Origin: Candidatus Peregrinibacteria bacterium
GTDB lineage: Bacteria; Patescibacteriota; Gracilibacteria; UBA1369
Length of the DNA: 64,000 bases
NCBI GenBank assembly: GCA_003153355.1
Contig: PLYH01000006.1
Location: 70,902 to 134,901, forward strand
Direction of reading: 5' to 3'
Translations under genes and position numbers: made by a program
The notes under the pieces: model-generated
Databases searched by the model: none
What the model saw: only the letters and a program-made list of their open reading frames with translations
What the model was told of the DNA's origin: nothing
Shown here: one piece after another, positions 1 to 64,000 of the stretch
Numbering within the stretch: the first letter of the stretch is position 1
How the letters are laid out: the number at the start of each line of letters is the position of its first letter

Positions 1-43
1 AAGAAAATCGGCTTTGTGCTATAATAAAAAGATTGTTTAATCG

Positions 44-1720
44 ATGTTATCTATGCCGGAAAAAGCTGAAGTCCCAAAACCTTTGGACAACGAAGTGGCT
101 ATGAATGTGGTTCTGCGCCACCATCTGGATAATCCTTCGCTGGAATTTATTGAAGGAATGAAACGGAATAAGCAGTTCGAAGCTATTCGGGCCATCGATG
201 AACGTAAGGTGAAGCTTAGGGAAAGGACGGATTTGCTTTCGCTTCAGGTTCAGGCGGTAACCTATAAAAAAGAGGAAAAGCCCGGTCTGCCCCAGGATGA
301 TGAAAGTTGCTGTTTGAACGATGAAGAGCAGAAAGCCTATTGCGACACCGTTGATCAATGTGTTTTGGATAAAGCATCGACGCCGGAAGATCAGGAAGCT
401 CTCCGTCTCACGATGACCGAGGTCATTTTTAAGCCTAAAGTTTTCCGCGTTCATTATGAAAAATGGAAATCAAATTGGGACTCAAGTTCAGACCTCCAGA
501 AAAAATTTCCTAATTTGAAAGATTATGTTTTGGACAGGGCGAAGGCTTTTGTTGAAGCCCGGCGCAATGAAATTATTGGTTCCCGTCTCCGCAAATTTCA
601 AAAGGATTCATTGCCCAAGGCTTCTTCTGACGCTCAGCAGGAAGATGATTTTAAAGCATTGAATCGAAAGACCTTGAAATTTATTGAAAATCATCAGGAA
701 GATTTGTTGGCGTATTCGGGGTTGAAGCCTGGTGATCCGAAACGTGAACAGCTTTTCCAGAAATTCGTGCTCGAATCGGGTTTGAAAGATGCAGAGGTTA
801 CGGCAGCGCATAAGCTCTTCGAGGATATTATTGATGACATGGAAGTCGCCTTTACCGCAGAAAAAAAGTTGGAAGCCCGCAACAGCAGGATGATCGAGAA
901 AGCTCAGAAAGCTTTGGATGAAAACAAAGACATTGATGAAGAAGACTGGAACAAGATGCTTGATGATGAGCTGAAGAAAGATCCTTTTTTTAAGGAGGCG
1001 ATGCAGCAGCAACAGTCAGCTGTTTATCAAGGGGGGAGTGCAGATACGTTAAATAAAGGGCCGTCGCTGAATTCGGCGCAAGCTGTAGGGTTGGAAGCTG
1101 GAGGTCTGGCCATGAAAAGTTATGATGCGGCTACGGACAGGTATATTTTTTCTTATCCCAACAATGATTTTGAAGTGACGATGAAAATTGTTCCCAAAAA
1201 GGGTTCAAAAACTTTGGATGATGCGAAGTTTATTTTTTATGATAAATATAAAAAAGACCAGCCTTTTTCTTTTAAAAAATTTGATCTAAGGAGCGGTTCA
1301 AATCAGATGTTTTTGGATTATTTGATGAATGACTGGTTCCGTAAAAATGAAACGAGTTCTGAGGTGGACATGAATGCAGCTTTGAAGGAACCAGATATGG
1401 CAAGCATGGCTGAAAATCTTTTACAGGGCATTGGGACAAGTCTGAACAAAGTATCTTTAACGCAAGAACCCTTTCTTACAATGTTTAAAGGGTTTTTTGA
1501 TATTTTGAAGAAAGGAGAGCCTTCAGAAAATACTCCTTATGGAGACTTAGGTTCCGTTCCAGGAAGAATTAATTTAATGAACGCTGCTCTTGCAAGGCCT
1601 GATTATGCGCATGCTCTTGCAATGGAATTTCAAAAGGAAGGCGTAAAAAGTTTTACACTTTCAACTCTTATAAAATATATTGAAAAGAATCCAGAATATA
1701 ATTTGAAACCTTTGTATTAA
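44..1720 (+). CDS. hypothetical protein, 558 aa, charged/helical
   Basis: Long intact ORF with extended -10-like TGCTATAAT at 17-25 upstream; no family recognised. Confidence 0.75.
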   Translation: MLSMPEKAEVPKPLDNEVAMNVVLRHHLDNPSLEFIEGMKRNKQFEAIRAIDERKVKLRERTDLLSLQVQAVTYKKEEKPGLPQDDESCCLNDEEQKAYCDTVDQCVLDKASTPEDQEALRLTMTEVIFKPKVFRVHYEKWKSNWDSSSDLQKKFPNLKDYVLDRAKAFVEARRNEIIGSRLRKFQKDSLPKASSDAQQEDDFKALNRKTLKFIENHQEDLLAYSGLKPGDPKREQLFQKFVLESGLKDAEVTAAHKLFEDIIDDMEVAFTAEKKLEARNSRMIEKAQKALDENKDIDEEDWNKMLDDELKKDPFFKEAMQQQQSAVYQGGSADTLNKGPSLNSAQAVGLEAGGLAMKSYDAATDRYIFSYPNNDFEVTMKIVPKKGSKTLDDAKFIFYDKYKKDQPFSFKKFDLRSGSNQMFLDYLMNDWFRKNETSSEVDMNAALKEPDMASMAENLLQGIGTSLNKVSLTQEPFLTMFKGFFDILKKGEPSENTPYGDLGSVPGRINLMNAALARPDYAHALAMEFQKEGVKSFTLSTLIKYIEKNPEYNLKPLY

Positions 1721-1739
1721 GTTTTTGGGGTATAGCAAG

Positions 1740-1774
1740 AGCGCTCCGGAGTTTTTTCATGAACCCGGAGCGCT
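1740..1774. terminator. Hairpin between convergent genes (AGCGCTCCGG...CCGGAGCGCT)
   Basis: Perfect 10-bp arms 1740-1749 and 1765-1774, 15-nt loop, just after the stop at 1720; no U-tract after the stem. Confidence 0.45.
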
Positions 1775-1834
1775 TGGCGTATTCCTTTCGGCAAAGCTAA
1801 AAAGTTTAAGGTTGATAAGGTAAGAATGACCCGA

Positions 1835-2638
1835 TCAGTACTTGATACGGTAAGTCACACTGCTTCCGGCACACGACGGAGCCGAGAGAGTGTAGCTGTT
1901 GCCGACGTTCGAGGCGTTGGCTCCGAACCATCCGGGCAGAGCGAGCTCTCCTTGGAGCTGATCACGCGTCGGCGGAACCGCAGACGTGTGAGAAGAACAC
2001 CGTGCCTTGAAAGCGAGAGGATTCGAAGCCGTGGTGAAGAGGCCACTGTTCATGGTCTGCTTCACCCACAGGATATCCTCGTACCCGCTCATGGGCGTGT
2101 TGGCGCAGGTGCCGGTCTGGCACGTTGCGTCGTTGGTCGAGGATTCGGGTGCGGGGACGCAGTTCGAGCCATCGAACAGACACACCTTGTAGCACGACAT
2201 GGTCGGATCGAAGACGACCGTCCCGGACATGCCACACATCAGAACTCCTCCATCCATGCCGCCGGAGCCGCTGCTGCCCGAGGAAGCCGTCATGCCCCCC
2301 GAGCCGCTCTGGCCTGCACCTCCGTTGCCGCCGAGTCCTCCGCTTCCGCCAGTACCTCCGGAGCCGCTGCTTCCCGAAGATGCCGTCATGCCGCTCGATC
2401 CGGACGTGTGACCAGACGAGCCGCCCGATCCCGAGGTGGAACCGCCGCTGTGGGTTCCACTGGATCCGGATTGAGTCGTGCCGCCCGTGCCTGCGGTCGT
2501 TTGACCGCTGCTCGTACCGGACGAACCCGCTCCTCCGTCACTCGAAGTGGCAGTAGTGAACGGTTCGCCCACGCAGCCGATGATCAGCGTAACCGTCGCC
2601 GTCGCCACCACTGCAAGATTTTTTTGAGAGAAACGCAT
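1835..2638 (-). CDS. Putative lipoprotein with Gly/Ser/Thr-rich linker, 267 aa
   Basis: N-terminus MRFSQKNLAVVATATVTLIIGC (signal + lipobox Cys), long GSSG/GGT linker, Cys-containing C-terminal domain; locally GC-rich. Confidence 0.75.
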   Translation of the reverse strand: MRFSQKNLAVVATATVTLIIGCVGEPFTTATSSDGGAGSSGTSSGQTTAGTGGTTQSGSSGTHSGGSTSGSGGSSGHTSGSSGMTASSGSSGSGGTGGSGGLGGNGGAGQSGSGGMTASSGSSGSGGMDGGVLMCGMSGTVVFDPTMSCYKVCLFDGSNCVPAPESSTNDATCQTGTCANTPMSGYEDILWVKQTMNSGLFTTASNPLAFKARCSSHTSAVPPTRDQLQGELALPGWFGANASNVGNSYTLSAPSCAGSSVTYRIKY

Positions 2639-2915
2639 AAACAGAGTCCCTTCGTTGTTGGGGTTTATACCGGCTTTTTTCCGTAAACTTTAAGCTTATT
2701 GCTAAGGAACACACTCTTCGCGTTATGCCTTTATGGGTATCTTTGAGAACACCCCAAAAACATAAATCGAAAAGAGCTTTGCATTATACTATATATGATT
2801 AAAAAGTCAATGATCAGAAAATTCATTTTTACATTGCCTGAAAAGGTAATTCAATGATTAGAACGATCGAATATAGAAAAAGTTTCTAAATGAATGGAGT
2901 GGAGGAGTAATGGGG

Positions 2916-2993
2916 ATGAATTTGTATCTGTTTATGTCCTTTCTTGTATTTTGCACAATATATCTTGTGCAAATAATAAAGGTGGGTAAATAA
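2916..2993 (+). CDS. Possible 25-aa hydrophobic microprotein MNLYLFMSFLVFCTIYLVQIIKVGK
   Basis: GGAGGAG at 2901-2907, 8 nt before ATG 2916; one predicted TM span; stop TAA at 2991-2993. Confidence 0.35.
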   Translation: MNLYLFMSFLVFCTIYLVQIIKVGK

Positions 2994-3094
2994 GGTTTGG
3001 TCTGATTTTGCCTTTATAATCACCTTACTTGAAAACTTTCGATTTTAGGCGTTTTGTATAAATTTCCAGGGTTTTATCCGTTTTGATTTTTATT

Positions 3095-5530
3095 TTAAAA
3101 ACGCTTTTTGCCAATTTCGATAATTTTTTCCAAAAGCTGTCTTGGGTTTAAAGGTTTTGGTAAAGTTGCCGCCTGCTGGAAAAATGTTGTCGATGGTGTC
3201 AGTGCCGGCAAAGTGTTTGCTTCAATAATGATGAGTTCACCGGTTTTGCGGTTCATGAAACAGTCCATGCGCGTGTAACCTTCAATTTTTAACACTTCAG
3301 CAGTTTTTTTAAGTCTTTGCTGAACTTTTTTTATAACAGCAGGTTTGACATATTGTCCAGGAGGTGGGATTAGATTGATTCCAGTTCCGCCCATAAATTT
3401 TTCCTCCAGACTTAAGGTTTCCATATTGGCTATGGTCTGGCTTGGCGACATGACAAGAAGTTTATTTTTTTCTCCAAGGAAACCGACGGTTATTTCAATC
3501 AAGTCGCTGCGTCTTTTCCAGTGAATTTTCAGATTTTCCAGCGTTACTTTGTCGGTCTCGATAAAATCTTCGATTAAAATTTCGTTCAGCTTTTTGTTCG
3601 GTAAATCGATTTGTCCATGGTATTCGTGAATAGCCCGTGCGGGAATGCACGGATTACCGCTGCGGAAGAACTGAACAGCTTTTTTGAACTGTTCATCGTT
3701 GTTGATGCGGATGACTCCGGAGGAACAGCCGTCCCCTCGCGGTTTTAGGATTATTGATGGTGAGAATTTTTTCTCCCGCAATTTCTTCCATGTTTTTTCC
3801 GGGTCTTCGTCTATTGCCATCAAATATTTTTTTGCGATCTTTACCCCCGGAATTTTGGCTTGTTCAATCCTCTGCCCGGTTTCAAATTTATCCATGCACA
3901 GCGCCGAGGATTTCGCACCTGGACCATTATACGGAAGACGAATGTGATCGAGCATGGCCTGGAATGTTCCGTTCTCCCCTGCTCCGCCATGTAAACCCAA
4001 GAACAGGAATCCATAATCTTTCGAAATGGATTCGATGGAGGTTTGGCGCGGGACAAAGAGGGGTTCTTCGACCTGCTTTTTGTCTATTTTAAGCTCTTTT
4101 AAAATCCGGTCGCGTTCTTTTTCAATGGCTTCGAAATGGTGATTATTTTTGAGAAGTTTAATTTTTTCCTCAATCTCTTCAACCGTATGCTGCAGGCAAA
4201 GGAACTGCGGAATGTAAAAAATTTTCTGGTCGAAAGAAAGAAATAACGGAACCGGTTTGTATTTTTTGCTGGATTTAAGTTTCATCCAGACGTTTGTTCC
4301 GCTCATGACGGAAACCTGACGCTCAGCTGTATTGCCGCCGAAGATAACAGGGATTTCTTCGCGGCTGTCATGGGAGCGTTTTGAATCACTGATTTTTTTA
4401 TTGATAATGTAATCTAAAAGTTGTCTGTGGCTTAAGCCCAGCAGAGCAGCCTGCTGAAACAGGAAACTGTTTTGTTCCATCCCGCTTACAGCATTCACGT
4501 CACTGAACCAAATAGTGCCGTTTTCCAAAATCCAGCCGTCAAGCCGTCCAAAATCGTTCATCCCTAAACTTTTGAAAGCATGAGCCGCCTGTGTTCTTAT
4601 TTTTTCGGTAGTTTTCTGATCAAAGCGCGCTGGCGTATGGTAACGGGTTTCGGAAGTCGGAAGATATTTTTTGCGGTAATCAAAGAAACGGTCTTCTTTG
4701 CGGAGTTCAATTTCCGTTGGCATTAATGATACGGCTTCGCCTAGGCTGTTTTCCAGAACGATAATAGTAAACTCACGGCCGCTGACTTCAGGTTCAATAA
4801 TGGCCTGATCTTCATGTTTAAAAACTTCCTGAAGTTTTGTTTTGAGTTCTTTCGGATCCTTTATGTATTGGACTCCGATGCTTGAACCTCCGTGCAGCGG
4901 TTTTGCTACCCATCCGCGTCCGTCGTTGCCGGCTTTTGATAAATTGGGAAGTTTACTTCCTTTTTTCAGCACATAATTTCCGACCGTAAAAAAACCGTGT
5001 TTTTTCAGAACTTCCTGGCAGAGCCGTTTGTTAGCCGTATTTAGACACGCCCGAGGACTTGAACCAAGATATGGTACTCCCATTTTTTCCAATAAAGTCT
5101 GGAGTTGACCGTCTTCTCCGTAAGTTCCGTGAATCGCAGGGAATACTATGTCTGTTTTTTTCAGGAGTTTGGCTAACCGGATTTTGTTGAGGATTTTTTT
5201 GCTGTTTTTGAGTTTGTAATCAAAATCCAGCGGCGTGTTCGAGTAGATTTCCGTTTCGTTGATTTGAAAAAATTGCAGCTTCGGGTTTACGTATAATAAG
5301 GTAAGTTCGTATTTTTCAGGATCGAGATTATCAAAAAGAGACCGAGCGGAATTTAATGAAATGCCGCGTTCGGCTGAAGGACCGCCACAAATGATGGCAA
5401 CCGCTTTTTTATTACGCTCCGGCGGTGGCAGAGCCACACGCCTGCGCCCTCGCGTCTCCTTGCTATAGAATCTACGTGCCGCCTTAGCGGCAGCCGTGCG
5501 CTCGGTTTTTTTGATAGATTTTGTGGGCAT
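3095..5530 (-). CDS. Tandem D-alanine--D-alanine ligase (two Ddl units in one 811-aa chain)
   Basis: Two sets of Ddl/ATP-grasp motifs: ICGGPSAERGISLNSA, IHGTYGEDGQLQ, AKPLHGGSSIGV and IFGGNTAERQVSVMSG, LHGGAGENGTFQ, LKPRGDGCSSGV, EANTLPALT. Confidence 0.9.
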   Translation of the reverse strand: MPTKSIKKTERTAAAKAARRFYSKETRGRRRVALPPPERNKKAVAIICGGPSAERGISLNSARSLFDNLDPEKYELTLLYVNPKLQFFQINETEIYSNTPLDFDYKLKNSKKILNKIRLAKLLKKTDIVFPAIHGTYGEDGQLQTLLEKMGVPYLGSSPRACLNTANKRLCQEVLKKHGFFTVGNYVLKKGSKLPNLSKAGNDGRGWVAKPLHGGSSIGVQYIKDPKELKTKLQEVFKHEDQAIIEPEVSGREFTIIVLENSLGEAVSLMPTEIELRKEDRFFDYRKKYLPTSETRYHTPARFDQKTTEKIRTQAAHAFKSLGMNDFGRLDGWILENGTIWFSDVNAVSGMEQNSFLFQQAALLGLSHRQLLDYIINKKISDSKRSHDSREEIPVIFGGNTAERQVSVMSGTNVWMKLKSSKKYKPVPLFLSFDQKIFYIPQFLCLQHTVEEIEEKIKLLKNNHHFEAIEKERDRILKELKIDKKQVEEPLFVPRQTSIESISKDYGFLFLGLHGGAGENGTFQAMLDHIRLPYNGPGAKSSALCMDKFETGQRIEQAKIPGVKIAKKYLMAIDEDPEKTWKKLREKKFSPSIILKPRGDGCSSGVIRINNDEQFKKAVQFFRSGNPCIPARAIHEYHGQIDLPNKKLNEILIEDFIETDKVTLENLKIHWKRRSDLIEITVGFLGEKNKLLVMSPSQTIANMETLSLEEKFMGGTGINLIPPPGQYVKPAVIKKVQQRLKKTAEVLKIEGYTRMDCFMNRKTGELIIIEANTLPALTPSTTFFQQAATLPKPLNPRQLLEKIIEIGKKRF

Positions 5531-5555
5531 AATTGCTCTTATTCTAGAGAAAAAC

Positions 5556-7595
5556 TTAATCTTTTACAAATACCTCGCCGAGTTCGTCCAATTTGGCTTT
5601 GATCATTGGATAATTCGTGAGTTCCGGGTCTTTATTGATAATTTCCTGCGCCGCCTGTCTTGCGAGGCTGATGGTGAACGAATCCGTGAGTGACGCCATT
5701 TTGAGGTCTGGAATTCCGCTTTGTTTCACGCCGTAAATTTCTCCGGCACCGCGGATTTGCAGGTCGATTTCGGCAAGTTTGAAGCCGCTGGAAAAATCAA
5801 CCATGGCCTGCAGACGCTTACTTGTTTCCTGCCCGGATTTTTTCATGAAGAGAAAACAGTAGGATTGATACTCACCTCTTCCCACACGGCCGCGGAACTG
5901 GTGGAGTTGTGAAAGTCCGAATCTTTCGGCTGCTTCAATCACCATAATGGACGCGTTCGGAACATCAATCCCCACTTCGATCACAGATGTTGAGACAAGA
6001 ATATTGATTTTGTTTTGTGAAAAAAGATTCATGACATCTTCTTTGTCTTTCGGTTTCATTTTTCCGTGAAGGAGGCCAACTTTTAGTTTTGTAAAAATAT
6101 GCTCCTGGAGATATTCGTACTCCTGGATCGCTGATTTCACTTCAAGCACATCAGATTCATCAATGAGCGGACAGATGATAAAAGCCTGCCGTCCTTTTTT
6201 GACCTGTTCATCAATCCATTTGTAACCGTCCAGTCGTTTTTTTTCCGGAACGATGCGAGTGATGATCTGCTGGCGGCCCTTGGGCATTTCATCGATGACG
6301 GAAAGATCCTGGTCTCCATAAATCGTCATGGCCAACGTACGCGGGATTGGAGTTGCCGAAAGACTTAAGAGATGAGGGCTGCCCTGTGATTTTAAAATGT
6401 CGCGCTGTTTCACTCCAAAACGGTGCTGTTCATCGATGACGGCAAGTCCGAGTTTTTTAAAGCCGATAGTTTCCTGAATGATGGCGTGCGTTCCGATCAC
6501 AACATCCACTGTTCCGTTTTTGAGCTGGAGCGTGACGTCATCCTTAATACTTTGCGGAGTGCTTCCGGCAATGAACTGGATATTCAAACCAAACGGCTTC
6601 AGCATTTTGAAAATTGTATGATAATGCTGTTTCGCCAGAATTTCAGTGGGTGCCATGAGCGCAGCCTGGTAGCCGTTTTTGACCGTATTTAAAATTGCGG
6701 CAGCTGCGACCACGGTTTTTCCCGAACCTACATCTCCCTGAAGCAGGCGCGACATGGGATAAGGTTTGTTGAGGTCGTTGAAAATTTCTTCGATGGTGCG
6801 GAGCTGCGCGCCGGTAAGTTCAAAAGGAAGTTTGCTGAAAAATTCGGACAAGACCTCGTGGCGCGGCAGGACTTTTTGATCATGCACGGCAATGTTCTGC
6901 CAGTGCCATTTTTTTTGGAGCGCTTTGGTCTGGAGCAAAAATAGTTCGTCAAAGCTGAGGCGCTTTTTGGCTTCTTCCAACGTTATTTCGTCGGATGGAA
7001 AGTGAACTTCGGCAATGGCCTTTTGGTAAGGCATTAATTTATATTCATCCAGAATTTCCTTCGGCATGTACTCTTTGAACTGTTTGGACCAGTCTTTGAT
7101 GACCGGCTGGATTTTTTCGCGCAGCCATTTGGAACTTAAGCCTGCGGTTTCGTGATAAACCGGGACAATTCTTCCGATATGCGTTTGTTCTTTTTTCTGT
7201 TCTTCAAACGACGGACTTTGGAGCGTCATTTTGCCGAGATTGAATTTCGCTTTTCCTGAGAGAATGATCTCCTGGCCGTTTTTGAGCAAGCGCTTCAGGT
7301 ACGACTGGTTGAACCAGATCACTTCCACGGAACCTGTATCGTCACTGAGCAGACATTTGGTCAATTGTTTGCCGTTTTTTGTCCGTTTATGGAAAAGGTT
7401 GCTGATCGTGCCGATGACATTATTCACTTCATCGGTTTTCAGATCGGCGATGTTGGTGTAGGCGCTTTTATCGACATAGATACGCGGAAAATAAAGCACC
7501 AGATCACGGACGGTTTTCACGCCGAGCTCTTCGAGCTTGGTGATATGCTCTTTATTGGTGTGGAGAACTTTTTGTAGGGAAAGGTTCAGGCTCAT
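5556..7595 (-). CDS. recG: ATP-dependent DNA helicase RecG
   Basis: OB wedge domain, RLLQGDVGSGKTVVA Walker A, DEQHRFGV, SATPIPRTLAMT, QLHQFRGRVGRG. Confidence 0.95.
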   Translation of the reverse strand: MSLNLSLQKVLHTNKEHITKLEELGVKTVRDLVLYFPRIYVDKSAYTNIADLKTDEVNNVIGTISNLFHKRTKNGKQLTKCLLSDDTGSVEVIWFNQSYLKRLLKNGQEIILSGKAKFNLGKMTLQSPSFEEQKKEQTHIGRIVPVYHETAGLSSKWLREKIQPVIKDWSKQFKEYMPKEILDEYKLMPYQKAIAEVHFPSDEITLEEAKKRLSFDELFLLQTKALQKKWHWQNIAVHDQKVLPRHEVLSEFFSKLPFELTGAQLRTIEEIFNDLNKPYPMSRLLQGDVGSGKTVVAAAAILNTVKNGYQAALMAPTEILAKQHYHTIFKMLKPFGLNIQFIAGSTPQSIKDDVTLQLKNGTVDVVIGTHAIIQETIGFKKLGLAVIDEQHRFGVKQRDILKSQGSPHLLSLSATPIPRTLAMTIYGDQDLSVIDEMPKGRQQIITRIVPEKKRLDGYKWIDEQVKKGRQAFIICPLIDESDVLEVKSAIQEYEYLQEHIFTKLKVGLLHGKMKPKDKEDVMNLFSQNKINILVSTSVIEVGIDVPNASIMVIEAAERFGLSQLHQFRGRVGRGEYQSYCFLFMKKSGQETSKRLQAMVDFSSGFKLAEIDLQIRGAGEIYGVKQSGIPDLKMASLTDSFTISLARQAAQEIINKDPELTNYPMIKAKLDELGEVFVKD

Positions 7596-7639
7596 GTTCT
7601 TCAGGTTACGGCGATTTTGTTTTCAGCTCTTGATCTTGT

Positions 7640-8851
7640 TTATTTTCCGATGATTTTTTTAAATTTCCTTTTTCCCACCTGGATGAGTTTTTCTTTCGTG
7701 AGATCCACGGGCTGATTGATGTCGCTGATTTTTTCTCCGTCAATTTTTACCCCACCGCCTTCAACGAGCCTTCTGGCTTCGCCTTTTGACGAAGCTAATT
7801 CCGCGTAGACTAAAATGTCGGTGACAGGTTTATTGTTGCATGTGGAAAAATCCAGAGTCATTTTTTCAATATCCTGCGGCAGCTCTTTTTTACTGAAGAT
7901 ATTGATGAATTCCTGCTCTGCTTCCTGCGCCGACTTGGCGTCATGATATTCGGTGACGATTTGGCGCGCGAGTTCCATTTTCAGGTTACGTGGGTTTTCT
8001 CCGTGAGCCAGCGCATTGACGACTTCAACGATTTTTTTGTCATTCACGCTCGTGGCAAGTTCAAAGTAGCTGACGATAACGTCATCGGGAATGGACATGA
8101 CTTTGCCGAACATTTCGTTGGCGGATTCATTGACGCCGATATAGTTGCCGGTAGTTTTGCCCATTTTCATTTTACCGTCGGTTCCAACCAGAATCGGAAC
8201 AGTCATAATATCCTGGGGCGTTTGGCCGTAAGCTTTTTGCAGCACTCGGCCCGCCAGTAAATTGAAAGTTTGTTCGGTCGCCCCCAATTCAACATCAGAT
8301 TTCAATGCCACGGAATCGTAGCCCTGCATCAACGGATAAAAAAATTCATGCATAGAGATCGGTGCCTTGGCTTTCATGCGTTCCTGGAACATGTCGCGTT
8401 CGAGCATTTGCGCGACCGTAAAATTGGAAGCAAGTTTGATGACATCGGCGAAGGTCAGCGGACTTAGCCAATCGGCATTCCAGCTTACCTGGATCTTGTC
8501 GACATCAAGAAAAGTTTTGACCTGGCTCAAATAATGTTTGGCGTTTTTTTCGAGTTCAGCCTGTGTGCGCAGCGTGCGGGTTTCGCTCTTGCCGGTGGGG
8601 TCGCCGATTTGGCCGGTAAAGTTTCCGAAGAGCAATTGAATGTTGTGTCCGAGTTCCTGGAATTCTCGGAGTTTGCGGACGACAACCATGTGACCCAGAT
8701 GAAGATCGCTTCCCGTTGGGTCGATGCCGAACTTAATGTTGAGCTTTTTTCCTGAAAGAAGTTTTTTTTCAAGATCGGCTTTGACCTGGACTTCGACGGT
8801 ACCGCGCTTGATGAGCCGGTTGATTTGCTGTGAATCGGGTTTTTGAGGCAT
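7640..8851 (-). CDS. tyrS: Tyrosyl-tRNA synthetase
   Basis: FGIDPTGSDLHLGHMV (HIGH-like), KMGKTTGNYIGV (KMSKS-like), C-terminal S4 domain. Confidence 0.93.
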   Translation of the reverse strand: MPQKPDSQQINRLIKRGTVEVQVKADLEKKLLSGKKLNIKFGIDPTGSDLHLGHMVVVRKLREFQELGHNIQLLFGNFTGQIGDPTGKSETRTLRTQAELEKNAKHYLSQVKTFLDVDKIQVSWNADWLSPLTFADVIKLASNFTVAQMLERDMFQERMKAKAPISMHEFFYPLMQGYDSVALKSDVELGATEQTFNLLAGRVLQKAYGQTPQDIMTVPILVGTDGKMKMGKTTGNYIGVNESANEMFGKVMSIPDDVIVSYFELATSVNDKKIVEVVNALAHGENPRNLKMELARQIVTEYHDAKSAQEAEQEFINIFSKKELPQDIEKMTLDFSTCNNKPVTDILVYAELASSKGEARRLVEGGGVKIDGEKISDINQPVDLTKEKLIQVGKRKFKKIIGK

Positions 8852-8970
8852 TACAGAAACGTTAAGAACGAAATCATCATAAGCAAAAAATCGTCTTTTT
8901 ACAATGTCATAATTTGCAAAAAAGTAGGGATATGGTATATCTAAAAGCCAGTATTTTTTAATTCGTTTTT

Positions 8971-9615
8971 ATGTCCGGCGGACCTTCTGAAGAAGTAAAA
9001 AGTCGTGTAACCCTCATTGACGCCGATCGTACGTCTGAAGATGGAGTTCCTGCTATTACTGAGGTTGATCATGTCGTTGCACTTCCGCGTATTTCCAGTA
9101 TCCCTCCGGCTCCTTCGGATGCTGTTGTCCCGCCTGATGAAGCGGAAGGCAGCAGAGAGTTTTATCGTATGGCTGAACGAAGATCAATTCGTGAAAGCCG
9201 TGAACCTTTGCAGAAATCCTTTGTAAGTGCAGCTCAAGAACGTTTTGGAGAAGCCGTTCAGGAAGTTGATGATAAAAGTATATTTTTGATTTTCAGCGGA
9301 TACCCTATTTATGTTTTGCATAATGGCATTGAGGTATGTTCACATAGCAATCTCGGTAATTCAAAATCTCCCGATGTTTTAGAACAACCTGAACCGGAAG
9401 AAATTATTGAAGATCTTTTTCTCACCATCAATTTGAGGGCAGCTTTGATGCCTTTGGGATATGAAGTCATCGAAAAAGGTTTGAGTCCTGACGGTTATTA
9501 CGACTATGTTATGAGAAAGGACGTTCCTTTTGATTCAAAAGACCAGGTCGTTTCAGAACTCGATCAATTAAAAGAAATTTTAAAGCGGGTTGAAGCTGAA
9601 AACTCAGATGAGTGA
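8971..9615 (+). CDS. hypothetical protein, 214 aa
   Basis: Intact ORF, TATATC -10-like box at 8936-8941; no known family recognised. Confidence 0.65.
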   Translation: MSGGPSEEVKSRVTLIDADRTSEDGVPAITEVDHVVALPRISSIPPAPSDAVVPPDEAEGSREFYRMAERRSIRESREPLQKSFVSAAQERFGEAVQEVDDKSIFLIFSGYPIYVLHNGIEVCSHSNLGNSKSPDVLEQPEPEEIIEDLFLTINLRAALMPLGYEVIEKGLSPDGYYDYVMRKDVPFDSKDQVVSELDQLKEILKRVEAENSDE

Positions 9616-10185
9616 GATGAAATATTCGTGCAGCCGTGGGTCTGCGCGAAGTTCGGCGTGGAAGGTTGCAGCCAGAATTTTTCCTTGCTGGACCAGGACG
9701 ATTTCTTTGCCGTGCCGTGCGAGGATTTTCACTTCGGTTCCGGTTTTTTCAATGATTGGAGCCCGAATGAATGCAGCATGGAGGTTGTTAATTTTGAGTG
9801 ATGGAATCTGCAGGTCGGCGTAAAAACTGTCAATCTGCTGCCCGTAAGCATTGCGTCTGATGGTGATATCCAAAAGACCCAGGTGCGGCGGGATAATGTT
9901 TGAATTGATATTTTTGGCCAGAACGATGGCTCCTGCGCAGGTTCCAATGATGGGCGTTCCGGCAGCCGCGCGTTTGATGAGTTCTTTGCCGATGCCGGTC
10001 TGTTCAATAAAAAAACCGATGGTGGTACTTTCACCGCCCGGAATAATGAATGCCTCGCATGATGAAAGATCTTTCGGTTCGCGTACTTCAATAACCCGGT
10101 GACCAAGCTCTTGAACGATTTTTTTGTGTTCAATGACTCCGCCCTGGAAAGCTACAATGCCGATAGTTTTAGAGGTTTTTGCCAC
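9604..10185 (-). CDS. pdxT: Pyridoxal 5'-phosphate synthase glutaminase subunit PdxT
   Basis: [36 protein letters not shown]; overlaps pdxS. Confidence 0.95.
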
Positions 10186-11110
10186 GTTCTTGGAGACGAG
10201 TTTCTACCTGGTGTGCCTGAATGCCGAACATCGGTTCTTCCAAATCTTCCGAAACCTCAGCGAGTTTGGCAGGATCGTTGTAGTACATGGTTGCGAGTAC
10301 GATGGCGCGTGCGCGTTTTGCAGGATTTTTTGATTTGAAAATTCCCGATCCTACAAAGACTCCTTCGGCGCCGATTTGCATAAGGAATGCTGCATCAGCC
10401 GGAGTCGCCAGGCCGCCTGCGGCAAAGTTTACTACCGGTAACTTACCTGCTGTCCGGACTTTTTTTAATAACTCAAGATCCAGCCGTTCTTGAACTGCAT
10501 ATTTTTTTAACTGAACTTCGGACATTTTTTTCAATGATGCTATTTCTCCGAGAATTTTGCGCATATGGCGCACGGCTTCGATCACGTCTCCTGTTCCGGC
10601 TTCACCTTTGGTTCGAATCATGGCGGCGCCTTCCTGAATTCTTCGTAATGCTTCCCCCAGGTTTGTGGCGCCACATACAAAGGGAACAGTGAATCCGCTT
10701 TTGTTGATGTGTCTGGTGTCGGCTGGCGTCAAAACTTCGCTTTCATCAATAAAATCCACTTTCAACGCCTCCAAGATCTGAGCTTCAACAATATGGCCGA
10801 TCCTCACTTTTGCCATTACTGGAATTGAAACCGCTGCCTGAATCTCCTTGATCAGCTTGGGATCGCTCATGCGGGCGACGCCACCCTGCGCGCGGATGTC
10901 CGCTGGTACACGCTCCAGTGCCATTACCGCCACTGCTCCGGCTTTTTCCGCAATCCTGGCCTGGTCAGCGTTGGTCACGTCCATAATGACCCCTCCCTTA
11001 AGCATTTGCGCGAGGTTGGATTTGATTTCCAAGGTGCCTTTTGTAGGTTTTTTTGGCATAGTTTCAAAGTAAAGCGTGTGCACATTAACAAATCCAGGCT
11101 TGATTTTCAA
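10169..11110 (-). CDS. pdxS: Pyridoxal 5'-phosphate synthase subunit PdxS (start probably 11059)
   Basis: [52 protein letters not shown]; internal Met gives [15 protein letters not shown]. Confidence 0.96.
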
Positions 11111-11151
11111 TGGCTGCTATGCCATATTCCTGTTTACGTTAGTTTCCATTT

Positions 11152-12087
11152 ATGATCGTTGATGAACAATACGCGGGTTTGCGTCTGGATAAGGTTCTGA
11201 CTCAGCTTTTTCCTGACCATACCCGGAACTATTTTCAGAATCTTCTGGAGAAAGGTTTCGTGAAACTGAACGGAAAAACAGTCAAATCGAGTCAAAAAGT
11301 TCAGGCGGGAGACAAATTGGATGTCCGGTTCCCGGCTTTGCAGGAACTCACCCTTGAAGCCAAAGATATTCCTCTGAATATTGTTTATGAAGACAAGAAT
11401 ATTCTTGTTATCGATAAACCGGCCGGGCTGGTCGTCCATCCTGGTACGCACGGTTCGCACAGCGATGACAGCCTTGTGAATGCGATTCTTCATCACAGTA
11501 AGGATTCTCTGGGTGGGATTGGAGGAACTTTGCGCCCCGGCATTGTTCACCGTTTGGATAAAGACACTTCCGGACTTCTGGTTGTTGCCAAAAATGATAA
11601 AGCACAGCAGATGCTCATGGATCAATTTCAGAAAAAGGAGGTCGTGAAAATTTATTACGCTCTGGTTTCCGGTAAACTTGAACCCGAAAAGGGAACGATC
11701 GAAGCTCCGATCGGCAGAAGTCTGCAGGACCGAAAAAAAATGGCCGTGATGCAAGGAAAAACTTCCAAAGAAGCCGTGACCAAATATGAGGTTGCGCGTT
11801 ATCTTGAGGGCTATACTTATATAAAGATTTATTTACTGACGGGACGAACGCACCAAATCCGCGTGCATTTTGCGGCGATCGGTTTTCCGCTCGTCGGAGA
11901 TGCAACGTATGGCCGCGCCAAAGTGAACCATCTCTTTGAAAGGCAGTTCGGGCTTAAGCGTCAGTTTTTGCATGCGGCATATCTTTCCTTCACTTTGCCG
12001 GGCACTACAAAAAAAGGAGAGTTTGAATCTTCTCTCCCTTTGGATTTACAGCGTGTGCTCGACGGCCTGGAATCGGAAAAGGCTTGA
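11152..12087 (+). CDS. rluD: RluA/RluD-family 23S rRNA pseudouridine synthase
   Basis: S4 N-terminus; GIVHRLDKDTSGLLVVAK; TGRTHQIRVHFAAIGFPLVGD. Confidence 0.9.
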   Translation: MIVDEQYAGLRLDKVLTQLFPDHTRNYFQNLLEKGFVKLNGKTVKSSQKVQAGDKLDVRFPALQELTLEAKDIPLNIVYEDKNILVIDKPAGLVVHPGTHGSHSDDSLVNAILHHSKDSLGGIGGTLRPGIVHRLDKDTSGLLVVAKNDKAQQMLMDQFQKKEVVKIYYALVSGKLEPEKGTIEAPIGRSLQDRKKMAVMQGKTSKEAVTKYEVARYLEGYTYIKIYLLTGRTHQIRVHFAAIGFPLVGDATYGRAKVNHLFERQFGLKRQFLHAAYLSFTLPGTTKKGEFESSLPLDLQRVLDGLESEKA

Positions 12088-12088
12088 A

Positions 12089-12403
12089 TTAAGCCGTGAT
12101 TCCGGTGATTTCGAGCTGGGTGTAGTTCTGGCGGTGACCCTGGGTTTTCTTGTAACGCTTTTTTGGCGTGAATTTGAAAACGCGGATTTTTTCACCTTTG
12201 AAGTGTTTAACGACCTTTGCTTCAACCGATGCTCCTTTGACGTAAGGCATACCGATATTGGCGTCTTTGTCGTTATCCGAAACGAGCAGAACTTTATCGA
12301 ACGTCATGGTTTTTCCTTCTTCAGTCTCCAAGAGTTCAACGTCGATTTTATCGTTTTGAGTGACCTTGTATTGGCGGCCACCGATTTCTACAACTGCGAA
12401 CAT
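12089..12403 (-). CDS. rplU: 50S ribosomal protein L21
   Basis: MFAVVEIGGRQYKVTQNDKI...KRYKKTQGHRQNYTQLEITGI. Confidence 0.95.
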   Translation of the reverse strand: MFAVVEIGGRQYKVTQNDKIDVELLETEEGKTMTFDKVLLVSDNDKDANIGMPYVKGASVEAKVVKHFKGEKIRVFKFTPKKRYKKTQGHRQNYTQLEITGITA

Positions 12404-12460
12404 AGAGTTTTTATAAAAATTTGCTCTGTTAAGTTAATGAATTTTGGCTCAAAAATCAAG

Positions 12461-12952
12461 CTATTCTTTGGATTTAGGTTCACCGGCAGGTTTGGTTTCC
12501 GGAGAATGAAGGGTCGGAGGAGGAATTGTAACTGTCCCTGATGGCCCTTGTACAGCATTTTTAAGCTCCTTGATTGTTTGCCTGCGATCGGTTTGGATCT
12601 GGATTTCGGCCTTGTTGTCACATCCCGTATTTGTGTCTGCGGTTGCGCATTGTTCTTCCAATACGGCGATAATTTCCTCAGTACGTGCCGGGAGAGTTTC
12701 CGCAGCTTTTTCTGAAACTTGCTCCAGATCGGATAAATCAAGAACCAATTTTTCTTCTTCGGGGCCTTTAGGCTTAACAGAAGCTGGTTTTTCACCATCG
12801 GTCATTTCAATTACTGGCAAGCGTCTGGTTTTCTGGTCAAAAATATCTGAAGGAACTTTGGCGGTTGAGGGTTCTACATCCACGAAGCCTTCTGCAGGAA
12901 GTCCGTCATTGTCCAGCCCCATATTGTTATTTTTTCGTTTGGACATCTTCAA
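12461..12952 (-). CDS. hypothetical protein, 163 aa
   Basis: Intact ORF in intergenic space, low complexity/charged. Confidence 0.5.
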   Translation of the reverse strand: MKMSKRKNNNMGLDNDGLPAEGFVDVEPSTAKVPSDIFDQKTRRLPVIEMTDGEKPASVKPKGPEEEKLVLDLSDLEQVSEKAAETLPARTEEIIAVLEEQCATADTNTGCDNKAEIQIQTDRRQTIKELKNAVQGPSGTVTIPPPTLHSPETKPAGEPKSKE

Positions 12953-13012
12953 TTATTTATATATCGGCAGTTTATAGTAGTTGCTTCCGTTTCAGCAGTC
13001 AACAAGCAGAAA

Positions 13013-13285
13013 TCAGTTCAATCGCTCGGTTTGTTTATTCAGTTCCGCCTGGAGTACAACATTTTCAAGAAAAACTACCGGGCCGGGCACTTCGTATTCA
13101 CTAGCGTTTTCATTTTTTGGTACGCATTCCGGCTCTCCAAGGCTGTGTAATTGGCGCATGGCATTCACAGCTGTCTCAATAGCCAACAGTTGATGTGCGT
13201 TCATGCCTTTAGCGCTTTCAAAGACACTTTCGGCTGGTTGTTCATCGTTTTGATCTTCAGGAGTGAGCTGTGGATTTGCAAACAT
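13013..13285 (-). CDS. hypothetical protein, 90 aa
   Basis: Intact ORF filling the gap on the same strand as its neighbours. Confidence 0.45.
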   Translation of the reverse strand: MFANPQLTPEDQNDEQPAESVFESAKGMNAHQLLAIETAVNAMRQLHSLGEPECVPKNENASEYEVPGPVVFLENVVLQAELNKQTERLN

Positions 13286-13353
13286 AGTTTCATGTTAAAA
13301 AGCAGGTCGCGATCTTACCTGATTTGGCAGAGAGGTCAAGGTTTTTTGGATTT

Positions 13354-13929
13354 TCAGCTGTTGAAGGCGTTCATTGACGCATCGATACCATCGGTTATCC
13401 AGGTTTTTATTGCCTGAACGGATTTTTTGACCATTGATTTGAAGGTTGAGGTCTCTTCTTTATTGAATTTTCCCAGGACAAATGCAGTGGTTTCGTGTTC
13501 AAGGGCCGAAGTGGTGCCGCGGCTTTCTATGCCTACGCGCAGACGCGGAAAATTTTCACCCAACAGTTGGACCATGGATTTCATGCCGTTGTGGGTTCCG
13601 GGACCGCCCTTCGTGCGGATTCTGATCGAACCAAAAGGCGTATCAAGGTCATCGTAAATACAAAAGATGTCTTCTGGCGGCACTTTATAAAAAGCAGCAA
13701 TCGGCTGGACTGCTTCGCCCGAAAGGTTCATGAACGTCAGGGGCTTGACGAGCACCAGTTTTTCACCGTTAAAATTTGCCGTGCTAATCAGCGCCTTGAA
13801 CTTTTTTTCTTCCTTGAAATTTTCGGCGCCAAGTTCTTTATGAAGTTCATCGAGTACCGCCCACCCAGCATTGTGGCGGCTGTTTTCATATTCTTTTCCG
13901 GGATTGCCGAGTCCGACGATGATTTTCAT
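13354..13929 (-). CDS. pth: Peptidyl-tRNA hydrolase
   Basis: MKIIVGLGNPGKEYENSRHNAGW; PLTFMNLSGEAV; YDDLDTPFGSIRIRTKGGPGTHNGMKS. Confidence 0.95.
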   Translation of the reverse strand: MKIIVGLGNPGKEYENSRHNAGWAVLDELHKELGAENFKEEKKFKALISTANFNGEKLVLVKPLTFMNLSGEAVQPIAAFYKVPPEDIFCIYDDLDTPFGSIRIRTKGGPGTHNGMKSMVQLLGENFPRLRVGIESRGTTSALEHETTAFVLGKFNKEETSTFKSMVKKSVQAIKTWITDGIDASMNAFNS

Positions 13930-13941
13930 GGTTATATTTTT

Positions 13942-15381
<1,440 letters not shown>

Positions 15382-15490
15382 TTAAACGGGCTGTTTTTTC
15401 ACCTGAAGCGAGTTGTTAAAAAGTCGTTTTTTTGGTATAATACTAAGAATAACGGTGTTTTTACGGGCCACACACTGATTCCATAAAATT

Positions 15491-17731
15491 ATGAAGATTC
15501 GCATCAAAAAAGGGCTCATCAATGAAACGATCATGCTTTTGGCAGGCTTTGTCTGTTATTTTTTGGTGATCTGTTTGTATATTGAGTCGCTCAGTAATTT
15601 CATCAACAACGTCGGTGTGCAGGTATTGCCGATTGTTCTGATGGTTCGGTCCGTGCTTTTCGGCTTGTTTTCACTTTTTTATGTCGGCATTTCCACCCGT
15701 TTTCGCCAGCAGAAGATTTTTGCCAGTGTTCTGCTTGGTTTTGCGCTGTTTTTTTCCTTGTTGCCTTACCTTCAAGGCAATCAATGGTTTTTGACGGTAT
15801 ATTTTTATTTTATCACTTCGCTTTTTTATACCTTTCTGGATGTCGGAAGCATTTTATTTGCCGCAAATTTTGTAACACCGATCCGCGCAAAAACTTTTCT
15901 GCCTCTGCTTTCAGCGGTGACTTCATTGGGTCTTATTGCCGGATCATATTTTTCTACAAGTTTTAATGCCATAGATGCCCAGGTCGGTTCGGGCTATATT
16001 CCCGCTATTCTGCTGATCGTCGTTGCTTCGCTCATCAGTTTCGTCAGATCAGCCGCATTGGCCCAACCCGATCTTGTCGTTCATCAAACACGTGAAAATG
16101 AAAAACTCGATTTGAAAAAGGATCTTAAGGAAAGCTTTGAATACATTATTCATACGCCGCTTTTTAAGTATCTTGCCATCGCAACGGTCATGTTTATTTG
16201 TTTGCAGAATTTTATTGAGTTCAAACAAAATACCGTTTTGATGCAAAATATTTCTCCGCAGGATATCAATCCGGTGATGGGGAAAATCTTCTTTGCCGAT
16301 AACATCATCATGTTTGCTCTTTCGCTTTTGTTCGTAAAAAAAATCCTTTTCCGTTTCGGTGTTTTAAATACGATGCTTTTGTTTGTCACCAGCTTGCTTG
16401 TTTCCATCGGACTGGCCTTTTTCTTTCAATGGAACGTGACCGGTGCCGTGATCGTCTACCTTACTTTTACCACCCTTTTTTTCACCTGTTATCAGATTGC
16501 AGCCTCGCAAACAGTTTCACTCATTCCCGAACGTTTGATCGCAGGCGTTACATTTTTGTTTAATCAGCTGGCCGTTGCCGTGGCGACTTTTATTGCCGCA
16601 GCTTTTATGCTTATTTATACTTACAATCTTAAACTCGAAGCGATTGTGAATACGGCAGTGATCACTTCTCTGGCTTTGCTGGTATGGTTTTTTGTTTTCA
16701 AATTACGTAAAGGGTATCGCAGCAAAATTCAGGAAAATATCTTTTCCCAAAATATTTATCTTCAAAAGAAGGCCATTGATCTCGTCGCTGAAAAATCTGA
16801 ATTCGGTGAGAACTGGCTGCGTTTGCTGTTGAGGCGCCCTTCATTAGATTCGGAAATCAAACAAGAGGCCATTTTCTCTCTGGGAATCATCAATAATCCC
16901 GAAACCTTGGCGGATTTGATCCCCTGCCTGCGCGACTCGAACGAGAAAGTGAAGTTTTCGGCGCTCCAGACGATTCATCATATGCTCAGGAACGTCAAAG
17001 TTTCAAAAAAGTATCCATTCACTAAACATCAGTTATTGTCCGCTTACAAGAAATTGTTTGTCAGCAATACGCCTCATTACATCAAGGAGGAGATTCTTAT
17101 TTCACTGAAATATTTTGAGATCGACGATATTATTCAGTTTCTTGAGCTCAATCTCCATCATCCTGACAAGCAGATCGTGATGTATACCCTTGAAACGCTT
17201 TCAAGTTTTCATGACCGCAGCATTGTGAATTATTTGAAGCCATTTTTATCAAACGGAGATCCATATCTGCGAAGTTCGGCAATTGTTGGAATGTGGAATT
17301 TTCCAGATTACAGAGCCGGAATTTTAAAACAGATCGGTGAGATTTTGAAATGTAAAACTCCCGAAGAGGAAGAGTGTGCAGTGTTTTTGATCGATCATTT
17401 GAATCTTTACTGGGAAAAGACGCTTTTGGAGAAACTCTGCACAAAAGATAATAAAAACGGCATTTATGCCATGATCACTCTTGTTAAGATGGGCGAGAAT
17501 AAATATATCGATTTACTTTTACAAAAAACGATTGAACTCGGAAAGAAAGGAGATAAGGATAAACTGGAACTGCTTCTTTCGAAATACCGTAATTTATCGC
17601 AAAAAACCAAAGACATCATCATGGGAAGAATCAATCGTATGTCGATGGAAACCGTCCTCGCTTTTTACATCAGTTTTGCCAATTCCAGATATATTTTCAA
17701 CAATGAGCTTGCCGCTCTGAAGGTTGAATAG
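15491..17731 (+). CDS. Polytopic MFS/NTT-like membrane protein with C-terminal HEAT-like repeats (746 aa)
   Basis: About 12 TM segments then helical repeats (EIKQEAIFSLGIINNPETLADLIPCLRDSNEKVKFSALQTI); architecture shared with 39204-41570. Confidence 0.75.
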   Translation: MKIRIKKGLINETIMLLAGFVCYFLVICLYIESLSNFINNVGVQVLPIVLMVRSVLFGLFSLFYVGISTRFRQQKIFASVLLGFALFFSLLPYLQGNQWFLTVYFYFITSLFYTFLDVGSILFAANFVTPIRAKTFLPLLSAVTSLGLIAGSYFSTSFNAIDAQVGSGYIPAILLIVVASLISFVRSAALAQPDLVVHQTRENEKLDLKKDLKESFEYIIHTPLFKYLAIATVMFICLQNFIEFKQNTVLMQNISPQDINPVMGKIFFADNIIMFALSLLFVKKILFRFGVLNTMLLFVTSLLVSIGLAFFFQWNVTGAVIVYLTFTTLFFTCYQIAASQTVSLIPERLIAGVTFLFNQLAVAVATFIAAAFMLIYTYNLKLEAIVNTAVITSLALLVWFFVFKLRKGYRSKIQENIFSQNIYLQKKAIDLVAEKSEFGENWLRLLLRRPSLDSEIKQEAIFSLGIINNPETLADLIPCLRDSNEKVKFSALQTIHHMLRNVKVSKKYPFTKHQLLSAYKKLFVSNTPHYIKEEILISLKYFEIDDIIQFLELNLHHPDKQIVMYTLETLSSFHDRSIVNYLKPFLSNGDPYLRSSAIVGMWNFPDYRAGILKQIGEILKCKTPEEEECAVFLIDHLNLYWEKTLLEKLCTKDNKNGIYAMITLVKMGENKYIDLLLQKTIELGKKGDKDKLELLLSKYRNLSQKTKDIIMGRINRMSMETVLAFYISFANSRYIFNNELAALKVE

Positions 17732-17745
17732 TTCAAAACAGCCTG

Positions 17746-17774
17746 TTGACTTATAGGCAGCTTGTTCGTACTAT
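17746..17774 (+). promoter_or_regulatory. Candidate promoter for tRNA-Leu: TTGACT-N17-TACTAT
   Basis: Near-consensus -35 and -10 with 17-nt spacer, about 33 nt before the tRNA. Confidence 0.5.
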
Positions 17775-17806
17775 ATTTGCGCTTCCAGTGAAGTTTTTTA
17801 TGGTGC

Positions 17807-17893
17807 GGGCGAGTGGCGGAACTGGCAGACGCGCACGACTCAAAATCGTGTATCAGCAATGATGTGAGGGTTCAAGTCCCTCCTTGCCCACCA
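17807..17893 (+). tRNA. tRNA-Leu (CAA)
   Basis: Acceptor GGGCGAG/CTTGCCC, anticodon arm CACGA-CTCAAAA-TCGTG, long variable arm, T-arm GAGGG-TTCAAGT-CCCTC, encoded CCA. Confidence 0.95.
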
Positions 17894-17909
17894 TTTTAAT
17901 TAATGATTT

Positions 17910-18854
17910 TTATTCCTTGTCGCACCAGGGGTCAATCACTCCGTCTTTGGTCGTACAATTCTTTTTTGGTGCAACTGGGGAACCGGTCGGTTTGGTTTTC
18001 GGAGCGACGGCTGTTGAATGCGGTTTTGGATTGTTATGATGATTTCTGGCAACCGGGCCGCCGCCTACGCCATTAGAAGCGTCCGGCATTTCAGCTGAGG
18101 ATGTTTCTGCCGGAGCAGATGATGCTAAAACAGTTGGTGTCGGCTGAACGAAATCTGATGAGGCGGTGGCGGTTTCTACAGGAATTGTGCGAGCGGTTTG
18201 GTCGTTATTCCCCTTTTTTTGCATTTGAGAATGCACTACGGCTGTTCCGACTACGCCACTTACAAGTGCTGCTGCTCCAATAATGAGCATAGTTTTTTTA
18301 CTGATCCAGGAACTGACTTGTTCCGGATTATTTCCTGGAACTTCGGCCGGAGTTTCAACTGCTGAACGCGGCATGTACGTTGAAGGCAATGCTCCGCTTT
18401 CTTTCGCGAGCCGTACTGTTTGTCCCTTATCCGGTTTACTCCACGGAGAAACAAAACCCGGTGGAATTGCCTGAGCTTTTTTAGCAGCAGCTTTTGCGGC
18501 ATCGGCCTGTTCGCGGGTTTGTACTACGACTTTGGGAATATCCATCTTGAAAGTCCCCGCTTTGGTATATTCAGATCCTTTCGGAGTTGAATCTGCTATT
18601 GCAATCGTTTCCACTGCGGCGCCGGCAATGAGTGTTCTCACATCCAATACTCCACCATCACGATTTTGTCCGGGAGACTCCAGCGTTACAGATTCCAGAG
18701 CTTTGCCGGGCATGAGAACTGTGGGTTCGGAATCACGGAGATCTTCAGGTTTAGCGCTGACCGGTCCCATTCCGAGTAATGTTTTTTCGGGTAAATTCGG
18801 GCCTTTTTTCTCCATATAAGATGTGATTATTGAAATGAGCTGCGAATAATACAT
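17910..18854 (-). CDS. hypothetical single-TM protein, Pro/Thr-rich (start probably 18815)
   Basis: One hydrophobic span KTMLIIGAAALVSGVVGTAVV, low-complexity C-terminus. Confidence 0.65.
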   Translation of the reverse strand: MYYSQLISIITSYMEKKGPNLPEKTLLGMGPVSAKPEDLRDSEPTVLMPGKALESVTLESPGQNRDGGVLDVRTLIAGAAVETIAIADSTPKGSEYTKAGTFKMDIPKVVVQTREQADAAKAAAKKAQAIPPGFVSPWSKPDKGQTVRLAKESGALPSTYMPRSAVETPAEVPGNNPEQVSSWISKKTMLIIGAAALVSGVVGTAVVHSQMQKKGNNDQTARTIPVETATASSDFVQPTPTVLASSAPAETSSAEMPDASNGVGGGPVARNHHNNPKPHSTAVAPKTKPTGSPVAPKKNCTTKDGVIDPWCDKE

Positions 18855-18940
18855 CTCTTTTTAAATTTGGCAAGGGTGCCGAAATTTCAAACTTCTTCGG
18901 GGAGTGGTATATTGGAGTAAAGTTTTTAATTCTCAATTTT

Positions 18941-19180
18941 ATGCTGATCCTTTTTCACAAAGAAGAATGTCCTTTTTGCCATAAGGTCCGTCAATTTATG
19001 TCCGACAGCCATGTGAGTTACGTCAGTCTGGTGAGCCCGGTCGGCGCTCCTTCCCGTAAAATCCTGATGCAACTTGGAGGTAAACAGCAGGTTCCATTTC
19101 TCGTGGATACCGACAAAGGCGAAATGATGTATGAATCGGACGATATCGTCGAATATATCAAGAAGAACTACGTGAACTAA
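18941..19180 (+). CDS. Glutaredoxin/GST-N-like thioredoxin-fold protein
   Basis: MLILFHKEECPFCHKVRQFM (CPFC), QQVPFLVD cis-Pro, MYESDDIVEYI. Confidence 0.85.
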   Translation: MLILFHKEECPFCHKVRQFMSDSHVSYVSLVSPVGAPSRKILMQLGGKQQVPFLVDTDKGEMMYESDDIVEYIKKNYVN

Positions 19181-19208
19181 GCTGATAAATAATTTTTCTT
19201 TCTTCTTT

Positions 19209-19676
19209 ATGGACAGTTACGTAAAAAAGTTTTTGATTATTTTTGTGCTCTTGATGTTTGCCACTTTCGGGCTGACTTATGGCATGCTCGCTCTTATCAA
19301 CCCTAACGATCCGAACTCCATTTATACCGGTATCGGGTTCTTTTTAATTACGTTTTTGCCTTTGCTCTTCGGTTCTATGTGGTATTTAAAGCGCAGTGCA
19401 AATGGTAACAGCAGAAAAGAGAAACGATTGATGGAGACAGGCACGAAGGCTCCTGCTGAAATTTTGGCTATTCAGGATACGGGAGTGACTATTAACGGAC
19501 TTTATCCTATCGTCAAACTTGCTTTAAAAGTTACTCCAACAGGTGAAGCTCCTTTTGAAACCGTTGTGGAAACTATGGTTTCCAGAGTTGACCTTCCCCG
19601 TGCTGGTGACAGCATCAGGGTAGCTTATGACCCAGCCAAAAAAAGCGATATTATGATCGTTAAAAGTCAGGCTTAG
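19209..19676 (+). CDS. hypothetical membrane protein, two N-terminal TM segments (DUF3592-like tail?)
   Basis: Intact ORF with clear TM pattern; soluble beta-rich tail. Confidence 0.65.
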   Translation: MDSYVKKFLIIFVLLMFATFGLTYGMLALINPNDPNSIYTGIGFFLITFLPLLFGSMWYLKRSANGNSRKEKRLMETGTKAPAEILAIQDTGVTINGLYPIVKLALKVTPTGEAPFETVVETMVSRVDLPRAGDSIRVAYDPAKKSDIMIVKSQA

Positions 19677-19735
19677 TGGCCTATGAATAAGCCATATTTC
19701 GTGATATAATACTTTAAAGAGTAACTTTTGAACTT

Positions 19736-20476
19736 ATGAAAAATAAAAAAATAAAAAAACAAAATGGAAACGCAAATGGGAGCGTTAAAGATAAAACAAT
19801 TGTTTTTAAAATTAAAAAACCCAAGCAGCTTTATTTGAAACGCGAACTCAAAAAATGTGATTTTGGCGTGGCGATTTTCGGTTCTGCCAGAGTTCAGATG
19901 AACAAGAAAGTTTACAGAACTGTTTTTGATTTAGCTAAAAGGATCGGGATGCACGGCTACGATTTGATTACCGGTGGGGGGCCTGGACTTATGGAAGCCG
20001 CAAGCGCGGGCCATAATGAAGGAGACAAAATGCGCAGAGCCGATTTAATCGGTCTTACGATCAAACTTCCTTTCGAGCAGTCAGTGAACCAATATCTGGA
20101 ACTTCGTAAAGATTTTACGACGTTTTCAGCCCGATTGGAGCACTTTATGGCGCTTTCAAACGTTCTCGTCGTTGCAGAAGGCGGAATAGGTACGATGCTT
20201 GAACTTTTTTTCAGCTGGCAGCTTTTACAGGTTCACCACATTGAATTCAAGCCGATTATTTTAGTTGGAACAATGTGGGAAAAACTTATTGCCTGGATGA
20301 AAAAGTACATGCTCAAAGAAGGGCTGGTCGGTGAAAAAGATTTTCAGTACATTTTTCTGGTGAAAGATTCCAAAGAAGCCATAAAGATCATCAATAAATA
20401 CCACCGTCAGTACGTAAAATCGGGCAAATGCAATTTTATTCCGCAGATGCACGGTCAAACAAAGAAGCCTCGATAA
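19736..20476 (+). CDS. LOG-family (lysine decarboxylase-like) nucleoside 5'-monophosphate phosphoribohydrolase homolog
   Basis: ITGGGPGLMEAASAGHNEG and EGGIGTMLELFFSWQ (variant of PGGxGTxxE). Confidence 0.85.
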   Translation: MKNKKIKKQNGNANGSVKDKTIVFKIKKPKQLYLKRELKKCDFGVAIFGSARVQMNKKVYRTVFDLAKRIGMHGYDLITGGGPGLMEAASAGHNEGDKMRRADLIGLTIKLPFEQSVNQYLELRKDFTTFSARLEHFMALSNVLVVAEGGIGTMLELFFSWQLLQVHHIEFKPIILVGTMWEKLIAWMKKYMLKEGLVGEKDFQYIFLVKDSKEAIKIINKYHRQYVKSGKCNFIPQMHGQTKKPR

Positions 20477-20548
20477 TTGAAGTTATTATTACCTAAGGTA
20501 AATAACATCAACCATCCGCGGATTCATTTGCCGTGAGGATTTTTGAAA

Positions 20549-20977
20549 TTAAACCTGCGGAGGAGTGGCGTCTTTTTGGAAAAGCTGGAGTTTTGCTTCG
20601 TCCACGCTGTTATAACATTTCACAAGTTCAGTAATACCCACTGCCTGAAGGATATCGATGATATTCGCGGGTGCGCTGGCGATCACGATTTTTCCGTTAC
20701 CTTCGGTAATTTTTCCATACCAGTCCGTGAGATAACCGATGGATTTGCTGTTCATGTATTCCAATTTCGTAAAATCGAAAAGCAAATAAAGGTTTTTCGG
20801 ATGTTCAGCAATGATTTGGTAAATAGTCTGCGATTTTAAATCAATGTTGCTTTCGTCCAATTGACCGATAAATTTCACAGTTTTTGCCGTCATATCGGGT
20901 TGTGGAGCCGCGAGATCTTCTACGAGAAGGTTTTCATCATTTACCGGCGCCACTGGGTTGTTTGTTTGATCAGCCAT
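20549..20977 (-). CDS. STAS-domain protein (anti-sigma-factor antagonist-like)
   Basis: LLFDFTKLEYMNSKSIGYLTDWYGKITEGNGKIVIA; paralog of 32672-33058. Confidence 0.85.
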   Translation of the reverse strand: MADQTNNPVAPVNDENLLVEDLAAPQPDMTAKTVKFIGQLDESNIDLKSQTIYQIIAEHPKNLYLLFDFTKLEYMNSKSIGYLTDWYGKITEGNGKIVIASAPANIIDILQAVGITELVKCYNSVDEAKLQLFQKDATPPQV

Positions 20978-21048
20978 ATTTGTTTTTTAATGACTCATAA
21001 TATTTTACCATAAAGTTGCGTTTAAGCCAAGGGCTGGTCAATCATTTA

Positions 21049-23394
21049 TCAGCCGAGCTTTGTTTTGATTTTCATGGCTAATTTGTGGCCTACAACCTGG
21101 GAAATTTCGTACATGGTCGCTTGTTTTAAGCCTTCTGGTGATCCAAAGGCCTGCAAAAGTTTTATTTTCAGCTCAGGACCTATACCTTCGATAGTGTCCA
21201 GAATCGAACTTGTGGTTGCTTTCAATCTGAGGTTTTGATGATAGCTTACTGCAAAACGGTGAGCTTCATTGCGGATGTGCTGAATAAGTAAACTGATGGG
21301 ATCGGACTGTTCGAGTTTTATGGGATTTGGATTTCCAGGCAGATAGATCTCCTCTTCCCTTTTAGCGAGAGAAATCATTGGAATTTTGAGTTCATATTTG
21401 ACCATAGCTTTCATCGCAGAGCTGAGCTGGCCTTTTCCTCCGTCGATAACGATCAGGTCGGGAATTTTCTTGAAAGATTTATCATCAATATATTTGGTTT
21501 TGTCGAAACAGAGATAGGTCATGTTATTTATCTGAGGAAATTCGTCAGGAAGTTTTTGGATGTGCTGGAACCCTGCTTCTTCAAAAACTGGCACCTGATC
21601 ATCTGGGGAGTTGTAATAGACACGCGACGCCTTGGTTTTTTCAATGATTTTTTTTACGAGAATACTCAGATCAATCCGTTCATCCAATTGAAGATTTTCG
21701 ATGAGGTGGCGTTTAGCAGGAGTTATTTTTACCTGGATGAATCCGATGTTTTTGTTTTCTTTTTCAACGATGAAAAAGTTTAGTGCCGGTTCGGGTGTTT
21801 TTTCGTTTAAGATAAGGCCGGTTTTTTCCGAAATGATTTTAAGCTCTTTTTTGGTGGCTTTTTTAAGTTTAAAATCGGCTGCGGCTTTGGAAGGTTTTAA
21901 ATATTTCAGACGGCGGGTCAAAGTTTCTTCCATTGATGCAAAGTCATTCGGAGCGCCGGATTCCTCCTGATGGAGTTTGAATTTGCGGTAATCCTCTTTT
22001 TTGGGAAAACCTTTTTCAAAGACGGTCATGGAGCTTACGGTTTCCGTTCCGCCAAAATGTGAGATGTCGTAACATTCCAAACGGTATGGCATCTTTGGAA
22101 GATTAAGGAGATCTTTGAGATCTTCAAGAGCCTGTTCACGGCTGCCTTTTTCCGCACCCTGCCATTTGATCTGGCTTTGGCGGGCAAAACTCTGTGCGTT
22201 TTCCAGAGAAAGATCGAGCAGGTGGTTTTTTTTGCCGCGTTCCGGAATGATGATGCCTACTTTTTGTCCTTTCATCTGACTGAGCCATTCTTCCAGGGTG
22301 TCTTTATCTTCAATTTCGTGCGGGATGAGCACTTCTTTTGGCAGATCCGTGGCTTTTTCGTAGTATTGTTCAATGAAAGCGTTTAAAGCATCGCTGTTGT
22401 TGGTTTCTCCGTTCTGCGGAGCCTTGAAAATAAAATTTTCCTGGTCGATCAGTTTGCCGCGGCGCAGCTGGAAAAGGTTGAAATAAAGTTTGTCTTCCTG
22501 CTCGACATAATTAATGATGTCGAGATCTTTCTGGCGGGGATCGCTGATGCGCTGCGGTTCGATGATGTCTTCCACCGCTTTGAGTTTATCGCGGATGGCT
22601 CCGGCGATTTCAAACTTTTTCTCGGCTGCCGCCTGGAGCATTTCTTCTTTAATCTGATCGATGATGTCTTCGTGTTTTCCTTCCAGAAATTCGATCACTT
22701 TCTGAATGATTTTTTGGTACTCTTCAGGACTTACCGAAGTCATGCACGGGCCCAGGCAATGCTTGGTATGATAGCGAAGATTGGCTTCGGTCATCAGCAT
22801 CGATTTTTTGTTTTCGCCGTACACTCCGTAATCGATGGCCATGGAACAGTTTTTAAACGGAAAAACCCTCTTCAAGACTTTGAGGGTTTTAATGACTTTA
22901 TGGGCCGCGGTTTTGGGACCGATGTATCTGGCTTTGTCTTTTTGGACTTTGCGCACCAGATAAATACGAGGGTAAGGCTCCTGAACGGTTATTTTGATGT
23001 AAATGTAGTTTTTATCGTCCTTCATCAGGACGTTGTATTTTGGACGCAGTTCTTTAATCAGGTTGGTTTCCAGAAAAAGAGCTTCGAGCTCAGTGCCGAC
23101 TTCAATGTATTCGATGTCTGCAATCTGTTCGATCATTTTCAGCGTGCGGGTCTCTTTATCCGTTTTGCTTTGAAAATAACTGGAAACCCTGTGTTTAAGG
23201 TTTTTGGCTTTTCCAACATAAATCACCTGACCGTCAGAGCTTTTCATTTTATAGACGCCGGGTTTGTTCGGAATGTTCTTCAGGATGTGGTCCAGGTATT
23301 GCTGGCGGTCTTTGACTTCTGTTGGCATGTTTTGCTTGGTTGGGTTTGATTGGCTTTGAAAAGTCCGGTCTCTAGTATAAGCTTTTTTTGGCAT
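21049..23394 (-). CDS. uvrC: Excinuclease ABC subunit C with extra inserted domain (start probably 23328)
   Basis: GIY-YIG NKPGVYKMKSSDGQVIYVGKAKNLKHRVSSYF, UVR motif, ECYDISHFGGTETVSSMTVFEKG, LIVIDGGKGQLSSA, C-terminal HhH. Confidence 0.95.
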   Translation of the reverse strand: MPKKAYTRDRTFQSQSNPTKQNMPTEVKDRQQYLDHILKNIPNKPGVYKMKSSDGQVIYVGKAKNLKHRVSSYFQSKTDKETRTLKMIEQIADIEYIEVGTELEALFLETNLIKELRPKYNVLMKDDKNYIYIKITVQEPYPRIYLVRKVQKDKARYIGPKTAAHKVIKTLKVLKRVFPFKNCSMAIDYGVYGENKKSMLMTEANLRYHTKHCLGPCMTSVSPEEYQKIIQKVIEFLEGKHEDIIDQIKEEMLQAAAEKKFEIAGAIRDKLKAVEDIIEPQRISDPRQKDLDIINYVEQEDKLYFNLFQLRRGKLIDQENFIFKAPQNGETNNSDALNAFIEQYYEKATDLPKEVLIPHEIEDKDTLEEWLSQMKGQKVGIIIPERGKKNHLLDLSLENAQSFARQSQIKWQGAEKGSREQALEDLKDLLNLPKMPYRLECYDISHFGGTETVSSMTVFEKGFPKKEDYRKFKLHQEESGAPNDFASMEETLTRRLKYLKPSKAAADFKLKKATKKELKIISEKTGLILNEKTPEPALNFFIVEKENKNIGFIQVKITPAKRHLIENLQLDERIDLSILVKKIIEKTKASRVYYNSPDDQVPVFEEAGFQHIQKLPDEFPQINNMTYLCFDKTKYIDDKSFKKIPDLIVIDGGKGQLSSAMKAMVKYELKIPMISLAKREEEIYLPGNPNPIKLEQSDPISLLIQHIRNEAHRFAVSYHQNLRLKATTSSILDTIEGIGPELKIKLLQAFGSPEGLKQATMYEISQVVGHKLAMKIKTKLG

Positions 23395-23406
23395 TTGTGC
23401 ACTGTT

Positions 23407-24324
23407 ATGAAGTTCCCACTTTCTTCGCTTAAAGAACGCTGCTTGGCCACTCTGGCCTATTTTGATCTTTTTGATTATCCTCTGACGTTTGATGAGCTTA
23501 AGCGTTATTTTTTGGGTGAGCAGCCCTCTCCTCAGACATTAAAAGATTTTCTAGATGCCAATACTTCGGTTATCAATTCGCAGGACGACTATTATTTTTT
23601 GCATGGACGGGAACATATTATTCTCCAACGTGAACATCGTGAAAAAATTTCCCAGCAGTATTGGAAAAAGGTAAGGACTTATTTGCCTTTCATCCAGCTT
23701 GTTCCTTTTTTGAAGATGGTCGGAGTATGCAATACGCTGGCTATTAATAATGCAACGAAGGAAAGCGATATCGATCTTTTTATCGTGGCGAAAACCGGCC
23801 GGCTTTTTTGGGTCAGGTTTTGCACCGTGGTTTTATTCAGCCTCCTTGGCGTGAGAAGGCATGGTCATAAAACTGCCGGACGGTTTTGTCTCAGTTTTTA
23901 TGTCGATGAAAGCGCTTTGAACCTTCATAGCGTTCAGGCGGGAGAGGACGATATTTATCTTCCTTTCTGGATTCTAACGATGAAGCCTTTGTACGGACGT
24001 GCAACTTATGAAAAGTTCGTGAAAGAAAATTTGTGGGTTGAAAAATATTTCGGAAGGACGCTCTCCGTTGCCAAGGATTTTTGGAAGCCGAACGCTTTGC
24101 GTTTTTTCGGCTTGCTGAGGGAACTTATTTTTAAAGGAAAATTGGGCGATTTTTTTGAAAGGAAACTTCAATCCGCCCAGATGAAACGCCACGCTCACCA
24201 TGCTGCTCATTTGCCTTCAGAAGCTTCGGTCGTGGTCAGCGGGCACATGCTTAAATTTCACAACATTGACCGGAGAAAGGACATTGCCCTCCGTTTCGAA
24301 AAGAAGCTGAATGAACTGTTTTGA
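23407..24324 (+). CDS. Predicted nucleotidyltransferase-like protein
   Basis: NNATKESDIDLFIV (pol-beta-like DxD); start moved to ATG 23407 from the ORF start at 23350. Confidence 0.6.
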   Translation: MKFPLSSLKERCLATLAYFDLFDYPLTFDELKRYFLGEQPSPQTLKDFLDANTSVINSQDDYYFLHGREHIILQREHREKISQQYWKKVRTYLPFIQLVPFLKMVGVCNTLAINNATKESDIDLFIVAKTGRLFWVRFCTVVLFSLLGVRRHGHKTAGRFCLSFYVDESALNLHSVQAGEDDIYLPFWILTMKPLYGRATYEKFVKENLWVEKYFGRTLSVAKDFWKPNALRFFGLLRELIFKGKLGDFFERKLQSAQMKRHAHHAAHLPSEASVVVSGHMLKFHNIDRRKDIALRFEKKLNELF

Positions 24325-24352
24325 AGAAGAGATGGTGCTGGAGTACCGGGCT

Positions 24353-25762
24353 TTATTTCTTTTTCAGCTCTTTTTTCGGAAATTTGTTTTTATAAATCAT
24401 GCGGATTCCCGTGCCGGTAAAATCGTATTTTTTGCGGATTTCGTTTTCCAGATAACGGCGGTATGAGAAATGGAAAGCTCGTTCATCATTGACCAAAAAC
24501 GTAAATGCGGGCGGATTGATTCCCGTCTGTTCCATGGCATAAATTTTTGGAGTTGTGATAGTCGTTTTCGGCGGAATGTGGCGGTGTGTGACCTCCTTCA
24601 AGAAGCCTTCAAGTTCGTCATGGTTGATCTGTTTGAATCTTTCACGATAGATCTGGTGTGCGAGTTCAAGAATCTTTCCGGTGTTTTTATTTTTAAGTGC
24701 GGAAACAAAAAGCACGGGAACCCATGGGAGAAAATCGAAGCGGTGCCGGAGAACGCGGACAAAACGGTTGCGTTCGGCTTCAGCATCTTTCATGAGATCA
24801 GATTTATTGACGATGAGCAGCAGGCCTTTTTTTGCATCCTGTGCATAAGAGGAAATGTGGAGATCCTGTTTGCGGATTCCTCTTTGATAATCCAAAATCA
24901 GACAAACCACATCGGTGCGTTCAATCGCTTCCAGGGAACGCAATGCGCTCAATTTTTCAAGTCCCGGAGCAATCTTGCCGCGCCGTCGCAAACCGGCGGT
25001 ATCGATCAAGTTATATTTTTGTTCGTTGTAGGTGACTTCCGTATCAGTGGCGTCACGAGTGGTGCCGGCGACTTCGGAAACTATCAGTTTTTCTTTCCCT
25101 AAAATCGCATTCACCAGTGAGGATTTTCCGGCATTCGGTATTCCAATAAAACAGATGTGGACAGCATTTTCTTTCCGTTCAGCCCTTTCCTGCTGTTTTT
25201 TCCATCCGGTTTTCTTAAGCGTTTCGGCGAGGGTTTCGCGCAGTTCTTCAATACCGATTTTATGGATGGCTGAAACTTTAAGAGGTTCGCCGAAACCCAG
25301 ACTTGTCATCTCGTGAACATTTTCTTCCATGCCGGGATGGTCGCATTTATTGGCGATGAAGACGATATTTTTTCCGGATTTACGAAGTAAGTTTGCGGCT
25401 TCGTAATCATTTGCAGTCAGCCCTTCAGCGACATCAACGACAAAAAGAATCAGATCTGCTTCGTTCATGGCAATCCTGGCCTGGCTTTGAATGTCCGCTT
25501 CGATATTTTCTTTTTTACCGTATTCCAAACCTCCCGTATCCACCAGGATCGCCGGAATTCCGTCCATGTCGATCTGGAAATAGATGCGGTCGCGCGTGGT
25601 GCCGGCCTGTTCATGAGTTACTGCCAGTCTTTTTCGGATCAAACGGTTAAAAAGGCTTGATTTACCTACATTCGGGCGTCCGACAATCGCAATGATCGGA
25701 ATGGAATGTTCAGGCATGAGTGGACTTTTTTTTGCTTTCATACTCTTGTATAGTAGATTCAT
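24353..25762 (-). CDS. der: Ribosome-associated GTPase Der (EngA)
   Basis: Two GTPase domains: VGRPNVGKSSLFNRL and IGIPNAGKSSLVNAILG, KH-like C-terminus. Confidence 0.96.
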   Translation of the reverse strand: MNLLYKSMKAKKSPLMPEHSIPIIAIVGRPNVGKSSLFNRLIRKRLAVTHEQAGTTRDRIYFQIDMDGIPAILVDTGGLEYGKKENIEADIQSQARIAMNEADLILFVVDVAEGLTANDYEAANLLRKSGKNIVFIANKCDHPGMEENVHEMTSLGFGEPLKVSAIHKIGIEELRETLAETLKKTGWKKQQERAERKENAVHICFIGIPNAGKSSLVNAILGKEKLIVSEVAGTTRDATDTEVTYNEQKYNLIDTAGLRRRGKIAPGLEKLSALRSLEAIERTDVVCLILDYQRGIRKQDLHISSYAQDAKKGLLLIVNKSDLMKDAEAERNRFVRVLRHRFDFLPWVPVLFVSALKNKNTGKILELAHQIYRERFKQINHDELEGFLKEVTHRHIPPKTTITTPKIYAMEQTGINPPAFTFLVNDERAFHFSYRRYLENEIRKKYDFTGTGIRMIYKNKFPKKELKKK

Positions 25763-26429
25763 GGGCTTTGAGGTTCAAAGAGTACATCAACTTTCGAATG
25801 AAATAAAGCGGGTTTGCAAACAGGTCCAGCGCAATCCCGAAGATATTACTGTGCTTGCCGCAGTTAAGTATGCAACTTTAGACCAGGCGAATACGCTTAT
25901 TTCTGCAGGAATAAAAGTCATTGGAGAAAATAAAGTTCAGGACGCACAAAAGCGTTTTCCTCATTTATTGCCTTGTGAACGCCATTTCATCGGGAGTTTG
26001 CAAACCAATAAGGTCAAAGCGGCTGTAAAACTTTTTCAGATGATCGAATCGGTGGACAGAGTTGAACTTGCTGAGGCAATTGAACAGGAATGCGAAAAAC
26101 TCAACAAAAGGATGCCCGTGCTGATCGAGGTGAATGTTGCCAAGGATGCCCAAAAACATGGCGTCCAGCCTTCGGAAACGTTTGAATTCGTCCGGGAGAT
26201 CGCAAAGTTCTGGCATTTGCAGATCCGCGGGCTGATGACAATCGTTCCTTATTTCGAAAACCCGGAAGATGCGCGAGGATATTTCCGCATGATGAAAAGT
26301 TTGTTTGAACTTTGTCGCAGGCAGTTTAAGGGGTTTGAAATTTTATCGATGGGCATGAGTCATGACTTTACCGTGGCAATTGAGGAAGGTTCAACTGAAG
26401 TCAGGATCGGCAGATACTTTTTTGAATAG
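25761..26429 (+). CDS. YggS-family PLP-dependent protein
   Basis: LAAVKYATLDQANTLISAGIKVIGENKVQDAQKRFP; HFIGSLQTNKVK; LSMGMSHDFTVAIEEGSTEVRIG. Confidence 0.92.
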   Translation: MGFEVQRVHQLSNEIKRVCKQVQRNPEDITVLAAVKYATLDQANTLISAGIKVIGENKVQDAQKRFPHLLPCERHFIGSLQTNKVKAAVKLFQMIESVDRVELAEAIEQECEKLNKRMPVLIEVNVAKDAQKHGVQPSETFEFVREIAKFWHLQIRGLMTIVPYFENPEDARGYFRMMKSLFELCRRQFKGFEILSMGMSHDFTVAIEEGSTEVRIGRYFFE

Positions 26430-26493
26430 CGTATTGGCCTTTGAGATTTTCATGGGATTCTGCTATGATACGCTTAAATTTTATTTCGTTGTT

Positions 26494-27000
26494 ATGAGAA
26501 AGTTTTTTCAACGTTTTGCGGCTATCGTTCTTTTTCTTGGAGCTACGTTTATTCCTTTTGCGCCGGTTATTGCACAGACGCCAGCCGGTTCTACGCCGGG
26601 TGTTCAGTTTTCACTTTTGCCTCAAACAACCAAAAATTTAAGCGACTGCAATGCACTCATGGCTACATTTGAAGCGGCTCCGGACGTCGGAGCCACTCAG
26701 AGTTCGATGCTGAAAGGAACAGCGGGAAGCGATACTCTTGGATGTGCCATCAAAACCGGGAAAATCACTTTCAGTATGATCCCCTATTTCGTCACTTATG
26801 TTACGAATTTTCTTTTAGGGCTATCAGGCCTGATCAGTGTTCTTTTTATCGTCATAGGCGGCTATCATTATGTGATTGGCGGTCTTTCAGAAGAAAAAGA
26901 GAAAGGAAAGCAGACCATTATGCACGCGCTGATGGGCATGGGCGTATCGCTTTTGGCATGGACAATCGTAACAGTTCTTATCAATGCCGTTACCGGCTAA
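26494..27000 (+). CDS. Small secreted/membrane protein, VirB2/TrbC-pilin-like
   Basis: Signal peptide plus two TM segments: LLGLSGLISVLFIVIGGYHYVIGG...KQTIMHALMGMGVSLLAWTIVTVLI. Confidence 0.6.
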   Translation: MRKFFQRFAAIVLFLGATFIPFAPVIAQTPAGSTPGVQFSLLPQTTKNLSDCNALMATFEAAPDVGATQSSMLKGTAGSDTLGCAIKTGKITFSMIPYFVTYVTNFLLGLSGLISVLFIVIGGYHYVIGGLSEEKEKGKQTIMHALMGMGVSLLAWTIVTVLINAVTG

Positions 27001-27015
27001 TCCTTTTTTAAAAAT

Positions 27016-28206
27016 ATGAAAAAGAAAAATCCCCTCCATAAAATCCTGACCGGAACCCGCAGTCGTTTTTCAGACTTTCAATCAAAAATGAGTCATCTCA
27101 AAAAGCAACACGAGAAAAAATTGGACAAACCGGTTGCCGGTCTTCCAAAGTCTTCGCTTAAAGAAATGGACAAAGTCGTTCTGGAAGTTTCCGCAGGCAC
27201 CATAGCAAAATCGACGGCAGTAGTTTTGCTGCTTTTGCTTTTTTTGTTTTTTCTTTATCAAATCAACCAGATATTGGTTCTTTTGTTCGTTTCATTTTTG
27301 CTGGCTGCGGCTCTGGACCCGATCGTCGATTATCTTCAGGACCGAAAAGTTCCAAGAGGCTTCGGTGTATTGATCATTTATGTCGTTATTTTTTGCATTT
27401 TAGGCATATCGCTTTCGAGCATCATTCCGCTGGTTGCGAAACAGGTCGTGGATATCGGGAAATCGGTTGTGGATTTCGTTCAGAACCTGACTTCCAATTC
27501 AGCTCCCTCTTCGCCTTTGGCTCAGCAGCTTAAACCGCTTTTTGATCAGATTTACCATGCCATCGACATTAAAACAGCCGCAGAACAGATACAATCGGCA
27601 CTTCAGGCTCTTGGGACTCAGCTGGTGAATATTTCTTTCGGGCTCATCAATCTGGTGCTTGTATTAATCCTTACCTTCTTTATGACCGTTGAAGAGCGTG
27701 CTCTTCATGATTTCTTTCTGTCGCTTTTTCCTTCAAAGTACGGCGATTATATTTCGACCCGCATGGAAGCGGTGAAAGTAAAGATCGGCTTCTGGCTCCG
27801 TGGACAGTTATTACTTTCTTTGGTTGCGGGCGTTCTTACTTACATCGGCCTTTTGGTTTTGAATGTTGATTATGCACTGACATTATCCGTCATAGCAGGC
27901 ATCTTAATGGTCATTCCGGTTTTAGGCAGAGTTTTTGCTTTGCTGTTTACTTTGCCGGTTGTTTTGAATCAGTCGCCTCTTCTGGCTTTGTGGGTGGCGA
28001 TCTATTATCTGATTCTCCAGCAGGTTGAAAATAACCTCATCACTCCGTATATCATGAACAAGGCGGTGGGATTGAGCCCGATCATTATTATTTTTGCCAT
28101 GCTGGTCGGTCAGCAGTACCTGGGCATTTTAGGCCTCGTTATTTCAATTCCGATCGCAACGTCCGTGGCGATTTTCGTCAAGGATTATATGGAAAAGGCT
28201 AAATAG
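27016..28206 (+). CDS. AI-2E family transporter (PF01594-type permease)
   Basis: TM pattern and LAAALDPIVDYLQDRKVPRGFGVLIIY, VENNLITPYIMNKAVGLSPIIIIFAMLVG. Confidence 0.88.
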   Translation: MKKKNPLHKILTGTRSRFSDFQSKMSHLKKQHEKKLDKPVAGLPKSSLKEMDKVVLEVSAGTIAKSTAVVLLLLLFLFFLYQINQILVLLFVSFLLAAALDPIVDYLQDRKVPRGFGVLIIYVVIFCILGISLSSIIPLVAKQVVDIGKSVVDFVQNLTSNSAPSSPLAQQLKPLFDQIYHAIDIKTAAEQIQSALQALGTQLVNISFGLINLVLVLILTFFMTVEERALHDFFLSLFPSKYGDYISTRMEAVKVKIGFWLRGQLLLSLVAGVLTYIGLLVLNVDYALTLSVIAGILMVIPVLGRVFALLFTLPVVLNQSPLLALWVAIYYLILQQVENNLITPYIMNKAVGLSPIIIIFAMLVGQQYLGILGLVISIPIATSVAIFVKDYMEKAK

Positions 28207-29386
28207 TTTTTCCGATGGTCTTGAAAATTTCCAGTGTTGCCGTCGCGCAATTCTTCCAGTTGAACTTCGCAGCCTGGATCTCCATGTTTTTTTTCAATAC
28301 AGCGCGTACATCCGGTTCCTGAATTTTTTCAAGGGCATCGGAAATAGCATCAAAAAAGTTGGGGTTCACGAGCAGGGCGGCGTTACCAACAACTTCGGGC
28401 ATGGAGCTTGTATTTGAAGTTATGATTGGTGTTCCGCATTTCATCGCTTCCAGCAGCGGCAAGCCGAATCCTTCAAAAAGAGAAGGGTATAAAAAGCAGT
28501 CAGCCTGCTGAATGACCGCAGCTTTGTCGTTTTCATCAATGAATCCGGTGAACATAATGTCCGGATGACTGTCGTGCATGACTTTTGAAAAAATTTTGCT
28601 GTTTTTTGATCCCGCGATGACGAGTTTCGCTTCATCTTTTGGATTGAGCCTTTTGTAGACTATGAATCCCTTCACCATGTTCTGAATATTTTTGCGGGGT
28701 TCAATCGTTGAAAGAAAAAGAAAGTATCTCTGCGGAAGATTATAACGCCTCCGAACGTGCATAATTTTTTTTTCATTTAAATTTTCTCCAAAATCGTCGC
28801 TGATGCCTTCATGAATAACCGTTATCTTTTCTTCCGGTATTCTGTAGGTTTCCATCAGGTCGCTTTTTGTAAAGGAAGATACAGCTATAAGATGGTTGCT
28901 GGTTTTAATCTCACGTTTAGGGTTCATGAGTTTGTACCAAAGACGTGTTTTTCGTGAAAAGAATTTTTTAAAGTGCTGGAAAGAAAGATCATGAATGACC
29001 GTTATTTTTTTGACTTTTCTGCTGATTTTGCTTGGCCGCAGATCAGGGAAAAAGAAAATATCGATCTTGTTGTTTTTCATCGTTGAAGGAGCCTTTTCAG
29101 GATGTTTTTTGAGGTGTTTGATGATAAATTTATCAAGCTTGGGATAGCGGAAAAAGCATAACCCGACGTTTAAAAGTTTGTTGGGGATTTTTGTCTGAAT
29201 CACTGAAACGTTTTTTCTTTGGAAATCAGGAAGGCTGAAACTTACATTTCTCCTGGCGTTGGCAAAAAGGATGTAGGAGTTTTCCTGATCACACGCAAAA
29301 AGTTCAGGAAGAAGATTAAGCAGATATACTTCCACTCCGCTCAAATTGCCTTCCATCAGCGGACGAATATCGATGACAATATTCAT
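28199..29386 (-). CDS. Glycosyltransferase family 4
   Basis: STIEPRKNIQNMVKGF, PSLFEGFGLPLLEAMKCGTPIITSNTSSMPEVVGNAALLVNP. Confidence 0.9.
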   Translation of the reverse strand: MNIVIDIRPLMEGNLSGVEVYLLNLLPELFACDQENSYILFANARRNVSFSLPDFQRKNVSVIQTKIPNKLLNVGLCFFRYPKLDKFIIKHLKKHPEKAPSTMKNNKIDIFFFPDLRPSKISRKVKKITVIHDLSFQHFKKFFSRKTRLWYKLMNPKREIKTSNHLIAVSSFTKSDLMETYRIPEEKITVIHEGISDDFGENLNEKKIMHVRRRYNLPQRYFLFLSTIEPRKNIQNMVKGFIVYKRLNPKDEAKLVIAGSKNSKIFSKVMHDSHPDIMFTGFIDENDKAAVIQQADCFLYPSLFEGFGLPLLEAMKCGTPIITSNTSSMPEVVGNAALLVNPNFFDAISDALEKIQEPDVRAVLKKNMEIQAAKFNWKNCATATLEIFKTIGKTI

Positions 29387-30366
29387 GCTTCAACGATGAT
29401 GAGATCAAACGACGGTGAAATCAGGGTTTCGATTTTGCGCAGATCTTCAATAGAGGTTTTTCCCAGCGCGCAGACGATCACATGATGATCGTGAGCTGAT
29501 ATTTTTAAACTTTCGTCAGGAAAATGTACGGAGCTCAGGGTTTTATTCGGAACAAGATTTTCCATTGATTTGGTAAGTTTGTGAACCTGAGATTCAGTGG
29601 AAATATATTGAATGTTTTTCCCTTCGGTTTTTGACAGGTATGCGCTGAAGAATTGAAGTTTTTGATGCTGGTTGTCAAAACCCGGTAACCGTTCCACCGG
29701 TTTTTTCCTTAAAATTTCGGATGCCAGTTCAGGGGAAGATATTTTTCTTAAAAAATATTCATAACCGTATAAAGCGAATGACGCTACGATCAAACCTCCC
29801 AAAATTCCTACGAGGAGGAAGAGGATAAGAGATAAAGGTTTTTTCTGAATGTTAGCTTCAAGGATCGCCGCCTGGAATTTCGTGCCTGTTTTATTGTCGT
29901 ATGTCTGAATTTCATTGTTCAGTTCGTCTTTGACCGTCTGGCTCAGCATGTTTGCCTGATCCTGGGTCGCGGCGTCAAAAGTGACAACCACATTTTGTTT
30001 CTGCTGATTTGATGCGCTGATATCGCTGATTATTCCGGTTTTTTGGCTCAACTGGTCAAGAAATTGCGGGTTTTTAAACCAGCCCTGAACGGTCTGACTG
30101 AATTGATCAGAGGCCTGGACGTTTTCAAAAATGTTCGTTGGATTGTTTTGGAGATTCGGTTCCTGAACTGTCCCGATACTTACGAAAACAGTCGATGAAA
30201 AAGGTTTGGTGTTTTTCCATTGGACAAGGATAACCGAACTTAAGGCCACAAGCGCCGTTATGATGAATCCCGGGAGCCATCGGCGCCGGATCATCGCCAA
30301 ATAATCAATAAAAGTCATAATGTCGTAAGTTATTTGATCGCCATCTCTTTTTGCCATGTTTCCCAT
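29383..30366 (-). CDS. Wzz/chain-length-determinant-like protein
   Basis: Two TM segments flanking a periplasmic loop, FIDYLAMIRRRWLPGFIITALVALSSVI; flanked by glycosyltransferases. Confidence 0.7.
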   Translation of the reverse strand: MGNMAKRDGDQITYDIMTFIDYLAMIRRRWLPGFIITALVALSSVILVQWKNTKPFSSTVFVSIGTVQEPNLQNNPTNIFENVQASDQFSQTVQGWFKNPQFLDQLSQKTGIISDISASNQQKQNVVVTFDAATQDQANMLSQTVKDELNNEIQTYDNKTGTKFQAAILEANIQKKPLSLILFLLVGILGGLIVASFALYGYEYFLRKISSPELASEILRKKPVERLPGFDNQHQKLQFFSAYLSKTEGKNIQYISTESQVHKLTKSMENLVPNKTLSSVHFPDESLKISAHDHHVIVCALGKTSIEDLRKIETLISPSFDLIIVEA

Positions 30367-31454
30367 TTTTTCTCAAGGAAATCGATGATTTTTTCGTTGA
30401 AAATTTTGCGGTCAAAAGTTTCGGCATGATCACGTATAACGTTTGGATCAAATTTCATCGTTTCAAATTTTTCAACTGCCCCCTGCAGCGATAACGGGTT
30501 TTGTTCCTGAAAAAAAAGACCGGTCTTTTTATCAACGACGGTTTCAAGGCCTCCTCCTTTACTGTATGCGATGACCGGACAGCCTGACGCCATGGCTTCA
30601 AGCGGAGTTATTCCGAAATCTTCGATTTGAGGGAAAATCAGGGCTTTGGCCTTCGAATAAAGTTCGCAGAGTTTTTGATCGCTGACGCGTCCCAGGAATT
30701 CAACGTTGCTATTTGCCATCTGGGCAAGTTTTTTGTAAGAAATTCCGGTACCGACGATCTTCAGGGGAAGTCCGAGTTTGTTGAAAGCGTCGATAATCAG
30801 ATCGAATCTTTTATACGGCGTTAATCTCCCGACGGCCAGGTAAAAATTTTCGCGCTGGTTTCCCGCTTTAAAGTTTTTGCTGTCTACAAAGGGATAAATG
30901 ACGCTTGAAGTCCTGCGGTAGTATTTATAAATGCGGTTTTGGATGTGTTTGGAGTTGGCGACAAAATAGTCCACACGGTCGGCACTCAGACGGTCCCACA
31001 TGCGGATTTTATGCATAAAAAAAGGAGCCATCTTTTTTATGAACGGATTGATTTCGTATTCGCGGATGTAGGCGTGACTGTTTTCCCAGGCGTAGCGCAT
31101 CGGAGAGTGGCAGTATGAAACATGGAGGGTTTCAGGTTTGGTAATAATACCCTTCGCGCATGAGTGCGAGCTTGAAATGACAATGTCATAAGCGTTTAAA
31201 TCGAACTGTTCGAATACTGACGGCATAAAACCCAGGTATAACTGGTGTTTATACTTAGCCCATGGCATATGCTGCAGATAGGAAGTGTGAATGACTGCAT
31301 TTTCAAACCCGGGCATGCGGTCCCGGTTATAAATGGACGTGTAAATGGGCGCTTTAGGAAACAGCTGGTGCAAAGCTAAAATTACTTTTTCAGCACCGCC
31401 GGAATTTGTCAGCCAGTCACAGACCAACGCAATCTTGAGATGTTTAAGCGACAT
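30330..31454 (-). CDS. Glycosyltransferase family 4
   Basis: IALVCDWLTNSGGAEKVILALHQLFP, VGRLTPYKRFDLIIDAFNKL, PQIEDFGITPLEAMASGCPVIAYSKGGGLETV. Confidence 0.92.
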   Translation of the reverse strand: MSLKHLKIALVCDWLTNSGGAEKVILALHQLFPKAPIYTSIYNRDRMPGFENAVIHTSYLQHMPWAKYKHQLYLGFMPSVFEQFDLNAYDIVISSSHSCAKGIITKPETLHVSYCHSPMRYAWENSHAYIREYEINPFIKKMAPFFMHKIRMWDRLSADRVDYFVANSKHIQNRIYKYYRRTSSVIYPFVDSKNFKAGNQRENFYLAVGRLTPYKRFDLIIDAFNKLGLPLKIVGTGISYKKLAQMANSNVEFLGRVSDQKLCELYSKAKALIFPQIEDFGITPLEAMASGCPVIAYSKGGGLETVVDKKTGLFFQEQNPLSLQGAVEKFETMKFDPNVIRDHAETFDRKIFNEKIIDFLEKKWETWQKEMAIK

Positions 31455-31523
31455 GAAGATAAGGGCATTTTGGTATGCCCCTATGATAGGGATTTTTCGG
31501 TGATGCGTAAAGAGAAGGTGCGC

Positions 31524-32651
31524 TTAAGATTTTGGCGGAATTGAGGAATTTTGAATTTCGCCTTCTTTGTTTTTTTCCTTTATGAATTTTTCCAATGATT
31601 TTTGCTGTTTCGGCGGGAATATTTTTTTGAGAATTTTACTGTAAATACTGCCGTGTTCCATTTTATCGAGTGCCTGAGCCTTGAACATCTGAACAACTTT
31701 ATTGTCGGGATCCCGCTGCAAAAGCCGTTCGCAAATGTGAATCACATCCACGTAACGTTTTTCGTTGAACCACATTCCCACCAGTTCAATGACCACTTCT
31801 TCGTCAGTTTTGCTCATGGTTGAAGCTTTCTGGTTATCAACGTCCGTAACCATAATAAGATGTCCGGCTTTGCTTTTGAGCAAATGCATAAGAATAAGGT
31901 AGCCGATAAGAACGAAAGGAATCACCAATAAGATTTGATTTAGTTGCAGCAGGAAATCAAAAATTGCATGGAGATCCATGGCGATGAGCAGCCCCATGAT
32001 AATCAGCTCTTCTTTCAAAGCCTGGCTTTTTGATATCCCCCTTATTTTTGCCAGGAAATTGGCGATAATATGTTTTTTGCCGGTCCAGCGAGACTGTTCC
32101 CTGATATTCAGGGAAAACTTTGCTACACCATAGTAATATCCAAAAAATCCCGAAAAAATGAGATGTGCGCAGGTTGTAAAGATCGACCGGAAAAGGTAAG
32201 CGATGAAAAGCTGCTGGATGCCGAAACTTGTCCAGATGCTATAGATGTAAAAAATATTTTCGGCGAAAGAGAATCCAAGCGCAGAAACAAGACTGAACTG
32301 AATCGAATCGTTAATGGTTTCAATCAAAAGAAATTTTCTGTCCGTAAATCGGACAAAGGCTTGTTTAACGATCTCTTCCGTCATTCCCACGGCAATAAAA
32401 AGAATGATGAACCCGGCGTTTTGATCCGTAATCTTGGCCTCAAGAAAATTTACGATATCAAACTGAGGGAACAAGTTTAAAAAATACTGCATCGCAAAAA
32501 TCAAACTCACCGAAAAAATTCCGGAGAGAAATATTATCACCTGCAGTCCCCTTTTTTTGGTTTTCTTAAAAAGAACACTTAACCAAATAAGTGCCGGGAT
32601 AAATGCCAGCAGGGCAGAGAGCGCATAGTAGGTCAGTATTCCGCCTGGCAT
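31524..32651 (-). CDS. PrsW-family intramembrane protease with C-terminal helical/TPR-like tail
   Basis: VGMTEEIVKQAFV (EExxK), GFSFAENIFYIYS, FRSIFTTCAHLIFSGFFGYYYG: conserved PrsW motifs. Confidence 0.85.
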   Translation of the reverse strand: MPGGILTYYALSALLAFIPALIWLSVLFKKTKKRGLQVIIFLSGIFSVSLIFAMQYFLNLFPQFDIVNFLEAKITDQNAGFIILFIAVGMTEEIVKQAFVRFTDRKFLLIETINDSIQFSLVSALGFSFAENIFYIYSIWTSFGIQQLFIAYLFRSIFTTCAHLIFSGFFGYYYGVAKFSLNIREQSRWTGKKHIIANFLAKIRGISKSQALKEELIIMGLLIAMDLHAIFDFLLQLNQILLVIPFVLIGYLILMHLLKSKAGHLIMVTDVDNQKASTMSKTDEEVVIELVGMWFNEKRYVDVIHICERLLQRDPDNKVVQMFKAQALDKMEHGSIYSKILKKIFPPKQQKSLEKFIKEKNKEGEIQNSSIPPKS

Positions 32652-32671
32652 TGGAATTGTTAAAAGACTAA

Positions 32672-33058
32672 CTAGCCCTGGTTGTCCTGACGAAGTAACG
32701 CGAATTTCGCTTCATCAAGGGTGTTGTAGCAATTGATAAGTTGAGTTAAACCGACGACCTGAAGAATGTCCAGAATATTGCTCCGTGCTTTCGCAATGAC
32801 AATTCTTCCCTTCCCTTCAGTGATTTTTCCGTACCAGTCGGTAAGATATCCGATCGATTTGCTGTTCATATATTCCAGATCTTCAAAATCCATCAAAAGA
32901 TAAAGATTTTGAGGGTTTTGCTCAATCACTCCGTAAATGATTTTTGCTTTTTCATCAACGTTGCTTTCATCAAGCTGACCTTGAAATTTAATGATTTTTG
33001 CAATTTGGCCCTGGGTCGTTGCCGGAATATCTTCGATGGTGATGGTAACTTGAGTCAT
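32672..33058 (-). CDS. STAS-domain protein
   Basis: LLMDFEDLEYMNSKSIGYLTDWYGKITEGKGRIVIA. Confidence 0.88.
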   Translation of the reverse strand: MTQVTITIEDIPATTQGQIAKIIKFQGQLDESNVDEKAKIIYGVIEQNPQNLYLLMDFEDLEYMNSKSIGYLTDWYGKITEGKGRIVIAKARSNILDILQVVGLTQLINCYNTLDEAKFALLRQDNQG

Positions 33059-33085
33059 AGCTGGAATTTAATTATTTATTTTAGT

Positions 33086-33628
33086 TTAGTTTAACACAAG
33101 ATGGGTAGGACTTTCTAGATATTGTGTCATTTCTTTCAATTTCGGATCGTTCAAATATTTTTTGATCCTCACTTCTATTCCACCGCTGCTGTCATCTTTG
33201 AAATCGAGTTCATCGGTCCATTCCGCGACAATTTTGGAAAGACCTCTGCCCCGGATTCCATTGTGGACGTAATTCGGATCGCGGCGCTCATTAATAAGTT
33301 TCGTAAGATCAGCAGCTTTCATTTTGTTTTTGCCGGTGCCTGTATCCTGCACATAAATCTCGATACTGTCCCGAGGATAGCTTATAAAAGTGATTGTAAT
33401 ATCTTTACCGGGTTCTGATCCATGCTCAATGGCATTATTGCAGAGTTCATCAACGATAGACTGGAAGCGGAAAGCCCATTGTTCGGAAAATTCCGTCATA
33501 TTTCTAATGAGACCAAGGGTAAAATTGCGAATTCCTGACATAAAATAAGCATTCGTCGGCAGGGAGATCGAAATCTTCACCGGTTTTGTTTCCAAAGATT
33601 GTATATTGTTGTCCATATCAGAAAACAC
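33086..33628 (-). CDS. HATPase_c anti-sigma-factor-type serine kinase (RsbW/SpoIIAB-like)
   Basis: N-box DELCNNAIEHG, G1 VQDTGTG, G2 GIRGRGLSKIV. Confidence 0.88.
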   Translation of the reverse strand: MFSDMDNNIQSLETKPVKISISLPTNAYFMSGIRNFTLGLIRNMTEFSEQWAFRFQSIVDELCNNAIEHGSEPGKDITITFISYPRDSIEIYVQDTGTGKNKMKAADLTKLINERRDPNYVHNGIRGRGLSKIVAEWTDELDFKDDSSGGIEVRIKKYLNDPKLKEMTQYLESPTHLVLN

Positions 33629-33855
33629 AATTTATCTCATTATTGTATCAATTTTTGCCTATTTTGTCAAAACCCTCGGCCAACCTTCATACATATTGAT
33701 TTTATGCCAAAATTCCTTGCATTCCAAATGCTTTTCCATTAAAGTTTGTCTGTTTGTTTTATTTATATTTGTTTTTTGATTGCGCGATCCTGTCTTCTTT
33801 GTATTTGAGAAGACCTCAGCGCAAAATGATAAAAGCAGATTAACCCCAAGGATTT

Positions 33856-34566
33856 ATGACCCAATCTACAGAAAAAGTCGATACAAAGGTCGACATCAAA
33901 GAAATGCTGGAAGCAGCTGTTCATTACGGACACAAAACTCAAAAGTGGAACCCTAAGATGAAAAAATTTATCTTTACCACTAAAAACGGGATCCATATTT
34001 TTGATTTAGAGAAAACTAAAGCTAACCTGGAAAAAGCTTTGGATTTTGTTAAAAGATTATCATCGAGCGGAAAAACCATTCTTTTTGTAAGCACAAAGCC
34101 GCAATCGGCTCATCTGGTTATTGAAGCTGCTGAAGGATGCAACATGCCTTACGTCATTCACAAATGGATGGGAGGACTTCTCACGAATTTCACTACCATC
34201 AAACAACGTATCCGTTACCTGAAAAACCTTAAAGATCAGGAAAAAAACGGAGAATTTGAGAAATATACCAAGAAAGAGGCTTCAGAGTTGAGAAAAACCA
34301 TTGAAAAGCTCGAATCGGCTCTTGGAGGTGTTCGCGATCTTGATGCCCTTCCTGATGCTGTGTTTGTTGTTGATGCTTTAAGAGACCGTATTGCTGTTAA
34401 TGAAGCCAATAAAATGAAGATTCCGGTTGTAGGGATTGTTGATTCCAATGCTAACCCTGATGGAGTGAACTATCCTATTCCAGGTAATGATGACGCAGTG
34501 AAGTCACTTACCTATTTGATTCAGAAACTAAAATATGGTATATTAGAAGGTAAGGGTACTCGTTAA
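33856..34566 (+). CDS. rpsB: 30S ribosomal protein S2
   Basis: MLEAAVHYGHKTQKWNPKMKKFIFTTKNGIHIFDL; VVGIVDSNANPDGVNYPIPGNDDA. Confidence 0.97.
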   Translation: MTQSTEKVDTKVDIKEMLEAAVHYGHKTQKWNPKMKKFIFTTKNGIHIFDLEKTKANLEKALDFVKRLSSSGKTILFVSTKPQSAHLVIEAAEGCNMPYVIHKWMGGLLTNFTTIKQRIRYLKNLKDQEKNGEFEKYTKKEASELRKTIEKLESALGGVRDLDALPDAVFVVDALRDRIAVNEANKMKIPVVGIVDSNANPDGVNYPIPGNDDAVKSLTYLIQKLKYGILEGKGTR

Positions 34567-34592
34567 TTCATGTAATATTTAGCTTACCAGCA

Positions 34593-35342
34593 ATGGCTGA
34601 TACCGTTCCTTCGCCACAACAGCCTGCAACCGGAAGCCAAAATCAAGTTCCGGCTACAGCGCAAAATCAATCTCAACCTCAAGACCAAACACCAGCTCCA
34701 TCGATGATGGATCAGGCTCAGCAGCAATCACAACAAGCTGCACAGCAGGCACAACAGGCGGCCGGGCAGGTTATGGGACAAGCAAGTCAGGTAACCGGCC
34801 AAGCCGGTCAGCTTTTTGGTCAGGCAAAACAACTTTTGACTGCTAAACCTACTCAACCTCAGCCTCCTGTTGCTCAAGATGAAAAAATTTGGGCAGCTCT
34901 CTCATATATTCCGATGATTGCTCTGGTTGCTTTTCTTATTAAACCTAAGAGCGAATTCGTGAAACTTCATGGAAGACAGGGCCTTTTGATTTTTTTGATC
35001 TTCTTCTTTTCGATTTTCCTTTATATTATTCTTCCTCCGCTTGGTCCGATTCTTGGAGGACTTGTACAATTGGGAATGTTTGTTATCGGAATTTTCTCAA
35101 TATATCAGGCGATTACGGGAAATTGGTGGAAAACTCCGGTGCTCGGTAACATCGCGGATATGCTTCCGATCGACATGTTTACGAACGTAGCCACTCAGGC
35201 TATTACCGGACAGGAACCTTCTCAAACTCCTCCAGCCGATCAACAAATGCCAGCGCCTGATCAGACTCAACCTCCTGCGGAAACTATTCAAAATCCGCCA
35301 CCAGCTGTTCCTCCGGCTCCGACTCCTCCAGCTCAACAATAA
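34593..35342 (+). CDS. Gln/Pro-rich membrane protein, DUF4870/Tic20-like core
   Basis: Q/P/A-rich N- and C-termini around a TM core EKIWAALSYIPMIALVAFLIKPKSEFVKLHGRQGLLIFL. Confidence 0.7.
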   Translation: MADTVPSPQQPATGSQNQVPATAQNQSQPQDQTPAPSMMDQAQQQSQQAAQQAQQAAGQVMGQASQVTGQAGQLFGQAKQLLTAKPTQPQPPVAQDEKIWAALSYIPMIALVAFLIKPKSEFVKLHGRQGLLIFLIFFFSIFLYIILPPLGPILGGLVQLGMFVIGIFSIYQAITGNWWKTPVLGNIADMLPIDMFTNVATQAITGQEPSQTPPADQQMPAPDQTQPPAETIQNPPPAVPPAPTPPAQQ

Positions 35343-35389
35343 GTTTCATCTCTATCTATCCTTTTCTTATCTCTCTAACCTCTTTTGTC

Positions 35390-35977
35390 ATGGCTGTATC
35401 ATTAGATCAAATCAAAGAGCTCCGCGAAATGACGGGCGTTTCGATGATGGGTTGTAAAAAAGCTCTGGAAGAAACGAACGGCGATTTGCAAAAAGCTGTT
35501 GAATATCTTCGTAAAAAGGGCGAATCAAAAGCCGCTGAACGTTCCGTGCGTTCAACAAGCCAGGGAGTTGTTGCCTCTTATATCCATGGCAACGCGCGTC
35601 TGGGCGTATTACTTCAGCTTGGCTGCGAGACAGATTTCGTCGCAAAAACCGATGATTTTAAAAGTCTGGCTTATGATATTGCCATGCACGTTGCGGCAAT
35701 GAATCCTCTGAATATTTCACCGGATGAAGTTTCTCACGAACTTTTGGAAAAGGAACGTGAAATCTGGACTGAGCAACTTAAAAACGAAGGCAAAAACGAT
35801 AAAATGATTGATAATATTTTGGTCGGTAAAGAGAAAAAATTCCGCGAAGAAAACGCGCTTTTGAAGCAAGAATTTGTGAAGAACCCCGAGATGTCCATCG
35901 AACAAGTTTTAATGGACGCTCAAACCAGAATGGGTGAGAATATTAAAATCGTGCGTTTCAGCCGTTTTTCTCTCTAG
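35390..35977 (+). CDS. tsf: Elongation factor Ts (short form)
   Basis: IKELREMTGVSMMGCKKALEETNGDLQKAVEYLRKKG; LGCETDFVAKTDDFKSLAYDIAMHVAAMNP. Confidence 0.96.
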   Translation: MAVSLDQIKELREMTGVSMMGCKKALEETNGDLQKAVEYLRKKGESKAAERSVRSTSQGVVASYIHGNARLGVLLQLGCETDFVAKTDDFKSLAYDIAMHVAAMNPLNISPDEVSHELLEKEREIWTEQLKNEGKNDKMIDNILVGKEKKFREENALLKQEFVKNPEMSIEQVLMDAQTRMGENIKIVRFSRFSL

Positions 35978-36050
35978 TTTTCAAAATGCATAGTTGGACA
36001 ATCTTGAGATTTCAGATAAGATTGTTCTGCTTTGCGTTTATCTCATTCCT

Positions 36051-37256
36051 ATGAAATCTTTTTCAGCAATTGAAGAAGCGATTAGCGACCTTAAAGCCGG
36101 TAAAATGGTGATTGTGGTTGACGATGAAGAGCGTGAAAACGAGGGTGATCTCGTCATGGCAGCTGAAGCAGTTACGCCTAACGCCATTAATTTTATGGCA
36201 AAAGAAGGAAGAGGTCTTATTTGTGTTCCTTTAATTCCTTCTTCGGCCGAACGTCTGGGTCTTCCTCCAATGGTAGAGAAAAACACCGAACAGCTTCGTA
36301 CGAATTTTACCGTTTCTGTAGATGTCCAGAAAGGAACTACTACAGGGATTTCCGCTTCTGACAGGGCTAAAACTGTTCTGGCACTTGCGAGTAATCGATC
36401 AAAGGCCGGTGATTTTCACAGACCAGGACATATTTTTCCATTAATCGCGAAAGACGGAGGTGTGTTGGTGAGAGCAGGTCATACTGAAGCAGCTGTTGAT
36501 TTAGCGAAAATGGCAGGTTTCTCTCCGGTCGGCGTCATCTGTGAAATTGCTCGCGAAGACGGAGAAATGGCAAGACTCCCCTATCTTTTGAATTTCGCAA
36601 AAAAGCACAGCCTTAACATTATTACGATCCGTGATTTGATTCAGTACCGCAACAGAAGTGAATGTCTTGTGAAACTGGAAGCAGAATGTCTTTTACCTAC
36701 TGATTTCGGAGATTTCCGCTGTTTGGTTTTTTCCAATAAAATAGACGATAAAAATCATGTTGCATTGGTAAAAGGAAAAATTTCGTCAACAAAGCCTACA
36801 TTAGTCCGGGTTCATTCTGAATGTCTGACGGGTGAAGCGTTTCATTCACTCCGCTGTGATTGCGGACCTCAGCTGGAAGCTGCTCTGAGAGCTATTGATA
36901 AAAGCGGTTCCGGGGTGCTTGTATATATGAGACAGGAAGGAAGAGGAATCGGTCTTTTAAATAAAATAAAAGCTTATAAATTACAGGATGAAGGTTATGA
37001 TACCGTTGAAGCCAACAAAAAATTGGGATTTAAAGCTGATTTGCGGGAATATGGACTGGGAGCTCAAATTCTTGTTCACTGCGGTGTAAAAAAAATGAAA
37101 TTGTTGACCAATAACCCCAAAAAAATCATCGGGCTTGAAGGTTACAACCTTGAACTCGTTAAGAGAGTTCCGATCGAGGTTTCGCCGAATAAATCAAATA
37201 AGAAGTATTTGGCTACTAAAAAACAAAAACTCGGTCACTTCCTGAACAATGTCTAA
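36051..37256 (+). CDS. ribBA: Bifunctional DHBP synthase / GTP cyclohydrolase II
   Basis: [66 protein letters not shown]. Confidence 0.96.
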
Positions 37257-38340
37257 AGTTTTAAAAACAGACGAGGTTTTCATGCAACGAGCACTGGAAT
37301 TGGCCCGAAAGGGTTATGGAAAGGTAGCCCCGAATCCAATGGTCGGTGCTGTTTTGGTTAAAAACGGAAAAATAATTAGTGAAGGTTATCATCAATATTT
37401 TGGAGGGCCTCATGCTGAAGTGAATGTTTTGAAGAATATGACAAAGAGTCAAATAAATGATGCAATTTTATACGTAACTCTTGAACCATGCTGCTTTCAA
37501 GGCAAGACTCCTCCTTGTACAAATTTTTTGATCTCAAAAGGAATTAAAGATATTGTAATAGCCATGCGCGACCCTAATCAATTAGTAAGTGGAAAAGGGA
37601 TTAAGCAATTAAAAAAGAATGGAGTCAATATCCGGATTGGAGTTTTAAAAGAGAAAGCAAAGAACCTTAATAGGGTCTTTATAAAAAATAAAACAGAAGA
37701 TTTGCCGTTCGTGTCAATCAAGTTCGGACTGAGTTTGGACGGGAAAATTGCACCTCTTCATGCGAAATCTTTGGATTATATTACGAATCACGAGTCGTTG
37801 AAGGAGGTTCACCGCATGCGCACCCATGCGGATGCCGTTCTTACAACTTCTGAAACGATTCATAAGGATGACTCCCACCTTGGAGTACGTTATGTAAAAG
37901 GAAAAGATCCATTGAGGGTTGTAATAGATAGTAAACTCCGCACTGCAATCAATTCCCGAGTTTATAGAGACAATAATGTTGTGGTTGCAACAACACTCAA
38001 GAGTGCCGCTAAAAAGAGAAAGGCATTTGAATCTCAAGGAATCAAGATTTTGATCTATAAAGGCCTCCGTGTTCCATTGCGCCATTTATTGAAGGATCTT
38101 TATAAGCTTGGGGTTTATAATATTATGGTTGAAGCCGGGGCTAAACTTGCTACTTCTTTATTAAAGGAGCATCTGGCAGATGAGCTGACACTTTTTTATG
38201 CGCCGAAAATTTTAGGACAAGGTATACCTTGGGTTTATGATTTAGGGATCAAAAGTTTCAAACATGCTTTACCGCTTGATAATGTAGAGATTCAACGTTT
38301 CGGCAATGATATAATGGTTAAGGGACAGATTGCTTATTAG
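37249..38340 (+). CDS. ribD: Bifunctional riboflavin deaminase/reductase RibD
   Basis: [57 protein letters not shown]. Confidence 0.95.
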
Positions 38341-38345
38341 TTTTT

Positions 38346-39086
38346 ATGACTTTCGGCGAATATTTTAAGTATTTTTTCTTACTGGTTTTTTTACCGCGAT
38401 CGCTTAAAACCATGGAATGGCGGATGCTGCGCCTATTAAATAAAGACAGAAAAAAGAACGGACTTACGCCGCTGAAAATGCAGGATGATCTCCGGACGGT
38501 AGCCAGAAAACACAGCCAGGATATGGCGCGCAAAGACTATTTTGAACATGTGAATCTTGAGGGGAAATCTCCTTCCGACCGTCTTCAAATCGCGAGAATT
38601 ACAGAAGTAACCTCAGGAGAAAATCTTGCGAAAATAGGCGGTTATCGCAATCCGACTCATTTTGCAGAGCAAGGACTCATGAACAGTTCGGGGCACAAAG
38701 CTAACATTCTTCAGCCTTTGTATAATGTTGTAGGCATTGGGATTGTAAAAGATTTACGAAGAATTTATTATTTTACTCAAAGTTTTGCCAGACGTGAAGT
38801 GCTTTTTCACAAAAAAGTCCCTAAAAGACTGCGTTTAAATAAAGATTTAAAAATTTCAGGAGAAGCTTTGGGCTCAGTTGACGGCATTCTTTATCAAATA
38901 CGTTTGGCCGGGCAGAAAAACCCTTTATCACAAAAAATGATTAGGGTTCAACAAGGGAAAGTTTCCTTTCATGTCGAGTTTCCCCATTCGGGCATCTTCG
39001 AGATATGGATTTTTACTCACCCTAAAGATGAAAAATCTTACAAGCTTTGCAATAAATTTGAAATAACGGTCCATGAAGGGTTTTGA
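38346..39086 (+). CDS. CAP-domain (SCP/PR-1/YkwD-like) protein
   Basis: LLNKDRKKNGLTPLKMQDDLRTVARKHSQDMARKDYFEHVN...GENLAKIGGY...GLMNSSGHKANILQPLYNVVGIGI. Confidence 0.88.
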   Translation: MTFGEYFKYFFLLVFLPRSLKTMEWRMLRLLNKDRKKNGLTPLKMQDDLRTVARKHSQDMARKDYFEHVNLEGKSPSDRLQIARITEVTSGENLAKIGGYRNPTHFAEQGLMNSSGHKANILQPLYNVVGIGIVKDLRRIYYFTQSFARREVLFHKKVPKRLRLNKDLKISGEALGSVDGILYQIRLAGQKNPLSQKMIRVQQGKVSFHVEFPHSGIFEIWIFTHPKDEKSYKLCNKFEITVHEGF

Positions 39087-39135
39087 CGATAGTTTTTTCC
39101 TTTTGTAGAAGACAAAATCATCACTTTTTGATTGA

Positions 39136-39164
39136 TTGACTATTTTTCATATTTGTTTTATAAT
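39136..39164 (+). promoter_or_regulatory. Sigma70-like promoter TTGACT-N17-TATAAT
   Basis: Near-perfect hexamers with 17-nt spacer, 40 nt before ATG 39204. Confidence 0.65.
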
Positions 39165-39203
39165 TATTAGAAGAATTTAAAGCCGAAAAACCAACACAAA
39201 TTT

Positions 39204-41570
39204 ATGAAAATCGTTGAAAAAGTTCTCAATATCGCAGATCATGAAGCGCCAAGGACAGCATATGCGTGGGGATTGTTGTTTTTGCACAGGCTTGGATTAA
39301 TCATTGGGGTTACTACATTGACCGCCATGTTCGTTACTCAATTCGGTATTAACTGGCTGCCGCTGATGGTTTTAGTCCAGGCGGCCTTAACGATGGGGGG
39401 AATGGTCGCTTTTTCATTTTTAAATGAACATTTTAGTTCAAAACAGGTCATTCCTGTCTGCGCATTTGTAGCCGGGCTTATTTTGTTTATTTCAACGTTT
39501 TTTGTAGACCAGCCTTATGTTTTTTTTGGTCTGATTTTAAGCGTTACAGGTATATTTCTTCCCCAGCTTACGATTTTTCTGGCCAATTACGTTGAGGATT
39601 TTTTTACTCCGCTGGAATGTGAACGCACTTCTCCCGTCATTGAATCCTCAGAGACGATTGGCGGTATTTTTGCCGGAGTTTTGATTACGACGTTGAGTCC
39701 TTACATCGGCAGTTATAAGTTTTTTTATTTGTGGATTCTTCTTCTTTTCCTTGTTGTGTCGGTAATATTTTTTCTCGAGCCGTTTTCTTCTGAACACCAC
39801 CATATTTTTCAACAGCAGGAACAAAACAAAAAAAGTTTCCGTGCTCGGGTCAAGAAGATTCGGGAAAGTGTGAAGGAAATCAGGCTTGTTCCTTTTCTAC
39901 AGGGGTTGCTCATCATTTTTTTGCTGCACTGGATTGTTGCCCAGGTTCTTGAATTTCAGTACACCAAACTGATTGATGAATCGGTCAGCAGTTCCGGATC
40001 CGCCGTGGCTCATGAAGCAAACTTGGTTTACGGTTTAGGGTCGTTTCAGATTCTTTTTCACGCTTCGGCCTTGATTCTACAGCTTTTAGTCGCGAGCAGA
40101 ATCTTGAGGAAACTCGGTACGGTAGGGAGTTTTCTTCTCCACAGTCTTGTAACGTTTTTTAGTTCAGTTTCATTACTGCTCGGCTTCGGATATTTTACGG
40201 TCATATTGGCGAAAAATAATTTTGAATTGAGCGGTGTTGTTCATAACAATGCTTACGAAGCTTCGTATTATGCTCTTAGGCACGGTTCACAGCGCCAGGT
40301 CAGAGAATTTTTCGAGGCTTTTGTATATCCAGCCGGAACGATTTTTGGAACACTGATCGTCTTGTTTGTGCAATTTTTCTTTTTACCCCAGCATACTTTC
40401 ATTGCTTTGGAAGCTATTTTGATTGCCGTGACGATCGGCATGATAGTTTTTTCCTTGAGACTGCAGCATTCCTACACCAACCTTTCTAAAGAAAACCTTC
40501 TGCAATCAGATCAGAAAATCTCAAAATTTCACGCCATTGAAATTCTTTCTCAGAAAGGCCATCATAACCATCTGCCGACTCTGATTCAAACCCTCAAAAA
40601 TCCCCATGAAGCGCTTGAGGTCAGAGTGAAAATCCTGGAAATTTTCCATAAAATCTGCGACCCTAAAACTATTCCCGTGATTCTTGAGTTTCTCCACGCA
40701 AAGGATGAAGAGCTGGTTTATGCAGCCGTGAAGACGCTTGGAGCTTTTACCAATCTGGGAGAGAATATTTTTGATCAGGGTTTTTCAAGATACAGGGTTA
40801 TTGTCGAACTTAAAAAACTTTTCACCCAGACTTCCAGCGAAAAGGTGCGTGAGGCGATCATCAGGTCGCTTGCGAATCTGCGATACGAAAAGATCGTTCC
40901 GTTTTTGCTTAAAGCAATGCAATCCGCATCCTCAAACCTTCACATAGCATGTATTCAGGTCTGCGCCTTGTTTCACGATCCTTCCCTGGCAGACTATCTT
41001 TTACCCAGCCTGAAGTCTCATTCCCCTTCCGTAAGAGCACAAGCTATATTGGCTTTATGGCAGTTTCCGGTTTATCATAAAAGATTACAGTCGACACTCA
41101 ATGAGCTTTACCATTCAACCAAACGTGAAGATTTTTTGGCTTATTGCTCAATTATAGGTGATATCGGCGATAAGGATGATCAGCAGAAACTTCTTTCGCA
41201 TTTTCAGGTTTATGACCCGGTTTTAAGAATGACAATAGCCTGCGCTTTATTTAAACTGGGCAATGAAGATGCAGTTCCTGTTCTTGTACATTTACTTTTC
41301 AGCAGAAATTCATTAGTCTTAAAGAAGGCAAAAGAGCTTTTCAGTTCCTTAAAACCTGAAAAGAAGAAGTTCCTTCAAAATATCGTGCAACGTGAAGTTT
41401 CACAACATCTTCAGCCGATCTTTTCGCAAAAGCAGTCTCATTCGGAAGAAGAGGTCACACATGTACTTCAGCGCTGCAAAGAAGCTTATCTTTCGCTTGA
41501 TCTCGTCAACGAAGTCGAACATATTTATTCCGTCCTTTCCACATCTTCTTCGCCTCTACACTCTTATTAA
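39204..41570 (+). CDS. MFS/NTT-like membrane protein with C-terminal HEAT repeats (788 aa)
   Basis: TM domain with NNAYEASYYALRHGSQRQVREFFEAFVYPAGTIFGTLIVL, then HEAT-type repeats. Confidence 0.8.
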   Translation: MKIVEKVLNIADHEAPRTAYAWGLLFLHRLGLIIGVTTLTAMFVTQFGINWLPLMVLVQAALTMGGMVAFSFLNEHFSSKQVIPVCAFVAGLILFISTFFVDQPYVFFGLILSVTGIFLPQLTIFLANYVEDFFTPLECERTSPVIESSETIGGIFAGVLITTLSPYIGSYKFFYLWILLLFLVVSVIFFLEPFSSEHHHIFQQQEQNKKSFRARVKKIRESVKEIRLVPFLQGLLIIFLLHWIVAQVLEFQYTKLIDESVSSSGSAVAHEANLVYGLGSFQILFHASALILQLLVASRILRKLGTVGSFLLHSLVTFFSSVSLLLGFGYFTVILAKNNFELSGVVHNNAYEASYYALRHGSQRQVREFFEAFVYPAGTIFGTLIVLFVQFFFLPQHTFIALEAILIAVTIGMIVFSLRLQHSYTNLSKENLLQSDQKISKFHAIEILSQKGHHNHLPTLIQTLKNPHEALEVRVKILEIFHKICDPKTIPVILEFLHAKDEELVYAAVKTLGAFTNLGENIFDQGFSRYRVIVELKKLFTQTSSEKVREAIIRSLANLRYEKIVPFLLKAMQSASSNLHIACIQVCALFHDPSLADYLLPSLKSHSPSVRAQAILALWQFPVYHKRLQSTLNELYHSTKREDFLAYCSIIGDIGDKDDQQKLLSHFQVYDPVLRMTIACALFKLGNEDAVPVLVHLLFSRNSLVLKKAKELFSSLKPEKKKFLQNIVQREVSQHLQPIFSQKQSHSEEEVTHVLQRCKEAYLSLDLVNEVEHIYSVLSTSSSPLHSY

Positions 41571-41581
41571 TTCATAAATTT

Positions 41582-41953
41582 ATGGACGATCAGAAAAAAC
41601 CAATATTAACATTCCACATTCAATCCCCCGATGAAAAAAATGATTATCAAGTCGTTGAATTTTCCGGAGACATGGACAGCCAAGGCCTTGAACAAATTAA
41701 AAACAGAGTGTCAGAGCTTGCGGAAAATTTCGCATTCAAATATTTAGTCTTTGATCTTTCAGGTCTTACTTTCATCAACAGTGAAAGTATCGGTTTTTTA
41801 ATGGAACTGCATTCGCACTTGGTGAAAATAAAAAAAACATTGGTACTCTGTTCCGCAAGAGCTTATGTAAAAGACGTTCTTTCGGTTATAGGAATCTTAA
41901 GTGTGGTTGATTATCACAGTTCTGTTGAAGCATTTAAGAAGAAAATAGCTTAA
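41582..41953 (+). CDS. STAS-domain protein
   Basis: YLVFDLSGLTFINSESIGFLMELHSHLVKIKKTLVLCSARAYVKDVLSVIGI. Confidence 0.88.
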   Translation: MDDQKKPILTFHIQSPDEKNDYQVVEFSGDMDSQGLEQIKNRVSELAENFAFKYLVFDLSGLTFINSESIGFLMELHSHLVKIKKTLVLCSARAYVKDVLSVIGILSVVDYHSSVEAFKKKIA

Positions 41954-41962
41954 TTCCCTTTT

Positions 41963-43276
41963 ATGAAACTTTTTCAAAAGAGCTTATTAGGGAGAGTTTT
42001 CGTCTATTTTTTCCTTTTCGGCATTCTTATTAGTGCCGGGGTTTTTTATTTCTATTCAACCGATCAGAAAAGCATCAGTTTAATTGTTTTTGCGGCTTCA
42101 CTGGTAGTTTTTTTATTGTATTTCTTGCTGGTTTATCTTTACGAGATCGTAAGACCGTTTGAGATAATTCTGAAACAGATCAAGAACCTTTTGACCGGAC
42201 GGAAGTATAACCGCATTTATACCAAGCGCATTGATGAAATCGGTACGATTGCCCACTTTTTCAATGAAGTCACGAAAAATCTGGAAAAAATATCTGGGCA
42301 GCTCAAAGAAGGTAAGCGCATGTTGGGAGAACTCCAGGTGGCAGCCCAGATCCAAAAGGATATTTTACCCGTTGCTTCTCCGCATATTCCGGGGCTTGAT
42401 ATTATAGCCAAAACCCGTCCGGCGGTTGAACTTGGAGGTGACAATTTTGATTTCATTACCGAAAAAGGCAACACCTATATTTACATCGGGGACGTGACGG
42501 GGCATGGAGTCCCTGCTGCCCTTGTTATGACGATTGTCCATACTCTTATTCATACTTTCGTTGAAATTTATGACAATGCCTTTGATGTTGTGGTCCAGAC
42601 AAACCGGCGTTTAAAAACACGCATTAAATCTACCATGTTCATGACGATGCTCATGCTCAGGTGGAACCACACGACCCAAAAAATGACTTATGTAGGAGCA
42701 GGACATGAACATCTTTTGATTTACCGCGCCGGAAAAGGTGAATGCGAAGTGCGCATGACGGGAGGCATTGCGCTGGGCATGATTGCCGACAACAGTAAAA
42801 TCATCAAAGAGATCAATTTGCCTCTTGAAAAGGACGATGTCATCATTCTTTACACCGACGGTATCGTCGAAGCGCGCAATATGGTTGGTGAAATGTACGG
42901 CCTGGATCGCCTTAAAAAATCCGTTGAGGTTTATGCGCCACAATACGGAGCGGATGGAATTCTCTATCATGTAGCCCGGGATTTTTCCCGTTATGTACAG
43001 CAACATGTCCAGGAAGACGACATTACCCTTATCGCGATAAGATATATGGGTCCGAATGCTGATATTCAGGCTTCAGGACAAAAACTTACAACCTGGAGCG
43101 ATGATGAAAAAATTGCCCAAAAAACGACGGAGACCCTTGCTGCCGCACCTGAACCTGATACTGCTGTTAAACCTGCAACTCCAGCAGTACAACCGGAGAC
43201 GGCCCAGCCGGCTACATTTACTTTGCCTACGAAACCTGACGAACCAGTTGATTCGAATAAGTCTGTGATGATTTAA
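41963..43276 (+). CDS. HAMP-SpoIIE (PP2C) serine phosphatase, RsbU-like
   Basis: Two TM, HAMP, LQVAAQIQKDILP, VELGGDNFDFI, YIGDVTGHGVPAALVM, LYTDGIVEARN. Confidence 0.92.
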   Translation: MKLFQKSLLGRVFVYFFLFGILISAGVFYFYSTDQKSISLIVFAASLVVFLLYFLLVYLYEIVRPFEIILKQIKNLLTGRKYNRIYTKRIDEIGTIAHFFNEVTKNLEKISGQLKEGKRMLGELQVAAQIQKDILPVASPHIPGLDIIAKTRPAVELGGDNFDFITEKGNTYIYIGDVTGHGVPAALVMTIVHTLIHTFVEIYDNAFDVVVQTNRRLKTRIKSTMFMTMLMLRWNHTTQKMTYVGAGHEHLLIYRAGKGECEVRMTGGIALGMIADNSKIIKEINLPLEKDDVIILYTDGIVEARNMVGEMYGLDRLKKSVEVYAPQYGADGILYHVARDFSRYVQQHVQEDDITLIAIRYMGPNADIQASGQKLTTWSDDEKIAQKTTETLAAAPEPDTAVKPATPAVQPETAQPATFTLPTKPDEPVDSNKSVMI

Positions 43277-43278
43277 CG

Positions 43279-44298
43279 ATGAAAACCGAAGATTTTTCTT
43301 TTCATCTGCCGGAAGAACTTATCGCGCAGGTTCCAGCAGATCCGCGAGATGCCTGCCGTCTCATGGTTTTGGATAAAACGAGCCAAGCTATTGAACACCG
43401 GCATTTTCATGATTTGCCCGGAATTTTGCGCAGAGGCGATGTTCTGGTCATGAACGATTCACGGGTTTTACCGGCAAGATTGCTGTTTCAACATGAAGGA
43501 AAAGATGTCGAGCTTTTTTTGCTTAGGCACGACGGGGGAAGTGTCTGGTATGCCATCGGCAAACCGGAGAAAATTTTACAACCTGAAAAAGTTTTTTCAA
43601 TTGCTCCGGATTTTCAATTTGAAGTTCTTGAGATTATGCCTGACGGCAGACGAAAAATTCTTTTTCATGTACCGGAAGAAAATCTGAATAAACTGATTGA
43701 ACATTACGGACATACGCCGCTGCCGCCCTATATCCGCAATTCAACATCTCAACCTGAAGATTATCAAACGGTGTATGCGCAGCATAACGGAAGCGTTGCG
43801 GCGCCAACCGCAGGACTGCATTTTACTCAAAGGCTTTTAGATACGTTGGATGATATAGGGGTTAAGATCGTTTTTGTGACACTCCATGTAGGTCTGGGAA
43901 CGTTTCAGCCGATTAAGGAGAAAGAGGTTGAAGGCCACGCTATGCACAGCGAAATTTTTGAACTTACATCGGATGCGGCTCAAGAATTGAATAGTGCCCA
44001 CGGAGAAAAACGGAGGATCATTGCTGTCGGAACAACTTCAGTCCGGGTGCTGGAAAGCTGTTTTGATGAAAAGAAAGGTTTTGAGCCTCGAGTCGGGGAA
44101 ACGTCCATTTATATTTATCCAGGCTACCGTTGGAAATGCGTTGACGGGCTTATCACGAATTTCCATTTACCTCAAAGCACGCTGCTCCTGCTTACGTGTT
44201 CCTTCGGCGGCAAGGATTTTATTTTAAAAGCTTATCAGGAAGCCATCCTGCAGCGTTACCGTTTTTACAGTTTCGGCGATGCTATGCTGATTTTGTAA
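43279..44298 (+). CDS. queA: tRNA preQ1(34) S-adenosylmethionine ribosyltransferase-isomerase
   Basis: FSFHLPEELIAQVPADPRDACRLMVLD; VLVMNDSRVLPARL; AAPTAGLHFTQRLL; LHVGLGTFQPI. Confidence 0.96.
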   Translation: MKTEDFSFHLPEELIAQVPADPRDACRLMVLDKTSQAIEHRHFHDLPGILRRGDVLVMNDSRVLPARLLFQHEGKDVELFLLRHDGGSVWYAIGKPEKILQPEKVFSIAPDFQFEVLEIMPDGRRKILFHVPEENLNKLIEHYGHTPLPPYIRNSTSQPEDYQTVYAQHNGSVAAPTAGLHFTQRLLDTLDDIGVKIVFVTLHVGLGTFQPIKEKEVEGHAMHSEIFELTSDAAQELNSAHGEKRRIIAVGTTSVRVLESCFDEKKGFEPRVGETSIYIYPGYRWKCVDGLITNFHLPQSTLLLLTCSFGGKDFILKAYQEAILQRYRFYSFGDAMLIL

Positions 44299-46663
44299 GC
44301 CACTTTGGCAATACCACAGGGGCTTTGAGATCAGGTATTTTTTTGATGTACTCAAGATCCTGCAGGTTGAATTTCCCAAGATAAAGATCTTCAATTTTCC
44401 CGCCTTCCTGAAGAAACTGTTCAATCTGCCTTTCTCCGACAAAATAGATATGATCTTTGGTGAATGCTCCGGGCTTGGATGTATCATGAAAACCCCGTTT
44501 AAGTTTGAGGCAGATTCTGAACGCACGTGACTGGGTTAATCCAAAATCCAGAAGTTTAAGAAACAGTTCGGCAAACGACATCTGAATGGCCAGTTCAGTG
44601 GCTTTGAGCAACGATGCTTTGTATAAACGGTCCATGTCCGTTTCAAGCCCCTGCATTTTTACGTTATATAAAGCAAGTCCCTCCTGGGTCGGCAAGTAAT
44701 CGGCGAATCCCCTGTTGAAGATTTTGTACGGCTGATGTTTACCGTTTTCGGCCGTTAAAATATGTGTTTCGATCTCATGGACGACTAAACTTTTTACGCG
44801 CGCCATGGAAAATTTTGCCGATTTTTTAAGGAAAAGATGATTATTCTTTCCGGCAACACAGTTTGCTACGAGGCTTTCTTTCATTTCAACCTTCCATTCA
44901 AAAAGATGATAATCATGAAAAACCTGCGTAAAGATTTTTTTGGCTTCATCAGCCGATACGTTTTCAGTTTCTTCATGAACAGGTTTTTTCGTTTTGATAA
45001 TTTGTTCGGCAAGTTTGAGATACTCTTTTCCGGGTTTCCCAAAGAGTTCGATGGAGTTCAACGTGAAAGACTGATGACCTCGCGATTCGTGAAGATCAAT
45101 CTTTTTCAGGATCTCTTTACTCTTTTTAAAGAAAAGAATTCCGAGAGCCGTATCATCAAAAACAATTCCGGTAAGTTCCTTTTTCAGTTCCGCCGGGTCG
45201 TATTGAAGGTCTGGATAACTGAATTGAGGATTATAGGAAAAATCCTGCAAGAATTTTTTTCGTTCTTCCTCCAGATTAAGCGGGCGGAGGTAATACAAAA
45301 GTTTTATTTTATTGTCGATACTCGTGAGCTGGTCGTCGATGGCGTGATAATCGATGCCCTGGGTTATTTTACTGACGCTTTTTTTGTTTCTTTTTCTTTT
45401 TGAAGGATCGATCAGGAAATTATCACCAAGGTCACGCTGTCCCAAAATGATTTTATAGTTTTCGTCTTTTATTTTTTCGACATCAAAAATACTTTGGATG
45501 CGTTTTCCGCCAATGGACAGCTTGAGTTTAATCGTTGATTTTTCATCGTCGTAGGCTTCGTTGTCTTCCAGTAAATGATTTTCAACGGCAAAATTTTCGT
45601 CGATGATGCTTCTTTCGATCCCTGTATCCAGAAACGCACTGACTTTTTTCGTCTGGTTTTTCATGATGACTTCGATGTTTTCCTCAATGCCAACGATTTT
45701 TTTCTCGCCTGATTCCAGAGATATTTTTTCTTTTTCCGTTGACCGGCCAAACATCTCTTTGCCGATTCTTATGCCCTTGGTGACTGTACGGATTTTAAGA
45801 CCCTTGATGCGTTCAAGCCGTTTACGCAAAGGAGCAAGATTGGCGATTTGAACGCTTAAACCCGCCCGGGCGTTGATCTCCAGCAGAATAGGCCCGTGTG
45901 TTTTATCGATGGCGATGTCAGCTGCCAGGTAACCCAGGTTGGTTGCAAGCTGGGCCTGACTTGCGATCGTAAGGATCTTTTCCCAATCGGGAATTTTGAT
46001 GCCTTTGATTTTTCCCATACCGTGAATTTCTGTAATGATTTTATTGTGATGAATGGCGTTGGTGGTTTCACCTCTTGCGATATCGATGCCCACACCGATG
46101 GCTCCCTGGTGCAGATTGGCTTTGCCTTTGGATTCCAGAGTGGGAAGACGCAGCATCGCCATCACAGGAATGAGGTTGTGCACAATGATGCGAATATCCG
46201 GAAGACCCTTATAGGAAAAGGCGCCGAGTATTTCATCAGGAATGATCAGCTGTTCAAAAAAAGCCTTGTCACTCAAATTCGTAATCGAAAATCTGCCGTC
46301 TAAAATATCCTGGATATGATTTTGCATCTGCTTAAGGTTGTATTTTTCGTGATCGATGCTGATCCAGAGATCGTTTTCTTTTTCTATAACAGGAATAATT
46401 CCTTCACCGCCGTAGCCTAAATTCGGTTTGAGGACAAAACTTTCAGGCAGTTTTTTAAAATCGAATTTCCAGAGATTTTCAATGCTGTCGATGACTCCGT
46501 AAAGTTTTGGAACGGGGATTCCGCGCGCAGAAAGAAAGGCTTTGGTTTTGAGTTTGTCATCAGCGATCAACACCGATTTATCTTTATTGTACGGTTTAAT
46601 ATAAAGAAGATTTCGGGCGTTGATTCCGAGGATTCCCGGGTTTTTGAAGTATTTGATGGCCAT
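44282..46663 (-). CDS. Triple fusion: alpha-L-glutamate ligase-like ATP-grasp + retropepsin-like protease + DUF1704/QEGLA metallopeptidase
   Basis: ATP-grasp LIADDKLKTKAFLSARGIPVPKLYGVI...FVLKPNLGYGGEGI...ILLEINARAGLSVQIAN; DTG motif SAFLDTGIERSIID; HEIETH and LPTQEGLALYN. Confidence 0.88.
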   Translation of the reverse strand: MAIKYFKNPGILGINARNLLYIKPYNKDKSVLIADDKLKTKAFLSARGIPVPKLYGVIDSIENLWKFDFKKLPESFVLKPNLGYGGEGIIPVIEKENDLWISIDHEKYNLKQMQNHIQDILDGRFSITNLSDKAFFEQLIIPDEILGAFSYKGLPDIRIIVHNLIPVMAMLRLPTLESKGKANLHQGAIGVGIDIARGETTNAIHHNKIITEIHGMGKIKGIKIPDWEKILTIASQAQLATNLGYLAADIAIDKTHGPILLEINARAGLSVQIANLAPLRKRLERIKGLKIRTVTKGIRIGKEMFGRSTEKEKISLESGEKKIVGIEENIEVIMKNQTKKVSAFLDTGIERSIIDENFAVENHLLEDNEAYDDEKSTIKLKLSIGGKRIQSIFDVEKIKDENYKIILGQRDLGDNFLIDPSKRKRNKKSVSKITQGIDYHAIDDQLTSIDNKIKLLYYLRPLNLEEERKKFLQDFSYNPQFSYPDLQYDPAELKKELTGIVFDDTALGILFFKKSKEILKKIDLHESRGHQSFTLNSIELFGKPGKEYLKLAEQIIKTKKPVHEETENVSADEAKKIFTQVFHDYHLFEWKVEMKESLVANCVAGKNNHLFLKKSAKFSMARVKSLVVHEIETHILTAENGKHQPYKIFNRGFADYLPTQEGLALYNVKMQGLETDMDRLYKASLLKATELAIQMSFAELFLKLLDFGLTQSRAFRICLKLKRGFHDTSKPGAFTKDHIYFVGERQIEQFLQEGGKIEDLYLGKFNLQDLEYIKKIPDLKAPVVLPKWLTKSA

Positions 46664-46666
46664 AGG

Positions 46667-48226
46667 TTATTCCTCTTCATTATGACTGAAGATTTCACGG
46701 AAACGGATATATTCAACCAGGCGCAGACCGCTCCATTTCCCCAGACCTATGTTGATGATAAGGAAAAGGAAAATAGCTTCAGGATAGTGACGCATGAAAT
46801 TTCTCAAAAAATCCCACTGGAAATTGATGAATCCAAGATCGATCTGGCCGCCCACAGCAACATAGGCAACAATAGCGATGATCACGGTTTGAAGCGTCAG
46901 CCATAATGTCTGCCAAAAGCCGGCTTCGGACTGGATGCTTGTAAATTTTTCCGTAATGCTGGCCAGAATAAGCATCGGGAAAATCGCCAGAGAAAAGAAA
47001 TCGCTGTCGAAAAGTTTGAAAAAAGTTCCGATGATCAAAAGGGCGAACAGTGAAAGCGTGATCATAATCATCACGATGGCAAGTTTGGACATGAAGAGGA
47101 GGTGGACTTTTTTTAAGGCATAGCGCGTTCCCATTCCGACCACAAGAGCGGTCAGCAAAGTGATCATCCCGAATTTCAGGCCAAGGATGAGGAAGGTCAG
47201 ACAAATAATAAGCGGCGTATACATGCCAAAGGTATTCATTCCTACCACCTGGCGCATAAATACGACAATGGTTGCGATAAGCGGAAGCATCAAAATCAGC
47301 ACGATGGTGTTGTCAGGAATGCCGCTTTCAACCAGGAAATTCACAAAATAGCTCATGAAGTTCCAGATACTTAAGCGCCTTGAAGCTTCATCAATAAATT
47401 TAAATTCGTAGCCTCCCTGCTGCAGCGTTTTTACGATGTTGGTTTCGGCATTCGGGATAATGACGTAAAGGCTGGATTCCTGGGCAATGATAATTTGCTG
47501 AGGGTTGAAAGTCGGAACTGAAGGCGTGAAAATGACCTTTTCGATGTCGTTATCAATGATGTAAAGATTTTTTTCGTTGAGTATTGGTGTTTTCAGTTGA
47601 TCGTTTTCTTTCACGAACTGATTGAGAGCATTCAGGCCCGCGTTATCGTGTGTCCACAGAATGATGGCATCGCTTCGGTCGACAGCGTCGGAATTTTCAT
47701 CCATGGCCTTGGTCAAAGCTTCTTCGGAGATAAATTCCGAAGCGCTGTCAAAACTTTGCAGAACATTTATTTCTATTCCATCGTTCTGGGCCAGTGTTTG
47801 AAGGTTTGCAATTTGATCTTTTTTTTCACTTTCGTCAGTTAAGAGAAGGACAGACTTGTTATAAATGAAAATGTCCGAAGTATTATTGAAGGTTTGTTTA
47901 TTACTCGTTATCTGCAGTGACACGTGATAAGTTCCTGTTTTTTTATACGTATGAGTGACGTTAACCCCGTCTTTTTGACTGTCGTCTCCAAAATCCCAGT
48001 GATAGGAAGCTTTGGCCGGATCTCCTGGCAAAACGCTTTGGGATGCATCAAAAATAACGTTTTTATTCACTTCAGCTGAAGTATTTACGTCAATTTGAGC
48101 CTGAGGGCCTTGCTTTTTTTCAGGAATGTTTTGGGATAGCGCAAAATTCGGTAGAATCATCCCTGCGGCGAGTGCCGTGATCCCTAGTATTCTTATGCCT
48201 TTCTTGAGCCATTTTCCGCGTATCAT
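46667..48226 (-). CDS. PKD domain + flavodoxin-like segment + 7TM (7TM_transglut-type) membrane protein
   Basis: PKD SYHWDFGDDSQKDGVNVTHTYKKTGTYHVSLQI; 7TM core MRQVVGMNTFGMYTPLIICLTFLILGLKFG, C-terminal KWSGLRLVEYIRFREIF. Confidence 0.8.
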   Translation of the reverse strand: MIRGKWLKKGIRILGITALAAGMILPNFALSQNIPEKKQGPQAQIDVNTSAEVNKNVIFDASQSVLPGDPAKASYHWDFGDDSQKDGVNVTHTYKKTGTYHVSLQITSNKQTFNNTSDIFIYNKSVLLLTDESEKKDQIANLQTLAQNDGIEINVLQSFDSASEFISEEALTKAMDENSDAVDRSDAIILWTHDNAGLNALNQFVKENDQLKTPILNEKNLYIIDNDIEKVIFTPSVPTFNPQQIIIAQESSLYVIIPNAETNIVKTLQQGGYEFKFIDEASRRLSIWNFMSYFVNFLVESGIPDNTIVLILMLPLIATIVVFMRQVVGMNTFGMYTPLIICLTFLILGLKFGMITLLTALVVGMGTRYALKKVHLLFMSKLAIVMIMITLSLFALLIIGTFFKLFDSDFFSLAIFPMLILASITEKFTSIQSEAGFWQTLWLTLQTVIIAIVAYVAVGGQIDLGFINFQWDFLRNFMRHYPEAIFLFLIINIGLGKWSGLRLVEYIRFREIFSHNEEE

Positions 48227-48378
48227 TTGAGAGTTTTTTAACTCTTTGATCGTACTTTTGCGTTCTTGTGATATATTAGACCTTCTATTGTCGCTGGCAA
48301 GGTTAAAAGACTGATTTAGGGGCTTTCCAAAAAGGCTTATTTTTGCTATAATTATGAGATAAAAATAAACACAAAACT

Positions 48379-50571
48379 ATGAAAACACACCAACGTCATT
48401 TTCTGGGCACGGTTTCCCTTCTTACTCTTTTGTTCGCGCAACCCGTTTTTGCTGCGACCCAGGCTGTCGAAGGTTACGGAACCGACACGGTTGCGGGATA
48501 TGAAACTTTGCTCCGGTCCAGCCAGACTTCAACATGGCAGGATGTAACTTTCCGGATTACCAAACCTGACGGCACTGTGGTAAATGTTCCAGCCAACAGC
48601 GGTCAGGATGGAATAGCTCAGGCAACATTCGCTGACACAAATACCAGAGAAGCCGGCTCTTACGGTGTCGCGGCTTTGCTTGGTTCTGATAGTTCTTCAG
48701 ACGTTCACAGCTTTCAGGTCTACCCCGATAAAGTTTCTTCTGACAAATCTGTAGTAAACGTAGACCGCACCATTGTTCAACTCGGCGGACAGGATTCGGC
48801 CAAACTGAGCATTCAGCTTTTTGACTCTTACGGAAACCCTGTGAGCGATCATCTTGTTCAGGTTTTTTCAAACCGCCAGAATGATCATATTGCAACTTCT
48901 TCCTCCAACGGAGTTACCGATGTTCAAGGTAAAATCCAGTTTAACGTCAGTTCTCCTGACCGAGGCGTTTCCGAATATAGTGTTTTAGATTCAACATCAG
49001 GCACCATGATTTCGCATAAGATCGATGTGGCCTATGTAGCGAACACAGAACTTATGGCGGACGTAGGCGGTGAATTTCCGTTTATTGATACAGCCAATGC
49101 AGCAACCGGAACACTCAATAAATTTTCCGTTTCCGGTTTGCCTTCAGACATTCAACCGAACCAAGATATAAGCTTTTCAGTAACGGCTCAGGACGAAAAT
49201 GCGCAAACGGTTCAAAACTATACCGGAAGCGTCCATTTTTCTGCTGAAGGAGCAAACAGCTCCAATGTCACTCTTCCACAAGATTACACCTTTAAAGCTG
49301 AAGATCAGGGAACTCATCAATTCAGTCTCGGGTTAAGTTTTAAGGTTGCCGGAGATTATAAAATCGTCGTCACGGATCTGAATAATACGCTGATTCAAGG
49401 AAGCCAGGATGTTACGGTCGGCGGTGGTTCATCAACTCAACAAAGCAGCAATGCCAACATTACCGTGGACAGTCCTATTGCCGGTACTTACAGCCAGAAT
49501 GTTCAAACCATCAGCGGTAAAGCGACTGCAGCAAATACCGTAAAAATTTATGACAACCAGCAGCAGATCGGCAGCGTTGTGGCGACCAATGACGGAAAAT
49601 ACTCTTTCCAGACTTCTCCGTTAAGTGACGGTCCACACAGCATATATGCCGTAATGTTCGATTCTACCCAGACGGCGAAAGGGACTTCAAGCACTGTCCA
49701 GTTCAGTATCGATACCACTCCTCCGACTGTTGATGAAATAGTTTTGGATCCAAATACAGGCATTGTTCCGGGGACACCGATCACGGTAAAAATTACGAGC
49801 GAACCGAACCTTTCCCAGGCGGCAGTTGTATTTAACGGAGATATTGTTCAGTTAAATCCAAGCTCTGCAGATCCGACGACGTATGTCGGAAGCATTCAGG
49901 CCCCGGCAACTGCAGGCGTTTATCCTATTGATGCGCTCGTCGTTGATCAATTAGGCAATGAAGGTTCATATAAAGCAAAAGGACAAGTCACCGTTTCTCC
50001 TCAGGGAGGCACAGCAGATACACAACAGGGAACACAACAGGCTACCCAAGAACAAACCCAGCAGCAAACTCAGCAAGTTCCTCCTGCTCCGACGAATACT
50101 CCACCTTCTAAAGTTACCGGAGTTTTGACCTATGCCGGGGATAAAAAGGTGACTCTGGTCTGGGATGCTGCTTCTGATAATGACACTTTCGTGAAGCATT
50201 ACCGTATTTACTATGGCAACAATCAGAGCAATCTGGATCAGTACGTGGACACCAAAGATGCCGGCACGACCTGGTACGTCCCGAACCTTGATAACGGCAA
50301 AGAGTACTTTTTTGCGGTCAGCGCTTTTGACTCCCAGGGTCTTGAAAGTGCGGGCTTGAGCGAAGTGGTCAGCGGCATTCCTTTTGTCACCGAGGTTTCA
50401 AATCTCGGCAATGTTGCCGGTCCGATCGTCAATAATTTGCATGGAGTGGCCGGACAGAACATCACTCCGCCAAGTACTCCAAAGAGCGGCCCTGAACTGT
50501 TATGGTTCGTGATGGGAAGTGGGACTTTGGGCGGTCTGGTCAGAAAATTACGCCGCAAGATCAAAAAATAG
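48379..50571 (+). CDS. Large secreted surface protein with Ig-like repeats and FN3 domain, C-terminal TM/Arg-Lys tail
   Basis: Signal peptide; Big/Ig-like strands; FN3 PPSKVTGVLTYAGDKKVTLVWDAASDNDTFVKHYRIYYG; end SGPELLWFVMGSGTLGGLVRKLRRKIKK. Confidence 0.8.
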   Translation: MKTHQRHFLGTVSLLTLLFAQPVFAATQAVEGYGTDTVAGYETLLRSSQTSTWQDVTFRITKPDGTVVNVPANSGQDGIAQATFADTNTREAGSYGVAALLGSDSSSDVHSFQVYPDKVSSDKSVVNVDRTIVQLGGQDSAKLSIQLFDSYGNPVSDHLVQVFSNRQNDHIATSSSNGVTDVQGKIQFNVSSPDRGVSEYSVLDSTSGTMISHKIDVAYVANTELMADVGGEFPFIDTANAATGTLNKFSVSGLPSDIQPNQDISFSVTAQDENAQTVQNYTGSVHFSAEGANSSNVTLPQDYTFKAEDQGTHQFSLGLSFKVAGDYKIVVTDLNNTLIQGSQDVTVGGGSSTQQSSNANITVDSPIAGTYSQNVQTISGKATAANTVKIYDNQQQIGSVVATNDGKYSFQTSPLSDGPHSIYAVMFDSTQTAKGTSSTVQFSIDTTPPTVDEIVLDPNTGIVPGTPITVKITSEPNLSQAAVVFNGDIVQLNPSSADPTTYVGSIQAPATAGVYPIDALVVDQLGNEGSYKAKGQVTVSPQGGTADTQQGTQQATQEQTQQQTQQVPPAPTNTPPSKVTGVLTYAGDKKVTLVWDAASDNDTFVKHYRIYYGNNQSNLDQYVDTKDAGTTWYVPNLDNGKEYFFAVSAFDSQGLESAGLSEVVSGIPFVTEVSNLGNVAGPIVNNLHGVAGQNITPPSTPKSGPELLWFVMGSGTLGGLVRKLRRKIKK

Positions 50572-50625
50572 ATTCATTTTAAGTTCTCACCTGCTATAAT
50601 CCATGGTGTTGTCTTTTTGATATCT

Positions 50626-50892
50626 ATGCTGATTGTATATTTGGCCGCGTTCATAAAAATCTTTTTTGATATTCTGAGTTTCCTTATTATCGTGCGCGTT
50701 CTTCTTTCATGGTTTCCGAACCGTCCGCATAATGCCTTCTTTGATTTCATCATGGATGTGACCAATCCGGTTTTGAATTTTTTCAAAAGGATCATTCCTC
50801 CGATCGGGATGATCGACATTTCGCCGATCGTAGCACTGATCGTTTTGGATCTCTTACGTACTCTTCTTCTTGCCCTTTTGAATGTGAGTTAA
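50626..50892 (+). CDS. YggT-family membrane protein
   Basis: VRVLLSWFPNRPHNAFFDFIMDVTNPVLNFFKRIIPPIGMIDISPIVALIVL; ATG 50626 preferred over TTG 50617. Confidence 0.85.
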   Translation: MLIVYLAAFIKIFFDILSFLIIVRVLLSWFPNRPHNAFFDFIMDVTNPVLNFFKRIIPPIGMIDISPIVALIVLDLLRTLLLALLNVS

Positions 50893-50894
50893 CC

Positions 50895-52283
50895 ATGCAC
50901 GTTTACAATACCCTCAGCGCGAAAAAAGAACTTTTCCAGCCCCTCCATGACAGTAAAATTGGAATGTACGTTTGCGGTCCCACGGTTTATGATTTTGCGC
51001 ATCTGGGGCATGGACGTTCGGCCGTTTCTTTTGATGTGATCCGCCGCTACCTTATTTATAATGGATACAATGTAAACTTTGTTTCAAACTATACCGACAT
51101 CGACGACAAAATGATCAACCGGGCGGAGATCATGAAAATTTCGGTAAAGGATTTGGCAGACCGGGTCATCCCTGAATATGCCAAAGATTACGCTTCACTC
51201 GGCATTATGGTTCCCGATGTTCTGCCGAAAGCGACACACCATGTGGAGCAGATGATCGAATTGATCCGTAAACTGGAAAAAAAGGGCGCTACGTACGTTC
51301 TGGATGACGGGGTTTATTTTGACATTTCAAAATTCCCTGAATACGGAAAATTGTCCAAACAAGATCTGGATGCTCTAAAAAGCGGCGCAAGAGTAAAAAC
51401 GAAAGAGTCCAAAAGACAGTTCCAGGATTTTGTTCTGTGGAAATTTTCCAAGCCGGGCGAACCGGAATGGGCCAGTCCGTGGGGAAGCGGTCGCCCCGGT
51501 TGGCACATTGAGTGCAGTGCCATGAGCAGGGAATATTTAGGGGACAGTTTTGATATTCACGGAGGCGGCGCGGATCTGATGTTTCCGCATCATGAATGTG
51601 AAATTGCCCAGAGCGAATGCGCACTGGACAAGCCTTTCGCCAAATACTGGCTCCATAATGGATTCATCCAGATCAACAACGAAAAGATGTCAAAATCTCT
51701 GGGAAATTTTTTTTTACTCAGAGACGTTTTCGCCAAATATCCTCCGCAGGCGGTTCGCTATCTGTTTTTACAAACGCACTATCGTTCGCCGATTGAGTTT
51801 ACGGATGAAATCCTTGCCCAATCCAAAAATAGCTTGATGCGTCTGCACGATTTCATGAACAGAATGAAAAATCACGAACCAGAAATTGCAAACGGCAAAC
51901 AACAAGATTTTGATGATTTTATTGCTTCCACCCAGAAAAATTTTGAAGATGCCATGGATGACGACTTTGAAACTCCTCAGGCTTTAGCTGCTCTTTTTGA
52001 TTTTGTGAAAGAGGTGAACCGCCGCATGGATGCAAAAAATCTGACCAGAGATTCCCAGGAACTTGCCATGACTTTTTTAATGAGGATTGATTCCGTACTC
52101 TGCGTTCTGGTTTCAACCCAGAGCGATGAAGTAGACAGTGAAACTACAATGCTGATGGAAGAACGGGAAAAAGCCCGTAAAAACAAGGACTGGAAAAAAT
52201 CGGATGAGCTCCGGGATGAACTTTTGAAACGGGGCATTCAACTTGAAGATACTCCTCAGGGAACTACCTGGAAGAAGATTTAG
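50895..52283 (+). CDS. cysS: Cysteinyl-tRNA synthetase
   Basis: MYVCGPTVYDFAHLGHGRSAVSFDVIRRYL; GGGADLMFPHHECEIAQSE; KMSKSLGNF. Confidence 0.97.
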   Translation: MHVYNTLSAKKELFQPLHDSKIGMYVCGPTVYDFAHLGHGRSAVSFDVIRRYLIYNGYNVNFVSNYTDIDDKMINRAEIMKISVKDLADRVIPEYAKDYASLGIMVPDVLPKATHHVEQMIELIRKLEKKGATYVLDDGVYFDISKFPEYGKLSKQDLDALKSGARVKTKESKRQFQDFVLWKFSKPGEPEWASPWGSGRPGWHIECSAMSREYLGDSFDIHGGGADLMFPHHECEIAQSECALDKPFAKYWLHNGFIQINNEKMSKSLGNFFLLRDVFAKYPPQAVRYLFLQTHYRSPIEFTDEILAQSKNSLMRLHDFMNRMKNHEPEIANGKQQDFDDFIASTQKNFEDAMDDDFETPQALAALFDFVKEVNRRMDAKNLTRDSQELAMTFLMRIDSVLCVLVSTQSDEVDSETTMLMEEREKARKNKDWKKSDELRDELLKRGIQLEDTPQGTTWKKI

Positions 52284-53631
52284 CTGTTATCGATTCGGAA
52301 ATTTTATAAACGTCTCCGGCACCCATTGTGATTATCACATCGTAATCGCTTTTTTTGATGGTACGGATTGTTGTTTCTATCCCCTGGCCGTCCTGGACGT
52401 TCCTGTGGTGTTTTGCAATTGCTCCGACAAATTTTTCCGTGTCGATTTTTTTTCTGTCTTCGACTGAATCGCGAACGCCGTAAATATTTGGAATGATGAC
52501 TGCATTGGCGTCTTTGAAGGCGCTGACAAAATCTCTCAGAAGTTTATGCGTGCGGCTGAACTGGTGCGGCTGGAAAACGCACAGGATTTTTGCTTTTTTA
52601 CCGAATCTTTCGCGAGCTGCTTTTAGGGTGGCTTTGATTTCCGTCGGGTGATGTCCGTAATCATCAATGACAATCGCTTTTCCGCAATAGCCCACTGTTT
52701 CAAAGCGGCGTGATGATCCCTGATAACCGTTTAATGCCGCAATAACTGTTTTTAGCGGCAGTTTGTATTGATCTGCAAGAGCGATGACTGCAACTGCATT
52801 CATGAGATTATGTTCCCCTGGAATGTGCAATTTTAATTCAGCAATTTTCTTCTTGTTATGGAAGACGGTGTTTTTTTTAAGCTGATATTCTGATCCGATT
52901 GATTTTCCGAACCAGACAATTTTTAATTTGCCGGTATTTTTCAATATGCTTCGGATATTTTTATCGTCACGGTTGGCAATGACCATACCGTTTTTTGGCG
53001 GTTTTTGGACAAATTGAAGAAAAGCTTTTTTGTAGTCGGCAAGGTTTTTGTAGTAATCCAAGTGATCCGCTTCAATGTTGGTGATGATGATCGTTTGAGG
53101 CTGGTAATTTAAAAATCCGCGTTTGTATTCGCAGGATTCAATAATAAGTTCATCACCTTTGCCGTTATGGGCGTTGCGTTGATTCAGTTCCCGGATGTTC
53201 GCGCCGACGATCACAGAAGGATCTTTTTTTGCTTTTAGAAATACCGCAGCTGCCATGGCTGTGGTCGTAGTTTTTCCATGAGTTCCGCAGATGCAGATAG
53301 TGAGCTTGATTTGAGTAAGAAGCCCTACCGCTTCGGGATAAGAATATTGCGGTATCCGGCGTTTTTTTGCTTCCTGCCTTTCCAGATTGGTTTCCGAAAC
53401 TGCGGGTGAATAAATAACCATTTGAGTTTTTGCCGGAATATTTTTGCCCTGATGGCCGATTTTAATTCTCAAGTCTTCTTTTTTTAAAGCTTCAACGGTA
53501 TGACTTAACGTCTGATCCGAACCTGAAACCGTTTTTTTTTGGGATTTCATGATTCTGGCCAGTCCGCTCATGCCGCTTCCTCCGATGCCTATAAAATGGA
53601 GATATTTGCTGGTTTTTAGATCGTTGATCAT
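52264..53631 (-). CDS. murC: UDP-N-acetylmuramate--L-alanine ligase
   Basis: HFIGIGGSGMSGLARIM; CGTHGKTTTTAMAAAVF; DDYGHHPTEIKATL; FQPHQFSRT. Confidence 0.96.
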   Translation of the reverse strand: MINDLKTSKYLHFIGIGGSGMSGLARIMKSQKKTVSGSDQTLSHTVEALKKEDLRIKIGHQGKNIPAKTQMVIYSPAVSETNLERQEAKKRRIPQYSYPEAVGLLTQIKLTICICGTHGKTTTTAMAAAVFLKAKKDPSVIVGANIRELNQRNAHNGKGDELIIESCEYKRGFLNYQPQTIIITNIEADHLDYYKNLADYKKAFLQFVQKPPKNGMVIANRDDKNIRSILKNTGKLKIVWFGKSIGSEYQLKKNTVFHNKKKIAELKLHIPGEHNLMNAVAVIALADQYKLPLKTVIAALNGYQGSSRRFETVGYCGKAIVIDDYGHHPTEIKATLKAARERFGKKAKILCVFQPHQFSRTHKLLRDFVSAFKDANAVIIPNIYGVRDSVEDRKKIDTEKFVGAIAKHHRNVQDGQGIETTIRTIKKSDYDVIITMGAGDVYKISESITAKSSSR

Positions 53632-53729
53632 TGTGACTCTCAGTCTAATACTCTTCCCGAATCAATCAAAGAAAAAATTGCGGTTTTAAAGCAAAACGGG
53701 TATATTTGCCCCTGTTTTAAGTGATAATT

Positions 53730-54155
53730 ATGGCTTTTCAATTTAATCACACCTCGAATTTCACCAAAATGATCATTATCGTGGAATTTTTGGTGGTCTC
53801 GTATCTGCTCTACACTTTGACCAAATCCGTCTATCAAAGCTACCAGATCGATCAGGACATCTCGAATTTTAAAAACCAAAACGATCTGATAGCACAGGAA
53901 AACAAGCAGAAACAAGACGATTACAGCTATTACAGTTCTGACGCTTACATTGAAAAAATAGCAAAGCAGAATCTGGGCCTGGTGAACCAGGGTGAACAGG
54001 TTATTGTCATCCCTTCAACCGACGCTAACAGCAGGCAAACGAGCGCAGGTGATACTTCAGCGCAGGCGCAAAGTGACACGAATAGTATCCAGGCTCTTCC
54101 CAATCCGCAAAAATGGTGGAAATTTTTCTTTGACATTCATCAGGGGAAACAGTAA
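53730..54155 (+). CDS. Septum-formation-initiator family (FtsB/DivIC-like) protein
   Basis: N-terminal TM, coiled coil, DAYIEKIAKQNLGLVNQGEQVIVIP; start ATG 53730 preferred. Confidence 0.8.
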   Translation: MAFQFNHTSNFTKMIIIVEFLVVSYLLYTLTKSVYQSYQIDQDISNFKNQNDLIAQENKQKQDDYSYYSSDAYIEKIAKQNLGLVNQGEQVIVIPSTDANSRQTSAGDTSAQAQSDTNSIQALPNPQKWWKFFFDIHQGKQ

Positions 54156-54209
54156 ATTTCTTGTGCTTCGGTCAAGTTCATTGTGTTGTGAAGCATAAGC
54201 AAAATATGT

Positions 54210-54284
54210 CGCGGGGTAGAGCAGAGGCAGCTCGTCGGGCTCATAACCCGGAGGTCGTAGGTTCGAATCCTACCCCCGCTACCA
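54210..54284 (+). tRNA. tRNA-fMet (initiator, CAU)
   Basis: CGCGGGG...CCCCGCT acceptor with C1/U72 mismatch, anticodon CTCATAA flanked by GGG:CCC pairs, T-arm GTAGG-TTCGAAT-CCTAC, encoded CCA. Confidence 0.95.
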
Positions 54285-54296
54285 TCGGTTTGACAA

Positions 54297-54328
54297 AGGG
54301 GCCCGCAATCGCGGGTCCTTCTTTGTTT
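54297..54328 (+). terminator. Rho-independent terminator downstream of tRNA-fMet
   Basis: AGGGGCCCGC-AATC-GCGGGTCCTT stem followed by CTTTGTTT. Confidence 0.8.
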
Positions 54329-54404
54329 GTCCCGTGTCAGCCAGATTGAGCGCCATCTCAAGGAGTCATAATGGGGTGTAGACCAAAACCGTGAAGGCTC
54401 GAAC

Positions 54405-54887
54405 GTGAGTTGGTGGGTTTGGCTCGTTGTCGTTCTGATCGCGGCCGTTATCGAGGTCGCCGGCAGCGGTTTGGTGTTCATCGGAATTGCCGCCGCCGCC
54501 TTGGTCACCGCGCTGGTCGCGCTATTCATACCTTCGTTTCCCTTCCAAGCCGTGGTATTCGTGGCAGCCACGGCTCTCTACCTATTCCTGCTGCGACCAA
54601 CCGTGATCGCCCTTGTATCCGGCAGGAGGTCTACGGGTGGATCGATCTCCCCTGGCGTCGCTCTTGCGGGCAAGCGGGCAATCGTGTCACAGGTAGTAAC
54701 GGAAGATGGCGGCCAGATACGTGTCGGGCAGGGCGAATTCTGGAGCGCCAGGCTCTACAGCGCCGGCGAAAGCATCCCTATCGGCACTCGAGTCGACATA
54801 GTTCTCGTTGACGGCTTGGTGGCGCTGGTTGCTCCCATGGAGTTACCGTCGCCGGTGGGGACCAGTCACTCCTCGTCGTCCACATGA
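54405..54887 (+). CDS. NfeD-like membrane protein
   Basis: TM segments followed by OB-like GKRAIVSQVVTEDGGQIRVGQGEFWSARLYSAGESIPIGTRVDIVLVDGLVALV. Confidence 0.85.
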   Translation: MSWWVWLVVVLIAAVIEVAGSGLVFIGIAAAALVTALVALFIPSFPFQAVVFVAATALYLFLLRPTVIALVSGRRSTGGSISPGVALAGKRAIVSQVVTEDGGQIRVGQGEFWSARLYSAGESIPIGTRVDIVLVDGLVALVAPMELPSPVGTSHSSSST

Positions 54888-55138
54888 CGCATGAGCCGAT
54901 CGACCCGCCGGAGATCTTCGGCAATGTCGCGCGACTGACGCTCTAGGCGGCTGAGCACGTCGTCGGGACCCTGAACAGCCTCATCTTCGTCGAGTAGGCC
55001 CAGCACCTGTTCAGAAACGGTGCGCAGCTGCCTACGCAACTGACCGGCGGTCAGAGCCCCGGCGTGCTCGAGATCGCGGGCAGCTTGTTTGAAAGCGCGG
55101 TAAGCTCGTTCCACGTCGGAGCCATCCGGCCGTTCCAT
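54866..55138 (-). CDS. hypothetical protein, 90 aa, helical
   Basis: Intact ORF, coherent charged helical composition. Confidence 0.6.
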   Translation of the reverse strand: MERPDGSDVERAYRAFKQAARDLEHAGALTAGQLRRQLRTVSEQVLGLLDEDEAVQGPDDVLSRLERQSRDIAEDLRRVDRLMRHVDDEE

Positions 55139-55208
55139 GCTTACGTTCTCCTCATGATTGAACCTAACGGAACTCGAACCGGATCCGTCGGGCTAGACTC
55201 GATTTGAC

Positions 55209-55805
55209 ATGGACATTGGAACGATTGGCGCCTCGACTTCCCATCTTCGGTATCTCTGCCGTGTATTCGGTCAAAGAGACGTGGCGCAGCCGCCAACGGC
55301 CGATGATCACGGCGTTGGAGCCTTCGTCAGTATCGCGCTCCCGTCTGACCGAGAACGAAAGCTAATCGGCATCATAGCCGATAGTATCCTGATCAATCCT
55401 GAATATGGAAATTATGGGCCACGCCTTTCGTCGGCCGAGGAGCTGACTATCTTTTCTCCCGACGCCCTCGATGAACGCGGCATTCTGGTGGTGATTCAGG
55501 TGCTTGGTTATGTCGACGAGCACGGGCCCCATCATGACATTCCACCCTGGACGGCACACGCCGGAGCTTTAGTTTCCACTTTGACAGCCGAAGACGTCAT
55601 TGCTTTCCACCGCGCTCCCGACGGAAGCTTCATGATGGGCTACCAGCCACGCATGATTCAGGCGAACGACGTTATATTGAGCAGCATTTTACTCAACACG
55701 ATTGAGCGCTTGGCTCCATCATTTCCCGATCAAACGGATCTGTTGGGTCTGCTTCGAGAAACACTTGCCTGGCAGACGGCTATAGGGCCGATGGCCCGAA
55801 CGTAG
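55209..55805 (+). CDS. hypothetical protein, 198 aa (HAS-barrel-like N-terminus?)
   Basis: Intact ORF; GAFVSIALPSDRERKLIGIIADSILINPEYG resembles HerA-associated barrel sequences; weak. Confidence 0.6.
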   Translation: MDIGTIGASTSHLRYLCRVFGQRDVAQPPTADDHGVGAFVSIALPSDRERKLIGIIADSILINPEYGNYGPRLSSAEELTIFSPDALDERGILVVIQVLGYVDEHGPHHDIPPWTAHAGALVSTLTAEDVIAFHRAPDGSFMMGYQPRMIQANDVILSSILLNTIERLAPSFPDQTDLLGLLRETLAWQTAIGPMART

Positions 55806-55823
55806 CAGCGCGCCGGAGATCGC

Positions 55824-56171
55824 CTAAACGGCAGGCTCGACCAGGAGAGGTCGAGCGGCGATCCTGCGCTTGGTCTCAAACTCAGGTGCAATACGCTCCC
55901 GGCGATCGAGAACCTTGCCAACAATTTCGAGTTCGCCTGGAGTGAGATTCAGAAATACCAGGCCGCCGATAACTCCCGCGAGCGCGAACCACGGCAGCTC
56001 GACCAACTGATTCGTCACCAACTCTTGACGGATGACGAAATTGTCCTTGCGCACCAGCAGGACGGTACCCAGTATCTGTTCATGCGCGTCCACTACGTGC
56101 ATGCCGTACTGGAGTGGGAATCTCCCACCATCAGACCGCTCGCTCACTCCCACGCAGCCGCCCCACCACAC
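55824..56171 (-). CDS. hypothetical PRC-barrel-like protein
   Basis: LQYGMHVVDAHEQILGTVLLVRKDNFVIRQ; start uncertain. Confidence 0.5.
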   Translation of the reverse strand: MWWGGCVGVSERSDGGRFPLQYGMHVVDAHEQILGTVLLVRKDNFVIRQELVTNQLVELPWFALAGVIGGLVFLNLTPGELEIVGKVLDRRERIAPEFETKRRIAARPLLVEPAV

Positions 56172-56291
56172 GTCTTCGTATACAGCATAAATAGTACATG
56201 GCTCTGTGTCAATAAGAAATTTCGGACGAGTAAATGTTCAATGAATATGTCGTATCAACATGTAAGGGTGTTGTCCGGACGCGTTTGGTAT

Positions 56292-56316
56292 TTGACACGT
56301 GAGCCTGTCGTGTCAA
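56292..56316. promoter_or_regulatory. Dyad TTGACACG-N9-CGTGTCAA
   Basis: Perfect 8-bp inverted repeat in the intergenic region upstream of the sigma-factor gene; left arm contains TTGACA. Confidence 0.4.
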
Positions 56317-56523
56317 TATATGCCACCATTACGATGTGCGTGCGCACCCTACCGTGACACTGCTTTTCTTCGCACCACAAACGCGTAATCAGCCTCATTC
56401 ATCCGCCCCAGTAACTACTTACGTATCCTATTCAGCGAGGATTCATGTTAGATGTGGAGAATAGAAGTGTGATCTGGCTCTCAGTAGCCAGGTTGTAGGG
56501 CCCAATTTGACTGGAAGTGGTTT

Positions 56524-57129
56524 GTGTCTGTATCTCCTGCTATAACGCCCGCTGAGGCTGCGGTCTGGGGTGGTACGGCATTCCCCGAATCGCTATTCAT
56601 TGCCCAGCTTCGGCTTCAAGATTCGGAAGCCTTTGCCTGTATGTACGACCGGTACAAGACGCCTATCTACAACTACCTTCTCCGGCTCACCGGCACCGTG
56701 GAATTGGCGGACGATCTGACCGCGGATACCTTCCTCAGTGCCTTCGAGGCTCTACCTGGTCTCCGCGCGGACTCAGCGATTTCCGCGTGGCTCTATCGCA
56801 TAGCTTCGAATCGGTTCAAAGACGTGCTCCGCCGTCGCAAGATCATCAACTGGTTGAGCCTTGGAGATCGGAAGGATGCGGAACGCCTGCTGTCCGCCAA
56901 CGGCGGAGAGGATTCTGTACCCGAGCGAGAGCTCGTGCAGATCGCTTTGCGAAACATCAAACCCGACTATGCAATATGTTTGACACTTCGTCTGGCCGAA
57001 GGGTTCTCCACCGAGGAGACCGCCGCGATCTTGAAGGCAACTCCGGACTCAATCCGTATGCGGTTGTGCCGGGCGCGACAGATGTTCAAGACCGCCTACG
57101 CGCAAGCCGAGCGGGGCGAGATTTCGTAG
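56524..57129 (+). CDS. RNA polymerase sigma-70 family (ECF-type) factor
   Basis: FACMYDRYKTPIYNYLLRLTGTVELADDLTADTFLSAFEAL (sigma2), C-terminal sigma4 TEETAAILKATPDSIRMRLCRAR; GTG start. Confidence 0.9.
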   Translation: MSVSPAITPAEAAVWGGTAFPESLFIAQLRLQDSEAFACMYDRYKTPIYNYLLRLTGTVELADDLTADTFLSAFEALPGLRADSAISAWLYRIASNRFKDVLRRRKIINWLSLGDRKDAERLLSANGGEDSVPERELVQIALRNIKPDYAICLTLRLAEGFSTEETAAILKATPDSIRMRLCRARQMFKTAYAQAERGEIS

Positions 57130-57163
57130 GCCGAACGGATCGACTGGCGAGCTTGAAGCGAGG

Positions 57164-57922
57164 CTACTTGTAGCCGCCAAAAACTGCGTGACCGGAGCGA
57201 GCCCAAAACACCTCGACTCCTGTGAAGCCTGCTTGTCGAAGCCAATCCATGTGCTCGGGAATAGTCGATGGATGGTCGAACTCGTCATCTGGGAACTCGA
57301 AGAGATTCCACTCAAGCTCGATGAATTGTCTATAGTCATCCAATGTCCCGGTGCGCGAGAGTGACAGCGCTCTAACGTCATCCTCGTAGGACCGCTGGTA
57401 ATAGGCTCTGGCACGAGAACCATTCGGTTGGATCACATCCGCAATGAGCAACGCTCCGCCTGCCTCGAGCTTCTGATACAGAGCACGATATAGCTCCCTT
57501 TTCCCGTTTCCATCAAGGTGATGGAGAACCAGGCTGCTGACGAAAGCTCGCACCGCGTCGGGAATTGAGTCAACCCATGCATCTTCCACGAGATTGAACT
57601 GTTTCAACTCAACTCGGTCGAGAGATTCTGAAAGCTCTTTGCTCGCCGCCTCGAGCATCGCGCGTGACCCATCCAGCCCGATCACTCGCGCTCGCGGGAA
57701 ACGCTGCAATATCGCGTGACTCAACCACCCAGCGCCCACGCCGATGTCGACGGCAGTGAAGGCGTCATCCTCCGCGACCGAAATTAGGTCCACGATAGCC
57801 CGACCGATTTCCTCTCGCCATGGCACGAAAATCGCGCCGTGTTCAATGAACACCGCGGAGGTTTCCTCGCTCCACGTTTCAACTGCTTTCTCTGAATCCA
57901 CATCCAATCGTATCGGGCACAA
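57164..57922 (-). CDS. Class I SAM-dependent methyltransferase
   Basis: AVDIGVGAGWLSHAILQRFPRARVIGLDGSRAML; FVSSLVLHHLDGNGKRELYRALYQKLEAGGALLIAD. Confidence 0.88.
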   Translation of the reverse strand: MCPIRLDVDSEKAVETWSEETSAVFIEHGAIFVPWREEIGRAIVDLISVAEDDAFTAVDIGVGAGWLSHAILQRFPRARVIGLDGSRAMLEAASKELSESLDRVELKQFNLVEDAWVDSIPDAVRAFVSSLVLHHLDGNGKRELYRALYQKLEAGGALLIADVIQPNGSRARAYYQRSYEDDVRALSLSRTGTLDDYRQFIELEWNLFEFPDDEFDHPSTIPEHMDWLRQAGFTGVEVFWARSGHAVFGGYK

Positions 57923-57990
57923 CGTAAACTCCTGAAGAGCGTCAGGCGAAGCTCATCTCTATTGGCCCGGCGTGACGATTTCAGGGAGGC

Positions 57991-60030
57991 TTGATGGCCG
58001 CGAAGACCGAGGGGGTGCTGCCACCTGTTCCACGGAGCCTTTCCGTGCCTTCGAGGGAATCCGCTGTTTCCCGTCAGTCTGGGAGTCCTCGCCTTACCGT
58101 CGCGGGTTTGCTCCTCGCCGGCATTGTCATAGCGGCATTTGGCCTGCGCGTCTGGGCGGTCGGCGAGCGTGCCATGCATCTGGACGAGTCGACCGTAGCC
58201 TGGTTCGCCTGGCAGCTTCTGACCGGCCATGGATATTCGTACGATCCCGTGTATCACGGGCCATTTCAGCACGAAGTACTTGCTCTCATCTTTCTTTTGT
58301 TCGGCTCCAGCCAGACCAGCGCGAGGATGCTGGCCGTCGTCCTGGGTACGGGCTTGGTCGTCCTTCCATGGTTTATTCGCGACTACCTCGGCAAGGCGAC
58401 TGCCCTCATGGCCTGCTTTCTGCTCGCCGTCTCTCCGTCATTCGTGTACTTCGCCCGTTTCGAGCGTGACGACACCTACATGGAGTTCTTCACGTTCCTG
58501 ATGGTGATCTTCGCGATGCGCTTCCTGCGCGACCGCCGGCCTTGGCAGATCTACTCCGCGACCGCGACGTTCGCCCTGGCGTTCGCAACCAAGGAGAGCA
58601 TCTATATCGTGGCCTTCATCTTCGGCACGTATGCGGTTATCTATCTGGCCGGTCGTTTCATTGGAAGAACCGGCGCCGGACACCGGCTGGCGAAGGCATC
58701 CGGGGCGTTACCCATGCCACTGCTGATCGCATTGCTCGTCGTGCTGACCCTGGCGTTGATCATCACGCCGGTTTCGGAGTTGTACGTGCCTGTACCGGCG
58801 GTGGCGTGGGTTCTTATAGCGCTCGGCGTAGCCGCCGGCGCCGTTGCCACGGCCGCGACGTCCGAAAGCTCAAGTCAATCCCTTGCTCCCTGGAAGCAGA
58901 TGTGGCGCCGGCAATGGATAAGCGGCCTCACGATTGCCTTGGCGATCATTGTCCTGATGTACTCGACCTTCGGTACTAATCTCAATGGCCTGTGGGATCA
59001 GGCTCACCCGTTCTTCAACAACGGACACACCTGTCCCTTTCCGCTCGCCTTCAATCTAGATGCCTGTCGCAAGGACATCATCGGCGGGCTCTTCTACTGG
59101 CTCAGCCAGCACAAGGTTGCCCGAGGCGGCCAGCCCTGGTACTACTACTTCTTGATCTATGGACTGTACGAGCAGCTGGCAATAGTGTTCAGCGTGATCG
59201 CGATAGGGCGCACCCTTGCCGATCGCGGACTGGCCCTGGGCAATCGAACGCTCAGGATGTTCTTTACCTACTGGGGTGTGCTGGCCTTCATAGTGTATTC
59301 GTGGGCGGGCGAGAAGTTTCCGTGGCTGGGCATCCATCCCCTACTTCCAATCACCGTTCTGGCCGCGTTTGGCCTCACGGATGTAATAGCGACCGCGTGG
59401 TCACGAACACGCGATCCGTCAAGGTCAAACGCTCACCGAACTCCGTGGCGCGTGGTCAGCAGGACAGTGTTGTTAGCCGGAATCGGACTGATTGTGATCG
59501 AGCTGCATAACACCTACGAGCTGAACTTCGTGAATGGCGCCAATCCGGTTGAGATGATGGTATATGTCCAGAGTGCGCCCGATACCGTCACCGATGCAAA
59601 CCGGATCGGCGTTCTGTCCAATCGAGCCACAAAGGGCACCACTCTGCCTGTAACAATCGACTCTGCCGATGCGTGGCCATTTGCCTGGTATCTCAGAAAC
59701 ATGTCCAATGTCGGCTATCCCACGGGGGCGCAATCGGTGAAGCCGCCATATTCCAAGAATCCGATAGTGATTCTCGATCAAACCGATGCCGAAACTCTGC
59801 CTGTGCCCGCCTCCCTCAGGACGCAATACACTCGGACGCTCCGGCGACTCGACTGGTGGTTTCCCGAGGACTATAAGACGTGGACCTGGCAAAGTTTTGG
59901 ACAGAAGGTGCTCAACCCCAATTCATGGCGGGCAATCTGGAACTGGGAAACAGTCCGGACGCCCTTTGGGCCACGTGACGGAACGTTGTATTACCTATAT
60001 GTGAAGAAGGGATACTTTGCGCCGTTCTAG
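57991..60030 (+). CDS. Agl23/TIGR03663-like flippase-associated membrane protein
   Basis: Multi-TM; ERAMHLDESTVAWFAWQLLTGHGYSYDPVYHGPFQHEVLALIFLLFGSSQTSARMLAVVLG; YSWAGEKFPWLGIHPLLP. Confidence 0.8.
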   Translation: MMAAKTEGVLPPVPRSLSVPSRESAVSRQSGSPRLTVAGLLLAGIVIAAFGLRVWAVGERAMHLDESTVAWFAWQLLTGHGYSYDPVYHGPFQHEVLALIFLLFGSSQTSARMLAVVLGTGLVVLPWFIRDYLGKATALMACFLLAVSPSFVYFARFERDDTYMEFFTFLMVIFAMRFLRDRRPWQIYSATATFALAFATKESIYIVAFIFGTYAVIYLAGRFIGRTGAGHRLAKASGALPMPLLIALLVVLTLALIITPVSELYVPVPAVAWVLIALGVAAGAVATAATSESSSQSLAPWKQMWRRQWISGLTIALAIIVLMYSTFGTNLNGLWDQAHPFFNNGHTCPFPLAFNLDACRKDIIGGLFYWLSQHKVARGGQPWYYYFLIYGLYEQLAIVFSVIAIGRTLADRGLALGNRTLRMFFTYWGVLAFIVYSWAGEKFPWLGIHPLLPITVLAAFGLTDVIATAWSRTRDPSRSNAHRTPWRVVSRTVLLAGIGLIVIELHNTYELNFVNGANPVEMMVYVQSAPDTVTDANRIGVLSNRATKGTTLPVTIDSADAWPFAWYLRNMSNVGYPTGAQSVKPPYSKNPIVILDQTDAETLPVPASLRTQYTRTLRRLDWWFPEDYKTWTWQSFGQKVLNPNSWRAIWNWETVRTPFGPRDGTLYYLYVKKGYFAPF

Positions 60031-60128
60031 CTTCGACGCCTCCGTCGACACGCTCACGGATCCGGAATGTTGCGCTCCGAGTCGAGTCGTGAGTATGCGC
60101 GTGCATTGTTGGGGAAAGGTGACCCGAG

Positions 60129-62951
60129 ATGGCTGAGCTTGCGCGATCCCGGCAACGAGCCTTCGGCGACTTCAGTCTGGATCGAGCTCTGTGGCCAAAT
60201 CTGCAGGCGGTGATCGCCCAGGAGATCGACTGGCAGATGGTCGGATACGCAGCTCTGGTCATAGCCGCGTTCACTCTCCGGTTTTGGGACGTGGGTGGCC
60301 GAGCCATGCATCATGACGAGAGTTTGCATGCGACCTATGCCTGGTATCTCTTCAAAGGGCGAGGGTATCAGTACAACCCTCTCATGCACGGCCCTCTGCA
60401 GTTCTATGTCATGGCCTTCTTCTACATGCTCTTCGGAGACCATACGACCACAGCGCGTCTATTCGCGGTTCTGTGTGGGAGCGCCATCGTAGCCCTGCCG
60501 TACTTTATGCGGCGTGACTTGGGGACCTTGGGAGCGGCCATCGCAGCCGTCGCGTTGGTCATCTCGCCGGCGTTTCTCTATTATTCGCGGTTCGCTCGGG
60601 ACGACGTGTACCTCGATTTCTTCACGCTGTTGATGGTCGTCGGGTTCTTGGGATTTCTGCGGAGCCGGCGACCTCGCAGTCTCTACCTCGTTGCGGCGGC
60701 CGCGGCCCTGGCCATGGCTACCATGGAAGCTTCATATATCGTGTTCTTTATCTTCGGCAGCTTCTTGGGTTTGGCAGTGCTCAGCGAATGGCTGACACTC
60801 CCCTTCGACCGCAGGCCGATAACCGAGGCTGTGCGCTCCATCACCGTCGAGTCATGGCTCTGGATAGCCGCAATCTTTCTGGTGATAACCATTCTTCTCT
60901 ATTCAACGTTTCTGACAAATCCAAGCGGAGTGTTTGACTTTGGATATGGGCTGCTCAGCCCAAATCGCATGGACATACTCGGCGGCTTAACCTACTGGCT
61001 TTCACAACATGGGGTCGCGCGGGGCGGGCAGCCGTGGTTCTACTATCTCCTGCTCTTTCCGCTTTACGAGCCCTTCGCAATGTTGTTCGCATTGGGCGGA
61101 GTCTTCTGGGCCGTGGTCAGACGCCGTATGTTCACGACCTTCCTGGCCCTTTGGTTCGCTCTGGCATTGGCCATCTACAGCTGGGCGGGCGAGAAGATGC
61201 CATGGCTTTTCCTACACCCACTTCTCCCCGGCATTTTGCTGGCGGCTACTTTCACCGGCTATCTCTTGGAACGATACGGGAGGGTCGGAAGAACAGCATT
61301 GATCGGCTTACTCGTAGTTCTGGCACTTGTCGAGGCTCACTCCGCCCAGGCACTGACGTTTGCTGACGGCGCCAATCCCACCGAGATGCTAATCTACGTA
61401 CAAACCTCGAATGACGTTCCCATCGTCTCCAACGAGGTCCTGGGACTTGTGAAGCACCTGCCCGCAAAGACCACGCCTCCCCTGATTCAGATTGATGATT
61501 CCGATCTTCAGGGCTGGCCGTTCGAATGGTACTTCCGCAACCTACCAGCGGCCGACATCAGCTACAGCAGCAACTTCGCGAACCCCGCCGCGCCGATACT
61601 CATCATGCTCGACCCGGAGCACGATCGCTATGCAAGCTCGCTTCAGAGCCGCTACGTGGTTTCGCGGTATCGATGGAATTGGTGGTTTCCCGAGGACTAC
61701 AAGGGCTTCACCTTCGACAACGGAATGTGCGGCACGGCTGCGCACGAGACTCCCTGTCCTCCCGGAACCCAGGGAACCGTGTTCCTGAAGACGGGAATGC
61801 CCTGCCCGCCAACCGCCTTGGTGGCGGGCAGCAATTGCTCGCTGATTCAAACTCCCGCGGCAATCAATCTGCTTCACGCGATCACCAATGACAGCACCTG
61901 GAGGAATCTGTGGGACTGGTACGCCTATCGAACACCCTTCGGTCAGCGTGGCGCCCGGATGCTTTATCTGTATGTCCGCAAGGACTTGGTGCCGGCATCG
62001 GCACGTACGGGCACAAGCTCCAGTGGCGTGACCAATACCTACCATCAGCTCGCAATTCGCTCGACTCTTACATTCGGAAATACGGGCCTCTCAGCCGGCC
62101 GGCTCCTCGACCCTCATGGCTTGACGCGAGGGGCCAATGGCGACATCTACGTGGCGGATTCAGGGAATCACCGGATCTCGATCTATTCGCCCACTCGTGT
62201 ATTCCTGGGGCAGATCGGCAAGCCGGGCACGGGAAGCGGTGAGTTCAACATCAACCAGTCGCCCATGGCGGTTGCCGTGTCCCCATCGGGCACAATCTAC
62301 GCTACCGACTGGTGGAATCACCGGATTGAGGAGTTCGGTCCCGATGGTCACATAATCCGCTCATGGGGGCATTACGGGCTGCATGGGCCTTACGCCTTCT
62401 TCGGCCCTCGCGCGATCGCCCTAGGGCCCAATAGGGACGTTTACGTGGCAGATACCGGGAACCGGCAGATCGCGGTGTTCTCGCCCACCGGCCGTTTCCT
62501 GTTCCGGTTTGGACGGGCAGGATCCGCAGCCGGCCAGTTCGAGGAGCCTTCGAGTGTAATCGCCGCTCCCAACGGCGACATCTATGTCGCCGACATGTGG
62601 AACTCGCGGATTCAGCGATTTGACGCCGGCGGCCATTATCTGGGGAGTTGGCCCGTTCCCTCATGGCAGTCGCAGTCATACGAGGAACCGTACCTCGCGC
62701 AGCTGCCAAACGGGAACATATTAGCCACAGATCCTACCAACTCTCGCATCCTCGAGTTCACTGCCAGTGGACGGCGCGTGGGCGCGATCTCAGATTCGAG
62801 ATTCAGTATGCCTATCGGAGTGACGGCAGGGCCGAATGGAACGATCTACGTGACGGACGCCGCCAACAATGACGTTATCGCCTTCCGGGTTGGTCGGCGA
62901 ACCGGCAATGTCGCCGTGGCGCCGTCAGGCTCCCGCATCCCGAAACCGTAG
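60129..62951 (+). CDS. Agl23/TIGR03663-like membrane protein fused to C-terminal NHL repeats
   Basis: GRAMHHDESLHATYAWYLFKGRGYQYNPLMHGPLQFY...YSWAGEKMPWLFLHPLLPG, then repeats PHGLTRGANGDIYVADSGNHRISIYSP. Confidence 0.85.
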   Translation: MAELARSRQRAFGDFSLDRALWPNLQAVIAQEIDWQMVGYAALVIAAFTLRFWDVGGRAMHHDESLHATYAWYLFKGRGYQYNPLMHGPLQFYVMAFFYMLFGDHTTTARLFAVLCGSAIVALPYFMRRDLGTLGAAIAAVALVISPAFLYYSRFARDDVYLDFFTLLMVVGFLGFLRSRRPRSLYLVAAAAALAMATMEASYIVFFIFGSFLGLAVLSEWLTLPFDRRPITEAVRSITVESWLWIAAIFLVITILLYSTFLTNPSGVFDFGYGLLSPNRMDILGGLTYWLSQHGVARGGQPWFYYLLLFPLYEPFAMLFALGGVFWAVVRRRMFTTFLALWFALALAIYSWAGEKMPWLFLHPLLPGILLAATFTGYLLERYGRVGRTALIGLLVVLALVEAHSAQALTFADGANPTEMLIYVQTSNDVPIVSNEVLGLVKHLPAKTTPPLIQIDDSDLQGWPFEWYFRNLPAADISYSSNFANPAAPILIMLDPEHDRYASSLQSRYVVSRYRWNWWFPEDYKGFTFDNGMCGTAAHETPCPPGTQGTVFLKTGMPCPPTALVAGSNCSLIQTPAAINLLHAITNDSTWRNLWDWYAYRTPFGQRGARMLYLYVRKDLVPASARTGTSSSGVTNTYHQLAIRSTLTFGNTGLSAGRLLDPHGLTRGANGDIYVADSGNHRISIYSPTRVFLGQIGKPGTGSGEFNINQSPMAVAVSPSGTIYATDWWNHRIEEFGPDGHIIRSWGHYGLHGPYAFFGPRAIALGPNRDVYVADTGNRQIAVFSPTGRFLFRFGRAGSAAGQFEEPSSVIAAPNGDIYVADMWNSRIQRFDAGGHYLGSWPVPSWQSQSYEEPYLAQLPNGNILATDPTNSRILEFTASGRRVGAISDSRFSMPIGVTAGPNGTIYVTDAANNDVIAFRVGRRTGNVAVAPSGSRIPKP

Positions 62952-63533
62952 CCATGCCGCTGAAACGGCCTCTCTCAAGTGGTCGAGGGTGTCGTCGTTC
63001 CGAATCACCTCGGTCACGAGCGACCTGTCAAATGCCGGCTGAGCCGCGATGCGCTTCTTCGCCTCCTCGGTGGAATATCCGCGTAGATCTGTCAGGCGAC
63101 TGAATTGCTTGGAGAGTGAGCTGTCAACGAACCAGACTCCTTGCATCCGACTGAGCAGCGGGCTGTCGAGGAGACGAATGGCTTCGACCGTCACAACCCC
63201 GGCTGCAACCTCGCCCTCCGTGTCTTCGAGCTTCCGGTCGACGTATTGCCGGACAGCAGGATGCACCAATGCCTCAAGCTTCCGCAGGGCCTCCGGGCTG
63301 TCGAAAACAAGCCGCCCCAATCGCTGCCGATCAACCGAAGAATCAGGAGCAAGCATTCCGCTGCCGAACTCGCGCGCGATATCGATTGACAGGGGAGTTT
63401 CCGGCCCCATCAGCGCGTGGGTGACCTCATCGGCGTCAATGACCTCAAGCGCGCCCAGGCTCCTGGTCATCTCGGCCACAGTCGATTTACCGCAACCGAT
63501 CGGACCCGTGATCCCAAGGGCGCGTAGACTCAA
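62925..63533 (-). CDS. coaE: Dephospho-CoA kinase
   Basis: LGITGPIGCGKSTVAEMTRSLGALEVIDADEVTHALM; LEALVHPAVRQYV. Confidence 0.93.
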   Translation of the reverse strand: MSLRALGITGPIGCGKSTVAEMTRSLGALEVIDADEVTHALMGPETPLSIDIAREFGSGMLAPDSSVDRQRLGRLVFDSPEALRKLEALVHPAVRQYVDRKLEDTEGEVAAGVVTVEAIRLLDSPLLSRMQGVWFVDSSLSKQFSRLTDLRGYSTEEAKKRIAAQPAFDRSLVTEVIRNDDTLDHLREAVSAAWLRFRDAGA

Positions 63534-63552
63534 TCCAACCCGAACCCCGAGC

Positions 63553-64000
63553 TCACGAGTCGGCAGCCATTAGCTCCTCGGTGAGGAGGGTTAACCTGCT
63601 CATTGTCTCCGCGTACGAGTCGGTGAGCGCTCGCAGATCGTCAACTGAGCCGGTGGGAGCATTTGCCGTCAACCGTTTCAGGATCGGGGCGGCCTCCGAC
63701 TGAGCCTGTCCCAGGTCTGCCGCGATTTCAGAACGCGGGCGCTGACTTGAAATAACGACCGGCGGAGGAGCTACCGGGGCAGAGAATCTGAGATTTCGGC
63801 GATAACGGCCAGCCTGAAAGTCCGACCAGTTCCCATCGTAGACCTGTAATGAGCCGCCTTCGATGGACCAGATCTCGGTTGCGAGTCGATCGATCAGAAA
63901 CCTGTCATGCGAAACCATTACGAGTGTCCCGCCAAAGTCTGCCAGTGCGCGCTCCAGCGCTTCCCGAGCGGAGATGTCCAAATGGTTGGTCGGCTCGTCG
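63553..64000 (-). CDS. ABC-F family ATPase, C-terminal part (runs off the window)
   Basis: DEPTNHLDISAREALERALADFGGTLVMVSHDRFLIDRLATEIWSIEGGSLQVYDGNW. Confidence 0.88.
   Translation of the reverse strand, partial: DEPTNHLDISAREALERALADFGGTLVMVSHDRFLIDRLATEIWSIEGGSLQVYDGNWSDFQAGRYRRNLRFSAPVAPPPVVISSQRPRSEIAADLGQAQSEAAPILKRLTANAPTGSVDDLRALTDSYAETMSRLTLLTEELMAADS

Follow-up and report, generated by a model that had tools for sequence, protein, structure and literature searches.

Is the abrupt change of genome style at an initiator tRNA gene in this Candidatus Peregrinibacteria assembly a property of the organism or of its assembly? The window, meaning the whole 64,000-nucleotide stretch analysed (G000:C7:70902-134901), is the final 64 kb of the 134,901-base contig C7, and positions given without a contig name refer to it. 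The host assembly (G000) consists of 7 contigs and 1.456 Mb, is 99.01% complete and 0.91% contaminated, and belongs to an order with genome sizes of 0.7-1.5 Mb, which together with the host's gene content would fit Patescibacteria. With a probability of about 0.98, we consider contig C7 to be an assembly chimera, which follows the host up to its fMet tRNA gene, carries approximately 9.7 kb of Chloroflexota sequence beyond it and has its true continuation at the start of contig C1. The feature is an assembly artefact, not a biological one. Chimeric contigs in metagenome-assembled genomes, and the poor sensitivity of single-copy-gene estimates to misassembly, are the subject of the GUNC paper (PMC8201837), and the Jorg paper deals with k-mer misassembly in CPR bins (PMC8172020). 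The papers that our literature search returned treat chimeric contigs in general, and none concerns the C7 join.

Composition and gene content beyond the tRNA

The first-pass annotation, made from the letters alone, had described a sharp switch at the initiator tRNA to a GC-rich right side, and both elements of this description hold. Left of the tRNA, 2-kb windows have a GC content of 0.39-0.47, compared with 0.55-0.61 on the right, and GC3 of the genes is 0.42-0.53 on the left side and 0.58-0.71 on the right. Per 100 bases, GC rises from 0.38 (bin from 54101) to 0.57 (bin from 54201) and stays high thereafter, placing the step within approximately 100 bases at the tRNA. A tetranucleotide comparison of both sides had also been proposed: the right 9.7 kb have an L1 distance to the genome mean of 0.429 (z = 7.2; reference of 145 windows of the assembly with mean 0.133, SD 0.041 and maximum 0.296) and are the strongest tetranucleotide outlier in the whole assembly, whereas the left 9.7 kb, at 0.126, are typical of the genome. 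Tetranucleotide distances to six Chloroflexota-type loci are 0.15-0.24 for the right part and 0.55-0.67 for the left part.

The right side carries the following features:

54285..64000, + strand: Chloroflexota chromosome fragment that runs off the contig end, collinear with locus L037 and a composition outlier
54405-54887, + strand: nfeD (Pfam NfeD)
54866-55138, - strand: DUF7553-like gene with a homologue in L037
55209-55805, + strand: gene extra relative to L037, with no counterpart in the L037 series
55824-56171, - strand: gene with an L037 homologue (by homology)
56524-57129, + strand: sigma-70-type factor (Pfam), also in L037
57164-57922, - strand: methyltransferase (Pfam), extra relative to L037
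57991-60030, + strand: first PMT_2 protein (Pfam), also in L037
60129-62951, + strand: PMT_2/NHL protein with NHL repeats (Pfam), also in L037
62925-63533, - strand: coaE (Pfam CoaE), also in L037
63553-64000, - strand: end part of an ABC-F gene (homology to L037)

L037 holds fMet, nfeD, the DUF protein, the 55824 homologue, the sigma factor, both PMT_2 proteins, coaE and ABC-F in the order and orientation of the window, and the two are collinear but for the two added genes, 55209 and 57164. This synteny at the donor's tRNA itself is with one relative, L037, and the nfeD neighbourhood was not found at the other Chloroflexota fMet regions examined (L116, L118-L120, L133, L223-L228). The 60129-62951 protein has most of its relatives in bins that bear the title Chloroflexi or Chloroflexota, and L037 comes closest, at 57% identity. 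Among the ten proteins of 54285-64000, a block whose far end lies beyond the contig, no Pfam match points to an integrase, transposase or phage gene. The earlier reading that different gene families follow the tRNA, with housekeeping genes (coaE, ABC-F) and no mobile genes, is thus confirmed by Pfam and by homology to L037. From 54258 to the contig end the sequence is Chloroflexota chromosome; the donor is placed to phylum level, and its species was not found in the collections searched. The title of L037, 'Proteobacteria bacterium isolate Centralia_MAG_67', is probably wrong: we infer its phylum from the other matches of the 60129-62951 protein and from its fMet gene, which is exactly identical to that of L116 (the Chloroflexi bin of L038). 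Among the matches of that protein, the public bins titled 'Proteobacteria bacterium' (L037, L045 and L065, which are Centralia_MAG_67, _338 and _106) group with Chloroflexota loci, and their titles may be wrong.

It is extremely improbable that the window comes from one organism with a native region of odd composition past the tRNA. GC is high elsewhere in the assembly too, at 68-74 kb of C1 (as much as 65% per kb), though in a stretch with an N-gap, but the genes beyond the tRNA match Chloroflexota and the first PMT_2 protein has no counterpart in 58 relatives of the host. In addition, coaE would be duplicated, since the host's own copy lies at C7:55319-55834 (contig coordinates) and the window copy makes two in the assembly. 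The composite tRNA and the relatives, which carry on with the genes of C1 (both below), also contradict such a region, and a real compositional island is ruled out by the Chloroflexota synteny together with C1.

A composite initiator tRNA

The initiator tRNA gene divides into three parts:

54210-54284, + strand: tRNA-Met(CAT), fMet; the GC step falls within this gene
54210..54225, + strand: native-only 5' part, ending with A16 (alignments, A16 versus T16)
54226..54257, + strand: stretch identical in both lineages (alignment), tRNA positions 17-48, which holds the false join
54258..54284, + strand: foreign 3' part with a TAGG/CCTA T-stem and U72, identical to L037 and L116

The first-pass annotation had supposed that the two tRNA halves could stem from two organisms and had suggested comparing them with the initiator tRNAs of each lineage. 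Against the fMet gene of the same-family locus L008, positions 1-48 are identical and all five differences fall at positions 49-71; against the Chloroflexota-type L037, the sole difference is position 16. This position is A in 5/5 same-family fMet genes aligned (L008, L009, L018, L029, L036) and T in L037 and the other Chloroflexota fMet genes aligned, with the exception of a C in L128. Hence the 5' half matches the host family and the 3' half matches Chloroflexota. Of the 89 genomes in the host's order, one, the window's own, has an fMet pattern ending in CGCTACCA (U72), and 48 have this pattern with the ending CGCAACCA (A72), including this assembly at C1:10-56; both patterns capture part of the fMet variety, and genomes matching neither are uninformative. 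The alignments and the U72/A72 counts bear out the supposed dual origin. Because position 16 is native and everything from position 49 onwards is foreign, the join lies within positions 17-48, at 54226-54257 of the window.

What identifies the 5' part as native is A16, and the foreign 3' part is recognised by U72 along with its TAGG/CCTA T-stem; an intact native fMet would carry the base pair C1/A72. We rejected the T-stem as a stand-alone marker; U72 is the better one, since L020, a relative within the order, pairs TAGG/CCTA with A72. The C1/U72 pair, previously read as a possible product of fusion, is no such sign: complete Chloroflexota initiator tRNAs of the donor clade carry both C1 and U72. 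Most Chloroflexota initiator tRNAs aligned (L116-L123, L125, L127, L128, L133) have U72, mostly facing C1, and the host's order has A72; a literature search on U72 in Chloroflexota initiator tRNAs found no paper.

The true continuation on contig C1

On the left side, three host genes lead up to the tRNA:

50895..52283, + strand: cysS, host genome, named by homology and gene order (cysS-murC-ftsL-fMet in L154, L009 and L029)
52264..53631, - strand: murC-like ligase gene, host genome, with a match in 99/99 genomes searched; full-length matches adjoin fMet in relatives
53721..54155, + strand: ftsL-like gene, the last native protein gene of C7, named from position and size

Homologues of the ftsL-like gene (42-59% identity) sit between murC and fMet in relatives. 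Searching the genome itself with the junction sequence gave a match at C1:1-56; a match at C5:226143 was dismissed as the conserved core of a tRNA-Pro. Contig C1 begins at tRNA position 20 and has 29 bases in common with C7 (54229-54257), after which it reads as L008 to the tRNA end, with A72. A tRNA-Met follows directly after this fMet 3' half, at 70-146 of C1, and the genes thereafter, named from their translations, are a CDP-alcohol phosphatidyltransferase, a CarS-like, a LytR-type and a T4SS-type ATPase gene, radC and glyS. The relative L154 has the order cysS-murC-ftsL-fMet-tRNA-Met-phosphatidyltransferase-carS, the series in L156 extends to lytR, T4SS and glyS, and L155 and L157 keep most of it. 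Since relatives pass from murC-ftsL-fMet to tRNA-Met and the genes of C1, the left part of C7 and C1 are chromosomal neighbours. The native 3' half of fMet and the genes expected next are the start of contig C1, which adds to the earlier note the true continuation, found in the same assembly. That the error lies instead at C1, whose start would belong elsewhere, with the C7 join being right, is barely conceivable: the fMet 3' half is indeed present on both contigs, but the half on C1 is identical to that of the same-family L008, with A72, and the genes next to it are those of the relatives.

Integration into the tRNA is the only serious biological alternative, namely that a genomic island or large transferred segment entered fMet and brought along another 3' half, so that the native one would now lie at the far end of the insert, at the C1 start. 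As in tRNA-integrated elements and islands, the C7 breakpoint is inside a tRNA with a new 3' half, the native 3' fragment elsewhere may be a displaced one, and a displaced 3' fragment with a 29-base identical core is the expected trace of integration. However, unlike such elements, the 9.7 kb lack integrase, transposase and phage genes, and the block is ordinary chromosomal sequence of the donor, whose housekeeping genes keep their arrangement from the donor's own fMet to the contig end. On C1, a native fMet 3' half, the candidate att core, opens the contig, so that this fragment and its core stand at a bare contig start with no foreign element sequence ahead. The composition of the block is not ameliorated, and the donor belongs to another phylum. 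We consider this integration very unlikely, and give equally little credence to a true transfer of a Chloroflexota chromosomal segment into the host lineage's fMet that yielded a composite U72 initiator tRNA.

The assembly chimera joined at the tRNA, as the first-pass annotation had proposed, is instead borne out by the composite tRNA, the C1 start, the L037 collinearity and the composition. The two sides of the junction have different synteny and different best relatives, and the junction itself sits in sequence common to both sources, where L008 and L037 agree throughout tRNA positions 17-48. Other contig ends (C2-C5, C6-C3) overlap by exactly 25 bases, which suggests that this was the graph overlap of the assembly. 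Both organisms would have been present in one metagenome, and the 29-32 identical bases common to both fMet genes would have exceeded the 25-base overlap; the assembler may then have taken the wrong exit from the shared node, leaving the true continuation as the start of C1. The run shared with L037 is 32 bases, whereas the C1-C7 overlap is 29; an exact fit with the C1 start at position 20 requires a donor with T19, a base found in several Chloroflexota.

C7 does not differ in kind from known chimeric contigs, in which fragments of different sources are falsely joined at a short common sequence, and here too the single-copy-gene estimate barely registers the misjoin (0.91% contamination). It differs from them in that the join is placed within 32 bases, flanked by two lineage-specific positions, and in that the displaced true continuation sits in the same bin.

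Consequences for the assembly

The importance of the finding is practical only. With ratings of 99% completeness and 0.9% contamination, the genome includes approximately 9.7 kb from another phylum as well as a hybrid initiator tRNA, and mining it risks wrongly crediting NfeD, a sigma factor, two PMT_2 proteins, a second CoaE, ABC-F and a U72 initiator tRNA to the host lineage. C7 should be cut within the shared stretch, stripped of 54258-64000 and joined to C1. Lineage-diagnostic tRNA positions can locate a misjoin to approximately 30 bases without reads.

We found 14 runs of N in the assembly, 6 of them in or beside tRNA genes, which make up 0.22% of the sequence:

C2:3377: two-base N run at tRNA-Leu
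C4:4694: two-base N run at tRNA-Asp
C5:4680: two-base N run at tRNA-Ser, recognised by eye from its flanks as the gap breaks the model
C6:49371: two-base N run at tRNA-Met
C6:68183: two-base N run at tRNA-Leu, likewise recognised by eye from its flanks with the gap breaking the model
C7:20208: two-base N run at tRNA-Val, outside the window

The assembly is fragile at tRNAs, where its scaffold joins cluster; other misjoins or damaged tRNAs at these six sites are possible. Contig C4 (6241 bases; L148) consists of partial 16S and 23S rRNA ends with approximately 4 kb and two tRNAs between them, an unusually long spacer; both rRNA genes are cut off by the contig ends. The second GC-rich stretch, at C1:68001-74000 (L199 about 8000-14000; 0.54-0.65 per kb), has Cys/Gly/Ser/Asp-rich, lipoprotein-like ORFs, an N run at 69193 and typical host genes on both sides, and may be a transfer or another join.
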